From the NCBI GenBank assembly GCA_021234155.1, contig JAJEKV010000307.1, forward strand, positions 297,378 through 361,377: a stretch of 64,000 nt of DNA. The letters run 5' to 3'. Position numbers and translations under genes: made by a program. Below the pieces are notes generated by a model. That model did not search any database. It saw only the letters and a list, made by a program, of their open reading frames with translations, and had not been told where the DNA came from. This document shows, piece by piece, positions 1 through 64,000 of this stretch (the first letter of the stretch is position 1; every line of letters begins with the position of its first letter). Source of the DNA: Isoetes taiwanensis (lineage: Eukaryota > Streptophyta > Lycopodiopsida > Isoetales > Isoetaceae).

Positions 1-71
1 CCTTCATACCTGCTTGCAATAGAGTTCAACAACCCTGCTCCAAACACCTTGACATGGCTCACGATACCCTT
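1..71 (-). mobile_element. Start of a second, tandem Copia copy
   Basis: This stretch is nearly the same as 4665-4732: the beginning of gag followed by the primer binding site, both read on the minus strand. It lies outside the left LTR of the Copia element, where unrelated flanking DNA would be expected. The arrangement is therefore LTR-interior-LTR-interior, a tandem array cut by the window edge. The primer site is altered (positions 57-71) relative to the right-hand copy. Confidence 0.8.
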
Positions 72-515
72 TGTTAGAATTTGAAGATAATGTATTCAAT
101 AAAACCGATACTCAATACGAGAACAAGATCAATCGAGCTCAAACAATCTCACGCTTCATATCTCGGCACGCAAGCCCTCCTGTCTATGCCTTACTCCGGT
201 ATTTATCTCCATATTTGCCTTCCAATCGGGTGCATCCACTTGTCAAATTGTTCATCCCCTTCATATAGAAAGTTCTCCAACTTGCCTAAAAATCGGGAGT
301 AGATAGACTTGCCTTCCTTAAAAATCGGCCCTAGTTGACTTTGACTTTGGTGGTCAGCGCAAAACCCTAAGTGGTGGCGGGGGGTGTCGTGTGTGTTTCT
401 AGCGAGCCCAAAGCAACACCGGGTAGGGGTGCCGCCACTTTGACTTTGACTTTGACTTTGACCCCTCGCCCTTTGCTTCTCATAGGTCTCCCAAATAACA
501 TGATACCATTTAACA
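72..515 (-). repeat. Copia 3' LTR (minus orientation)
   Basis: About 444 bp, homologous to 4733-5187. It contains a GTGGCGGG...GCCGCCAC foldback near 370-436 and a short (TTTGAC)n tract near 435-462. Differences from the right LTR cluster at CAG/CTG motifs (for example CAG to CGG). Confidence 0.9.
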
Positions 516-524
516 CTTTCCCTT
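516..524 (-). promoter_or_regulatory. Polypurine tract of the Copia element
   Basis: On the minus strand AAGGGAAAG lies directly next to the 3' LTR, where plus-strand DNA priming occurs in LTR retrotransposons. Confidence 0.7.
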
Positions 525-731
525 CATGTTATTTTTCCTTGCTGTGATCATATGTCTCGGTCTACTAAATTTTAACTTCTGCCAAAGCCTTTGTCAAAAT
601 ATCGCCAAGCTGCATTTCGGTTTGAACATATTGCGAGTTCAATGATTCTTTTCTTCACTAAATCCCTTATGAAATGCATCTCATTTCGATATGCTTGGTC
701 CTTTCATGTTGTATTGGATTTTTCGTCATTC

Positions 732-1028
732 CTATGCAAGCCTGAGACTGTCGAAAAGCAATTTCAAAGGTTTTCTTTGCTCTATACCTATTTCTTGTAG
801 CAACCTTTCACTCCATACTATTTCCTTAGCGGTAAGGGTTGCGGTTTGCATATTCGCTGCGGATAGCGGTGCTATTGCCTTTTGCTTCTGCATTTCCATG
901 AGATGGGCCCTCCTCCTAGCATGCAAATAATTCACGAAGTTGATTTTTCTTTCATCGGGGTCTCCACCCCAATCTGAATCACGATATGATAGCAACTCCA
1001 TGTTATCGAGAATTAAATTGTATCCCAT
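732..1028 (-). pseudogene. Copia RNase H fragment
   Basis: A 98-residue frame includes L-L-S-Y-R-D-S-D-W-G-G-D, which corresponds to the first catalytic Asp region of Copia RNase H. It continues through I-A-P-L-S and A-K-E-I-V-W-S-E-R-L-L, the alpha-helical part carrying the conserved Glu. It would degrade the RNA strand during reverse transcription. It lies downstream of the RT on the minus strand, as expected, and in a different frame from it. Confidence 0.8.
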
Positions 1029-1383
1029 AATCTCTGAGTTCCTTTCAAATATCTTAGAACCCTCTTATTTTTGCCGGTGCTCCTTTCAAAGTTATGGCGG
1101 TATCTACTTAGAATATTATTTGCAAATGAAATATCGGGTCTTGTGACTAGATAAATATAGTAAGCGACCAACTAACTCTTGATATGAAATGTTTTCCATT
1201 TTCGACCTATCATCATTCAAATTCAAGAATAGTTTGTTACACGGAACCATGGGAGTTTTACCACCTTACAATCTTCCATATTGAATCTTTTGAGCATGCC
1301 TGCAATATTCTCACCTTGTGTCAAAGTAAGAACACTGTTTGTCTCTATCTCACGAAGACTTCAATTCCTAAAAACTTTTTAAG

Positions 1384-2090
1384 TTAAGCCCAAGTCGTCA
1401 TTTTAAACCGATTCTTGAGAATGTCTTTGCATTTTTGTAGCACATCAAGATTGCTACTAACCATCACATTGTCATCCACATATAATGCAATATAGCATAC
1501 TTCATTCCCATCCTTAAATAAATAAATATTTCCATCATCCTTTAGTTTTATAAAACCTTGTTCCCTTAAATATGAGTCCATGCAAATATACCATTGTCTT
1601 GGTATTTGTCTCTCGGCCCATATCTGACCTTTTAAGTTTCCACACTTTATCTTTCCCTTGCTCAAAGCCGAGGAGGTTGCATCATAAAGATATCCTCCTC
1701 CAAGTCGACATTCAAGAAAGCGGTAGAGACATCCATATGATGTACCTCAAAATTCTTTGCATTTGCTCTTTGCTAACAACATCGATACTTGTCATTTTTA
1801 CTATAGGGGAAAAAGTTTCCTCATAGTCAATTCCTTCTTACGTGTATATCCACGGCTACTAATCGGGCTTTATACTTAATTGAGTGAGGTTGTACTCCTC
1901 GCTTGATTTTAAATATCCATTTACACCCCACTGCATGTCTACCTTCAGGTAAGTTTACAAGCTCATACGTCCCTGTTCTCTTAAATGCATCCAGCTCATC
2001 ATTCATGGCAATTTTCCATTCTTTTGCATCAACCACACTTATAGCTTCTCTATAAGATTTTGGTACTTCAGTATCCAGCAAGGCAAGGAT
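1384..2090 (-). pseudogene. Copia reverse transcriptase, broken
   Basis: Two minus-strand frames carry RT. The upstream one (1827-2081) has P-K-S-Y-R-E-A and W-K-I-A-M-N-D-E-L-D-A-F followed by G-C-K-W-I-F-K-I-K, the start of the Copia RVT_2 domain. The downstream one (1384-1665) holds the catalytic Y-V-D-D box in the context A-L-Y-V-D-D. The segment between them is out of frame, so the domain is not translatable as written. Confidence 0.85.
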
Positions 2091-2264
2091 TTCAATAAGG
2101 TTTACACCTGCTTTGCTTCACTTTGTATTCTCCTACTTCTACGTGTTATCTCTTCCAAATCTTTCATGATCAACATTAGCCTCTTGTTGCAAGATCGAGC
2201 TGCAGGTTCTTCTACCAGCCTTTGGCTGTGTTACCTCCTTTTCTATAGTATCCGCCACACTATC

Positions 2265-3274
2265 TCAAGGCGTCTTCAGCACCAACTTGTTGAGAGGAGA
2301 GTTTGTTGACATCCATCGCTCATCATCATCATCAATAAAGTTAGTATTCAATTTACGAACTTCCTTTTCTTTAGGATTAACAGAGAAAAACTTTATGTTT
2401 TTATAAGATTGAGATTCGTCAAACGTCACATCTCTACTGATCAAAAACTTTTTCCTTTGTGGATCAAATAATCGGTATGCCTTGGATTCTTGATCATATC
2501 CTACAAGAAAGGCTATTCTTGCTCGATCATCTAACTTTAACCTTTGTTGCTTTGGTACATGAACAAAGCTTAGACAACCAAAAACTCTCAGTGTCTCATA
2601 GTTTGGTTTAACTCCTGACCATAGCTCATCTGGGATCATTCCATTGACAGCTCTATTTGGTAACATATTTTGAACTTTCTTCTTTGTTAAGGCGACTTCC
2701 TCCCACAAATAATTGGGTAGCCCTATGTGTTTTATCATAGCTCGACAAACATTTAAAATTGTCCTATTTTTCCTTTCAGCAATGCCATTAGTTTGTGGAG
2801 AAAAACTACATGTAAAAACTGTCTCTTTATTCCCCTTACCTTGCAAAACTTGATAAACTTCGGATGATATGAACTCTCCACCACGGTCGGATCGAATACA
2901 TTTCACTTTTTTTTTCTGTTTCTAATTCCATTCTGCGACAAACATTTTATCGCCTCAAAGGCTTGATCTTTAGTTTTAAGACACATGCATGTTGTCTTTC
3001 TACTAAAGTCATCAATAAAGGTAATGAAATACCTTTTTCCTGATATTCCTCTAACATTAAGAGGGCCACGAGAGATCTGTATGCACTAGCTCCAACACCC
3101 CTTTGGTTTTCTCTTTGCCCTTTTAAAAGGCAATCTTGCATGTTTTCCTAGCATGCAACCTAGGCAGATTCTTGGCTCATCAACTTCATTTTTGCTTTGA
3201 TTATTTTTTTGTTTAATCATAGTATCTATGGTGCTATGATTAACATGACATAACCTCGGATGCCAAGTGTCCAT
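2265..3274 (-). pseudogene. Copia GAG-pre-integrase and integrase
   Basis: The N-terminal zinc-binding part (3086-3274) shows W-H-P-R-L-C-H and C-L-G-C-M-L-G-K-H. The core (2265-2906, 213 residues) carries D-R-G-G-E-F and the catalytic Glu in G-I-A-E-R-K-N-R-T, and continues through R-V-F-G-C-L and F-L-V-G-Y into the region before RT. Integrase inserts the cDNA into the genome. The two parts are separated by shifts near 2907-3085, and the first catalytic Asp region falls in that damaged stretch. Confidence 0.9.
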
Positions 3275-3479
3275 ATCACGGAATCATATGAGAATTAACA
3301 CTTGGGCAAACAACACTATCCAATGCAAACAAATTGCCAAATCTTCTTCCAAGAAATTTGATCTCATTATTCAAAAGCACTTTACATTGATACTTGTCAA
3401 AAACAACGATTGTAATCCATGTCTACTAAGCGTACCTTGAGAAATTAAATTCGACTAGTGAAGGTACACACAAAACATC

Positions 3480-3720
3480 CTTCAAGTTCTTTGCTTTCCC
3501 TTGAAGGTCAAACAATTCTAACATTCCGTGCATTGAACATCTTGCAACTTCCCATTTCCTAACTTGATATGCTTAATTCTTCCTTCTTTTTCCTCCTTGA
3601 ATAATTTGGTTTGAACCGGTCACGGATTTTTTTCTGCTCCACTATCTAATATTAACATTTCATTATCATTATTAGATTTTTCTTTTTGAAACAACCAAAA
3701 TGTCATAATTACTTACCTCG
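3480..3720 (-). pseudogene. Copia aspartic protease fragment
   Basis: On the minus strand around 3632-3660 the reading M-L-I-L-D-S-G-A-E-K-N gives the D-S-G-A active-site motif of Copia protease. A stop follows within a few codons. Downstream are G-R-I-K-H-I-K-L-G-N-G-K-L and related residues typical of the same domain. It would cleave the Gag-Pol polyprotein. Confidence 0.7.
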
Positions 3721-3842
3721 GCATCTTCATCCTCTTCACTTGATTCTTCTTCAATATCTTGCACCAAATTCAGTGAGACCTTTGTGTATCAAGATTTCTT
3801 CCTCGACCTCTAGAATAATTTCTTCCTCTACTTGGTACGCCT

Positions 3843-4718
3843 CTATTCATTTTCTTTGCTTGAGCACTTGTTTGCGAAGTGACCTCTGCCTCCACGGTTA
3901 AAGCACTCAACCTCTTTCAATTTAGGACAACTTATCTTTAAATGCCCTTTTGCTTTGCGGTGAAAACAAGGACCTATTTCACTCTTATCTTTAGCACTTT
4001 TTTCACGAAAACTTTGCTTTGCCCTTACACGCATACAACACTTCAACATTATCTTCAATGTCATCATCATACAATACCTTATTTTGTTCAAACTCGTTCG
4101 AATCATTTCTTTCTTTGCCCTCTCGGTTTTGGCCACATTCCTAATAAGAGTTGACAAGCGCTTGTTCCCCTCAATTTGCTCTTGCCACATGCAATAATTT
4201 TTTCTTTGTTCGGTCAAGAACACCCAACACCTTCTAAGTCTCCCACAATGTTATCAAACTTAGAGAAAAACTTTGGTAAGTCATCACCTTCTTTTACCCT
4301 TAGCATCCTAAGTGCTTTATCAAGAACATCAATCACGAGATGACGTTTTTTTTTCCTCATAGTTTTGAGCAGGAACTTCCAAATATCACTAGGGGACTTT
4401 CCCTTATCTTGACAAAATTGAAGCCCCAACTTTCTTTGGTCAAAATACCATATGCTTCACGAAGTTTAACAACTTCATCCTTACCACTTTTACTTTAGTC
4501 TACTTCACGGACTCTTGAAGTTTCACCGGACTTTCAGAGGTAGAACTTCTTCTTGCATACAGAGATCGCATCCCCACTTGAACTAGTTCCTTGAACTAAT
4601 TCCCGAGCCCTTCATTTTCAAGAACATTTTTGATTTGTTCCTTCCAAATCTGAAAACCTGGTCCCCCTTCATACACTGCAATAGAGTTCAACAACCCTGC
4701 TCCAAACCTGCTTGACAT
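3843..4718 (-). pseudogene. Copia gag with two zinc knuckles
   Basis: The likely start is the ATG at 4716-4718, directly after the primer site. Frames at 4596-4718, 4214-4429 and 3843-4223 give the Copia gag helical domain (for example L-R-V-K-E-G-D-D-L-P-K-F-F-S-K-F-D) and then two CCHC-like knuckles, C-F-H-R-K-A-K-G-H-L-K-I-S-C and C-F-N-R-G-G-R-G-H-F-A-N-K-C. In both knuckles the second Cys is replaced by Arg, each consistent with one CTG to CCG change on the coding strand. Gag would form the virus-like particle and bind RNA. Confidence 0.85.
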
Positions 4719-4731
4719 GGCTCTGATACCA
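4719..4731 (-). promoter_or_regulatory. Primer binding site, tRNA-iMet type
   Basis: The minus strand reads TGGTATCAGAGCC next to the 5' LTR. This is the classic plant primer site complementary to the 3' end of initiator methionine tRNA, where reverse transcription begins. Confidence 0.95.
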
Positions 4732-4732
4732 C

Positions 4733-5187
4733 TGTTAGAATTTGAAGATAATGTATTCAATAAACTGATACTCAATACACTGAGAACAAGATCAATCAGG
4801 CGCTCAAACAATCTCCTGCTTCATATCTCGGCCTGCAAGCCCTCCTGTCTATGCCTTACTCCAGTATTTATCTCCATATTTGCCTTCCAATCCGGGTGCA
4901 TCCACTTGTCAAATTGTTCATCCCCTTCATATAGAAAGTTCTCCAACTTGCCTAAAAATCAGGAGTAGATAGACTTGCCTTCCTTAAAAATCGGCCCTAG
5001 TTGACTTTGACTTTGACTGGTCAACGCAAACCCTAAGTGGCGGGCAGGGGGTGTCTGTGTGTTTCTAGCGAGCCCAGCAACACCCGGGTAGGGGGTGCCC
5101 GCCACTTTGACTTTGACTTTGACTTTGACTTTGACCTACTGCCACTGCTTCTCATAGGTCTCCCAAATAACATGATACCATTTAACA
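4733..5187 (-). repeat. Copia 5' LTR (minus orientation)
   Basis: 455 bp, homologous to 72-515. It contains an inverted-repeat module at 5033-5107 (AGTGGCGGGCAGGGGGT ... TAGGGGGTGCCCGCCACT) and tandem TTTGAC hexamers at 4999-5020 and 5104-5136. TTGAC is the core of WRKY-binding W-boxes. The promoter of the element should lie here. Confidence 0.9.
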
Positions 5188-5191
5188 AAAT

Positions 5192-7345
5192 TCCCCTTCT
5201 AAAGATTCGCCTTCAAAGAAGAATAAGAAATTGAGACTGAGTGACCGCAGAATAAGAGAAATTTCAGGAGAAATTTATGAAGTATTCAACCAAATTAGTA
5301 CAAATGTTGATGACAATGACAAAGGCCGTATCCTTGACAGTCTTCTTTGGAGGGCAAAGGATTTACCAATTGCTTCTATAAAGAAATCTAAGCAGGTTAC
5401 TATGGCCGAGCAAATGGTGAAGAATTTGAAGGAAACAATGCAAGAACATAAGTATGAGAGGAATCATGATATGCTTCGTGCAAGTAAGTCCACCCTGATA
5501 ATGGCAGCAGCAGGTACAAATGGTGTCAAGCCATTGAATCAAACAGAAGTGGCCAGATTGCTCAGCATCCCCAGAAAAACAATTTCAAATGCTTTTCAAA
5601 GAAGGGTGCAAGCTAACAAAGGGGAAGGACCTTGGTCAATGTTCAGGAGGAGGAAGCGGATGGATAGCATGTTAGATTACAATAGAGAAGCTGTTATCAA
5701 GTTCTGGACAGAAAATACAAGAGTTTCTCCATACAAGAAAGACGTGAGGAGGTATGTATCAGAGACAGGAATAAAGATGGAACATCCAATTCACCTTCTT
5801 GAAGTCAGCCAAGTAAATATTCATCCTATATTGTAGGGTTCATTATATGTAGCATTTATTTGGCATTCACACGATTTCTCTCTGGATTTGCAATTCTACC
5901 TACCGGGTTTAGAGAGGAGAATCCTCATATCAAAATTGCATTGCAGACTTTTGAGAGGTTGAAACCGAGTTTTGTAAGGAGGATGCGTGAGAGGCATACA
6001 TGTTGTTGCATCTACCACTTGAAATTTGAACAGGGATTGAACAGCCTGAGAAAATCGGGTGGAGTTCATGACAATTGCAACTGCCACTGTGAGATTTGTG
6101 GCCCTAGCCCAGAATGTGCAGCCAAGGAGCATACAATCAAGTGCACCAGTGATTTATGGAGACAAGTGGTCTGCAGCAAAGGTGATGATGAGGAGTGGTT
6201 TGATCATAACTGCTTGATGTTGGCGTGTAAAAAATGTGGGTTGGATAGAATTAGAAAATGTCCACAGGAAATGGATGGCACGGGTTCATTACTTGGAAGA
6301 GATTTGAAAAGCAACCTGTGGATCAGGACAGAGAATTCAGGAATCCAAAAAAGGCTTTGAGGTACAAACCTGTCTTGAGATTAGTACAGAAGGAGAGAAC
6401 TCCCAAAGAGTTTCAAGAGGATGTGAAGAAGGTAATATCAGATTTTGTTCCACACAATTACATAGCACATTGGCAGGCCAATCGGTTTTAAGCGAAGTGT
6501 GTGTCATCATTTCGGAAGATACAATTGTATCGTTATTGACTTTGCGTGAAAAATTACAAACATCAAGATCCGAGAATGAGCCCAGTCAATGCATCATCAT
6601 ACTGAGACCAAGTTTCTATACTTGTTCACATAACATATAGACATGACAAAGTGCCGATATTCTGTTCTGTGTATTTAAGAAGACTGCATCCAAAGAAGAA
6701 AAAAAAAACGTAAGATTGGAGCGGTCGGGAATAGACTCAACAATGGTAGGAAGATCATAAAAGAGACTCACTTTTACATTTCTGATGATAAAGTGCATGA
6801 CTCATTATTTGTGGAACACTGCCTACAAAAGCATGTTGCATGGCTTAAGGAACAGGAAATAGAGTATAAGAAGCATTGGGTTTAGAGTGATGGCTGCTCA
6901 TCACAATTCAAGTCAGGAAAACCTTTTTTTTTCTTAGGCAGGTACTTCACAATGAATGACAAGGAAATAGTGTGGAACTACTTTGCCACTCCTCATGGTA
7001 AAGGTGAACATGATGGTGCAGGTGCTGTTATCAAAAGGCTGCTAAGTAAGGAACAACTCAAACCCAATGGTGTGCAACTTTGTAAAATTTCTGTGTACAT
7101 ATTTCAGCAGTCTTCCAGTTGATGAAACATACGAGATCAAAAGATATTTTTGGGAAATTGAACCTGCTGTTGTGGCAAACATGGAAGAATATGAAATTGA
7201 AACACTTAAAGGCACAAAGAAGATTCACTGTATCAGACCTGTCGGCAGGAGTAGACCAAACAGGCTTGCTCATAGATGCCTGTCATGTTTCTGCTTGTTT
7301 TGCATGGATCAGAATTGGGACTCCTGCATCAATACATCATAGTTG
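5192..7345 (+). pseudogene. DDE-transposase-like gene remnant
   Basis: A chain of frames reads as one decayed protein. A basic N-terminus (5192-5826) includes L-N-Q-T-E-V-A-R-L-L-S-I-P, a helix-turn-helix-like stretch. A segment at 5900-6360 has R-E-E-N-P-H-I-K-I-A-L then H-T-C-C-C-I-Y-H and C-N-C-H-C-E-I-C-G cysteine clusters. After a shift near 6275 it continues to 6490. A decayed part holds V-I-D-F-A (6530) and S-D-G-C-S-S-Q-F-K (6888-6915), then A-T-P-H-G-K-G-E-H-D-G-A-G (6988-7025), and a C-x2-C...C end near 7280. Asp residues in DFA and SDG suit a DDE nuclease. The family name is uncertain. Stops, shifts and a possible intron (about 5827-5855) are present. Confidence 0.65.
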
Positions 7346-10276
7346 TGACTGAATTCCGAGCAGAATGCCCCTTTCCAACCCATCAAAGAAGGAGGAAAGA
7401 GAAGATTTGCCCTGTTCCATCCCAGCAAAGCAAGCGAGGACAAGAGAAGATTAAGGAAAGTAGAAAGATGAAGATGGAGGAAAGATGTAGCAAGTGTTGC
7501 TTCATTTCTGCGCACGGGTGGCCATTAGCGGCTCTTGGATATGGCAGAAAGAGAGAACTAGAGCAAAGAAATGGCAGCTATGGTAGATGGTTAGGGCTGC
7601 AACAGAGTATGTTAGACTTCAGAAGATCCGGCATGATCATTGGCAGAACTTGGCAGATTTTTATTTTTTCTTCTGTAGATCGTGGTACATATGGTCCATT
7701 GGGGTAGAGGCAAAGGAAAAATGGAAGCAGAGATCATGGAAAAGCATAGGCGCAAAGTGTATTATCTTGGTTAATGGCAGGAAAGACATTCTATCAGATA
7801 AAAGTGTATTATCAGATAAGGGTTTCTCCGATTCAAAAGCATAGAAGCAAGGAAGGATGGGATATGTGATATGTTATCTTTGCAGGAAATCAACAAAATA
7901 CAAGTCTTGAGGCACAGAAATTATATAGATCGACAAACTGGTTTGCCTCCTTTTATATTTTCTTCTTCTGTTCAAATGGGTCTGCTTTCTCTAAATATGG
8001 CAGAATTACCATTGTTTAAATGCAAGGATTCATGATTTGTTATCTTATCTTGCTGACCATGCAAAAAAAAGAATGGAAGCAACAATTTCATACCTCTGCA
8101 ATAGGATCTAGATTCATAGATTCCTTCTCTAAAATATGACTATCTTGTTTTGCTTTGACAAAGTTTTAATCAATATACCATTGATACACTGCCATTCTTT
8201 GAACACATTATTCTCTACTTGCATTTCAAATAATATTCCATAAATACACATTGCATCATAACTTGGAACCACTACCATCTTGATCTAAAGTTAGGAAATA
8301 TCATGCCAGCAAAGTGTTGCTTCCTCGCAATGCCCCCCAAAATATGTTAGCTTTATCAATGCACCCAAGGTAAACTCATGAACAAGAGCCAACTATAAGA
8401 ACCAAAGCAAATCTCAGGGTGTATGAGATTGGCTAAGCCTCACTCTACTTGCATCAATCACCAATATAATCGTACCATCACATAATTATCTTGCATCAAT
8501 TCATAAATTTTATTTGAGATTAGAGTAATTGAGATAAAAGATGAGAGAATCACATAATCATATTCAAAATATCATACTTCAACATAATAATATTCAACTG
8601 ATCAAGAAATATACAACTTTAAGAACTTTGCCCAGATGTCATCTTCCAAAATGGGGCCCCATTCTACACGAATTTTGGCTAATTTATAGAAAACTCTACT
8701 TAATCCTAGCCACTAGATCAAGGAAAATCTCAACCTTAGATCTAAATTATAACTGCCATAAGTTCAGTAGATTTGCCATCTCAACATTAAATCTAGGTCA
8801 TCTAAACTCCTTGCAACTACCATGCTCCTTTAGATTCATGATAACCATTGACAATATTCCATAAGGACTTTAATATAATTTTCTCCACATTAAAACCATA
8901 TAATTCTTTATTTATCCATACATTCAAACTTAAGCACATTACAACGAAAATGATCAAGATAAAATACATTACATTACTTAGTTGCACAGAACCCAAGGTT
9001 TGAATAACAATGCTTTGGTGAAATGAGAATCTCACTGAAAGATGAAAAGTTAGGTTGAATTGGTGAAAGGAGTTTCTGATGAGGAAGCATTGTATAACGT
9101 ACTTCGTGGATACGAGGATCGCGACTCAAGGCACTATGGAATGCAACAGGCCGAAGTCCCTCCAATGTGCTCCTGTTTTAATTCTTTTCCTCTTATTGTT
9201 TAAAATTGGTACATCATAGTTGGGATAAGCCATTTAGCCATAGAAAATATGAACATTATTCTTTGCACCAAATTGCATTCCCCATTTAGATGCATTACGG
9301 ATGTTGGTGCTCCACATAAAACAATGCCACCTGGGAACAATGTACAGGGCATATGACCTTGCTCTTTTATTATTAAGGATAGGAATTTTTCGTTTCTCTT
9401 GATCAATCATTTTAAATAATTTAATTAGATTTTCTTGATCCATTACTCCAACACCACCACAACTAGGCCCATAACTTCCGTTATACCTCTCAAGCCTAGC
9501 TGCACTGCTTTCATATTACTCCTTGCATAGGATTTTAAGTTACATAAACCATTAACAATCTTTTTATATTTTATATGTATTGAAATATTAACTTCTTAAC
9601 TTATGAAATATTAATTTTGATCTTAGTTAGGTTTCCATAATTGAATAGGAAACGACTTGTTTCAAAGTTAGGGCAGTGACCAAAAATAGAATAGGGCAGC
9701 AAAACAACTCTTCTCCGGAATTGTACCGACTCCTTCAGGTCCAAGTTATGGCATGTTAAAACGTCAAGAAGCATATGATGGATTTCTGGCAGGGAAATAT
9801 GCTACAGGCATTTGATTCAGGATACTGGCTACAGGCCAAATCTATGATTCTAGCTTTGCTTTTTCTATTTGCTATTAATCTTCCTCTCTCGTATCTCTAC
9901 AGAAGGTAATATTTCACACAACATAGGCAAACTTCGATTCTAGATAAGATTAGGGAAAGCTGCAAGACGGTTTTGTTTACATGCAATCGAACGGACAGGC
10001 AGACAGAATACTGACATACTCACAGATATATGACAATCATTTCATTTGCACAGGAGGTAAATCCTTGTTAGAAACTGGTTTCCAATACATAAACTGAATT
10101 TTGTACTTGGATTTCACAAACACACAAAAACTATTCGCTCAAAACTTAACATCATCATATTGAGTGAAAACAAGAGGGCATCATGCACAAGCAACGAACG
10201 ATGGACTAATTCTGCACCAAGGATGCTCAGGCAAAGGAAGCAGGGAGCGAACACGAATAGGCATAAAAGGGGTGGA
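7346..10276. other. No recognisable gene
   Basis: The first part (7380-7510) continues the Lys/Arg-rich C-terminal relic of the transposase-like gene, which recurs inverted near 18695-18760. The rest is AT-rich, and the short frames show no domain, codon bias or conserved motif that I recognise. Confidence 0.5.
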
Positions 10277-10440
10277 TTTTCATTCACGTTTACTTTCTTT
10301 TATACATTTTCAATAAAATCTAAACCATTAAAGAGATTTAATCCTTGCCATCCATGTGGATGAAGATGTGAGCATCCAAAATTAGGGAAATTGTTTTGGT
10401 AACCAGGATTTTGATATATAAGCAATCCTGGTCTTCAATC
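10277..10440 (+). repeat. Direct repeat, copy 1
   Basis: About 164 bp matching 11573-11738 with scattered substitutions. It includes the shared string TACTTTCTTTTATACATTTT. No TG...CA ends or primer site are visible, so I do not call it an LTR. Confidence 0.7.
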
Positions 10441-10585
10441 TCCTCCAATCAAAACGATTTATGCTTTCTTCATACAATCTGCACCATATAGTATAAAATA
10501 ATTTTGAACCATAGAATATATAGGTTCTTCCAAATATATCACGCTCTAATGCTTGCTCTAATGCCTCGTTGTGAAAGTGGCCATG

Positions 10586-10655
10586 CAATGTAAAGTTGGT
10601 GGGGGAAGGACCCACTTCAGCAATGTAAAGTGGTGGGGGCAGGACCCATCTGGGT
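10586..10655 (+). repeat. Two-copy tandem repeat of about 34 bp
   Basis: The unit AATGTAAAG(T)TGGTGGGGG(A/C)AGGACCCA occurs at 10586-10619 and 10621-10655. Confidence 0.8.
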
Positions 10656-10712
10656 GTGTTGTAAAGTGTCACATGTCCGATAGGATGCTGCCTTGTGGCA
10701 TGACGTAAAATC

Positions 10713-10734
10713 TCTTCTTCTTCTTCTTCTTCTT
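10713..10734 (+). repeat. CTT microsatellite
   Basis: About seven CTT units in a row. On the minus strand they create a poly-Glu tract in a spurious frame. Confidence 0.95.
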
Positions 10735-11572
10735 GGTTGTAACCATGTACAACACAAAATAAGACCATAATTGCATATTTCCTCCAATTTGAAGAATAAA
10801 ATACTCACGATCTTTTCAAATATGCTCCATATTGTTTCAAAAACAAAAACTGGGCGTCAGTTTCCGCATCACATTATTCTCTTCTAAATGTATTCGGCGT
10901 CCTCGTGAATATAATAATTGAAATTTTACTATTAGGAATAAAAACCTTGCCTTCTTGGGCTTTCAAGGAAAACTTTCATAGTAATATAACCACTACCAAT
11001 TTGAAACCATGTAATAAACTTGATAGGATGGAGAAGGGTGGCCAGCAATAAAACATATGGAAAAACAATGGAAAAAAAAAAGCAAGGTTGATGTTTAGTA
11101 GGCCCACGAACATCAAATGGGTATGAAATGATAAAGAAATGGATGTGCCTGCCGTAAGAAAACTACATTTAGTAAAATATATGGATGCTTAGATGGTGAA
11201 GCTGATTGCAGCACTTTATGAGTTGAAGGATATGAATGAATGCGAATGAATGAATTGAATAATAATGGAGAGAAAAATCAGATGACCCTGTCATGGTAAC
11301 AATTTCAAAAAATTAGTACAATCGTTGCTGCATGATGGTGAAGCTTATAGGGAAAACTTTGATATGTTGAATAGGTGGATGAATGTACAATGAAATGGAT
11401 TGATGACGATGGAAGAGAACAGATGCACCTGTCAATGTAGACAAAGATAGTTAATATGAATTTGATATAATAGTGGAGAACAAGTTGGTGGATCATAAAA
11501 ATTCAAATTTTTCTTTACTCCCTCTTCCCCCTCCCTCACCTTCTTTTTTTTAATGGCACAACAGGGAAGGAC

Positions 11573-11738
11573 TTTCATCCACATTTACTTTCTTTTATAC
11601 ATTTTCAATAAAATCTGAACCATTAAAGATGTTAATCCTTGCCATCCATGTGGACGAAGATGTGAGCACCTAAAATTAGGGAAGTTGCTTTTGTCTCTAG
11701 GATTTTGACACATAAGCAATCTTGATCTTCAATTGATA
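11573..11738 (+). repeat. Direct repeat, copy 2
   Basis: Second copy of the 10277-10440 repeat, about 1.3 kb downstream. A further pair of related short segments (10935-11000 and 12590-12640, each with a GAGGAAAA- or AAGGAAAA-centred core) suggests a larger, partly eroded duplication of this interval. Confidence 0.7.
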
Positions 11739-12808
11739 TGGTAGTGCTCGGGGGAGTGGTTGTGGCGAGCAAAGAAAGACAGAAATATCTATGTCTAACC
11801 TTGCAACCAACAATTCTTGAATAGCTAATGCAAGATAAAGTTTAAACTAGCATTAATTCCTAAGAGTTAATATTGGAGGTTAACAAAAGGCAATGCCTTT
11901 TATCTAATATAAGGTTTTATACCTTTAGGAAAAGGGAGGCACCTTTCTAATAAAACATCGGATCTAGCCTAGATCGCTATTATAAAAGGAGGGGGGGGGG
12001 GAAACGGATGGAGGCGGTGAGAGCATCTGGGAGCGGATAGTTTGGGAACCATCATTGGACATCCGGGCGACACCTCGACGACAAGCTACAATGATTTTGG
12101 GACCGACATCAACTAACTCGACTTCAAATCTGCTGCAATGATCTGGCAATTCAATCAGCCTTCAGCCTGATCTAAACCCTATTCTACAGATCACAAGCCA
12201 CGCTCAGTTGTATAGCAAGTTATTCCAAGACCACAGAAAAACTCTTGAATAATCGTTTGTTGAATTCTTCAGTGAAGAATTGGATAGTGGAATCTATCAA
12301 TTCTGTCGGCGATTTACCCCAAATCCTACACAAGTTGTTTTTTAAATTAATTCTTCCTCTTGAATTTGAGATCTTGCTAGAAGGAGTGTTCTGGTGTTTA
12401 ATTCTGGGAAGGGACTCGCAAAGGACACAAAACCGGCAGATAGGCTTGTCATTCATCATAGCAGCAATATACAATGTTTGAAGAATTGAGAGGGGTAGCC
12501 GACCATAGGAACAATATCGGACTACCCTGGAAACAAAAGAAATGTGCACAGGCAGTATAGAAGGGTAATGGCGACAACTTCTCATCGGGATAAAAAACCC
12601 CGCCCTTTCGGGTTTTCGAGGAAAACCCTAATGAGAAATGATCGCCAGCAACCTTGAATGTGTTGCATGGAGAACTGAAGGAGATAGGTTGATGGCGAAG
12701 CCGAAAAAAGCAGGACCTCGGAAGATGGCGTAAAACCTGCAAGCAACACAAAGAACTCTAAAAAACACCCGTGAATGGTTAGAGAAAATCAAGCATGTAG
12801 CAGAAAAA
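11739..12808. other. No recognisable gene
   Basis: Contains a G homopolymer near 11990-12001 and short frames on both strands without a recognisable domain. Confidence 0.5.
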
Positions 12809-13285
12809 GAGAGCATCACTCAATAGGGTGGAGAACAGCATCACCCAACGGGTGGAGAACAGTTATGTAAAAAGAAATATGCGTCACCCTCGAGGTGGAA
12901 ATAAACAGCATCACCCACAGGTGGAGATAGCATCACCCATAGGGTGGAGAAAAGCGTCACCCAACGGGTGGATAACAATCATGTGAAAAGAAATATGCGT
13001 CACCCTCGAGGTGGAAATAAACAGCATCACCCGCAGGTGGAGAATAATGCGGTATAATGCCGAAAAAAGAAAAAAATTATTAAAGAAAACATTATTATAG
13101 CAACACCTAAGGTGGACAACAACAAAGAGTGCATGAACCAAAAAATAGATGAAAGTCACCCGTTAGACGTTAGGAACTGTAAACAAACATATATAGAAAT
13201 AGAAAACAGCACCGAGAGGTGGAAAAAGAAAATATAGCATCACCAACACGTGGAGATCATCGAGCATCCCCAACGGATGGGAAAA
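12809..13285 (+). repeat. Cluster of CATCACC-n-GGTGGA inverted units
   Basis: About a dozen short units of the form (C)ATCACCC-2/3 nt-GGGTGGA, each a small imperfect palindrome, recur every 20-45 bp. Two blocks of about 117 bp (12831-12947 and 12948-13064) are near-identical tandem copies. Units become more degenerate toward 13285. Spacers are not unique and unit length varies, so this is not a CRISPR array. Confidence 0.8.
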
Positions 13286-13493
13286 ATATAGATGGGTGTA
13301 AAATCGCTAGTGGGGTACAACTTTTGGCGAAGCGTTTAAGCACTTTAAGTGCTGAAACTCGCGGATGTCGAAGCCCGTCACACCCTTCTCCCTCCTTTTT
13401 CCCTGGGCGGAAAAACTCAGATCAGTGTTTCACTGTTGATGATGGAGGCATGGAGCGCGGATGATTTTCACAGCATGAGAGTGCAATTCGGGG

Positions 13494-14585
13494 GTGAAGC
13501 CCCACGAGGAAGAAACTTGGTTGGAAAATAATGTCACGGATCTAGATTGGGATTCTGTTTGGACAAAGAAGTTGAACAAGGGAAAGATAAAATGGCACTG
13601 TGCAAAGGAGCATCTTCAAGAGAAGTTGGAAACACTCTGCCGAAAAATCTACAAGAATTGTCACAACAAAGAAGTAAGAAAGCAACTGGGCCTTGCTTTT
13701 GCGTTTGAAAATTGCACTAGATCAATAGTTGCACCTGAGGAACACAAAGTAAACTGGGCTGCATTTGCTGTGCAATGCCAAAGATACCACAACAATAGAC
13801 AAGTAAAAACAGAGGCAGATGTTGTAGCACATGTTAGGAAAACTGAAATGAAGACAAAGTCAAAGGTGGCAGCTGGATCAAATGAGATCAGTGCATGTGA
13901 TGAAAACATAAAAACCTTAGAGAATGCAGTACAGGAGATTGGAAAATCAGTTTCACTTGTCACAAAGAATCTGGAAGCAGTAGGAAGTGAGCTGAAAGGC
14001 AATGAGAAGGCCTCTGAATTACAGAAAATGATGTTGGAAGAGGCTGAGAACAGTTTAAGACAGGCCACAAATGATTTGGCTACAAAACAGGAGGAGTTCA
14101 AGCTTAATCCAAACTGTGAGTTGGAGGCAGAAATTAAAGATTTGGAGCAGACTGTCCAGATGGAAACTTGGCACAGGAACAAGGTACAAAAAGCAATGAA
14201 CCCTACATCTGTTAATGAGCAGGTCAAATGTAAAATCAAACTTGAGGAGGAGTTAAAAGTTCTTGAAGAAGAACAGAGACTTTTGCAGTTCTACATAAAC
14301 AATTTGTGGAAGCTGAAAATGGATACTCCTGCAACATTTAGCATCTCTACTATTATACGAGATAAGTTGTTAGTGCAAGATCCATTTTATACATGTTCAG
14401 CATGTGGTCTGGAATTCACTAAAGCTTACAGGTTAAGTTTAGCACTGAATTGCCAACACGAGTATCATATAGCTTGTTGTTCATTGTTGAGAGGAGGACA
14501 ATGTATTCATGGTTGCCCACGAAAAGGTGCGGAGGGTGTATTTGACGAGCTAGGTTTTGGCCATCTTGCGAGGTGCTTCAAATAG
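13494..14585 (+). CDS. Coiled-coil protein with RING-like C-terminus
   Basis: A 363-residue open frame, the longest uninterrupted ORF in the left half. Residues about 110-275 are Glu/Lys/Leu-rich with heptad character (for example K-T-L-E-N-A-V-Q-E-I-G-K-S-V and L-E-E-E-L-K-V-L-E-E-E-Q-R-L-L), predicting coiled coil. The last 65 residues hold C-S-A-C ... C-Q-H-E-Y-H-I-A-C-C ... C-I-H-G-C, with Cys/His spacing like a RING or related zinc finger that might act as an E3 ligase module. I do not recognise the family. The first Met at 13494 is used because the upstream frame closes. It is followed on the same strand by a Pro/Glu-rich frame and a HAD phosphatase-like frame, possibly parts of one spliced gene. 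Confidence 0.6.
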   Translation: MKPHEEETWLENNVTDLDWDSVWTKKLNKGKIKWHCAKEHLQEKLETLCRKIYKNCHNKEVRKQLGLAFAFENCTRSIVAPEEHKVNWAAFAVQCQRYHNNRQVKTEADVVAHVRKTEMKTKSKVAAGSNEISACDENIKTLENAVQEIGKSVSLVTKNLEAVGSELKGNEKASELQKMMLEEAENSLRQATNDLATKQEEFKLNPNCELEAEIKDLEQTVQMETWHRNKVQKAMNPTSVNEQVKCKIKLEEELKVLEEEQRLLQFYINNLWKLKMDTPATFSISTIIRDKLLVQDPFYTCSACGLEFTKAYRLSLALNCQHEYHIACCSLLRGGQCIHGCPRKGAEGVFDELGFGHLARCFK

Positions 14586-14743
14586 TACACCAAAAAGGAT
14601 GTGTTAATCCGATCACGCAATTGAGGTCTCACCCTACTGAGGGGTTCAAAGAAGGACAATGGTGCCATTTGAAGATGCACTACACCTGCAAAGACCTATA
14701 GGATCTGATCAATTGTGGACTGATTTGAAATGCAAATGAGAAC

Positions 14744-15199
14744 CACCACCACCGGTCCAAGAAGCTGTCCAAGAAGCTATAGAAGAAGCTGTAAACACAG
14801 CACCAGTTGTAAACACAGCACCACCAGTTGTGGAAAAAAACAAAAGACCCGAGTGTACACACTGAAGCACTTAAGGAAGTTGAGGGAGTAATTCCATTGG
14901 ATGAGGGCAACTTGGGTGAATATTTGCCAAAAGAAAAGGGCAGAAGAACAAAGAGGGGTAAGCTGGAGGATAGCAAAGAAGTTGTTCAGGCTACAAGAAA
15001 GAGAACAAGAAGTAGCTATGCTAAAGATGCAGGAAGCAGTCTCAATCATGACACCACACCTATCGAAGTGTGTTCTGAAGAAAATGCAGAATCAGGCCCT
15101 CAAGTTTCAGGTGAGCCTGATCTTCAACAAGTGATTGATGCCCTTAATAATCCTGGAAAGTCAGTGTGGAAATTGCTGGCCAAGAAGGCCACAACTTAA
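14744..15199 (+). CDS. Low-complexity Pro/Glu/Lys-rich coding segment
   Basis: One frame (about 14741-14855) reads E-P-P-P-P-V-Q-E-A-V-Q-E-A-I-E-E-A with repeated V-N-T-A-P. At the A-run near 14833-14841 the reading passes to the next frame, which continues to 15199 with a basic patch (K-E-K-G-R-R-T-K-R-G-K) resembling a nuclear localisation signal. It ends D-L-Q-Q-V-I-D-A-L-N-N-P-G-K-S-V-W-K-L-L. The frame change at a homopolymer may be a sequence error. Position suggests a linker between the coiled-coil/RING-like and HAD segments. Function unknown. Confidence 0.45.
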
Positions 15200-15375
15200 T
15201 GTTGCTTAAAACATTGAATATTATTGATTTTCTTTTGTTGCATTCACTGTAGGATTACCAGTTGATTCTGTTAGGTCAGAGAATCCTGTTGTTGATACAG
15301 AAAGGTTTCCACATTCAACCCATTTTTCATTTTCATCTTCATCTATTTATTCATGTAGTAATTCCTGTTGTGTAG

Positions 15376-16125
15376 GTATTCAGGATGTTCCAACGTACTA
15401 AATATTGATTTGGCAGCAAAAGATAAACTCATTGTCTTGGATTTAAATGGTGTGTTGGTAAAAACATTTGGTGCAAATGAACACATACGCTTGGAATCAG
15501 GATTGACAATGACATACACTAGCAGAAAGAAAGTGATATTCAGACCAGAAGTAGTGTTCTTCTTGAAGACTTTGTTACATAAGTGTTGTGTTGGTATATG
15601 GTCATCAATGCAACTCTCTAATGTGGAAGATGTGCTGCAAGTACTATGTCCAGATTTGACGGACGGATTTCTATTTGTATGGGGACAGGAAAAATGTGTG
15701 AAGACCAGTTTTCACCACCCTAACAAACCTGGCTGTCCAGTCATGATGAAGCCACTTGGGAAAATATATGAGCCATACCCAAGATTCAAAGGTAAGACTT
15801 TGCTTCTTGATGATTCATTATACAAGTCTTACCTTAGTAGTCCCTGGAAACTTCTGCTAGTACCTGCATTCAAGATGGATATGATGAAGTGCTAACAGTA
15901 CTCACCCCAAAGATAGAAGAAATACTGCAGGCCAAGACTGAGGAAAAAATGAAGTTACTGGTGAAGAACACACACAGATACAAGCCCTGGCCTATGACAG
16001 ATAAAAAGATTATGAAGCTATGCTTGGAAAGACTTTCTGGAAAACAATTGCAGTTCTGCAGGTTTGTGAATGAGGAATTGGAGAAGGTTTATGGTGATGA
16101 ACTTTGTCATTCTCCATTATTGTGA
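15376..16125 (+). pseudogene. HAD phosphatase of the NLI/SCP (FCP1-like) group
   Basis: After a good splice acceptor (pyrimidine-rich stretch ending TTGTGTAG at 15375) the frame shows L-I-V-L-D-L-N-G-V-L-V. This matches the HAD motif I D-x-D-G-T-L, but the second Asp is Asn, which would impair the usual acid/base step. Motif II is G-I-W-S-S-M, and motif III is present as L-L-L-D-D-S (15801-15820). Relatives dephosphorylate phosphoserine, for example on the RNA polymerase II CTD. Near 15870 the frame shifts and continues as D-G-Y-D-E-V-L through a helical tail to a stop at 16125. The missing acid/base Asp and the shift argue for a pseudoenzyme or pseudogene. Confidence 0.65.
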
Positions 16126-16229
16126 TTAAGCCTGAGATATTTATGATTATTGGCATGATTGTCATTTATTTAGGCCAAGGAATCCTACACTTTTTATGTA
16201 CCATCTTTATCTTATATTAATTTAAGAAT

Positions 16230-16315
16230 GTTTTTGCTATATTGTTTATATAGTTCAATGCAGACTTGTCTATAAGTTTTTGCTATATTGTTTATATCTA
16301 CTTCAATGCTGACTA
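16230..16315 (+). repeat. Two-copy tandem repeat of about 45 bp
   Basis: The string TTTTTGCTATATTGTTTATAT starts near 16231 and again near 16277, each followed by (C)TTCAATGC and GAC. Confidence 0.8.
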
Positions 16316-16319
16316 CAAG

Positions 16320-16625
16320 GGATGCTTAAAACTTATCAAGTGCTTAAACAAAAAATTGCCTGCAAGTGCTAGTCTGGTATGAGTCTTAATGGCAGATACT
16401 GCTTACTGTCATGCAGTGACAGTTACTAAGTATGTAGTTGCTTAACGCTAGCAGAAGTGTTAATGTTATCAAGTGCTTACTGTCATGCAGTTAAGGTGCA
16501 GTGCTTACTGTTATGCTATATAACCGTTTAAAGCTAGCTGTTTATTGCATGTGTGCTCGTGTGTTCCAGTGCTTACTCACAAGCACTGCTGAAACTAATT
16601 AAAGTGCTTAGTGTTTGAGCTAGAG
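16320..16625 (+). repeat. Cluster of GTGCTTA heptamers
   Basis: AGTGCTTA or a close variant occurs about six times in 300 bp (around 16334, 16476, 16501, 16569 and 16605, plus variants). It occurs again at 17519 and 17831-17843, and inverted near 13338. Dense short motifs of this kind resemble the subterminal transposase-binding repeats of plant DNA transposons. No terminal inverted repeat could be confirmed. Confidence 0.45.
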
Positions 16626-16960
16626 CACTGTTACATTCAAGCAGAATATGGACTGTACAAGAATTCAATGTTTTGCCACCTGCATGGATAATAGAAGTAA
16701 GAACATCAAATGAATTCATTCTTTACATAATGGAAAAAACAAAATGTGATGCTGAAAAGAAGTAGATGAGACAAAAAACTTTATATATTTGATAGACGAA
16801 AAGAACATTTGATAGAGAAAGAAAATGACAAACAAAGAACAAAAAACAAAGAACGAAAAGAACATTTGATAGAGAAAGTGGTAGAGACAAAAAACTTTTT
16901 ATATTAACAAAATATTTTACAAAAAAAAGGCCTTCAGGCCAGTGTCTTCAGGGGGTGTCT

Positions 16961-17478
16961 TTAGGGGCTTTCTGGCTCACTCCACACATTCTCCTTCAAT
17001 TCCTGCCTCCTCTGCCTCTTGGTGGGGCGCTCTTCGTAACAGCTCTCGAAAACCAGCTGTTTTTCTTCTTCTTCATCTGCCTTTTCCTCTTCCTCTTCAT
17101 CCTCCTCTTCCTCTTCATCCTCCTCTTCCTCAGAATTCTCCTCCTCTTCTTCTTCTTCAGAATTCTCCACTTCCTGCTCGACTTCTGTGAACAAAAAAAT
17201 CATCAATGTTAGAACAAAAGAAAAACAAAAGAAAAAAAATTGCAAAACAAAATAATACCTTCTTCTTCCTCTTGGTCTTCAGTGTCTGTTGCAGAATCTG
17301 GACGAACCGGCTCGAAAAAGTAGGCGTTCCTGTATTGCGAAGCGACGTCCGCATCTTCAGGCACCTGCTTAAGCACATACTCTGGTGCTTGATTTCCACT
17401 GCATGCAGAGGCCATTGTAAAGGAGTTTGGGCAAGATGCCGTTGCAGAGGCATAAGAAGAGGATTTGGGCGGAAGCAT
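16961..17478 (-). CDS. Two-exon acidic protein, function unknown
   Basis: Exon 1 is 17478-17259 and exon 2 is 17184-16961. The intron (17258-17185) begins GTATTATT and ends TTGTTCACAG on the minus strand, and the reading phase matches across it, giving 147 codons. A second Met at about 17415 would give 126. The N-terminal half has P-E-Y-V-L-K-Q-V-P-E-D-A-D-V-A-S-Q-Y-R-N. The second half is an uninterrupted Glu/Asp tract (about 40 residues), then P-T-K-R-Q-R-R-Q-E, a basic nuclear-localisation-like patch. Convergent with the HAD segment. Acidic tracts of this kind occur in histone chaperones and activators, but I see no domain proving that. Confidence 0.6.
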
Positions 17479-17906
17479 GAGGGCGTAAGAAGAGCTTAAA
17501 TCTTATGATTAGGGGCCTAGTGCTTAAATCCTATGCTTAGGCGCGTCAGTGTACGAAAAACCTCACACGCGCCAGAACAATTAATTCGTAACCAGGCTTA
17601 AATATTTCGTATGACCATTGGAATTGACACATGTCACATCGAGGAAATGCCTTGACAATATAATTTTGCCAAGAATGTTGGGATAGTGATGGTACCAAAA
17701 TAAATAATTGAATGTTATTCCAATGTCACAAATGTACATTCTTAAACAACAATTCAATCTTCATTTCGAAGTACGTGTCCATGCACACCACCCTTGTGCA
17801 TCCTCACTATTATTAATATATATACAAATGTGTGCTTACGTGCTTAGGTGCTGGAACAACAAATCACTTGCAAAGAATTACATCAATTTGGTTAAGTGTC
17901 AAAGAA
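17479..17906. other. Intergenic, no gene seen
   Basis: Holds GTGCTTA motifs at 17519 and 17831-17843. It includes the expected promoter area of the acidic gene but no convincing TATA box. Confidence 0.4.
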
Positions 17907-18503
17907 TTACAATGTTATTGGGAGACTGGCCATAATTTTTTCATGGGTCTCCTGTGAAATTTTGTACATGTCTGTGCCTTCTATTTTGTCCATATCAATT
18001 TTAGGATATCTTACCACATGGCTGTGCACGGAGGCTTCGGGTTGTTTAGTGAGCAACATGTACTTGAAATTACCCAAGAATTGATAATACAATCCACTTA
18101 AGATAACCTCATGCACTCCAAATTTTTGCCCCCATCCATCTTTGTTGCATTTGGGTTCTGTGCACTTGAGGATGTAGAAGTCCACACCCTCTGAATTGTC
18201 TACCTCAACATTCACTGCAAAATTGTCACCTACCTCTACCAAATTACTGGTCCATTCATTGGCTTGTTCAAGAGTCTCCTTTTTCTTCTCAACTCCTGGT
18301 TTTAAGTCAGAATGACAGCTTTCTGCCAGGTTTGTTGGTTGTGAAAATTGCCTTAACCCTTGGATGGGGCTTCTTTTGCCCGAAGGTTGAAATGCAACCG
18401 ATCGATTTGCAGAAGACAGAGTTGGAAAATTTATGAGAAGCCTGAAGGTTTTATGCATCGTGGATCTGCACTTCTGGTCATGGCATAATCTGATAGTTAG
18501 CAA
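17907..18503 (-). CDS. Hypothetical protein, 198 residues
   Basis: An open minus-strand frame with ordinary amino acid composition. It includes V-G-D-N-F-A-V-N-V-E-V-D-N-S-E-G-V-D-F-Y-I-L-K-C and K-C-N-K-D-G-W-G-Q-K-F, a possible small beta-rich fold, and ends K-I-M-A-S-L-P-I-T-L. I do not recognise it. Similar short proteins occur in plant DNA transposons and in repeated gene families, so a mobile-element origin is possible. No intron needs to be assumed. Confidence 0.45.
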   Translation of the reverse strand: MLTIRLCHDQKCRSTMHKTFRLLINFPTLSSANRSVAFQPSGKRSPIQGLRQFSQPTNLAESCHSDLKPGVEKKKETLEQANEWTSNLVEVGDNFAVNVEVDNSEGVDFYILKCTEPKCNKDGWGQKFGVHEVILSGLYYQFLGNFKYMLLTKQPEASVHSHVVRYPKIDMDKIEGTDMYKISQETHEKIMASLPITL

Positions 18504-18660
18504 GGAGGATGTTTTTTTGCCCTAAGGTTCATAAACAACGATGGGATTTGTAGAATTCTTGTGCTGAAGAGAACTATGGATTGTTGCTCTCTATAGTTGT
18601 TTGTTTGGTTGTTTGTTGCAACACCATGGATTGTTACTCTGTTTCAGAAGCTATAGATTT

Positions 18661-18849
18661 TTACTCTACTTGATTGTTCCTCTGTTTAGTTGTTTGTTGA
18701 ACTACACTTGCTACATCTTCCCTTCCTCTTCGTCTTTCTACTCTTCTTAATCTTCTCTTCTCCTTGCTTCCTTCGTCGGGTTGGAACAGGGCGGATCTTC
18801 TCTTCAAAGAATGGACCTCACAAAAGAAGATGCAAAACTGTTCATCCAA
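18661..18849 (-). pseudogene. C-terminal scrap of a transposase-like protein
   Basis: The minus-strand reading K-R-R-L-R-R-V-E-R-R-R-G-R-E-D-V-A-S-V matches the plus-strand relic near 7430-7505 (K-R-R-L-R-K-V-E-R). It is a second, inverted copy of the same family tail, about 11 kb away. Confidence 0.5.
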
Positions 18850-18990
18850 GCAAATAACAAATGTATTAAGGCTTACCTAGATACATGGGGAGAGAGCGAA
18901 GTCACGCACTATTTGCACATTTTTGGGCTCATGCACCTTGGTTTTTGGGTTGCCCCTAGGGGGGCAAACCCTTGTTTATGTGGGTATGTG

Positions 18991-19030
18991 GCATATCCTA
19001 GGTATATTCTAGAATATACCTAGGATATGC
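18991..19030. repeat. Perfect 40-bp palindrome
   Basis: The first half reads GCATATCCTAGGTATATTCT and the second half is its exact reverse complement, with no spacer (centre CTAG at 19009-19012). Forty bases upstream lies another near-palindrome, TTGCCCCTAGGGGGGCAA. Confidence 0.95.
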
Positions 19031-19145
19031 TGGTGACTGCTCCAAACCCATTGTTACATGTAAACTGGCGGTCTCGTGCGTTATGATTAGGTGCGTGATT
19101 TATCTGCCCTGCCAGTTATCCGGTCACTCTGGAGCTCGAGCTATT

Positions 19146-19449
19146 ATGGGGGCCAAAAAACTTTGCATCATCGGAGCAGGAATGAGTGCCCTGTGCGCCT
19201 GTAAGCATCTGCTTGGCCATGGTTTAGATCCGGTGGTTTTGGAAGCCCAAGATGAGATCGGAGGGATTCGGCACCGCACATTTTCCACAACCAAACTGCA
19301 GACCCCTAGCCTTGCTTACCAGTTCTCCGACTTTCCTTGGCTTCAGAACACTCTTGAATGTGCCTCCGGGGATCAGGTCATGGATTATTTTTAAAACTAT
19401 GCTGTTAAGTTTGATGTTCTCCCTAGGATCGGATTTGGACTTATGTAAT
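19146..19449 (+). pseudogene. Flavin monooxygenase N-terminal fragment
   Basis: From an ATG at 19146 the reading gives K-L-C-I-I-G-A-G-M-S-A-L, the FAD-binding G-x-G-x-x-G/A Rossmann motif. Next come V-V-L-E-A-Q-D-E-I-G-G and Q-F-S-D-F-P-W, then Q-V-M-D-Y and, after an in-frame TAA at 19392, N-Y-A-V-K-F-D-V-L-P-R-I. This is the first exon region of a plant FMO-type monooxygenase. The rest of the gene (NADPH site and C-terminus) is absent nearby, so it is a fragment. Confidence 0.75.
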
Positions 19450-20397
19450 ATTTCTGTCTTCTTCTGTTTGGTCTGCAATTTTTGCGAATTATGGTTATTG
19501 GAATGTGTCTCTTGCTGTCAGTGTCTTTGCTGTCTGAAGATGTATATTGGCACCAAACTTAATCGTCTGCTATTTATGGCAGGTCATGCAATGCTGTTTG
19601 TTAATGCCCAGGATGAAGCTGATATAGTCATCAAATTGACTAATTTGCCAAGGCTTTTTCTGAAAGGTCTGGTTACATGTCTTACTTATCAAGCTCTGTT
19701 CCTCATTGTTCTATTATTCTTCTATGAATGAAACAAACCAGTGGAATAGAAGGCTTTCTTATTTGCTTTTGTCCATGTCCATGAAATAAGGTATTTCGAT
19801 ATGTATTACAAGAGATGACTACTATAGTTGTTTTATACTTTTGGAACTTCATTCAAAGGATGTCACATTCTTTGAAGAGGGGATAACATGCTATTAGAGC
19901 CGGTTGCCATAACTGGCAAGAGCAGCAGGGTATTTGCCTTAACTTACATTGAGTCCCTACTTGATTATCATGTACATCTGCTTGTTCTTGTATATAATCT
20001 GGCTACAATCCAATGCCCTGATCTGTGTGATTGTGTGATAAACACCAAGGACTGCCAGTTAAGAGCTGTAAACTATCTCATGGATACATAAATCTAAGAG
20101 CAAATGTTTGTAGATACATGGTAGTGGGAAGAACTTACTGGATATGGGGATCTGATTTTGCTGCAGGCACGTCATTTGGGGATGGCAAGCTTGTGATGTA
20201 AGATCATCGAGAAGTCAAGAATAGTAGTCATTTCAGGTTCTAACGCGTAATCATTGTACTGTAGTTGTGGCGGATGGGATGGGACAAAGTGGCTTTCAGA
20301 TGTTTATGTCCTCGACACAAGTGTGTAAACTGTGGCATATATTACATTTTACAGTTCCTTAGATTAAGGTTCTCCCTTCACAACAGTATCTCTGGAG

Positions 20398-20845
20398 TGG
20401 CGGTTGCTGCCAATAACTGGACCTATGCCACCCCCTCGTTGTGGACATACTGCTACAATGGTGGAAAAGCGTCTACTTCTTTTTGGTGGAAGAGGTTAGT
20501 CTCGGTATGTTCCCTTGACATGAGTTTAGTTCTTAGGATCATAAATTCGGGTACATTTGAATTTCAGAAAGAACCCAAGCTTGCAAAGGATGTAATGTCC
20601 ATATATCTGACCTATCAATATAGCTCTTGGGCATAGTTGACTATGTCATGGAAATTTTCACAGTGGAACTCTCAAACGCACCATTATGTGCCCTGCTTTT
20701 TCTTTCTATTCAAAAGCGCGTGCGAATTACGTTAACTCTATAATTACGTTAACTCTATAATTTTCAAAGATCTCCCTGACTGCAGGAGGCGGTGGCCCAA
20801 TTCTAGGAGATTTATGGGCTTTAAAGAGTCTTTTTGATGAAGGTA
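20398..20845 (+). pseudogene. Kelch-repeat gene fragment, two exons
   Basis: Exon 1 (to about 20495) reads [20 protein letters not shown] then R-L-L-L-F-G-G-R-G and ends at a GT donor. Exon 2 (about 20787-20843) begins after an AG acceptor and reads G-G-G-G-P-I-L-G-D-L-W-A-L-K-S-L-F-D-E. Together they match one blade boundary of a plant galactose-oxidase/kelch superfamily protein. Other blades are not present. A short upstream match (20163-20198, G-T-S-F-G-D-G-K-L-V-M) may be an earlier exon. Confidence 0.7.
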
Positions 20846-21679
20846 TTCCGTCTATCTTTAGTTAATTAACTCCTAACTAATTATCTCCTTAGTGATGGGA
20901 TGCTTGTCAGATGAACGTTTGAGTGGGATCTTTATTTGTCATAAACGTGTCCGTCCAGGAAATGATGGATCCAAATTTCTAGTATAAGAATTATGCAAAC
21001 GTGATTTTAGGACATGGAAGTAATTTAAGTAATTGCAAGGCAGATCCTGTAAACATTATGTGATTGCAGACTTATTTGGAGTAACTTCTTGTGGATTTCA
21101 ACTAGTCAGGGTATAGATCTGGATTTGCAACGAGCTTGGCCATGACCATTTACAATATTCAGTTACATCTAAACTGTGCATGCCATATATGAGTTTGGCA
21201 TGGTAATATTTGAGCTTGGCATACGTGAATTGCAGATCTATATTGTCTTGAGTTTGATTTACTGGATCCCTGTACTTTATAATGTTAACTAGACCATGCA
21301 ATGCTTGCTGGATTTATATCTATAGTATTAACTAGGCCAGTGTCAAAGTAGCTTTATGTGCTATTGTAGAAGGGTATATAAGTGGTTGTCTATCACACTT
21401 AGAGCAGGTAACAGACCTTCGTTATCTTCTAGTCCGAGACGTTTCATATAGATACTCATTGTTTTTTTGGCTGTCATTCTGCCCTCAAAAGGCAAGGGTC
21501 AGGCTATGTCAACTTGTTGGATTTGCTGGGTGATAAACATCCTTTTGTGTGCAGTATTACATGCTAGACATTGTCACGTTACATCAAATGGATAGTTCAG
21601 GTTGGTCCCCTTGCTTATACATGTACATAGATGACTTTGTTTAGTGCCATTGTTTTAGCCATCTTGCTATTGTCACCAG

Positions 21680-21945
21680 GAATCAGGGCATTTGGATGGG
21701 CATAACCAGTTTGATGACTTTTTAAACGGTCATCTTCGTCAAATACTTGAAAGTAATAAACATGTGCAAAAGGCAGTATGCTCAGCATTTGCAACTTTTC
21801 AAGAGGTATAATAAGAGCAATTTATCTGAATGCGAAAATAAAGTATCATCTTTTTTTAACACCTTTTTTAGGAGCTGCTGAGGAACTTGCGCCACATTTA
21901 GAACTTATTCTTCAGCTTCTCATGTTTGTTTTCAGTAAATATCAG
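21680..21945 (+). pseudogene. Transportin (importin-beta family) fragment
   Basis: Exon 1 (21680-21805) reads H-N-Q-F-D-D-F-L-N-G-H-L-R-Q-I-L then S-N-K-H-V-Q-K-A-V-C-S-A-F-A-T. Exon 2 (21872-21945) reads A-A-E-E-L-A-P-H-L-E-L-I-L-Q-L-L-M and F-S-K-Y-Q before a GT donor. These are adjacent HEAT repeats of the nuclear import receptor transportin-1. Splice sites are visible, but the phase across the junction is off by one, and no other exons are seen, so this is a captured or leftover fragment. Confidence 0.75.
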
Positions 21946-22135
21946 GTATCTTGATGGACTTATCTTATGCGTGATGCGTGGGATAATATTATTTTAAATA
22001 TATATGTTGTGTCTGCAATCTTTGTCTTTAGCATCTCATATTTGTTTTCAATAAATATCAGGTATGTTGGATGAACTTATCTTCTGCATGATGCCTGGGA
22101 TAATATTATTTTAAACGTGTTGTGTCTGCAATCTT
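21915..22135 (+). repeat. Tandem duplication of about 110 bp
   Basis: The end of the second transportin exon plus the following intron is repeated. The string ATGGGATAATATTATTTTAAA or close variants, then TTGTGTCTGCAATCTTT, occurs in both units (21915-22024 and 22029-22135). Confidence 0.85.
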
Positions 22136-23135
22136 TTTCATACGATGCAATTTGAAGTCTGGCAGTTACAGTACTGGGAAGCTTAGTGGCTATTGTCATT
22201 ATGAGGATCCAGAAAATAGTTATTAAAACATGGAGATGTTGCAAGTATGTTTGTTTGATTGTATAGGCACCTAGAGTTCGTCTACACTTCCTTCCACGAA
22301 ACAGTCACTATCATTTCTCATGAAAACACATATAGGCTTGCTAAAGAATATGGTGAATAAAAGCTTGCTCCCATTTGCGGACTTGTAGGCTGCTAACGAA
22401 AAACACCACGAATTTGCATATTGCACCATTATTGAGAAGCTTTTTGAGAGGGAAGCATGCCTCAATTGAATACTTGACAGTGGTCATTTTAGAATCTCAT
22501 CGTGCGAGGTTAGTACTTCTCACTTGAAAAGCATCCATAGGCATTGAGATTTTTTCTCTACGTTGTGTTTTCAAAGCACATAGCAATGTAGAATGTCCTT
22601 TATTTGTATTCTTCAATTTCGAGCATCAACGATGCTAAACGCAAACATATTTATGAAACATTTGATATGTACAGTTTTAGTGCGTAGGTGGCTTCTTGAA
22701 GTTGTTGAAACAATTGAGATTGAAGTAATTAGAATTATGTAATATATGAAATGCCCTTGTCTGACTTTTAAAACAAATGATACAACAAACAAGTCTTGTA
22801 CAATGAAGCAGTGATGTGGAGAAATTTAATTTTGTAAAAAGTGTAATGCTTCAGTTGTCAAACCTCAGAGTTTCCAAAATAATGCATTTGTATAGCCTAA
22901 GTAACTTTGATCATGAATTTTAATCATCAGGTTTCATAGCTTCTCCAAAAAAATTTAAGCGACTTTATGATTAGAATATGATGAGAATAACTCGACTCCA
23001 TTCTCACTTTACTATCCTTGTCCTTCTTTAGGTCTAAGTAGTATCATGTTTCTAATGGACTACAAATCTTAAGAGAAGTAGCAGCATTTGCAACAAAAGA
23101 TAGTTTTTAGCTAGTCTTACTCAAGAATGAACACA
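22136..23135. other. No recognisable gene
   Basis: AT-rich DNA; nothing with coding character beyond very short frames. Confidence 0.5.
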
Positions 23136-23223
23136 GGTAATGGGAACAATGATTGTTAGGGAATGATGCTTAAGTTAGAGGTAATGGGAACAATGATTGT
23201 TAGGGAACGATGATTAAGTTAGA
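23136..23223 (+). repeat. Two 44-bp tandem units
   Basis: GTAATGGGAACAATGATTGT begins each unit (23136 and 23180). The units differ at only two or three bases. Confidence 0.95.
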
Positions 23224-23376
23224 GGAGCATATTTGGATAGAAATATTGCACATGTTGTCACATCTACATTCACTCAAGCAACAATAAACATATGCTCACC
23301 CTTAATGCTGCAAATATTATCGTGTGAAAAAAGAGGCCGGAAAACCCTAGCGGCTAGGGTTCGGGCGGTCGCCATG

Positions 23377-23890
23377 GCCGTCCCCGTTACTTGCAGAGCA
23401 GATTATGTGCCCCTGTGGTTTTGCTTCCCGTGGTCTGGTAGATACAGTCACGATGGGGCTCTTGCTTCCATTTTGTGTAAAAGAATGAAGTTTCTTTGAC
23501 AGGTTTCTTTGGAGGATTAGATCAGAAGTATTTGAAGGTGTTAGCAACAAGAACTTGGATGAAGACGATGTTGGCTATAAAACATCTGATCTGGAAGGAT
23601 ATTGTATGAGAACATCTGTGTCACAATGGAGAAATGAGTACCAAGGGTTAGGGCGCCAGCCATGTCCATCCCTAGTAGTTGCACGACAGAATATTTGCAG
23701 CTATGAACTAGTTTCCTGTGGCCTGATTGATGCAGCCACGGTGGAACTGTTGTTTCCATTTTGTATGAAACAATGGAGTTCCTTTGAGAGGTTTTTCTGG
23801 AGACCGTTCCTGGTACTTGCAAAACAGGGTATGTGCATCTGTGAATTTCTCTCAACTGGCCTGGTAGATGCAGCCTTGAATCCTTGGGGT
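23377..23890 (+). repeat. Three degenerate repeats of about 140 bp
   Basis: Related units start near 23377, 23672 and 23808. Each has a TTGCA-rich start, a TGG(C/T)CTG(G/A)T(T/A)GATGCAG-like centre and, in the first two, a TTCCATTTTGT segment. The second and third units lie inside the 329-codon frame. Confidence 0.7.
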
Positions 23891-24544
23891 AAATGGATAA
23901 CCTGGAGCGGGCTTTACTTCAAGACGTCTGATTATATCCTACCTGGTTTTGGGATACAGTTTGCAGAGCCTGCCATATATTATAAACAGAATATTAAAGC
24001 AATGGTTTATTTGGTGGGAACCTTATTTCTTATAAGCGGTCAGTACTTTGTTTTTTGCACCTGTAGTTACTTTTCTTTGTCTTCATTCTATAGTTCTTAT
24101 AAACAGCTGAAATATGTTTTAAATTCAATGGCTAGTCCTAATGCAATTTGGCGGAGCACTGAGATAAGGGTGTTTGCTTGTTGCTCGAACTGGGCCAGAC
24201 ATACAAATGGAAAGGCTGTGCAAATGGGCAGTTTTCTAGCTTCTTTGTCACAAGTTAATCAAGGGATGACACCTCTAAGAAGAAGTGATGGAATAGGATC
24301 TGTAGGCGGACAGATTCGAGTGTGGGAAGTATTTGAGAATAATGCTAAGTTCAGGAATCTAGATTGGATAGGCTTCCGTGTCGAACATGGATCAGCTCTC
24401 TTGGTATTTGATTCAATAGTAACAAGGGAACACAGCTCTCTGTGTAATGGCTTTGAGCCCAGTATTAGCCCATTTTTCTTATGGGCTTGTTTTATTGAAT
24501 ATCAGATATCAGCCCATTTTTCAGTTGAGGCTGGTTGCAGTTGA
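23555..24544 (+). CDS. Hypothetical ORF, 329 residues, repeat-derived
   Basis: A long open frame that overlaps the 140-bp repeats, so the protein contains two related blocks (V-A-R-Q-N-I-C-S-Y-E-L-V-S-C-G-L-I-D-A-A and L-A-K-Q-G-M-C-I-C-E-F-L-S-T-G-L-V-D-A-A). It is rich in Cys and aromatic residues with no known domain. The opposite strand is also open in places. Could be a chance frame through repeats. Low confidence that it is a real gene. Confidence 0.25.
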   Translation: MDEDDVGYKTSDLEGYCMRTSVSQWRNEYQGLGRQPCPSLVVARQNICSYELVSCGLIDAATVELLFPFCMKQWSSFERFFWRPFLVLAKQGMCICEFLSTGLVDAALNPWGKWITWSGLYFKTSDYILPGFGIQFAEPAIYYKQNIKAMVYLVGTLFLISGQYFVFCTCSYFSLSSFYSSYKQLKYVLNSMASPNAIWRSTEIRVFACCSNWARHTNGKAVQMGSFLASLSQVNQGMTPLRRSDGIGSVGGQIRVWEVFENNAKFRNLDWIGFRVEHGSALLVFDSIVTREHSSLCNGFEPSISPFFLWACFIEYQISAHFSVEAGCS

Positions 24545-25982
24545 GGCTATTATTGTATTTTCTTTGTCAAATCTCTCATGAACTACAGAATATATAACAT
24601 TACATGTGTTTACGTTGTCGTCTTAAGATGGGAATTTAAGATACTTAACCATTATCCATTTCAAAACTAGATGGTATGTGATAGATACAATTTGGTCTCA
24701 TTTAAGACTTTTGGCTATGGTCTCTGGCATTGGACAGTGGGTATTGCATGGCAATCTTTAGTGGGGGGAATGGGATTTTTATGAGAATTCTTGCTGGGGG
24801 AAATGTCTATGGTTATAAATGGTCATTGTCTATGGTTATAAATGGTCAAACCCTTGTGAAGTTTGTCTTTTATGGTCAATTTCTTTTTTTTTTTTTTTGG
24901 GGTGGGCTTTGATACGTTTCCCTCAATCCTTGTCTTGTGGGGATGGGTGGTTCGTGCAAGGATAAATATTTTAAGTAATTCCTTACTTTTGAAACTTCAA
25001 ATTTAAGGGAGAATATCGACCAATGCAGGAGCTACTTCAGGGCTTAAACTTGCATGACATTATGGTTTAAGTTTTTCAATAGTTGATTGCTTCAATCGTT
25101 GATCGTTAATCGTTGGTTGAGCCGGGGTAAATGCACATTCGAGCTCAACCACAGACTCCAAATCATTGCCTTCGACAGGGCCTAGGCTCAACATCTAAGG
25201 AGGAGTTAGTGATGCAAATGGGTACCATCACCTTCACAAAATGTCAATGTTTTAAAATAGCAATTTTGATTTATTGTTTCATATGTTATCAAGTATCAAG
25301 TACTCTATTGTCTTGAAGTAGCAATTATTTGAATTGATTCTTAAAACATGACTTTGAACTATGATTTAAGTTACTTCACCCTCCGGCCATGGAGGGCAAC
25401 CCTCCGTGCGCAGCACCTTGTTTAGGAAGTATGGTAGCCTAGCAGTCTGGAGTGCATAAGGCATAGGAAAGTTGCATAAACAAGCTAAAATAGCCTTTCA
25501 TCGGAACACTCAAAGAGGAGTGGAAATGTGGGAACCAACTCTCTCGGACAGATGACAGAGTAGTTATATAGAATGGTGATGGTTAAATATGACAAGACGG
25601 TGGCTTTAAGGAGCAACCCAGAAGTGGTAAACACCATTGGCATAATGTTGAAGAGGAAACGGAAGCTCGCGTGGTAATGTTCCAAGGCCCCACAAGCATT
25701 GCAAGAGTGGAAATCTAAGAGACAAAGAATCGATAAAGCCTACTTGTAATGCATAGTGTGTTCACACGACGTGAAGTACATGTCTACATCGTCATTTGCT
25801 TAAGTGTACTTTCGCGTCATATGATCATATTTGGATCATACAGCTCAAAAAGTCATCTTCGCTATTATTTGCATTCATGTGACTTCGCGTGGTGTGATGA
25901 TGTCCTGGACAGTAATAAAAAAATATTACGTTGTTTAAAGTTGAGAAGATCGTTACGCTGGAGAACAAAAAAGAAGAACAAG
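24545..25982. other. No recognisable gene
   Basis: Contains a poly-T run near 24882-24898 and a short hairpin CCCTCCGGCCATGGAGGG near 25380. No domain-bearing frame. Confidence 0.5.
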
Positions 25983-26393
25983 TCATTGTTGCTCCAATGC
26001 AAACTCTTCTTCATCATCATCTCCGTCTCCTCTCCTTAGGTGCGCAATTAAAACATCTAAGCCCAGTTGGTTTACCATATCTTTGTATATGTCCCGCTCC
26101 CGTCCCACTGCCACAACGTTTTCTTCTGCTTGAATGAGCAACCTCGTTGCAGTCAAAACCACCTCAGTGCAGTTGTTGGGGCATAACCTTCCTCTCCGAT
26201 CTAGCCTTCTATTTAACTGACTGAAATGCCTCTCCTGGCTATGAAGCATAAGCTGGTTGAATTCATTTTCTTCTTCTTTCTGCCGAATGACTTCGGCATT
26301 CCTCTTTAAAAGATCATCTTGCTCCTTCAACCTCTTCATCCATAGATCCATCATAGATATCAACACATCATACATCACATGAGATCTTACCAA
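25983..26393 (-). CDS. Hypothetical coiled-coil ORF, 136 residues
   Basis: Charged helical frame: R-L-K-E-Q-D-D-L-L-K-R-N-A-E-V-I-R-Q-K-E-E-E-N, then a Leu/Val-rich middle and an acidic end (G-D-G-D-D-D-E-E-E). It ends close to a diverged LTR (26396 onward, same orientation), so it may be the relic of an ORF of that element rather than a host gene. No family recognised. Confidence 0.35.
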   Translation of the reverse strand: MVRSHVMYDVLISMMDLWMKRLKEQDDLLKRNAEVIRQKEEENEFNQLMLHSQERHFSQLNRRLDRRGRLCPNNCTEVVLTATRLLIQAEENVVAVGRERDIYKDMVNQLGLDVLIAHLRRGDGDDDEEEFALEQQ

Positions 26394-26395
26394 GG

Positions 26396-26900
26396 TTCAG
26401 GCTTGTGGCGAGAGTAGACTGACGGCTGGGGTCTCAAAATAGAACAGACCGAGATATAACAATGACTTGGGCTGGCAATAGACAATGGCGAGGGTTGACC
26501 ATCCATCTGCCCCTCCTGTGCATACTATGCAGATGGGCTACATCAGGCTCTGTCGTGACTGTAACCTGTTGGAGACGTAACCTCTTGGTATCACCCAACG
26601 AGGCTACTCCAGGTTGCATCCCCCAGTCGGATGAGGTAGGAAGGGTTGCATCTCCTCTTCCCAAAGCGTAGTAGTTTGATAGTCGGCTAGAGAATTGTGA
26701 TGACACATGTCTGTATCCGACTGAACTCTCAAAACAAGAGCCAAACCAACACCTACAATTCTTGAGGGTTAGGGTGCCACCATCGACCCAGGAAGTGTCG
26801 GACTCATACCCGGCCCTTCCGAAGAGATCGACTATAGAAAGGTCCCCCGTATAGCTTAGAAAGATTTTACCATTTCTAGAGTGGTAATTTCTATAGAGCA
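26396..26900 (-). repeat. Diverged LTR fragment of the B/C family
   Basis: The order AGACTGACGGCT...GTCTCA, TATAACA, GGCTGGCA, CCCCTCCTGTGCA, GATG(A/G)G, GGAGACG and GTATCACCC is the same as in the element B LTR near 34436-34620, with many substitutions. It is an older, truncated relic in minus orientation. Confidence 0.65.
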
Positions 26901-27324
26901 TGAGGATGACGATGTTATTGTATTTGACTTTTTGTGTTGGTTATTTGAACAACTCATTTAATCCTAGCGGTCATCTCCACAGCTTTTATTTGAAGCTATG
27001 ATATAGTCTTTTTAATCTTTTCTCAAAACACCTCCCGTCCTAAAACATGGTATCTATTCTAGTTGATATCATCGCTAGATCAGCCTAGTGGTCAGTGATG
27101 TCTGATCTATCCTGCTACCTTCAGATGTGTTAGTTGAATGCAATCATCAAGCCATTGCATGCGCATTTCTACACTAGAAATGCTTTGCTTTTCTCTTGCC
27201 AGTTGCTTTTTTAGCAACCTGGGTGCCGAGGACTGTATCTTGCCATACTGCAAGCCTAGACATATTGCCCCCAATGCTTTCCTCGGTCTGTCTCTAGATT
27301 TCTTCAAATACCCATTCTGTTGTT

Positions 27325-27590
27325 GCTCGTGAGCAGCTTGCTGCTAGATTTGAATACCGTATGGAAACCTGACTAGCCAAGTGCATTGCACGTGCCTTTG
27401 CCCTTTTCAAGCCCTTAACTCAAAAGCAAATATTAACTGTTGCAAAGCACTACAACTATTTTAAAACTAAAGAAAGAAGCAACTGCATTGTTATGGCAAA
27501 GCAGGCCAACTCAAAATACTCAGAGGAGCTTGATCAATTTCTCAAGCAAATAGAAGATTCAACAAATACATGGTATTTGATTTTTTGATA
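27325..27590 (+). pseudogene. Possible coding relic, function unknown
   Basis: The reading V-A-R-E-Q-L-A-A-R-F-E-Y-R-M-E-T, a stop at about 27370, then F-K-P-L-T-Q-K-Q-I-L-T-V-A-K-H-Y and S-E-E-L-D-Q-F-L-K-Q-I-E-D has coding-like composition but no recognisable domain. Confidence 0.3.
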
Positions 27591-27599
27591 GATCAGTCT

Positions 27600-29231
27600 G
27601 ATAGGTTTCTTTTATACACTGCATTTGGAAGGACCCAAAATGAAGGCCCCGTATATGGAATAAACCCCATGGAAGGAGGCGTTGGCAATAAAATTACAGT
27701 ATTACTCTGGAAGTGTAGAGCCTCTCATTTCAAGCACATATTCAATGATGCAAATGCCTAGTTGCATATTTTCTGTCCCCATAACCATCCACCTTCCTTA
27801 TAAGCATCGGGTCAGATAATTTGTTTAGTTGTATCTGAAATTTCCTGCTGCAATTTTTAAGAGATTTCCAAAAACCCTAGTTCCATGAATCATATAAAAA
27901 GGAAGCTTGCGACAATATCCATTATGCCTTCTGAGGAAATCAATGAAGAATTGACAGATTCTTCGAGTGTACTAAAAAGCGCATGAAATTTCGATCTTGA
28001 AAACATCGATTACTTAAAGCACAGGAGATGTTTCTTAAGCCCTAAACCTTTGATTCTCACCTCAGTTCTCAAAATAGAGCAAAAAATTGGCAGCTTTTCA
28101 AGAGATAAATTGTTCTCCATAGGATGCTATTACATGTGTTCCAAAATGGGTCCCTTGTTCTCTGATCCGGCAATCAAATTATTTGAGAAGGAGTTGCCTT
28201 CTCGAAGCGGGCAGAGTTATGTCTCCGATGCATCTATGATTGTGTGTGCAGGTTATCTGTGCAACAGCCCCAACAAAAACAGAAAATGTAAAGCGGCCCA
28301 ACTCATGCAGTCCAGAATAGCAGAACAGTGGTTTTAATACCAAATGCAAAGAGGTTTTATCGCCATGTAATCCGCCCAACAAGATTCGACCACAGAGAAA
28401 TTTATCACCCAGAAATGGCATTTATGGCAGACAATGAAGACCCAAAACAAAGAAACTCATCTATGGTAGAATAGAAGTCCGAAACACTGCCCAGAACTAC
28501 AGCTTAATCGGAGAAAGCAGAGGCATTAACCCAAAACTGGAGCTGGCAGAGAATAGCAATTCATCAGACTAGTGCCCACAAAAACAGAGGAATTTGGAGT
28601 TGCCATAGTTGCAGAGTGCCCAGAAACAGTTACAGGCTATGGCAGATCTGGTCTAGGAGCAGAGTACCGGTTGTTCACCGGATAAGCGGAATCGTCGACC
28701 CAACTTCGATTCCGCAGTGGAGAGAATGTACACGTGGCGAAACATGAACCATCTTCCGACCAAAATAGAGACCCAACTTCCATTTTGTATGTTGAGCGGC
28801 TATGGCGGAAACATTCGTAAGCTATGGCAGAGGCCGCTTCATTGCAAGGCACACCCTTTCCTATAAGGTAAGAACACATCAAGAAGAGCTCTGTTATGAC
28901 GGGATGAAAAATGGGAAATAGAAGAATAGGGGAACAGAGGGATGATCCTAAATGAAAAAACTCTTCTTAAGAAGCAAGATGATTTTTCCGACAAAAACAC
29001 TGGGAATCCGAGGTTTTCTTAAGCTTGTTGTTGATGTATCCATTTGATACAGGCCTGTGGAGAAGAAATGCATGCCGGCAAAGAACTCTGCTGTGTCAAA
29101 AATAAGAAGCTTTGCACATCAGATAAAATAAATGTATGCCGGAAGCTGCCGCTCATGCTTATGATGCTGAAGCCGTTAAAATCAGTGTTAAGCTGAACCT
29201 TCCAGAAAAATGTAAGCGGCCCGCCAGTCTA
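27600..29231. other. No recognisable gene
   Basis: Short frames only (the longest plus-strand one, about 28050-28337, has no domain). This is the left flank of element C. C's target duplication cannot be checked because its 3' LTR lies outside the window. Confidence 0.5.
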
Positions 29232-30837
29232 TGTGACGTTCCAAGTATTTATACGGTATATGTATAAATACATTGATACGTCACCCAATATAGATACGCC
29301 ACCATGGGGTATGGTAACCTAGGAGGTTGACCTAAAAGGGATTTAATTAGCTATGTTAATTAAATCATTAAGGATAATAACCTATGATTAAGGAAATTAA
29401 TAATTAAAAAGGATAATTAAGCCAATTATGGTTTAACCTGGCCAAACTCGATTGGCCAGCATGGGGATTACTAATTGGATCCAATAAGGTGGATCACCAC
29501 CCCCATATCAACCAAAATCGAACCAGTTGAGCGCCCAAGGACCAGTTGAGCGCCTAAGGACTGTTGCTGATTTCACCAAAATCACTGCACAACCACTAGC
29601 TGTTACTGCCACCCTACTTACAGCTATGGAAGCACCCCACGATAACGGTTCCAGCCGAAACACGGGTTAGTAGTAGTTTAGCTTGTGAATTGTATGAAAG
29701 TACTTCAGTACTCTCTTTTCTGATTGCCGTTGTTGAGATTAACCCTTCTCTGGTAAGTAGGATTACATTTCAATTATGAATGGTGCTCTGTTAAGGAATG
29801 GTTGATGTATCTATGAAATATTTGGTAGCTTCTATTAAAAGGGGGTTTAAAGGGGGTAGAGACCTCTCGAGCTCATATATGGTAGTATGCTCCCACGTGA
29901 AACCTTTGTAATATTCCCATTAGTTGCGACACGTGTACAAGAGACCACTTAGGGTCGTAGATGCTATGGTCGGCTTAGCACCGCAGAAGGGACACAAGTA
30001 GGAAGTGGGGGTGGGGTCTTGCACGAACATAAAAGGCTCCCGAGACTCCCTGATGGGCTAGGCGATGGCCGGTCCACGGAGAGGGCGGGTATGGGTCGAC
30101 ACTCCCACGGGTGTAGAGGTGTGATCCGGTATGGAGCATCTTGCACTTTGAGTAGATTTAGGGTGAGTAAGTTGGGTATGCGGATGGGGGGTCGCTGATG
30201 CGCACGTATTCTCTAGCTCACCCATGGAACCACTGTGATCACGGAAGGGGACACTTCCCCGACACCGCCCCGCCGGACCGGGCGTCATGAACCCGGAGTA
30301 GGCTCAATGAGGGTGATACCTTGAGTCTGCGTCTCCGGAAGGCTATAGCGAAGCCATAGCGTGGATCGACCCATCTGCAAAGTGTGCACAGGAGGGGCGG
30401 ATGGAGTGGACAACCCTAGCCGATGTTCTATGCCAGCCAACGCCGGGTTATACCTCTGTCTGCTGATCTCTTGAGACCGAGCCGTCAGTCTATCCTCACA
30501 CGAGTCTGAGCCGGTGTAGAACCTGGGGTTCGGGTGTTTTCTTAGGTTTAGATGCATATTCTATGCCGTCGGTACTTGGATGGATGTGCCACCCTTCGTG
30601 GTGATTATTTATATATAATTTATGTTGTGTGCTAACCCTTGTATTCATGCTTCCGCGACATAGGAGCCCATAGAAGGCGTGGGCCGAATGACACCTCCGT
30701 GTCCTTCACTCGAGTATCTCTACGTAGATGGCCCGGGTCAGACGGAGGGCCCTGCTCATGGCGGGATGGTCGCCATGGGAGGGGAAAGTCCCCGTATGTA
30801 TACGGCCGGGGGTCGTATATATTCAGGGAGCGTCACA
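29232..30837 (+). repeat. Element C 5' LTR
   Basis: 1606 bp, beginning TGTGACGTTCC and ending GCGTCACA, directly followed by the primer site. It is homologous (inverted) to both LTRs of element B, so B and C belong to one LTR family. Confidence 0.92.
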
Positions 30838-30838
30838 G

Positions 30839-30851
30839 TGGTATCAGAGCC
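30839..30851 (+). promoter_or_regulatory. Element C primer binding site
   Basis: TGGTATCAGAGCC, one base after the LTR end; complementary to initiator Met tRNA. Confidence 0.95.
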
Positions 30852-31150
30852 GTGATTTCGGTTGCTCGAAATCATAGCACTGGCCAAACCCTAACTCGTT
30901 AGTTCGGTAGCTAGGAGGAGGCTAATCTAGTGTGTTGCTTAGTCCTCTTTGATGTTTGGCTTTGTGTTAGGTTAAAGTAAGAAATTGTAGGTTTAAAGAA
31001 GTTGAGGCAACTGGAGACCCCAAGTTTGGAGGAGTTATAATTTTTAGTAGGTAGTTCAAATGAAGGAGAAAGTGGTTCCATTGGATCGGGCGTACCTCAA
31101 ATACCCTAGGACAGTCGTCGCTGGCAGAGAAATGGTCAAGGGAAGGCCCG

Positions 31151-31345
31151 AAAGTCAACTCGGGCGCCGCTTGATTTTTGTCGCCTTGCAGTCGGGGTGG
31201 GAGAGCCAGAAATGCAGTCGGCGCCCGACCGTACCGTCGCGAGTCAACGCGGGCCCGAAAGTCAACCCGGGCGCCGCTTGCTTTTCGTCGACCCCCAGTC
31301 GCGGTGGGAGTGCGTAGAATGCCGCGGCCCCGACCGTATGTTTCC
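31151..31345 (+). repeat. Two GC-rich leader repeats of about 108 bp
   Basis: AAAGTCAAC(T/C)CGGGCGCCGCTTG begins units near 31151 and 31259. Both continue with GTCG...CAGTCG(G/C)GGTGGGAG and end in CCCGACCGTA. A TATA-like CGTATAAAGATTTTATAATT follows at 31358-31378. This could be the promoter of ORF1, whose ATG is at 31616. Confidence 0.7.
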
Positions 31346-31615
31346 GCGTATTTCTGCCGTATAAAGATTTTATAATTAAAAATAAAAAGTTAATAAGAAA
31401 AAATTTAAAAATTTTAAAAGTTAGCCGGCCGTTACAGTTTTTACCCCCGCCTTGCCTTCAGCGCCTCTGCCCGCCGAAACCGACGCCCGCCATCGCCGCC
31501 AGACCAGACCTTGCTTCTTCGCCCTAGCTCCTTGCTAACACTAGCGCCTTCACTCCCGCTTCCCTAGCCGCAAGCGCCCTACCGCCTGTCCTTCTAGACC
31601 TCAGCGCCATCAGCC

Positions 31616-33130
31616 ATGGCCAACACCAAGAGTGCTCCGGACCCCACTACCCTTACTATAGCCCAGATCTACGCTTTGATCGCTCGGAATATGGCTGCCG
31701 ACCCTGCTTTGATTGACATACTTCTAGACGAGCTAGTAAAAAGATTCGAGAACAATGATAGGATCCCCTATCCCATTTACCACTTCTCGGAGCCATTCTT
31801 GATCCGACTGAACCTCCGCCAGCTTCCTTACACCATGGCCGAGCAACCTGACTTGGTCATGATGCTGATTAAGTTCTACCCTCCCGAATGTGAAGGACAC
31901 ACCGAGGAGGGGGACATAAGGGATGAGGCCGACCGCATCAAGAACTTGGCCAGGGAGGATGACCGCCGAGAGATAGAACGAGCCGATACGGCGGCTCGGG
32001 GTAGGGAGTACTGGTATCTCGGGGATGGAGTCGTCGTCATAGATGGCAGGGCGATCGAGATTCCCCCATACCGATGGGATGGGGATTCCCGCAGCTTCAT
32101 ATGGGGGGAGATCCCTGATATTAGCATTGATTACTTAATAACAATTCAGATAGATATGGCCCAGCGGCCCAACCGATACCACGCTGAACTCCTTCGCCCC
32201 AGTGTAGCACAACATTATGCTCAGGTTGAAGAAGACCTTAGGAGAGCCCAGGAGTTTCGGGAAGAGCAGGAGAGGATCCAACGGGAGAAGGAGGAGACAG
32301 CTCGGCAAGACCAGCCGAACCCACAGGGGGAAGGGGCATCTGGGAGTGGGCCGGGCCCAACCCCAACAGAGCATACGACGGTGAAGCACCGGAGGAAATC
32401 CGTGGCCCGGAAGTCTGGCAGTCAATATAAGGAAAAACTAAGGACTGTCGGGGCTTTTGGGAAGAACCCGAGCTCCAGTCGGAGGCAGGAGCGGGTGGAT
32501 GCGTCCCGACCAGTTGTTGGGGCCAAGACTGTACCTGCAAAAAGGGGGCCGCCTCCTAACCCTGCTCCACAGAGGAAAGGGCAAAAGTATGCTGGTGGGT
32601 ATCAAAAGCAGGCGTCCGGACACATGCTGACAGCACTCATATAGCACCCCATATGGCAGCTTGTTTAAGGTGTTACTGGTACTAGCACATGGTAATTAGG
32701 TAATCAATAGAAATATGTAACAACTCCAACTAATAACAAGTGGAATACTATGATAGAATAGTACATCCAGGGTGCTGATCTAAGTGCTGGGGCCGCGTTT
32801 TTTTGATACCCACTAGCATACTTTTGCCCGAAACCCCACCGGTACCGACCCGGCACTGTCGCCTTACGGGAGATCCGTAAATTTCAGAAGTCAACTCAAC
32901 TTCTGATACGGAAGCTCCCCTTTCAGAGGTCGGTTCGGGAGATTGCCCAGGAGTTCAAAACCGACCTCCGCTTCCAGACTTTTGCCATCTTGACGCTCCA
33001 AGAGGCTGCGAAGGCTTATCTGGTGGCACTCTTTGGTGACGCCAATCTTTGCGCAATCCACGCAAAAAGGGTCACCATAATGCCTAAGGACTTAGCCCTC
33101 GCCCGCAGGATTCGGGGGGAGCATCCTTAG
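31616..33130 (+). pseudogene. Element C ORF1: N-terminal domain fused to histone H3 fold
   Basis: The frame opens M-A-N-T-K-S, resembling the H3 tail start. It continues through an unknown domain (about residues 1-220), an acidic/charged helix, and a basic linker with A-R-K-S at residues 264-267. At Lys321 it enters a full H3 core: [53 protein letters not shown] and R-R-I-R-G-E before TAG at 33128. By hand I count about 18 differences over about 92 core positions from canonical plant H3. K56- and K79-equivalent lysines are kept. A 251-bp insertion (32579-32829, plus a 4-bp duplication, 255 bp) interrupts it. Without it the frame gives 419 residues. H3 normally pairs with H4 in nucleosomes; its role here is unknown. 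Confidence 0.9.
32579..32829 (+). mobile_element. 251-bp inverted-repeat (MITE-like) insertion
   Basis: It starts GGGCAAAAGTATGCTGGTGG and ends with the near-exact inverse ...CTAGCATACTTTTGCCC (arms of about 29 bp). GAAA flanks both sides (32575-32578 and 32830-32833), a likely 4-bp target duplication. It has no coding capacity and introduces the stop at 32642. The superfamily is not clear. Confidence 0.8.
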
Positions 33131-33230
33131 CATATTGTGCAGGGGTTTCACATTGTAAATATTTTTTTGGTATTTAATAAAAACTTTTTATTTTGTATTA
33201 AAAACCTTTTTATTTGTATTAACTACAAAA

Positions 33231-33260
33231 ATGCTGACGTCAGCATAAATAAAAGGGGTT
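33231..33260 (+). promoter_or_regulatory. Putative internal promoter of element C ORF2
   Basis: ATGCTGACGTCAGCAT (33231-33246) is a perfect 16-bp palindrome around TGACGTCA, the bZIP-binding core. It runs directly into ATAAATAAAAGGGG, a TATA-like stretch about 85 bp before the ORF2 ATG at 33332. The ORF1-ORF2 spacer is otherwise AT-rich, with no gene. Confidence 0.55.
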
Positions 33261-33331
33261 AAAAAGGATCTTCAAAGTTTCATTTCATTTGTTATATCTG
33301 TTTTTCTTCCTTCCTCCTCCCTTCCAGTGCC

Positions 33332-34092
33332 ATGGCAGCCACCGGCCTACTTGCATGGTACCAAGACGGGGAGCATTGGGATCCGCAAGTGCCCTTCGAC
33401 CTGTTGCGCCCCTTGCTATGTCCGCGCCTTGATCTCATCACTAATATGCAGCGGCACCCAGATTATGCCGGGTTCTTAGACTTTTACATGGAGGAGATGC
33501 TTCCTTTGTGTATTCCTCTTGGGGATCCTCCCCAGTTGTATCTGGAACGGGAGGTAGTCCGGGATATGCTAGGGGGTGACACCCACGCGTATGATGTGCT
33601 GAAAGGAAAGCTTAGATGGGGCAAGCACCTGCCCGTTGTGCAGCATCAGGGGCGGCAATATCTTGAAGTTGCCTTCGCCCTAGCCATCCTCATGGATCAA
33701 TATGTTGAGGATGAGACTTTGCCGGCAGAGAAAGGCAAACTTCCTGAATCTTCCGAATAGGGAGAAGATGAGCATATAGGCATGGGCGACTTCGCCCGTT
33801 GAAAGCAGTTGGCAGAGGAGATGCCACCACGCCGGGAGCAAGCTGCATGCTTGTCAGGGCTGGACGCCCTTCCAGTTGTGTATCACCAAGGGCAAGAATA
33901 ACTTCTCTTGGATGATATCATCTGGACCTATCACATGGTGGCCGGATTCAAGCGCCGGCGTAAGGACCATGTGCTCTATGAGCTAGCGGAATACTGTATG
34001 GATGATTTCATCGACTTCGCTCCTATTGAGCTTCCTCAGGAGGTGCAGCAGCTACTCCAATTCCGCCAGGAGACCTTAGAGCCAGCTGAGAC
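33332..34092 (+). pseudogene. Element C ORF2, first part
   Basis: Opens M-A-A-T-G-L-L-A-W-Y-Q. It contains D-Y-A-G-F-L-D-F-Y-M-E-E, then H-L-P-V-V-Q-H-Q-G-R-Q-Y-L-E-V-A-F-A-L-A-I-L and a second similar motif, L-P-V-V-Y-H-Q-G-Q-E. In-frame stops lie at 33758, 33800 and 33899, with no frameshift. It is homologous to ORF2 of element D (49155-50690). The reading frame continues at 44343 and then 58228, giving 469 codons in total (with five stops). No known domain. Conservation between two elements suggests it once had a function. Confidence 0.75.
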
Positions 34093-35814
34093 TGTGACGC
34101 TCCCTGAATATATACGACCCCCGTCCGTATACATACGGGGAATTTCCCCTCCCATGGCGACCATCTCGCCATGAGCAGGGCCCTCCGTCTATCCCGGGCC
34201 ATCTATAGAGAGATGCCCGAGTGAAGGACACGGAGGTGTCATTCGGCCCACGCCTTCAATGGGACTCCTACGTCGCGGAAGCGTGAATACATGTTAGCAC
34301 ACAGCATAAATCATATATAAATAACCACCCCGAAGGGTGGAACATCCATCCAAATACCAACGGCAAAGAATATGCATCTAATCCTAAGGAAAGCACCCCA
34401 AACCCATGGTTCTACCCCGGCTCAGACTCCTGTGAGGATAGACTGACGGCTCGGTCTCAAGAGATCAGCAGACAGAGGTATAACATGGCGTTGGCTGGCA
34501 TAGAACATCGGCTAGGGTTGTCCACTCCATCCGCCCCTCCTGTGCACACTTTGCAGATGAGTCGAATCATGCTATGGCTTCGCTATAGCCTTCCGGAGAC
34601 GCAGGCTCGAGGTATCACCCTGCTGAGCCTACTCCAGGGTTCATGACGCCCCGGTCCGATGAGGCAGGTCAGGGAAGCGTCCCCTTCCAGGATCACAGTG
34701 GTTCCATGGGTGAGCTAGAGAATACGTGCCGCATCAGCGACCCCCGCATCCGTACCCGACTTACTCACCCTAAATCTACTCAAAGTGCAAGGTGCCCCAT
34801 ACGGGTCACACCTCTACACCCAGGGAGTGTCAGACCCATACCCGGCCCTCTACGTGACCGGCTATCAGGCCTAGCCCACTGTAGGAGTCTCAGGAGCCTT
34901 TTATGTTCGTGCAAGACCCCACCCCCACTTCACCACTGTGTCCCTTCTTTGGTGCTAAGCCAATCCATAGCATCTATGACCCGGTGGTCTCTTGTACACA
35001 GGCCGCAACTAATGGGAAGTACAGGGATCTACCTAGGAGCATCCTACTATCATGGCTCAGAGGTCTCTACCCCCCTTAATTCCCCCATTTCCAGAGTAAT
35101 ACTATGCAAAGAACTATCAATCCATCCTTTAAGAGCAAACCCAGAATCAGAATATAAAGAGAACTTACCTTTACAATCAAGGGTTAGTTCCTACAAGTAA
35201 AACACGAGAGAGACGGAAGAAATACACACTACAAGTGCCCAACAGGGGCGCTACCCTAGAATTCCCAAGCTATACTAGCCACCCACCTGAGTTCCTGCTG
35301 GACCCGTTGTCATTTGGTGCTTCCATCTTCCTTGGATTTGGTGCTCAGCTTCAGCTACACAGGTACGTGCTTGGCAAGGGGGTGCTCGGCTCATTTCGGC
35401 AGGCTCGGCTCCTCAAAGGTGGACTTTTCGGCTCCTCTTGGTCGATTTCTTTGAAGGGTGCCTGGCTGCTGCTCCTCCTCCTCCATCTCCACTTGCTCCC
35501 TAATTCGAATTGGGGAAATGGGGTGCAAACCCCAATTTGGGTTCCAAGTTAGTAACTCTCCCTTGCCCAATCGATTTGGGCCAGGTGGCAGCTCCGGGTT
35601 GGCTAATATTAACTAATTTGGTATTTTAGGCCCTTTTAATATTAGATTAAGCCCTAAATTCGAATTAGGGTTTAAGGTTAGGTTTCCACCTTTATAATTT
35701 AATTATTAACATAGCTAACCTTAGCTTATGAATAATTAATGTGCCATTAATTATTCATAGTGACGTGTCACGTATTTATACTTAAAAAGGCGTATAAATA
35801 TGTGGAATGTCACA
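34093..35814 (-). repeat. Element B 3' LTR
   Basis: On the plus strand it starts TGTGACGCTCCC and ends GGAATGTCACA. Strongly similar to 42615-44337 and, inverted, to 29232-30837. Confidence 0.92.
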
Positions 35815-35827
35815 TTCTCCCCACCTT
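35815..35827 (-). promoter_or_regulatory. Element B polypurine tract
   Basis: The minus strand reads AAGGTGGGGAGAA immediately before the LTR start. Element D has the same motif (AAGGTGGGGAGAC) before its 3' LTR. Confidence 0.85.
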
Positions 35828-38800
35828 AAAAGTGATGTTGTCCTCAGCATCAAGACTACTCTTGCTGTGGCCCATACATCGTACATTGGGAGGAAGTCTC
35901 CCCTCCTTAAAGAGATAGCGTGAGATTATAGATCACACAGACTTTGTCACGTTCAAAGTGATTAAGTTTGAAATGACTTGTAATGTGCAATTTATAAGTC
36001 TGGGATATAGAAGGTAGAGGTATAGATTAGACCTGATCATTACAGTCAAGGTGTGTGGAAGTCTCCTTTGTTTTTCTATTGTATTCTATTGAGTATGGCT
36101 AATTTTGAATTCATTGTTTCTATACACACGTGTAATTGATTATGTATTATGGGACAGGTATGGACACAAGCAACTTCTATTTGTTCTTATATTATGATAT
36201 GGAGTTATTAAGCTTCGACTTGTTTAGTAGAAAGTGATTCTAATGATATTAACTTCATTGTATATGTATTATATTCTCCGTCGCTTTTGCAATCCATTTA
36301 ATTCTGACCCGGTAGCTAATTTAATTTTTGTGTCGGACTTTTGTTTTCCTATGTTATTATAGTTTTGACAACTTATAAGGTCCTATCCTCAGTATTTGAC
36401 ATGCCCCTCACATTTAGACTTACCCTTTAATACAATTTTATCGTACTGCAGGTGACATTTTTACCCCTATACTCTAATATGAACTACAAATACGTTCTTC
36501 ATCCATTACTAGTCCTAACCTTCTAAGATAATCTAAGTCTCGTTATTCTCTCAGAAGCTTGTGTAAGACATACATAATTATCTCCTTTTGTTATGTTTGA
36601 TTATGTGTTTAAATAGTTCCTTTTAATTATCTTTAATGTTTCCATACGCTCACTCTATTCTAGTCTATCTTAACCATAGGTTATATTCGTCGATGCCTTT
36701 GAATTACTTATTCATATTATTATTATTTTAAGTAAATTTGTCACACATACGAGACACTCTTATATTTATAGGTACATCTCGCAGATACATTCGACGTGAA
36801 TCGATACTTGGTGGTCGCTATCTGGCGATGCTATGGCCATGCAATCCTCAGTATCCACGAAGGGGCGGTTGTGACTATGGTGTCCACGGCGGGAAGACAT
36901 GCACGGTCCCGCTTTGAGGCTATTATATAATGATGGATATTGCCATTCCACGTAGAAGGAGACTGGATATAGCACCATATATCTGATGGAGAAGTGGTTT
37001 ATGATTATCTACCATCGACCACGTTAGAGAGGTACTAGGCTAAGGTGGATCTGAATTATAAGTACCCAGCTCCTGAAAGGAAGACCACTTGAAGTGTAGG
37101 TTTCGACATTTTATAGCTATTGCCACTTGAATGGAGGTATGACTGTGAAAGGTCGAGAATAATGTTGTATGAGGATGTGGATCCATAAACTACGGATTAT
37201 AAAATTACGCACACGTTACGTTTAGTAAGAAGATTGGTGTTCTGAGGTGTGCAATAACAATGCAAGGGGGTGCATGAATAAGATGACGACATAGTCACTT
37301 GGATACGCTCAATGACGTTGGTCAAATGCATGACCATTACGAAGGATATAAATTAAGGAAATGGACACATCTGATGTCTGCTGGGAACATGGAGATGCCG
37401 AATAAGAGACTGGACAATAATGTGGAACGTAGTTTGCACATAAGGTCAAGAGAAGAGGACAATTGGGAGGAATAGGCACAAGCATCTAAAAAGCTGCGGG
37501 GTATGTTGGATCTTTGGTGAAGCCAGACTATGAAGGAAAGTTGACCTTCAACTAATGATACATTAGGAAGGCAAGTAATGTACCCACACGACAAGTGGGA
37601 GACAAGAGGTGCTTGAAAGTTGTTGTAAACAACGTTTCGAATATAGAACGTTGAATATACCTAAGTCTAGAGTATGAACAAGGTAGGCTCCCAATGAACA
37701 TCTCACCAAGGAGGATGTGGTCTGGACTTGGTATGGTGTGTATATTCCAAGGAGTAACTCCGCGTTGGTATATGTGTACTAGGACCATTTAATAGAAAAA
37801 CATAACTAAAAGAAGATAGGATATATACTAGAACTTTTAGTTCACATTCCATATGAATACGGAAGTAATGAAGATAAGAGTTCTTATACTAGAGATCAAA
37901 CATGTCCACAAGGAACTTAAGATGGCATTTGCCCGTGTGGAAGTTATGACTAGAGGTTGAGGACCAAGGCAAACTAAGACTAGAGACATGTCTAGGGTAC
38001 CGGATAACCAAGTTGAGGAAATAAGTTGGCATAAGTAGGAATATAACTAGATGCCTATGTCAACGAGTTACATATGAGTGTAGACTTAAGGTTGGTGCAC
38101 ACATGTTACTATATCATATAATAACAACGTAGCGGTCTTGGATGTTGGAAGGACTTAGTAGTATCAAATACTACACTAGCGAGGATATCAAGGATGTCGA
38201 TTGTGACATCCAGATGTATGTCATATTGGAAGATGGTAGAATATTAGGTACAAGGCTGGTGGCACGTTACATTGGCAATGTTCTGAAGAAGCATAATGAT
38301 ATGCTTATATACGAAGATATTGGGTTAAGGTATGGTCCACCAGAGATATGCACTCAAGCTATTACTAAGGGAGATGAGAAGAGTTTAAATCAATGAGAAT
38401 AGCTAGAGTAAGTCTAGCATATACGGTGACGTCACATTGAAGAACATCCCGAGGATGGTTGGAGCAGTATTGGAATAACTTAGATAATGAGAGGTTAACT
38501 ACTCAAAGGTTCGGATATGAATGAATTACTTCAACGTTATAAGCTGAGAGCATTTATTTGGTTTTGGGAATAAAAAGATATATCAAATCGCGTCCCCTTG
38601 ACAGAAGAGAAGAAGGAGTACGACGACTTTGGTGATTACATCTTTAGGGATAACCGAGAAGAGGGCAATAGATAGAAATTCCATGTCCCGATAAAAATCA
38701 AGACGAGAGGTATAGATTAGAAGGGGTGAGATTATATAGACCAGTAGTCCATATATCCTAAGAGTTACCCTACTCGGGGGGAACAATTGTAGGTACGGAA

Positions 38801-41800
38801 GTAGAGGCTGGAGGATCCGTTGCCTTGCGGCATAGACCCGTTAGAGATTATGACTTTGAAACCCTTAAGAGGGTAAGGAATTGGATAATCATATGGCGGT
38901 TACTAACGAAGATTGAAACATTGGGTTTCCTATTAGAAGACCAGGAGGTTTTAGTGCCTCCGCTTCATTATGAGGGAGCCAAAGACGACAACATTCAAAG
39001 GGATCAAAAGTTGAGGTTGACATGCTAATTTAAGAAAAATAGGTTAGGTGTGACAAAACATGGCGAAACGCAAATTAACTGAACGAACCTTTAGAAAAGG
39101 CCTTGGACTATGGTAGAAACCTTTGGAACTATGGCATAATCCCATGGGAAAATTATAGTTTATGTACGGGGTTAAAGTACCATAAGTTTAAATTCATCCC
39201 TTTTAGGTCAACCCCTTAGGTTAAGATACTCCATGGTGGCATTACCTTTATTGGGTGGCGATGTCACTTATTTATACATTATACCGGTATAAATACGTGG
39301 AATGTCACATTCTCCCCTCTTAGAAATAATGCCTCCCTCAAGATTGGGGTTAATCAAACAAATGACGGTTAATCGAAAACTGCAATAGAAGAAAGTATAC
39401 ATAAAAAGGAAGGTAATTCCTTATTTCCAAAGGTAATAGCATGAAAGCTTAAAACATGGAAGAGTTTAAGCACCAAGGTGCATTTGATATACTTATCATA
39501 AGAAGGTTTAAGGACCGAAGTCCGATATCAAACATCACCGTAACAAAAAGGTAACACATGTAGATAAGGTAAAACTGGAAAAGTCGGGCCATCAGCAACC
39601 CTCTATACATGGGCAGGTCACGTACTGCTTACTGGCCTGCACATGTGAATACATCAGCATGTACAAGTCCAACATAGAGTTATTTTGCCCATTTGGGAAG
39701 TAAGTGGTACATCCACATCATAAGAACTACGAAGGTTATATTTTTTTACGTTAGAGCAGAGCTCTAGTATTGTGGGATATGTTTATTATGTACATACCAT
39801 GTACATATATGATAAACATCTTGGAGAAGTAATCCAAGTAGCCATAGAAAGGAGAGAAAATGAGTGTACTCCAAAGTTACTACTGAAGGGTATGGAGCTA
39901 TATTCGAAATGCACAAAGGACCGTCAATCCATTGCATGCTAGGGTAGTTGGCACTTGAAATAAATGTCAAGGGCCCACAAAATAAAGGTCAAGATGATGG
40001 AGTTGAATAGTACAATAGTACAATTCTAGGATGAGTAGCAAATAGCAGGTACTTGCTAGAAGTTCAAATGTGTTTTGCATAGACACTTAAGACTATCTTT
40101 CCCACATGATCCATACCGGATCAGAGGGAAAAGCATGGGTTACATGGAGAGAATATACAGGACTCGAACATGGATACAAGTCCAGTTATATCAAATGTCG
40201 GTATTGTAGGAAGACTCATAAAATACCGTGTAGACACCTTGATGACTCCGGGTAATTTAGGATTAGTAACGAAGGCTCACCAGCTCTTAGGCCATGACTA
40301 TGGCTTAAATGAGGATGCCAAGTCATTTAGAATGCCGTAACAACAACATAACATCATGATGAGAGAAATGTAATAACTAACATTTGGAGGATGTAGAACA
40401 ACGTTGAATCATAACCCCAATGATAGGTGGGTCAACAATATAGGGAACATATAATAGCGGCTTAGAAGCCACAAGACGATTGATGAATACGTAAAGGAGT
40501 AATTGGATTGGTGACTCCATCGAGTAAAGGTCACAACAAAGCGGTGAGTTGTGTATGCGTAGCAGCGTAAGGGTCGGAATACTGAGGACCCTTATTAAAG
40601 ATGTTTAGCAATCTGAGTAGAAAGGTTATTGTCTAACATGAAGGGTAATCCTTGCTAACATGCGAAGATATATCTGCGGCTTGAAAGGCAGCAAGAGCTG
40701 AAAAACTCTTTAAAGATTTGATGTATGACTTAAGGAAGAAGACTTCCATGTCCTAGGACAAGATGGTGAATTGAATTTACCAAAGACATTTTTAATAATT
40801 AAATAGATAGGTAGATAGCATTTATCACGTCATGCCATGTTGGCGGCGTCCATGAGGACATATGAGGAACCCTCAGAGACTTGAAGACAAGATCTCCGGA
40901 TAGAGGAGGCCTAGCTTTGCAGGTCTTGTGTGGTATTGTCCTTCGGGATAGTCACATAATCCCTTGGAATATGTAAGTTCATTTCATGGACTTCGGGACG
41001 TTTAGGCATTAAAATAATGGTTGGAAATACTTTGTCTCGGATCATATCTAGATATCCTAGAAGATAGATATCCTAGAAGGAGGATAGCCAACAATAGTTG
41101 GATGTCATTGGACCCTTACAAAGGGAAGAACCCCAAAAAAGAGGGTAGGGTGGGCCGTCGGTTGTTTGGCGGTGGCACGAATAATTATTCACGCCATATA
41201 GGCGGTGAGGTTTGGCACAAAAATAATACTCAAAGTTTGTAGCCGAGGATTGATTTAGAATGAAGGTGTTAACACTATTGTAGGGTCTAACACAAGCACT
41301 CATTACGTATTCTGGGGTATGTATCGTGGTCCGGGGAAATGGTCCACAAAAAGAACATGACCATTGAGAAAAAGTAGTGAAGGGTGGTAGGATTAAAGCT
41401 ACCCATGGTCTAGCTAGAAGGGTCTTTGCATGCAGTCCCTAGTTGGTTGGGCGAGAAGAGATCCTTTTTTCTAGGAAGTGAGGCGAGTCAAGGTTTAGAT
41501 ACTAGAGGGAGACAACGTTAATTACAGTTATGTCTATAAAACATTACTTATATAACGTCGAATAAGGTCTAATATAATGCATATGAATGTAGTATGGATT
41601 GAATCATGGCAAGGCCCGAAGAAATTGTGTTATCAAGGCATCTAAAAAAAAAAAATATAGGTCGAGGAAGCCAGATAATCGGATATTATTATCGCCGCTT
41701 AAGGAATATCCAAGGATATAACACATGCTGCTATCCTAGAGAATTGCCCTGTCGTTATTAATTAAATTCCGGAATTAGTCCCACCAAGTGAGTTGATGTT

Positions 41801-42080
41801 ATCATAACAAGTTGGCCGGACTTGCTAGATTACGTCGTTTCATTTGGTCGGTTTATTCCTAGGGGATACTAGCTTTATATATGGTTAACAGTTATCCGGT
41901 CGACTATGGCAGAGAGAGGTTGACTCCCGTGGCTATCGCAAGACTGCTTACTCTGGCGGCTATGGCAAGAGAGCTTGCTCCAGCGGAGTTGTTGCCTCCA
42001 CAACGTGGATCTATAGAAGGTAGTCTTCTAATTTAAATAGAAAACAGAGCCACTATAAATAAAATGAGAACTATTATATT
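35828..42080 (-). other. Non-coding interior of element B
   Basis: No frame here shows gag, protease, RT or integrase motifs on either strand; the longest frames are 60-85 codons. It contains a partial LTR (39060-39314) followed by a polypurine-like tract, so the interior is itself a mosaic. Confidence 0.75.
39060..39314 (-). repeat. Partial C-type LTR inside element B
   Basis: Read on the minus strand from 39314, TGTGACATTCCACGTATTTA and the following motifs (GCCACCATGG, AACCTAAGGGGTTGACCTAA) match the first part of the C LTR at 29232 onward. The GGGGAGAA-type tract to its right (39315-39325) resembles the PPT/LTR junction of B. About 250 bp of LTR is recognisable. Confidence 0.75.
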
Positions 42081-42180
42081 CTTCAATAGAGGAACTTAGC
42101 CCATTGGTAAAGGGGTTGACTTAGTTGTAGGAGGTTAAGGGTTCAATCCCACAATATGCCCCTTTCTTTTAACTAATTTT
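42080..42180 (+). repeat. tRNA-related, SINE-like segment
   Basis: TAGCCCATTGGTAAAGG (42107-42123) resembles an RNA polymerase III A box, and GGTTCAATCCC (42140-42150) a B box, at tRNA-like spacing. It is followed by T-rich sequence. The acceptor and T stems do not pair well, so it is not called as a tRNA gene. Confidence 0.4.
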
Positions 42181-42219
42181 TTTGAAATTTTAACCCTAAA
42201 AATTTTTTTAAAAGAAAAA

Positions 42220-42440
42220 GTGGCGGAGCGCGCTTTTCGAGGTGGCGGGCACCCCCTACCTCGACGTTGCTACGGCCGCCAGGAGCGTCCGGGTACCCCC
42301 TGCCCGCCACTTAGGGTTAGGGTTTTTTTTTTTTTTTTTTAATTAGGGTGGCGGGCACCCCTACCCGATGTCGCCCACCGTCGCCGGCAAGAACAATAGG
42401 GTACCCCCCGCCGCCACTTAGGGTTAGGGTTTCGCACCGG
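42220..42440 (-). repeat. Two GGCGGGCA foldback modules with teloboxes
   Basis: Two units (about 42236-42325 and 42350-42435), each starting GGTGGCGGGCACCCC and ending GCCGCCACTTAGGGTTAGGG or similar, separated by a T run. The minus-strand string AACCCTAAGTGGCGGGCAGG is shared with the Copia LTR at 5033-5107. AAACCCTAA is the plant telobox. Confidence 0.75.
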
Positions 42441-42596
42441 GTACACTCCTCTTAATCCCACTTAAACCAAATTAAGTCAATCATGACGACATCTACTACA
42501 CCACCCAAATCTCATACTACTCCAAAATCCTCACTCACTAGCTAACGATCTAACGAGTTTGACATGGCCAGTGCTATGATCTGGTCCACCAAAATC

Positions 42597-42614
42597 ATGG
42601 CTCACGATACCCTT
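42597..42614 (-). promoter_or_regulatory. Element B primer binding site, altered
   Basis: The plus strand reads GGCTCACGATACCCTT next to the 5' LTR, where GGCTCTGATACCAC would be expected. The identical altered string occurs in the unrelated Copia copy at 57-72. Confidence 0.7.
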
Positions 42615-44337
42615 TGTGGCGGCTCCACGAATATATACACGACCCGTACAGTATACATACGAGGGGACTTTCCCTCCATGGCGACCATCTCGCCATGGCG
42701 AACCCCCTCCGTCTATCTGGGGCCATCTATAGAGAGATGCGAGTGAAGGATTTCTGAGGAGGTGTCATTCGCCCACGCCTTCAATGGGACTCCTACGTCA
42801 TGGAAGCGTGAATACATGTTAGCACACAAAGATAAATCATATATAAATAACCACCCCGAAGGGTGGAACATCCATCCAAATACCAACGGCAAAGAATATG
42901 CATCTAATCCTAAGGAAAGCACCCCAAACCCATGGTTCTACCCCGGCTCAGACTCCTGTGAGGATAGACTGACGGCTCGGTCTCAAGAGATCAGCAGATG
43001 CAGGTATAACATGGCGTTATGGCATAGAACATCGGCTAGGGTTGTCCACTCCATCCGCCCTCCATTGCACACTTTGCGGATGAGTCGAATCATGCTATGG
43101 CTTCGCTATAGCCAGCCCCCGGAGACGCGAGGGCTCGAGGTATCACCCGCTGAGCCTACTCCAGGGGTTCATGGCGCCCGGTCCGATGAGGCAGGTCTCG
43201 TGGAAGCGTCCCCTTCCGGGATCCTGATGGTTCCATGGGTGAGCTAGAGAATACGTGCGCGATCAGCGACCCCGCATCCGCACGACTTACTCACCCTAAA
43301 TCTACTCAAAGTGCAAGGTGCCCCATACCGGGGTCACACCGCTACACCCTGGGGAGTGTCGGACCCATACCCGCCCCTACGTGACCGGCTATCAGGCCTA
43401 GCCCACTGTAGGAGTCTCAGGAGCCTTTTATGTTCGTGCAAGACCCCACCCCCACTTCACCACTGTGTCCCTTCTTTGGTGCTAAGCCAATCCATAGCAT
43501 CTATGACCCGGTGGTCTCTTGTACACAGGCCGCAACTAATGGGAAGTACAGGGATCTACCTAGGAGCATCCTACTATCATGGCTCAGAGGTCTCTACCCC
43601 CTTAATTCCCCCATTTCCAGAGTAATACTATGCAAAGAACTATCAATCCATCCTTTAAGAGCAAACCCAGAATCAGAATATAAAGAGAACTTACCTTTAC
43701 AATCAAGGGTTAGTTCCTACAAGTAAAACACAGAGAGAACAGAAGAAATACACACTACAAGTGCCCAACAGGGGCGCTACCCTAGAATTCCCAAGCTATA
43801 CTAGCCACCCACCTGAGTTCCTGCTGGACCCGTTGTCATTTGGTGCTTCCATCTTCCTTGGATTTGGTGCTCAGCTTCAGCTACACAGGTACGTGCTTGG
43901 CAAAGGTGGCGCTCAGCTCGGCAGGCGCTCAGCTCCTCAAAGGTGACGCTCAGCTCCTCTTGGTCGATTTGCTGAAGGGTGCCTGGCTGCTGCTCCTCCT
44001 CCTCCATCTCCACTTGCTCCTAATTCGAATTGGGGGAAATGGGGGTGCAAAACCCCAATTTGGGTTCCAAGTTAGTAACTCTCCCTTGCCCAATCGATTT
44101 GGGCCAGGTGGCAGCTCCGGGTTGGCTAATATTAACTAATTTGGTATTTTAGGCCCTTTTAATATTAGATTAAGCCCTAAATTCGAATTAGGGTTTAAGG
44201 TTAGGTTTCCACCTTTATAATTTAATTATTAACATAGCTAACCTTAGCTTATGAATAATTAATGTGCCATTAATTATTCATAGTGACGTGTCACGTATTT
44301 ATACTTAAAAAGGCGTATAAATATGTGGAACGTCACA
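42615..44337 (-). repeat. Element B 5' LTR
   Basis: 1723 bp, paired with 34093-35814. The two LTRs differ mainly at CAG/CTG-containing places, for example TTTGCAGATG versus TTTGCGGATG. Confidence 0.92.
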
Positions 44338-44342
44338 GAGAC

Positions 44343-44862
44343 CTTGCTACGGCTTCGGGAACTGGTGATGCAGGATCCACCTTCTTAGCCCTCACCGGAT
44401 GCCTTTACAGCTATGGGACCTCATGTCCCAAATATTAATATGGTCGAGGTTCCCTCTGATTCGGATGAGGAGGGAGAGGATCTATATCATAACCCTGCTC
44501 ATTTGAAGGAAGAGCAGCAAGAGCTCAAGTAAGAAGAAGTCCCTATGGACTTGGACAAGGAGGTGGCTACATCAGAGACCCCGCAAGGGAAGATATTGGG
44601 AAACCACTTTACCCGCTTCTTCTTATCAGCTTTTCGACAGGGGCAAGTTCTTTTTATAGCCCGAGACTTAGGGCCGGAGGCCGAAGCTTCATGGTGGACC
44701 CTCCGTGCTCTCTCCACATTGGCCGGGCACAAGAAGCTTCCCTATCGTACGTTCACTTATGTACTCGTACGACGGGATCTTGCCCTGACGGCCTTGGGAC
44801 AAGACATTGCATCCTTGATGAGCATGAAGCTCCTTACGGCAGCCCCATTGGCTGTCGCCTAT
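44343..44862 (+). pseudogene. Element C ORF2, second part
   Basis: Continues the frame of 33332-34092 once element B and one GAGAC copy are removed. It has stops at 44386 and 44530, an acidic stretch (S-D-S-D-E-E-G-E-D), then H-F-T-R-F-F-L-S-A-F and E-A-S-W-W-T-L-R-A-L-S. It ends at the element D insertion and resumes at 58228. Function unknown. Confidence 0.75.
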
Positions 44863-46533
44863 TGTGACGTTCCAGCACAGTATACGGTCCCAGGACGTAT
44901 ACTGTACTGCCCCGTCACGCGTACACACCATCCCGACTGACGTGTACGCCGACATATAGCCAAGTGGGTAGCCCTAGGGGGCAACTTGCTAGAAATGTGC
45001 ATTGGCATTAATGTGCACATTTACCAATGTACACATTAATGTGGGCACACATTTCCATATGGACACCTTATGCCAAGTGGGCCATACCCATAGGTGCAAT
45101 TAATGTGCACATTTTCCAATGTGCACCTTCATTAATGTGCACACATTTCCATGTGGGCACATTTTGCCACCTAACCATTAATGGCAAGTGGGCCCATTCC
45201 CAATTATCCCACATGCCAAAAGGGGATAATTGGAAACCCTAACCAACCCCCATGTCTATTTAGGAGGGGAAACCCTAACTTGCCCATTTTCGTTTCTAGG
45301 GTTTTTGGGACTCCGTTTTGGCTGCCTCAAGAGCCAAAAACCGCATCCCGAACCACCTCGAGTGAACTGTACCCTTAGTTTCCCTTGATTCGAGTGTTTC
45401 AGCAGGATGGTCGAGCTCAGGTCAGGAGGAGTCCCTCAAGGATCAGGTATTTAGGCAATTTAATAGCTTAAACCCTCTTTTAGTCATAAAATCAGTAGGT
45501 TTAGCCTAATAAATTGCTCATAGCAGCCTTCTAGATCCCTAGATACCAGACTCTAACTAAAGAACCTAACTCTATGATATAGATTAGATCTTGTTCTTTA
45601 GTTCTCTTATGATGTATGTGGATGATGTATCTCTATGAATTCCTTGTATTGGGAAGGGGGGTAGAGACCTAAAGCTTGGTAGTGGATGCTCCTAGATTAG
45701 CCTCTCTAGCACCATATAAATTCGGCCTGTGTACAAGAGCCACACCGGGTTGTGGGTGAAAGGGCCGACCGGGCCGAGAAGGAGGTTCCCTGTCGACTCT
45801 TGAACGATCCCTCCGGGTGTGTAAAGCCTACCGAGGGATCATTGTGACTAGGTCCGATGGCTGCCCTTTGCGTGTGGGCAAGGCATGGGCTCGACACACC
45901 GTGAAGTGGTGTTCACTTTCCGGTGGGTTCCGTCGAATAAGGGCAAAGGGTGGCCCTCTAGTCACCTTGAGTCGGCAGGGTAGATCTCCGGAGGGAGTGA
46001 TCCCTACCGCCCCATCGAACCGGGAGGATGAACCCGGGGAATAGCCCTTTCGGCTATGCATCCCGGGGGCATCGGGTCCCAACACTTTTCAACCTACTCG
46101 CAAGCAAAGTGTGTAATGGGAGGGGCGGATGGAGTGGACAACCCTACGCCATGTTCTTATGCCGCCAAATCCATTGCCATGAATTACATGCGCAATGATC
46201 TCTCGGAGACCCAAGCCGCTGGTCATTCCCTTGAGCCTGAGCCTTGGGTAGAACTCCCCATATGCATTGTGCTCACCTTGTTTATGCAGATGTGATGGAC
46301 CACCTTTCGAGGTGGCTATGTGCTTATGTTATATATTGACATGTATGTTTACGCTTCGCAGGCTAGGTAGACCCTGAGGGAGACGGGGTAAATGACCCCT
46401 TCACTCTTCCCACTGGAACCCGTCACGGTTGCAGTGTTATGTGGAGGGCCCTGTATCGGCATGGAGTCTGGTATGGGGATGAACTCGCTTTGTATACGGT
46501 GAGTGCACCGATAATTCAGTAGGGGACGTCACA
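44863..46533 (+). repeat. Element D 5' LTR
   Basis: 1671 bp; starts TGTGACGTTCC and ends GGGGACGTCACA. The outer eight bases TGTGACGT and ACGTCACA are exact inverse complements. Confidence 0.95.
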
Positions 46534-46534
46534 G

Positions 46535-46546
46535 TGGTATCAGAGC
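46535..46546 (+). promoter_or_regulatory. Element D primer binding site
   Basis: TGGTATCAGAGC, one base after the LTR; initiator Met tRNA type. Confidence 0.95.
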
Positions 46547-46730
46547 AATGTTCTTGGTGACCAAGAGCAAAGCACTGACCATGTCCCCAGTAGTACTAAC
46601 TTGATAGGATCCTTAAACCTCGAAAAATGGGAAAACTTTTTCTCATTTTTGTAGTTTTGCTAAGCTAGTAACAGTTAAAATGAATAAAAACGTAACAAGA
46701 CTAAAAGTGGTGAGCCAACATCCGTGGGGT

Positions 46731-46800
46731 GGTCTCACACACGTCAAGCCAGACGCATTTTGAGATTCTCAAAAATCGGGCCGGCATAACGCGATGAGAC
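46731..46800 (+). repeat. Palindromic module, copy 1 (before ORF1)
   Basis: GGTCTCAC...GCC...TTTTGAGATTCTCAAAA...GGCC...GAGAC: an imperfect 70-bp palindrome, one of four in element D. Confidence 0.85.
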
Positions 46801-46932
46801 ATATAAATTTTAATCGCTAAAAAGTCATAAATCACAGTAAAATAACTTGATAAATCTAAATTTAAGCTAAGAATCATTAGAATTGGCATATTACATGTTT
46901 TAAAAGTACAAAATTTAGTAGTGGGTCCACCA

Positions 46933-47003
46933 TGTCTCACACGTCGGCGCCGGGACAGATTTTGAGATTCTCAAACCCGGGCCGGGCGCAACGCGGTGAG
47001 ACC
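46933..47003 (+). repeat. Palindromic module, copy 2 (before ORF1)
   Basis: GTCTCACACGTCGGCGCC ... GATTTTGAGATTCTCAAA ... GGGCGCAACGCGGTGAGACC. Ends about 74 bp before the TATA box of ORF1. Confidence 0.9.
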
Positions 47004-47076
47004 TTGCTTAATTAGGGGTTTTAGATGTTTAAGCAACCCAAAAAGGTAGTTTAAAAGTTGACCTAAAATTGACCCC

Positions 47077-47084
47077 TATAAATA
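47077..47084 (+). promoter_or_regulatory. TATA box of element D ORF1
   Basis: CCCCTATAAATAGACC is a textbook plant TATA box, 111 bp before the ORF1 ATG at 47188. The leader has AGGCGATCTTCC at 47143-47154, also found before ORF2. Confidence 0.75.
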
Positions 47085-47187
47085 GACCTAGACCCCTCCC
47101 ATTCCCACGTTCCTTCCTTAGAAAAATTGCTCGTGACCGCCAAGGCGATCTTCCGGCGCTTAGCTCCGATCGACGAAGCAGCAAATG

Positions 47188-48440
47188 ATGGCCCGCACAA
47201 AACAGATCGCAAAGGAAGCCTTCCGCCCGGCGAATCATCCCGGCCAGTGCGTTCTGCCTCTTCGGGGAGGGTCCTACAAGAACGCCTTTTTTCGGGGAAG
47301 GCGATTCCTCGAAATTTAAGATGCAGGATCGGATCGGAGCGACCACACCGAGATCAATCATACTAATCGCCAGACATCATGCATCAAATCCTAGAGGACA
47401 TCGCAAATGAGGAGGAGAGGACCAGGAGTTTAAGGAGCGCACAGGCAGCCAATAGCCGAGGAGCAACACCAGAATGAGACCCACACTCAGGAGGAGCAAG
47501 GGAGAGAAGAGCAGCAGCCGCCGAAGCTCACCCCGGATGAAGAAGCCGATCTTGCACGCTTCATAAGCAAGTATGAAGCCAAAGAACGCACGGAGCAGAG
47601 GGACTTAAGAGTCGGAAGACGACCACCACGCCACCGGCCAAAGAAGAGAAAGGCCAAAGCCATCAAGGCAGCCGCAAGAAAGTTGTGAAGGTAAGCAGTT
47701 TGTGGCGGCGACGGGTCCCCGTGAATCAACTAACCATCAGCGAAGAGACCCCGCCTTCCAATCGGGACGCACTCGGACCAAGACTACGCACTCCGCACGG
47801 ATGGAGCGAGTTCGTCAAAACCCACGCCTGTAGAGAAGGAAGTGCCCCAGCAGGTAGCACAGGAGCAGGAGGAGGCCGGGCAGGTGGCGAAGCCCCCACC
47901 GTTCCCGACGTGGGATAGGGTCAAAGCCCCACGCCACAACGGGAGGTATATGTGATAGACCCCGCCAAGGTCTATCGTAAGAGGATCAAGGAGCACAACG
48001 CTTACATGGCTAAGTTGGAGGCCTACAATGCCTATTACCGTGAGCAATGTGGTGAGAACGACAAGGCGCACACCGACCTAAGAGTCGCATTAATCGGCCC
48101 CTCCACCAAAGCCCAAGCCTCCCGAGCACCGTGAAAGAAGCTGGCCGGCAAGAAGAAGTTGGAGAACAGAGCCTTCAAGGAAATCCGGCACTTCCGGAGA
48201 AGTTACGGACTCTTGATCCCCCGCACCGCTTTCAACGCTTGGTCCGCGAGGTTATGCAGGAGTATAATACAGACATGCGGGTGACGGATGAGATGCTGTT
48301 GTGCTTACAGTGAAGCGCCAGGTTTAAAAATAGTGCAAAGATTTTGAAGATTCGACTACCGCACAAGACACGCGAAGAGGGTTACCCTCATGAGGCAGGA
48401 CATGTATCTTGCCAGGCACATCAAGGGAGAACGCCCTTGA
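47188..48440 (+). pseudogene. Element D ORF1: H3 tail motif and divergent H3 fold
   Basis: ATG at 47188 opens M-A-R-T-K-Q-I-A-K-E-A-F, matching the H3 N-terminus around Lys4. After about 44 codons the frame closes. The middle is split among frames (one piece, 47952-48134, reads D-P-A-K-V-Y-R-K-R-I-K-E-H). The C-terminal part is an H3 fold: A-F-K-E-I-R-H-F and L-L-I-P in frame 0 from 48171, R-F-Q-R-L-V-R-E-V-M-Q-E-Y-N-T-D-M-R in another frame (to 48313), then H-A-K-R-V-T-L-M-R-Q-D-M-Y-L-A-R-H-I-K-G-E-R-P back in frame 0 before TGA at 48438. The K56 and K79 positions are not Lys. R-H-F, L-L-I-P and V-T-L-M-R recall plant CENH3, but the fold lacks its longer loop 1. Broken as written. Confidence 0.85.
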
Positions 48441-48584
48441 GACTTTTGTAAATAACAGAAATTTTGTTAATATAAAGAATTTTGTGGATAAATAATGTGT
48501 CTAATCTAGCTTAATTAAGTCAAGTTATAGAATTCTAGCTTTTGATTTGATAAAATTGGAGTTTTTAAGCAAAATTGAGACGAT

Positions 48585-48652
48585 GTCTCACACGTCGCGC
48601 CAGGACAGATTTTGAGATTCTCAAAATCGGGCTGGGCGCAACGTGTGAGACC
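48585..48652 (+). repeat. Palindromic module, copy 3 (before ORF2)
   Basis: GTCTCACACGTCGCGCC ... GATTTTGAGATTCTCAAAATC ... GGGCGCAACGTGTGAGACC: the most nearly perfect of the four palindromes. Confidence 0.9.
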
Positions 48653-48783
48653 ATGCCCAAAAGTGCCCAAAACAGCTCCAAATCGACCAAATAAGGGGTC
48701 AATTCTGCCTAACTCGACGAGTTTAGTGGAATTACAGCCTTAAATCACCCAAATTGATTAAGTCTAGTCCAATTAGGACCCAT

Positions 48784-48847
48784 GTCTCACACGTCACGCC
48801 AGACGTAAAATGAGATTTCTCAAAATCGGCCTGGCTAACGGTGAGAC
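48784..48847 (+). repeat. Palindromic module, copy 4 (before ORF2)
   Basis: GTCTCACACGTCACGCC ... TGAGATTTCTCAAAATC ... GTGAGACC, slightly shorter than copy 3. Confidence 0.85.
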
Positions 48848-49032
48848 CTCGCCTCGTGTCATTTTCTTCACCAAATGATCTCCAAGTTGTTGCAATAGGT
48901 TCATTAGTTGTTCTTAGCATGCTCAAACCCTAGAAGTAGTCTTCAAACTTACAATTGCATCCTTTAATAGGTCAGAATCACCTAATCTCAGTAAATTCTA
49001 GGTCATCCAAAAATTAGGGTTTCCCCATTTTC

Positions 49033-49040
49033 TATAAATA
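49033..49040 (+). promoter_or_regulatory. TATA box of element D ORF2
   Basis: TTTCTATAAATAGGTCC lies about 120 bp before the ORF2 start. It is followed at 49090-49101 by GGCGATCTTCC, as before ORF1. Confidence 0.75.
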
Positions 49041-49154
49041 GGTCCATCATTTTTCATTTGATACCCCGCAAGTTTGTCTCCATCGCTAGGGCGATCTTCC
49101 AGCCTCCCCGAGGCGCTCGTCAGATTCGCTTGATACCCCTTCCTTGCTAGATCA

Positions 49155-50690
49155 ATGGCCACCGGGCCGACTTCACCGATGGTACCAGCCAAAGGTCCAT
49201 GTCGGTTGAGGCAGATGTCAATGACATCTTCCAAGTCTTTGGCAAAGAAATTGACATCCAAGCTACGCTAAATGCAACCCCAGCATATAGACAAGTCCTA
49301 GCAGAATTCCAAGCTAAGGTAGGACCCTCCCTTGTCCAGGTCCCCCCTTGCATAGGCTATTTTGTTCCCCGCCCATCCCTTCAAGCAGCCTTGGGGGATG
49401 TCCCCAACATCGCCAAGTACCTGACCAACAAAGCGCAAAGGCTGCCAGACTACATGGTCCTGACAGCCAACAGGACCAAGTACTTCTCCTACACCGCGGC
49501 CTTAGCCATCTTCTTATCCCACCGTGCCGAAAACCCAATGGGGGCAACCTCTATCCCTCCGATGGAGGTGGACCCCATAGCAGCGCAGGAGGAAGAGCAG
49601 ATGCGCTTGCAGTATCAGCAAGAGCAAAAAGGAAAAGACGAAGAAGAAGAGGAGTCCGACGACAATAAGTACACGGAGCTCGACTCAGAGGAGGAACGGC
49701 AACAAGCAGAACAGGAGATGGTGAACTTCGAGCAGAGCCGGCAGAACATCAGGATTGCTCCCCCACTCGGGCTAGGTATCACAAGCCTAGCCCCGATCAT
49801 CATCAACGGAGAGGAATATTTACTCCTCAGCGACATCCAGAACCTTCCCGAGTGCAGGGAGAGGGAGCTCAGATTGGATGAATTACTCCACCAGCTACGG
49901 CAGTCGGACTTGGACGACTTCATCGTCCGGGAACCTCGACTTTCCGGCCTATAAGGGAAGCCGACAATTTATACAGAGAGTCGACTTCAGATATACAGCC
50001 TACAAAGAAGATCGTGCAAATGATGGAGGAGCAAGAGCTGCCAACGGAGGAGGAGGAGTCGCCTCCAGAACAGATGGGGATCCGTGGGAAGACCACGAGC
50101 ATTCTAATGCCGAGACCTTCGACACCACCTCCATTAAGAGGAGAAGGAATCGACCTCAGGCGAATCGACACCATAATCGAAGACTACAGGGAGCTCACCG
50201 AGATAGAGATCGACGAATACGCGGGACGGCATAGAACAGAGGTCAATCGAATGAGAAGCTTCAACGACGCGACAATGACAGTGTCCCCGAGGTACTACCT
50301 CCCGCTCGTCGCTAGATGGTAGAATAGCGTAATCCACCGCAAGTTCAGCCCCAGAGGTGAAGAAGGAGTGTTCATGCCGATTGCACTCAAAGCCGGCAGT
50401 AGCATGCTCGCATAGATAGCCAAATGTCGACTATGCTGCCCCGGTCAAGAGAGCAATGGCACTTGACCTTCGACTTCGCCATACCCCATCGACGCCAGCG
50501 TAGATTACGGCCACCGCAGCCTTTACATCCCAATCGTGGTAGAAGATCCGGTGAGAGGCCTTGCGTATGCTCGCCGCCAGCATCATCGTGAACTTGGGTC
50601 ATTCGCAGGAACGCCCAAGTTAAAAAGTTCCTTGAGGACAACCCCGCTTTTACCGCGATTTCAAGACTAGTTAGACTCTTGATCCCTGAG
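49155..50690 (+). pseudogene. Element D ORF2, unknown conserved protein
   Basis: A start M-A-T-G-P (49155) resembles M-A-A-T-G of C, but the frame shifts within about 15 codons. The main frame (49199-49954, 251 residues) has Y-R-Q-V-L-A-E-F-Q, Y-F-S-Y-T-A-A-L-A-I-F-L, a Glu-rich acidic stretch, then A-P-I-I-I-N-G-E-E-Y-L-L-L-S-D-I. After a shift near 49950 it continues (50014-50322) through I-D-E-Y-A-G-R-H-R-T-E-V-N-R and decays by 50690. The same motif order occurs in ORF2 of C. Not gag, which follows separately. No known family. Confidence 0.7.
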
Positions 50691-50852
50691 ACTTTTTGTA
50701 CTAAAATATTATATAATATATGAATATAATCTCTGTTGCACTTTAAATGTTTTGTTGATATATTTTATTCCACAATTATGCCAACAAACCATAAACAATG
50801 CGGGAGAACAAGTAAAACTAACCATATAGCCATGAATTACTTGTGTATGCAG

Positions 50853-51725
50853 TTAGAGGCCTAGGCTCAGGCGAGCGACAACGCCAAGACCTTAGGGAAG
50901 AATGCACTCGCCTGCACTACCCCCCGCAAGGAACTTATTCAAGAAATGGAACCCATGACCCCGTGAGGAGGAGATATCCCAGATGAGGACGGACCTTGAA
51001 CAGATAAAGGCTCTCTTAGCCGCACAAGCAGGAGCAGGTTCGGTGGGCAATGCTCAATTGCCACAAGCATTAGCTCGGAAAACGGGAAGGGACAAGAAGA
51101 GGAGCAAGAGAAGGAGATCCCCCAGCTCGGATTCCTCCGACTCAAGCTCAGACTCAGACTCCGACTCCGAGGAAGAGGAAGAGCGGGCCCAGGACCAAAC
51201 AGATGGAAGGCAAAGGAACACCAAGAGGGAAGGCGCGAGAAACACCCCGGATGGACGACAAAGGGACACTAGGGCCTCTGACTACCGAAGAAGGTAGATT
51301 CCGCACTGGGCAATGTATGGAAGGCCCGGAAACTGGAACAGTTCTCGGGGGAGAACAGGTCAGGATTAGAAGCAGAGGCATGGCTGGACGAGATGAGTGA
51401 GTACGGCAATGCTTATGGCATGAAGGATAAAGACAAAGGAAGAGTGGCAACAGCCAACTTGAAGGGAGCCGCACGGATTTGGTGGAAGGGTTATGCAAAG
51501 GCACATGGCTTAAGCAGGGATGCTTGTAAGTTCAGGAAGTTTGCTAAAGCCTTCAAGCGCCATTACGTTCCAAGGGAACATAAGTCCAGCATGATGCAAC
51601 AGTTCTATAGGCTCCAACAGGGAAACAAATCAGTCCAGAAATATACAGAGGAATTCATGAGGTCGAGGTCAGATGTGCCAAAATTGGGTGAGAAGCATGC
51701 AAGAGAAAGCTATATTGAGAGGTGA
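50853..51725 (+). pseudogene. Element D gag
   Basis: An AG splice-acceptor-like site (TTGTGTATGCAG, 50852) precedes this region. The N-terminal part (50983-51294) is Ser/Asp/Glu- and Lys/Arg-rich. After shifts the frame at about 51380-51720 reads W-L-D-E-M-S-E-Y, A-T-A-N-L-K-G-A-A-R-I-W-W-K-G-Y and F-K-R-H-Y-V-P-R-E-H, the Gypsy retrotransposon gag domain (PF03732 type). It continues with Q-Q-F-Y-R-L-Q-Q-G and Y-T-E-E-F. It would form the capsid. Confidence 0.85.
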
Positions 51726-51839
51726 ATGAGGAGATCCGCAAGTTTGTGAGGGCAATAAACCCTAAGACAAGATCGGGGCGAGTCCAAGGCTATAAGCTTG
51801 CAAGGGACGGGACCTCGTAATAGCGGGGGCGAGGCAGAA

Positions 51840-52122
51840 AGATTTCCGTGACAAAGGCAAGGCGACAGTGGAACTATAGCCCTAGAGCAGCCAGTCCAGG
51901 TCCAGCTAGAGCCCCATATGGTGGCAACCAGGGGAAACAGCAGGAGAAGAAGCAGGTGTCCTTCAAGGACAAGCAGGAGGGGTCAAACTACTCCAAAGCA
52001 AAGGCGATCCTTTTGCGGCGATGCCCAAGGAAAAGAGACAGAGTGCATAGAAAAGCAGCCTTTGCTTTCCGTGTGCTTCCACCAAAGCCATAGGACAAGC
52101 CGAACCGCCCCTTACGCCATGA
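51840..52122 (+). pseudogene. Element D zinc-knuckle region, degenerate
   Basis: Around 52010-52050 a frame reads C-G-D-A-Q-G-K-E-T-E-C, the remains of a CCHC knuckle. H-E-C-K-L-A-E-L-G follows in another frame just before the protease. It links gag to protease. Confidence 0.5.
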
Positions 52123-52656
52123 GTGCAAATTAGCGGAATTGGGGATTGGGACACTCGTCCGGACGACGACGGCGACGAAGCCCGCGACTACATTCAGGGT
52201 GAGTGTCATATCTTTGCCGCAATAGATACAGAGCAAGCAGAGAGCCAGTATAAAGTAATTTCCACAGTAGGGAAGGCTAAGACCAAGTCATTCATAGTCT
52301 TGATAGACTCAGGAAGTAGCCATAACTTTGCATCCCCCAGAATGGTTCAAATGTTGAAGTTGAAACCACTAAAGTCAAAGCCAAGGCCCGTTGTCTTAGC
52401 AAGTGGTGCAGTAAGGCAGACGGCAGGCAAGAGAATTAACTTCGACATCGACTTGCCAGGGATTAATATCCAAATGGGGGCAGAAGTAATGGGCATTGGC
52501 AAGTACGACTTGATTATAGGAATGGAGTACCTTGGACCAGCAGGGGCCATTATCGATTGTGGAAAGCGGAAGGTGACCTTCCCAACACCCGACGGCAAGA
52601 TTATTGAGATAACAGGTAAGGAAGTTATTTCCATCATGCAAAGGTATGTCTTCTAA
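52123..52656 (+). CDS. Element D aspartic protease
   Basis: A 177-residue open frame. It contains V-L-I-D-S-G-S-S-H-N-F with the catalytic Asp, then V-V-L-A-S-G, I-D-L-P-G, D-L-I-I-G-M-E-Y-L, the usual order of a Gypsy retropepsin. No Met is needed because it is part of a polyprotein. The frame is intact, unlike its neighbours. Confidence 0.9.
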   Translation: MQISGIGDWDTRPDDDGDEARDYIQGECHIFAAIDTEQAESQYKVISTVGKAKTKSFIVLIDSGSSHNFASPRMVQMLKLKPLKSKPRPVVLASGAVRQTAGKRINFDIDLPGINIQMGAEVMGIGKYDLIIGMEYLGPAGAIIDCGKRKVTFPTPDGKIIEITGKEVISIMQRYVF

Positions 52657-53640
52657 ACTACCGCTCAAGTGCATCAAGAGTGAGCAAGTGGCATACATTT
52701 TCAAGCTTGAGATTAGTGAGCCGGAATCGGAAGGAAGCAAAGAAGACAAGGTGCTCAAAGAAGTTGTCGGGCAAATAGCTAAGTTGATCACGGAGTTCCA
52801 TGATCTCTTTCCAGATGAGATCAAGCAGCCCTCCTTATAGGGGAGTCGAAAAGCAGATAGCACTCGAACCGGGAACAAAGCCAACAAGCAAGGCTCCATA
52901 TAGAATGACAACGCAGGAGTTGTCGGAGCTGAAGAAGCAATTGCAGGAGTTGCTCGACCTAGGCTTCATTAGACCTAGTGTCTCGCCATTTGGAGCGCCC
53001 ATTCTCTTTGTAAAGAAGAAGGATGGCAGTTTAAGGATGTGCATAGACTATAGGCAGTTGAATAAGCACACCATCAAGAACAAGTATGCGCTTCCCGATC
53101 GGATGATTTGATGGATCAGCTCCAAGGGGCAAAGGTCTTCCAAAATCGACTTAAGGTCACGCTATCATCGATCCGGATAAAGGAAGAAGATATTCATAAG
53201 ACCGCTTTTAGAACGCTGTATGGGCATTATGAATTACCGGTAATGCCTTTCGCTTATCGAATGCCCCCGCCGACGCTCATGAGGCTCATGAACGACATCT
53301 TCTTCAGGGGAGTTTTTTAGACACCTTTGTGATCGTATTCTTTGATGACATTTTGGTGTATAGCAGATCCTCGAGGAGCACGCATAACACTTGAGGAGGG
53401 TGCTAGAGAAGTTGAAGAGGCACCGGCCAGACGCCAAGTTGTCGGCGTCACTTCAAGAACGGAAAAGGTGGAGTATCTCTTGGTCACGCGGATCTCGCCA
53501 GAAGGCATCTCGACGGATCCCCGCAAAAATTGAAGCCGCCATTCGGTGGTCGGGCGCCAAGAATGTGCATGAAGTCGAAGTTTTCTCGCCTAGCAGGGTA
53601 CTACAGAAGTTCGCGGAAGAACTTTGTTAAGATAGCAGCC
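52646..53640 (+). pseudogene. Element D reverse transcriptase
   Basis: After a shift at about 52840 the frame 52800-53111 reads [17 protein letters not shown] and [15 protein letters not shown], motifs at the start of Gypsy [13 protein letters not shown] and M-P-F follow. The catalytic F-F-D-D box is at about 53337-53349. A TAG at about 53319 and shifts around 53110, 53160 and 53370 break it. Confidence 0.88.
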
Positions 53641-53779
53641 CCGCTAACGTAATTTGACGAGGGCGGAGAAAGTGAAAGATTGGGCGAGCATTGGCACAAG
53701 AAAGCCAAGCTGTGGTTTGAACCGCTGAAGGAAGCTTTAACAACCGCCCCAGCCTTTAACCCCGCCGGACCCGGAGAAA

Positions 53780-54147
53780 GACAAGCTTGTAGCGACGGAC
53801 GCAAGTAAGATAGCTACAGGGGCAAAGGCTTATGCAAGAAGAGCGTAGTAGCGCATTTACCCGTGAAGATGAACGACGCCAAAACGCGGCTACCCAACGC
53901 ACGCATCAGGAATTGCTTGCGCTTGTCGTGGCATTAAGAATTTGGAGGCATTATCTTTGGGAAGGAAGTTCCAATTGGATACGATCATCGAGCCTCCAAA
54001 GATGTATTCACGCGCAACCACACCTCAACCCGAGGCGCAGAAGGTGGATGGAGTTCCTTGAAGAGTATGACTTTGATATAGTCTACAAGCCGTGGAAGCT
54101 CAATGTGGTAGCAGATGCGCTTTCAAGGCACCCCCCCGACAACTAAA
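53780..54147 (+). pseudogene. Element D RNase H
   Basis: A-T-D-A-S-K near 53798 is the RNase H start with the first catalytic Asp. R-R-R-R-W-M-E-F-L-E-E-Y-D-F-D-I-V-Y-K-P-W-K and V-V-A-D-A-L-S-R close it. The frame changes between these blocks. Confidence 0.8.
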
Positions 54148-54354
54148 GTGCATTGCAATGTAATTTCGACGCCTCCAAATGACTTTGGTAAGAAGATTGA
54201 AGAGTCTTTGCCAACGGATATGGATTTCAAGAAAGTATGGGCAAGCCTCTCGAGGGAGGCTAGAACAGATAAGGAGCGGGAAGCCTTTAGACATTATAAG
54301 AAGGAAGGCAACCTGTTATACCATAAGAACAAGTTGTGCGTACCCGAATCATCA

Positions 54355-55200
54355 GGTATAAGGAATGATCCTCCATGACACGCACAACAGCCCAATAGCT
54401 GGCCATGCGGGATTCATGAAAACATATTTCAAAGTGCGCAGCAGCTATTATTGGCCAGGAATGAAGAAGCAAGTAGCTCGCTACATCAGAGAATGCCAGC
54501 TATGTCAGCAGACAAAGGCAGAGCAGCTCCGAATTCCAGGAGCCTTAGAGCCATTAGCGGTGCCAAACGCTAAGTGGGAAGTGATTAGCATGGATTTCAT
54601 CACAGGGCTCCCAAGGACCGTAAGAGGGAAAGATGCCTTGATGGTAGTGGTCGACAAGTTGTCGAAGATGGCACATTTTATGCCTTGCGTGACCACGATA
54701 CGGGCTATGGATACAAAGAAAGCTCTTCACCAAATAGATCTTTAGGCTTCACGGCATGCCAAGGGAGATTATTCCGGACAGGATCCAAGTTCATGCGCTT
54801 TTGGCAGTGACCTCTTTGGCGACAATCCGCACGGTTATCCATGAGCACAAAGATATCATCCTCGACGGATGGCCAAACGGAGCGACCAACAGGATTTTAG
54901 AGGACATGCTACTTAAACTATGTCCGAATAAGCAAGGTATGTGGGAAGAATTTATTCACTTGGTGGAGTTTGCATACAATAGCACCAAGCGTGAATCATC
55001 CCAAATGTCGCCGCTTATGATCAATTACGCTATCAAGCAGATAACTCCGCACACTTGGCACAACCCCGCGGTCAAAAGTGGAAGTTTCAAGCCAGATGTT
55101 ACCGATATGCGCAGCCTTTGTGGAAAAGTTCGAGGGTATCGCTGGCAAAAGAAGAAGTCGCCGAAGAGCATCGCCGACAAGCATCGAACAAAATGAGAGA
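54355..55200 (+). pseudogene. Element D integrase
   Basis: The zinc-binding part reads H-D-T-H-N-S-P-I-A-G-H-A-G and C-Q-L-C-Q-Q-T-K. The core shows S-M-D-F-I-T-G-L-P with the first catalytic Asp. A stop at about 54743 and shifts follow. The later core reappears as L-V-E-F-A-Y-N-S (54959-54982). It inserts the cDNA. Confidence 0.87.
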
Positions 55201-55660
55201 GTTCAAAGTTGGAGATGATGTTTGGCTCAAGATCAAGGTAAAGGTGCAAAGCTCAAGATCGGGAATTGCAAGAAGCTTGCTCCAAGGTGGGCTGGACCTT
55301 TCAGAATAGTCAAGAGAGTAGGCAATCAATCCTACAAACTAGACTTGCTAGCACACCTAAAGATTCATAAGGTCTTCCACGTGAGTTTGTTAAAGAAGTT
55401 CACTCCAAATCCAGACAAAGTCTTGGACACTCCAACGTTGTTGGAAATGACTGAGGAACGGCCGGAAATAGTTCCAGAATTGATTCTTGATAAAGCTTTC
55501 AAGAAAACGAGGAGATCAGAATTCCTCCAGTATTTGGTCAAGTGGAAACATTTGCCACTGGAAGACGCGACATGGGTACTTAAGAAAGAATTAGTAAAAC
55601 AGTACCCACAGTTTATGGAGCAATGGGACGGCAAGGTCATCTCCTCAAGAAATCGGCTCG
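55195..55660 (+). CDS. Element D integrase C-terminus with chromodomain
   Basis: The frame from 55222 includes K-L-A-P-R-W-A-G-P-F-R-I, H-K-V-F-H-V-S-L-L-K-K and then P-E-L-I-L-D-K-A, S-E-F-L-Q-Y-L-V-K-W-K-H-L-P and D-A-T-W-V. These are GPY/F-type and chromodomain motifs of chromoviruses. Aromatic Tyr and Trp at the usual places suggest methyl-lysine reading or chromatin targeting. This stretch is open, and the frame runs past the domain to 55806. Confidence 0.9.
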
Positions 55661-56507
55661 TGCATGTCGATTTGTGTAGATTAATTCTATGTTTAGTTAA
55701 GATTAATCCACACGATGCAACCTATGCTTGGTATGGGTCGCATGCGTTGTTACCGATGATGGGACCACTACGGTGTTCTCTAGGGCGTGGTGTAATGTCA
55801 ATGTAGACATGACCGCTGCTTCCGCTTGGACGAGTGGAAGATAGATTAGAAAGTCTACTCCGGCATCCAACGGAAGTAGACAACCTCGAGAGAAGGGAGG
55901 TCATGAAGGAATGCATCGATAGGAAAAGCACCTCTAGCCCCATATATGCTTTTGATAGGAGGAATCAGGCCTTCACGCCCCCATATACGGAAGGACCTAT
56001 CCTCCACGCCGGGCAACTAGGGTGTAGGCATGAGCGCATATAGGCATATAGGCGCTGGCCGCCATGGCCATAATGGAAGATTCACCCTCTTCCTACGCTG
56101 TAGGAGATTAGCCATGCATCCATGTAGATAGGTGGGTGGTCACCATATAACCAAAATTTTATTAATAACTAAATGGTACTAACGTAGTGTCGACCCGCGC
56201 AGCCAATAGAGCATCCGGAGGGCAAGGAGGTCGAAGATTTAAGACTTGCAACACAAATTTTGTTGGAATGTGTCGCAAGGGAATGAAGAGTACCCCGGTT
56301 GTTAATTTGAATTTTGATAAACTTAATTGCCATGATAAGTGAAGTATCGAAAACCCGCTTTTAATGATGTTATGAATTGATAAGTTATTTCATAATATAA
56401 TCGTTAGTAATAATGTTCTAAAAATATTACCTTAAGGTAATGTTAATAGATGTGTAAATGTGATAGGAGTATATTATATGTATCGGGGTGATTGCGGTGA
56501 AGGGCCC
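55661..56507 (+). other. Element D 3' untranslated region
   Basis: Between the chromodomain and the 3' LTR. A 70-codon frame (55834-56043) has no recognisable domain; nothing else seen. Confidence 0.6.
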
Positions 56508-56520
56508 AAGGTGGGGAGAC
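56508..56520 (+). promoter_or_regulatory. Element D polypurine tract
   Basis: AAGGTGGGGAGAC just before the 3' LTR, nearly the same as in element B. Confidence 0.85.
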
Positions 56521-56524
56521 CACA

Positions 56525-58222
56525 ATGTCGCTGGACAAAGATCATTTCAGGTGAGAATGACGTTTTTCCAAAGACAAAGATACCTGGTCCCGTGATCTAT
56601 AATCGCATCGCCACACGCCGCACACGCCATCCCGAACCGACGGTAACGCACATATAGCCAAGTGGGTAGCCCTAGGGGCAACTTGTTAGAAATGTGCATT
56701 GGCATTAATGTGCACATTTACCAATGTACACATTAATGTGGGCACACATTTCCATATGGACACCTTATGCCAAGTGGGCCATACCCATAGGTGTAATTAA
56801 TGTGCACATTTTCCAATGTGCACCTTCATTAATGTGCACACATTTCCATGTGGGCACATTTTGCCACCTAACCATTAATGGCAGTGGGGCCCATTCCCAA
56901 TTATCCCACATGCCAAAAGGGGATAATTGGAAACCCTAACCAACCCCCATGTTCATTTAGGAGGGGAAACCCTAACTTGCCCATTTTCGTTTCTAGGGGT
57001 TTTAGGACTCGCTTTGGCTGCCTCAAGAGCCAAAACCGCATCCTGCACCCCCGCCCGAAAGTGAACTGCACCTTTAGTTTCCTTTGATTCGAAAGTGTTT
57101 CAGCAGGATGGTCGAGCTCAGTCGAGGAGTCCCTCAAGGATGGGGTATTTAGGCAATTTAATAGCTTAAACCCTTTTTAGTCATAAAATCAGTAGGTTTA
57201 GCCTAATAAATTGCTCATAGCAGCCTTCTAGATCCCTAGATACTGCAGACTCTAACTAAAGAACCTAACTCTATGATATAGATTAGATCTTGTTCTTTAG
57301 TTCTCTTATGATGTATGTGGATGATGTATCTCTATGAATTCTTTGTATTGGGAAGGGGGTAGAGACCTAAAGCTTGGTAGTGGATGCTCCTAGATTAGCC
57401 CTCTAGCACCATATAAATTCGCCTGTGGTACAAGAGCCACACCGGGTTGTGGGTGAAAGGGCCGACTGGGCGAGAAGGAGGTTCCTGCCCCGACTTTGAA
57501 CGATCCTCCGGGTGTGTAAAGCCTACCATGGATCATTGTGACTAGGTCCGATGGCTTGCCAGCATCAAGGTGGGCAAGGCATGGGCTCGACACCCGTGAA
57601 GTGGTGTTCACTTTCCAAAGGGTTCACCGAATAAGGACAGTGGCCCTCTAGTCACCTTTGAGTCGCCAGGTAGATCTCGAGGGAGTGATCCCCACCGCCC
57701 CATCTGAATCGGGAGGATGAACTCTGAATAGCCCTTTCTGGCCATGCATCCCGGGGCTACCGGGTCCCAACACTTTTCAACCTACTCCGCAAAGTGTGCA
57801 ATGTGAGGGGCGGATGGAGTGGACAACCCTACTTACAGTTTTATGCCCAAATCCATTGCCATGAATTCTCGCCTCAAGAACGATTCGGAGACCCAAGCCG
57901 CCGGGCCATTCCCTTTGAGCCCCGAGCCTTTTGGTAGAACTCCCCATATGCATTGTGCTCACCTTGTTTATGCAGATGTGATGGACCACCTTCGAGGTGG
58001 CTATGTGCTTATGTTATATACCGACATGTATGTTTACGCCTCGCAGCCTAGGTAGACCCCCGAGGGAGACGGGGTAAATGACCCCTTCACTCTTCCCACC
58101 GGAACCCGCCACGGTTATTGTTGTTATGTGGAGGGCCCTCAGAGACGGGCATGGAGCTGGTATGGGGATGAACTCCTGTTTGTATACGGTGAGTGCACCG
58201 TATACGAGTAGGGGACGTCACA
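56525..58222 (+). repeat. Element D 3' LTR
   Basis: Matches 44863-46533 from about 56558 onward. The first 30-odd bases are poorly aligned, so the exact start (56525 or about 56557) is uncertain. It ends GGGGACGTCACA, followed by CCTAT. Confidence 0.9.
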
Positions 58223-58227
58223 CCTAT

Positions 58228-58353
58228 CCACCAGAGGTTGCTTCCATTGCGGCCGCCCAAGAGAGACCGTGGGTGACCCACATCATGGACACCCATCGCC
58301 GCCACCACCTCCCTCGGCCCAAGGATGAGGAGGGGGACCTAGCTCTTAGATAA
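58228..58353 (+). pseudogene. Element C ORF2, third part and stop
   Basis: Continues the frame cut at 44862 and reads P-P-E-V-A-S-I-A-A-A-Q-E-R-P-W before an acidic end and TAA (58351). The three parts sum to 1407 nt, divisible by three. Confidence 0.8.
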
Positions 58354-58570
58354 TTGTATTACGATTTTGTATTGCGTATAGTTGTAAATTTTTGGTTTGG
58401 CATTTTCTTTAGCCATTCTATAGTTATGATATACCATCTTCTTAGCAATTGTGACTATTATATTAATGAATACAATTAAAATTGTTCTCTTCCATGATGC
58501 TATTCATCTATCTATTGGAATTTAGGGCATGACGAAATTGTTCAATGTTCTATATTCATTTCTATCGTCT
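58354..58570 (+). other. AT-rich spacer, possible 3' end of ORF2 transcript
   Basis: No gene. It ends in a pyrimidine-rich stretch with TCGTCTTGCAG (58575), a plausible splice acceptor for a gag-pol transcript. Confidence 0.4.
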
Positions 58571-59028
58571 TGCAGAAGAAACACTTGAAGAATATGAAGA
58601 GAGAATTACCGACCTGATAAGGAGGGACGATCCATGACCACCCGACCAGGACTATGGCCAAAGGTATGGGGAGTACCCGGAATGGGACGAAGGTTACGAG
58701 ATGGAACCCACGCCACCGGGGAGCCCTATGATCCAGCCAAGGGATGGAGATAGTTAACATTCTCGTGGAACGAGCCCACGAGGATCCGGGCGCACTCTTC
58801 AAGACATGGGACTATTGGGACATGTCAAGGCACGGCTTTCGAGGACGCCAACCACCATCCGGCGGGCAAATCTTCTATGCATTAAGGAGGCTTTTCAATC
58901 TCCTTATTATTAGCCCAATGCTAGATTACCAATCTGTGATAGTCCAGGCTTGGGCACGATACAAGCTCGTTAGGGCCGTACGTGAAAGTGTTCGCTATTC
59001 AATCTTGTACCCATTTGCGAACCCTTAG
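58571..59028 (+). CDS. Element C ORF3 / gag leader, unknown
   Basis: After the acceptor-like site a frame reads E-E-Y-E-E-R-I-T-D-L-I. A second frame (58744-59028, 94 residues) reads V-N-I-L-V-E-R-A-H-E-D-P-G-A-L-F-K-T-W and L-V-R-A-V-R-E-S-V-R-Y-S. I do not recognise either, and element D has no clear counterpart of the second. Confidence 0.35.
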
Positions 59029-59695
59029 GCCCAGTCTCTTTAGTTGTTCTTGTGATGTTATATGTGAGTTGAACTTTAAATGTCCAATGTATAATAACCG
59101 GCCCTTGTATTATATCTTTGTATTAACTGGCCACTACCAATGTAATCGAACCTTAATGTAATGACTGCTTGCACCTGTAATAAGGATCCTTGCCATTGTA
59201 CTTTTTCTTGTATTCTTTCTAACCTATTCAAAATGGCATCCTTGTGAGACCTTATGTCACTATAAGTTGCCTTATTTTTTTTTATGCTGGATATAGACGG
59301 GGAACGTAACGCTGCCTGGCAGACACCCTCAAATGCCAGTAGACTAACACCTGAATAGGAACTTATGTTAATGAAGAGACAATTAGGCTGAAGTTAAGTT
59401 TATGTGTTGCATGCCAACCCTCCACAAACATATACAAGAAGACGGACCGGAGTTACCTCCCATACTCCCCAAGTCCACCCACGCAGCCAGCCCATCTCCA
59501 CCGCAACTAGCCCTCAGATTCCGCACGTAGGGGACCCCTGCAATAAACGCCGCCGGAGTTCCTCTAGGAGGGCGCCACCTCCTCACAATCAGCCACTGCG
59601 GGTCCTCGAAGTCGGTATCAGATTGGGGCCATCACCATGCAAAAGCCGGATAAGGAGTACCGAAGATTCGCAGGATACAAACCATAACTAGTATA
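59029..59695 (+). other. Spacer and degenerate gag N-terminus of element C
   Basis: Mostly non-coding. A Pro/Arg/Ser-rich frame (59404-59691) may be the disordered N-terminal part of gag. Confidence 0.4.
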
Positions 59696-60005
59696 TGGAT
59701 GAATAGGAACCGCCCGCTTTGATGGGAAATCTAGAGGCTGACTAAATGCGTAGTCATGGTTGGACGAAATGAAGGAGTTTGGGAACTTCCTATGGCATGA
59801 CGTAAAAAGGATACAGTGGAAGGTGGCCACCACAAACCTTACCGGGTGCTCCAGATGGTGGAAGGGCTATGCCCGAGCCAAGCATCCGGACGTAGCGGTA
59901 AAAGTTCAAAAGTTTGCCAAAGCGGTCGCATTATGTGCCCGTACACAAATGCCAACAAACTGCACCTTCTACGTGTTAGAGCGTATGGGTAGTTTGGCCT
60001 ATTAA
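59696..60005 (+). pseudogene. Element C gag domain
   Basis: S-W-L-D-E-M-K-E-F-G and V-A-T-T-N-L-T-G-C-S-R-W-W-K-G-Y align with W-L-D-E-M-S-E-Y and A-T-A-N-L-K-G-A-A-R-I-W-W-K-G-Y of element D. It is truncated by shifts after F-A-K-A. Confidence 0.8.
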
Positions 60006-60584
60006 TCGATGAATTTATGTGCCGGAGGCTGTATGTACCAGGTATGAATGAAAAGAGGGGGTGGAGGGTTACATTGAAGGGTTGGCCCCATCAATCAAAC
60101 GAATGGTTAAGGCCATAGGACCAAATCGCTTTGCAGAGAAATGAGGCTAAAGCATTGAGCCTCAAGAGGACACACCAAAGAACCAGTATCCTGCCCCGCC
60201 CTTACTGCAGGAACACGGTTGCCCACACCCATAAACCCCGCTGCTGTCCCGGGCCTTCTGCTAAACTCTTATGGCCGCCAGAAAGAAAGTCACCGCACGC
60301 CGATAAATGTAACAATGTCGGAAAGAAGTCGAACTCGCACCCGGTTCTAAAGAGGTTCTTTGCAACAGCTCCCGTCGATGCTGCGCGACAGCATGCCCGG
60401 CGACCTTCGCGCAATTGTCCCAGGTTACGCGACGTCACTTCGCTATATTTAATTTACTTAACACCGAGCTCAAATTTAACCTGCCGGTGATTTAGCTCAG
60501 TAATATTCGCTGCCCTATTGATCCCTGCACGGCGAAACCCGCAGCCAAGCCGAAGTCACCGCCATTATCAACGAGAACAATGAC

Positions 60585-60915
60585 AAGAAGCCTTTATAAT
60601 TTTTATGGATATGGAAGTACACATAATTTTGCTTCTCCCTAGAATGGCCCAAGCCTTACAAATTGAAATATTGAGGTCCCACCGAGGCCTGCCACTTCAG
60701 CCGGTGGTAAGGTCGACATACCCATGGTCACGTGATCAACCTCAAGATGCAACCGCCTGTGTGCACCAGTTGCTACCGAAAGTTAATGGATATTGGCAAC
60801 CTAATCTCATTATGGAATTTGGCATTCCGCAAAAGTCAAACATAGATCATGAGAAACGTGGAAGTTACCTTCAACGCAGCCTAATGGAGCCCGCTGTGGA
60901 CTATAAAAGGTGAAC
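60585..60915 (+). pseudogene. Element C protease relic
   Basis: G-S-T-H-N-F-A-S-P-R-M-A-Q (across two frames near 60610-60650) parallels G-S-S-H-N-F-A-S-P-R-M-V-Q of element D. The catalytic D-S-G is lost. The rest of the domain is decayed. Confidence 0.65.
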
Positions 60916-61069
60916 CATTCAATCCTATTATGCGCCTATGTCCATCGACAAGCTAGATAAAGCTATACGCGAAGGGAAAGTTCTCTCATATTAGACTTGC
61001 TCTCCAATGAGTCGATGCAAAAGAACAAGTCATCGACACTACGAGGGGATTGCTAATCTTTCAAGAATT

Positions 61070-61860
61070 TGGTGATCTTTTTCCAGATGAGATCCGGTAA
61101 GCTTCCTCCTTTTTAGAAGGGTAGAATGTGAGATAGCTTTTAGAGCCGTGTACTAAGCCTACCAAAGAAGGCCCTGCATCATATGAGTCCCTCCGTGAGT
61201 TGGCAGAGCTTAAGAAGCAACTTCAGAGTTACTAAACCTAGGTTTCATTCGACCTAGTGTTTCGCCTTTGGTGCTCCTATTCTTTTGTTAAGAAAAAAGA
61301 TGGCTCCTTGAGGATGTGTATTGATTATCTAAGAACTTAACAAGCATACCATCAAGAATCGCCATGCTTTGCCTAGAGCGTATGATCTAATGGACCGCCA
61401 GGGCCAAATATTTCTCAAGATTGATCTACGCCCGGATATCATCGACAAGGATTAAAGAGGAGGACATCCATAACTGCCGCACTAGATATGGGGGTTTGGC
61501 GAGTTTACCGCGATGCCTTTTGATTAACCAATGCCCCGCAACGCTTATGCGACACGAATGATGTCTTCCGGACAATACTTGATGATTTTTTGTTATTTTC
61601 TTTGACGACATTCTCATCTATAGTAAGACCCTAGAGGAGCATGAAAACACCTTCGGTTGGCCTTACAAAAGCCAAGACGCCATCGCTCTTTCCAAGTTCT
61701 CTAAATGCAAGTTTGTCAACTGGTATTCCATTATTTGGGCCATGTCATTTTCGGCAAGAGGAAATTGCTACGATCCGGAAGAAAAATAGAGGTCTAAGGG
61801 AAATGGCCTATCCCGGAAATGTTTCCAGGTCCCAAGTTTCTTGGGATTAGCAAGGTGATA
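61070..61860 (+). pseudogene. Element C reverse transcriptase relic
   Basis: F-P-D-E-I near 61080, G-F-I-R-P-S-V-S-P near 61240-61270, [11 protein letters not shown] near 61300-61330 and V-I-F-F-D-D-I-L-I-Y-S-K near 61594-61629 are Gypsy RT motifs. They lie in changing frames with many short indels relative to element D. Confidence 0.8.
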
Positions 61861-62034
61861 TTATCTAAAAATTTGTAAAGAATTTTGCAAAGATTGCAGC
61901 ACCTCTTACAAATCTTACAAAACATGAGCTGGGTCAAGGATTGATGGAACATCGAAGGCAAAAGGTTCAAAGTTTCCAGCTACAGCCTAAAGATGCTCCT
62001 TAACGCCAACTTTCAGCTCACATTACTGCCCCAT

Positions 62035-62410
62035 CCTCGAAGGATAAACCAGTGGCAACGGATGCTAGTAAGATTGCCACCGTGGAGTCCTAATGCGTGA
62101 GGGGAGTGGGTTATTGCCTGCGATTCCAAAATGAATGAGACAAGAGCACGATACCCTACCCATGACCGTGAATTGTTGTTCGCGTCCATGCCCTGCGGAT
62201 ATGGAGACACTACCTTTCTTGGTAGGAGATTCCAGCTGGATACCGATCATCGAAGCCTCCGTTATTTAACCACCCAACCATCTCAACCTCCACGAGGGAG
62301 ATGGATGGAATTCTTTGGAGGAGTATGATTTTGAGATTATGTATAAACCTCGAAAGTAATAATGGGGAGCTATGGATGCGCTGTCACGCCATCCCCGGCA
62401 AACCCCAACC
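62035..62410 (+). pseudogene. Element C RNase H relic
   Basis: V-A-T-D-A-S-K-I-A-T near 62050 carries the first catalytic Asp. Y-P-T-H-D-R-E-L-L and L-D-T-D-H-R-S-L-R-Y-L and R-G-R-W-M-E-F follow (62131-62328), then A-L-S-R-H-P. Confidence 0.78.
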
Positions 62411-62619
62411 CATTGTAATGTAATTTCTACACTCACCAAAGGAGTTTGTGTTTGATAGAGCGCACTTTGGCCACGGATCCCGAAGTTCTGGGGAAGTTTG
62501 GCATAGTTTGCTAAAGGAAGTCGCGACGGATAAGGAGGGGGAAGCCTTCGTGTGTGAGTAAGAAAGAGGGCAACTTGTTATATTACAAAGATAAGTTGTG
62601 TGCTCGAGACTCTCGAGTG

Positions 62620-63180
62620 CATGTTAATCCTCCACGACACACGCAACAGCCCTATAGGCCGACATGCGTGGTTTATGAAAACCTACTTTAAGATTCGCCC
62701 AGCTATTTCTGGCCTTCATGAAAAAAGGACATTGTCGCACATTAAGCGTGTGTCGCTGAAACCAAAGTCGCTCGCTTATGATTCCGCGTAGTTGTAACCT
62801 CCGATGTGCCCAACGCCAAATGGGAAGTGGAACCATGGATTTCATTGTGGGCCTTCCACCCAGACCCGCGGGATATGATGCCTTAATGGTAGTGGTCGAC
62901 AAAATTGTCGAAAAATGGCTCATTTCTTTGTCATGTCGCACTAATGGATGTTCTCTTCGATACCGCCTTCCTGCCATTTGCCAAGGAGATCTTCAGATTA
63001 CACCGGAATGCCACGAAGTTATTATATCCATCAGATCCCAAATTAGTGCCTTCAAGGATTTCTTGCCACCATTCTAATTCAAGCTTATGAGACGGGTATA
63101 ACGCCATCCCTCACGATGTATTTGACAGAGCGTAATTCAACCGCATTATAGAGGATATGCCGCTAAGCTATGTGAGTAAG
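62620..63180 (+). pseudogene. Element C integrase relic
   Basis: H-D-T-R-N-S-P-I-G-R-H-A and, in another frame, M-D-F-I-V-G-L-P and D-A-L-M-V-V-V-D-K parallel the element D integrase. The CxxC pair and most of the core are destroyed. Confidence 0.75.
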
Positions 63181-63499
63181 CAATCACAATGGGTCATTTA
63201 CATTTATCCTGGTCGAAGTTTGCTCACAATGTAAAGATGAAACAGAGTCTTCCATCGCTCCTTGCGATAAATTATGATTATCAATGTTCCATCTGCATAC
63301 TGGCATAACCCCCTGCCAAAAGTGGAGGTTTCCCAACAACTCTTCTCTTGGAGATGCAAGTCTTGTTCCAAGAAGTTCGTGGTTACTTTTAAGACGACGC
63401 AATGCCGAAAAGTGTAGCCGTATATAATCGTGACCCCACGCTGCTTTTCCGTGTGTGGGTGAACGCCTTTAGCGAGATTAAGGTAAACAAGCTGTTTAA

Positions 63500-63910
63500 G
63501 ATTGGCACCTAAAGAAGTTGTTCCGATGGGCTGGACCGCTCCAAATTATTGAGCTTGTTGGAGAGCAAAAGTATTATCGCTTGAATTGCCGCCCGCTTGA
63601 GGGATCCACGTCTTCACGTGAGTCTTCCAAAACAACACACCCCCCATCCGGGAGGAGGTTTTGGACACCCCAACCCTCGAAAATGACAGAGGAGTTGCGC
63701 TGGAGATAGTGCCCGAAGCTCTTCTTGATCAACATATAAACAAACCAGAAGGACTCAAATGTTGCAATACTTGGTTGGTGGCAGCTAACTTACCGCAGAG
63801 GATGCTACTTGGATGATGAAGATAGACCTTGACAAGCATTTTCGGATTTCATGCGGGATCTCGTCAAGATTATCAACGATACATATCAACCCTCGTACCG
63901 GGCGCAAGCT
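63500..63910 (+). pseudogene. Element C integrase C-terminus / chromodomain relic
   Basis: R-W-A-G-P-L-Q-I-I-E and, near 63700-63850, decayed pieces of the chromodomain (V-P-E-A-L-L-D; Y-L-V-G-G; E-D-A-T-W-M) correspond to element D. The 3' LTR lies outside the window. Confidence 0.6.
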
Positions 63911-64000
63911 TGAAAGCTTGATTGCCAAGTAAAGCAGCTCAGAGGGGTAGATGCATCGTGAAATAATAATACAATGCATGAAATTTTATTAACGCCCACC

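Follow-up and report, generated by a model that had tools for sequence, protein, structure and literature searches.

In 2011 Steinbauerova and co-workers reportedly described chromoviruses of the Poaceae whose extra ORFs are in part similar to histone H3. These share with the locus studied here the chromovirus, the position of the extra ORF 5' of gag and the similarity to H3. The similarity is, however, reported as partial and for one grass family, whereas in Isoetes one element family (C) has a core covering H3 residues 37-135, another (D) has an exact H3 start, and purifying selection could be measured. The statement of the initial annotation that no described Gypsy family encodes H3 is probably too strong, given the similarity reported for the grass elements.

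In rice, RetroSat2, RIRE3 and RIRE8 are LTR retrotransposons with an ORF upstream of gag-pol, as here; according to the main text, this ORF0 is fast-evolving and was not found outside grasses (PMC3485330). That main text does not contain the word "histone" (PMC3485330). For the N-terminal domain of the Isoetes ORF no relative was found in a database including nr, the comparison with rice ORF0 being one by description only. The REXdb survey, in its available part, names the plant mobile domain, Transposase_28 and Athila ORF-1 as extra-ORF domains and no histone (PMC6317226). Judging by titles and the beginnings of abstracts, none of the papers listed in full-text searches for histone or H3 ORFs in retrotransposons deals with a retrotransposon-encoded H3.

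Single viral H3s, e.g., those of Manila clam xenomavirus and DSLPV1, show 73-87% fold identity to the H3 of a possible host; some have longer N-terminal tails, and they are thought likely to join host nucleosomes (PMC9145170). They belong to DNA viruses and have 35-68 residues added, while the Isoetes proteins belong to LTR retrotransposons and have about 320; the words "retrotransposon" and "retroelement" do not occur in the available text of this review (PMC9145170). The bracovirus histone CpBV-H4 is reported to join host nucleosomes and to act through its N-terminal tail (PMC5423620). It can serve as a working model for a possible role of the Isoetes ORF, but it is an H4, it comes from a wasp virus acting in a parasitised insect, and no retrotransposon is involved (PMC5423620).

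Element C and its interrupted ORF1

The window analysed here is a stretch of 64,000 nucleotides of Isoetes taiwanensis DNA (contig JAJEKV010000307.1, positions 297,378 to 361,377). Its left part holds an element at 1-5187 (minus strand), presumably Copia-like judging from its ORFs, with terminal repeats at 1-515 and 4666-5187 (91% identical) and a tRNA-Met primer site at 4731 (minus strand). Two host gene pieces follow on the plus strand, one with a NIF/CTD-phosphatase domain (PF03031, 15362-15895) and one with the start of an FMO-like monooxygenase (PF00743, 19002-19394).

Element C is located on the plus strand, as are all features described below unless noted otherwise. Its 5' LTR (29232..30837) starts with TGTGACG, ends with CGTCACA and is strongly diverged in its 5' half: BLAST comparison with a related LTR at 34093-35815 gave 88.8% identity over 29841-30837 and patchy matches of 73-80% over 29231-29694. 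The LTR is followed by a primer binding site, TGGTATCAGAGCC (30839..30851), which is of the tRNA-Met type. The leader between this site and ORF1 includes an imperfect 90-bp direct repeat (31145-31338, 83%), which is present at many other loci as well.

ORF1 was delimited by frame reading and alignment to genomic copies. Its N-terminal domain and basic linker occupy 31616..32578 (321 codons, starting with MANTKS), in agreement with the N-terminal part of about 320 residues named in the initial annotation, which had also recognised a complete H3 core at the ORF1 end. This core, together with its stop, lies at 32831..33130 (32831-33127 and 33128-33130, respectively). It matches Pfam Histone (PF00125) with an E value of 1.5e-38 (132.2 bits against a cut-off of 26.4), its best PDB match is H3.3 (2.5e-51), and 83 of 99 residues are identical to plant H3.3, the other 16 being different in the window copy. 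The core corresponds to H3 residues 37-135 and ends with RGEHP.

The N-terminal part and the core were said to share one reading frame. They are indeed in the same frame, but this frame is not open in the window copy: its open part covers 31616-32644 including the stop (342 codons), and all in-frame stops, at 32642-32806, belong to a 251-bp insert (32579..32829, no strand assigned) located exactly between the N-terminal part and the H3 core. Repeat reading showed that the insert is MITE-like, with 29-bp terminal inverted repeats which differ by one mismatch and start with GGGCAAAAGTATGC, and with GAAA on both sides. All 20 uninterrupted genomic copies lack it and read straight from the N-terminal part into the core. 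An intron between the two parts was considered and rejected, since the gap is a TIR-flanked insert missing from the 20 uninterrupted copies. Three substitutions of the window core (L70S, A91T, E97K) were found in none of the 19 uninterrupted cores compared and therefore look private to this broken copy.

No Pfam family above the cut-off, PDB chain or protein-database relative was found for the N-terminal part of ORF1; searches of databases including nr returned no relatives at an E value of 0.001, nor at 0.01 with a profile of 19 sequences. Two attempts to model ORF1 with AlphaFold2 gave low confidence (mean pLDDT 44-45). When protein databases were searched for fusions that include the H3 part, 3321 matches resulted, and the four inspected among the 120 listed were each two ordinary H3 proteins joined together.

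The next ORF of element C, ORF2 (33332..34090), is a second extra ORF, now broken into two open pieces without a Pfam family. The initial annotation placed ORF1 between the primer site and gag. The primer site is at 30839. A reading of the ORF at 33332 as gag is not supported, as its Pfam scan was blank; a gag-like stretch is found at 59715-59924. Two further elements inserted into element C account for the distance of about 26 kb between the 33332 ORF and this stretch. One of them, element N (34093..44337, minus strand), was found by repeat search; it interrupts ORF2, belongs to the LTR family of C, and has 94% identical LTRs and a target site duplication GAGAC. Its LTRs are 89% identical to that of C, and its 6.8-kb interior has a single stop-to-stop frame of at least 110 aa. 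Element N is probably non-autonomous and perhaps mobilised by C-type elements. The other one, element D, is inserted further downstream and has an H3 of its own.

Beyond the nested elements, a degraded gag-pol covers 59715..63813. Its beginning (59715-59924) is 47% identical to the D gag over 72 residues, and an RNase H domain (PF17917, 2.4e-7) is located at 62101-62325; an RVT_1 match at 61586-61786 stays below the cut-off (E 0.055), and five other pieces scanned within this region have no Pfam match. The nesting suggests that this gag-pol is probably the continuation of element C. No chromodomain was matched where it would be expected for C (63500-63706 and 63622-63813), and no 3' LTR of C was found within the window. 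The features seen for element C are an LTR, a primer binding site and, probably, the degraded gag and RNase H of the window copy. When two LTRs were sought in one other copy, the fetched sequence showed no LTR similarity, so the two-LTR proof rests on the window elements D and N.

Genomic copies and selection on ORF1

The genome searches covered an assembly of 1,658,258,908 bases in 1110 contigs. Copy numbers given here are lower bounds, as they count the best-scored places. A search with the H3 part of element C scored 150 places (the best of 8845 first-look candidates); they are 92-100% identical to it, and 140 are free of stops. The N-terminal part gave 118 scored places at 72-100% identity on many contigs. 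Among 90 fetched loci, 27 have an uninterrupted ORF1-H3 frame; 20 of these frames are distinct (400-421 aa), and each of the 20 proteins matches Pfam Histone. As the script collecting uninterrupted copies demanded M(A/T)xTK at the start, a GExP-type end and an internal RPGT.ALREI, conservation of these motifs is partly built in; moreover, the H3-ranked list supplied 17 of the 20 copies.

A second sample of 49 copies was taken from the places ranked by the N-terminal part. It consists of the 29 best places after the window's own (L042-L070) and 20 hand-picked ones (L071-L090), with no stop in any N match and largely missing from the H3-ranked list. At least 80 H3 codons are present in 47 of them, and L074 and L087, which have fewer, were dropped. 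The 29 loci L042-L070 were fetched with about 1500 bases upstream, and 24 of them contain the primer binding site 12-mer TGGTATCAGAGC exactly; an exact match is missing at L045, L056, L064, L067 and L070. The LTR end together with the primer binding site is present in most of these 29 loci.

The initial annotation had named beforehand, as the finding that would speak against an element gene, a host pseudogene inserted once and carried by no other copy. What we found is 140 stop-free H3 places out of 150 and H3 in 47 of 49 N-ranked copies. Canonical H3 is separate from all these: its search gave 15 full-length places at 97-99% identity, the other 135 scored places being at most 87% identical. 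We take the 15 places as host genes; this count covers single-exon genes, and H3 genes with coding introns would escape it. With the H3 and N-part places spread across many contigs and the LTR end and primer site present in most of the loci examined, we give next to no credence to an assembly or annotation artefact or to a single host pseudogene.

Estimating dN/dS of the H3 part was among the checks proposed in the initial annotation. In the 47 N-ranked copies the N-terminal domain has a value of 0.115 (codon-bootstrap range 0.086-0.151), the linker one of 0.216 (0.153-0.294) and H3 one of 0.077 (0.057-0.096); the bootstrap used 150 random pairs and 60 replicates. The ranges of H3 and the N-terminal domain overlap, and a stronger constraint on H3 is therefore not clear from this set. 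In the 20 uninterrupted copies the values are 0.105, 0.247 and 0.024. In both sets the constraint on ORF1 is weakest in the linker (0.216-0.247). Of the 47 copies, 8 have stops in H3 and 11 have them in the N-terminal part, the latter count being biased down since copies were chosen without stops in the N match.

Variants common to at least two copies have nonsynonymous/synonymous ratios of 0.105 (N-terminal domain), 0.167 (linker) and 0.069 (H3), and singletons have 0.499, 0.736 and 0.486. These counts omit codons more than one base away from the commonest one (202 in the N-terminal domain, 114 in the linker, 62 in H3) and treat stops as nonsynonymous. The contrast has the direction expected for selection during element activity followed by decay after insertion. 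It is not a clean contrast with neutral decay, since the singleton ratios are about 0.5-0.7 and not 1.

LTR elements commonly capture fragments of host genes, and the H3 part might be a chance acquisition of this kind, a passenger without function. The dN/dS of 0.02-0.08, the shared-variant ratio of 0.069 and the occurrence of H3 at the same place in two families make such a passenger very improbable. The proposal that a retrotransposon encodes H3 has held up, with many copies, the primer-site context and a second element family having its own H3. The functions suggested along with it (loading of H3 onto element DNA, changes in host chromatin, competition with host H3) are hypothetical. Since many copies carry H3, dN/dS is low and a second family exists, ORF1-H3 belongs to the retrotransposons, where purifying selection maintains it, and is not a host pseudogene.

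Element D and the type of H3 encoded

Element D (44863..58222) was found by repeat search as a nested chromodomain LTR element with both LTRs (91% identical) and a target site duplication CCTAT. Its gag, protease, RNase H, integrase zinc finger, Tf2-1 SH3 domain and chromodomain are located at 51282..55806 (PF03732, PF08284, PF24626, PF00385, PF17917, PF17921). By its LTRs with target site duplication, tRNA-Met primer binding site, gag, protease, RNase H, integrase and chromodomain, element D is a Ty3/gypsy chromovirus. In comparison with HP1, the chromodomain (PF00385, 55219-55806) seems to have kept one residue of the three that form the aromatic cage, and its binding of methylated K9 is therefore doubtful.

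According to frame reading, the first part of D ORF1 (47188..48170) begins with MARTKQ and contains frameshifts and stops in the window copy. The H3-like end (48171..48440) is broken there too, but it is 36.6% identical to the H3 of C (BLAST E 5.5e-9) and matches Pfam Histone at 9.6e-7 when stops are taken as residues (29.5 bits, cut-off 26.4). The next open frame, D ORF2 (49151..49954), has no Pfam family; many genomic copies of D-type ORF2 keep frames of about 529 aa. Both H3-carrying elements thus have a second extra ORF behind ORF1 (33332-34090 in C, 49151-49954 in D), and neither matches Pfam.

In the genome, the D-type H3 search gave 150 scored matches, many in frames of at least 400 aa, the PDB match of D-type H3 is H3.3 (5.2e-28), and an H3-like match lies upstream of D-type ORF2 in six of six copies sampled as short pieces. 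Five D copies are 53-58% identical to canonical H3 over the aligned fold (E 1.3e-33 to 9.8e-35); in one of the five, L096, the match is interrupted by a stop, and in the sixth copy, the frameshifted L095, it falls into two pieces (39 and 50%, E 2.7e-15). Over 70 codons of five copies we counted 126 synonymous and 10 nonsynonymous pairwise differences, a ratio of 0.021. Since the D core lacks the RPGT start and is only 53-58% identical to H3.3, D may no longer form normal nucleosomes.

The D-family start ARTKQTARK is exactly H3 residues 1-9, K4 and K9 included. Of eight D frames sampled at their computed starts, six have MARTKQTARK or MMARTKQTARK from the first ATG on; L104 and L106 do not have it, the motif of L104 being just upstream and out of frame with the sampled stretch. 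A degenerate DNA pattern for MARTKQTARKP was found at 419 places of the genome and at none in a reversed control. C copies mostly start with MA(N/I)TK, and in the linker of 12 of the 20 uninterrupted ones ARKS stands directly before GSQYK.

These motifs raise the possibility that ORF1 acts as a histone-tail mimic or sponge, occupying host H3 methyltransferases or readers and so weakening the silencing of the element. It is the main rival to a chromatin-anchoring role, because D keeps K4 and K9 in their exact context and C often keeps ARKS (ARKS or ARKT precedes GSQYK in 14 of the 20 uninterrupted copies). We nevertheless consider it unlikely: C ORF1 is least constrained in its linker, ARTKQ is lost in C, and a sponge would need no histone fold, yet the fold is strongly kept.

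Plant H3.3 is diagnosed by Y41, L90, H87 and T31. In the 19 uninterrupted C cores L90 is kept in all and Y41 in 16, H87 is F in all, and the tail with T31 is replaced. All 19 differ from plant H3.3 by Y54F, E59Q, S86T, H87F, V89I, G102A, T107A, I124L, Q125A and A135P; E105G is present in 18 and R134H in 16, and at D77 13 cores have E, 5 have Q and 1 has L. The proline replacing the C-terminal alanine is common to C and D.

CENH3 typically has a lengthened loop 1 with a tryptophan. In both C and D this loop has canonical length and no W, so neither shows the CENH3 feature tested. Scores against H3.3 and Arabidopsis CENH3 were 182 and 109 bits for C, and 108 and 87 bits for D. We also considered D as a captured CENH3, as it shares KEIRHFQK, LLIP and RVTLMR, but rejected this because its loop 1 is not lengthened and the scores favour H3.3. 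A tree of 17 short sequences grouped D at 100/98 and C at 79/85 (rough bootstrap values); it leaves D unplaced relative to CENH3 or H3.3 and is compatible with one capture for C and D as well as with two.

Origin and possible roles of the ORF1 protein

As D shares the canonical H3 start and C and D share the core, capture of a complete intronless H3 message would be the simplest origin. An ancestral element may have captured this message from the start codon to the stop codon, after which a long segment would have come between the first H3 residues and the core.

The histone fold is where H3 meets H4, the partner H3 and DNA. Strong constraint on the fold combined with a replaced or diverged tail fits a protein which is assembled with host H4 and brings a new N-terminal cargo. 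Both families conserve the fold strongly but differ in tail and linker, and for this reason we favour chromatin anchoring. In this scheme the ORF1 protein would be translated and bind host H4, host histone chaperones would accept it, and the N-terminal extension might then recruit element particles or DNA to target chromatin or mark newly made element DNA. Judging from the sequences, we find the arguments for and against evenly balanced as to whether the selected H3 core in ORF1 of these two abundant LTR families pairs, as seems likely, with host H4, enters nucleosomes and anchors the extension of about 320 residues.

The same fold could also work outside host nucleosomes, if ORF1 used it to bind and compact element RNA or cDNA in particles. 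A packaging protein would be consistent with the position of ORF1 upstream of gag in D, with the basic linker and with the location of the catalytic gag-pol domains elsewhere in the element. We regard it as rather improbable, since H3 acts on DNA jointly with H4, which was not noticed in the elements, and the residues for nucleosomal histone-histone contacts are kept too.

A more far-reaching reading is put forward tentatively, with somewhat more doubt than confidence. A retrotransposon lineage may long have owned a selfish histone, i.e., a variant H3 with an extension of 320 residues, which would be placed in host nucleosomes and steer where the element DNA goes or how it is silenced. The elements hold far more copies of H3 than the host, for which 15 full-length single-exon genes were found. 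If the ORF1 protein enters nucleosomes, the genome would offer hundreds of natural H3 variants that have long extensions and whose past selection is recorded, as material for studying the separate contributions of fold and tail. The chromodomain of chromoviruses is thought to read chromatin. Here, chromodomain elements also encode a histone, and if its protein enters nucleosomes, a mobile element would write its own chromatin.
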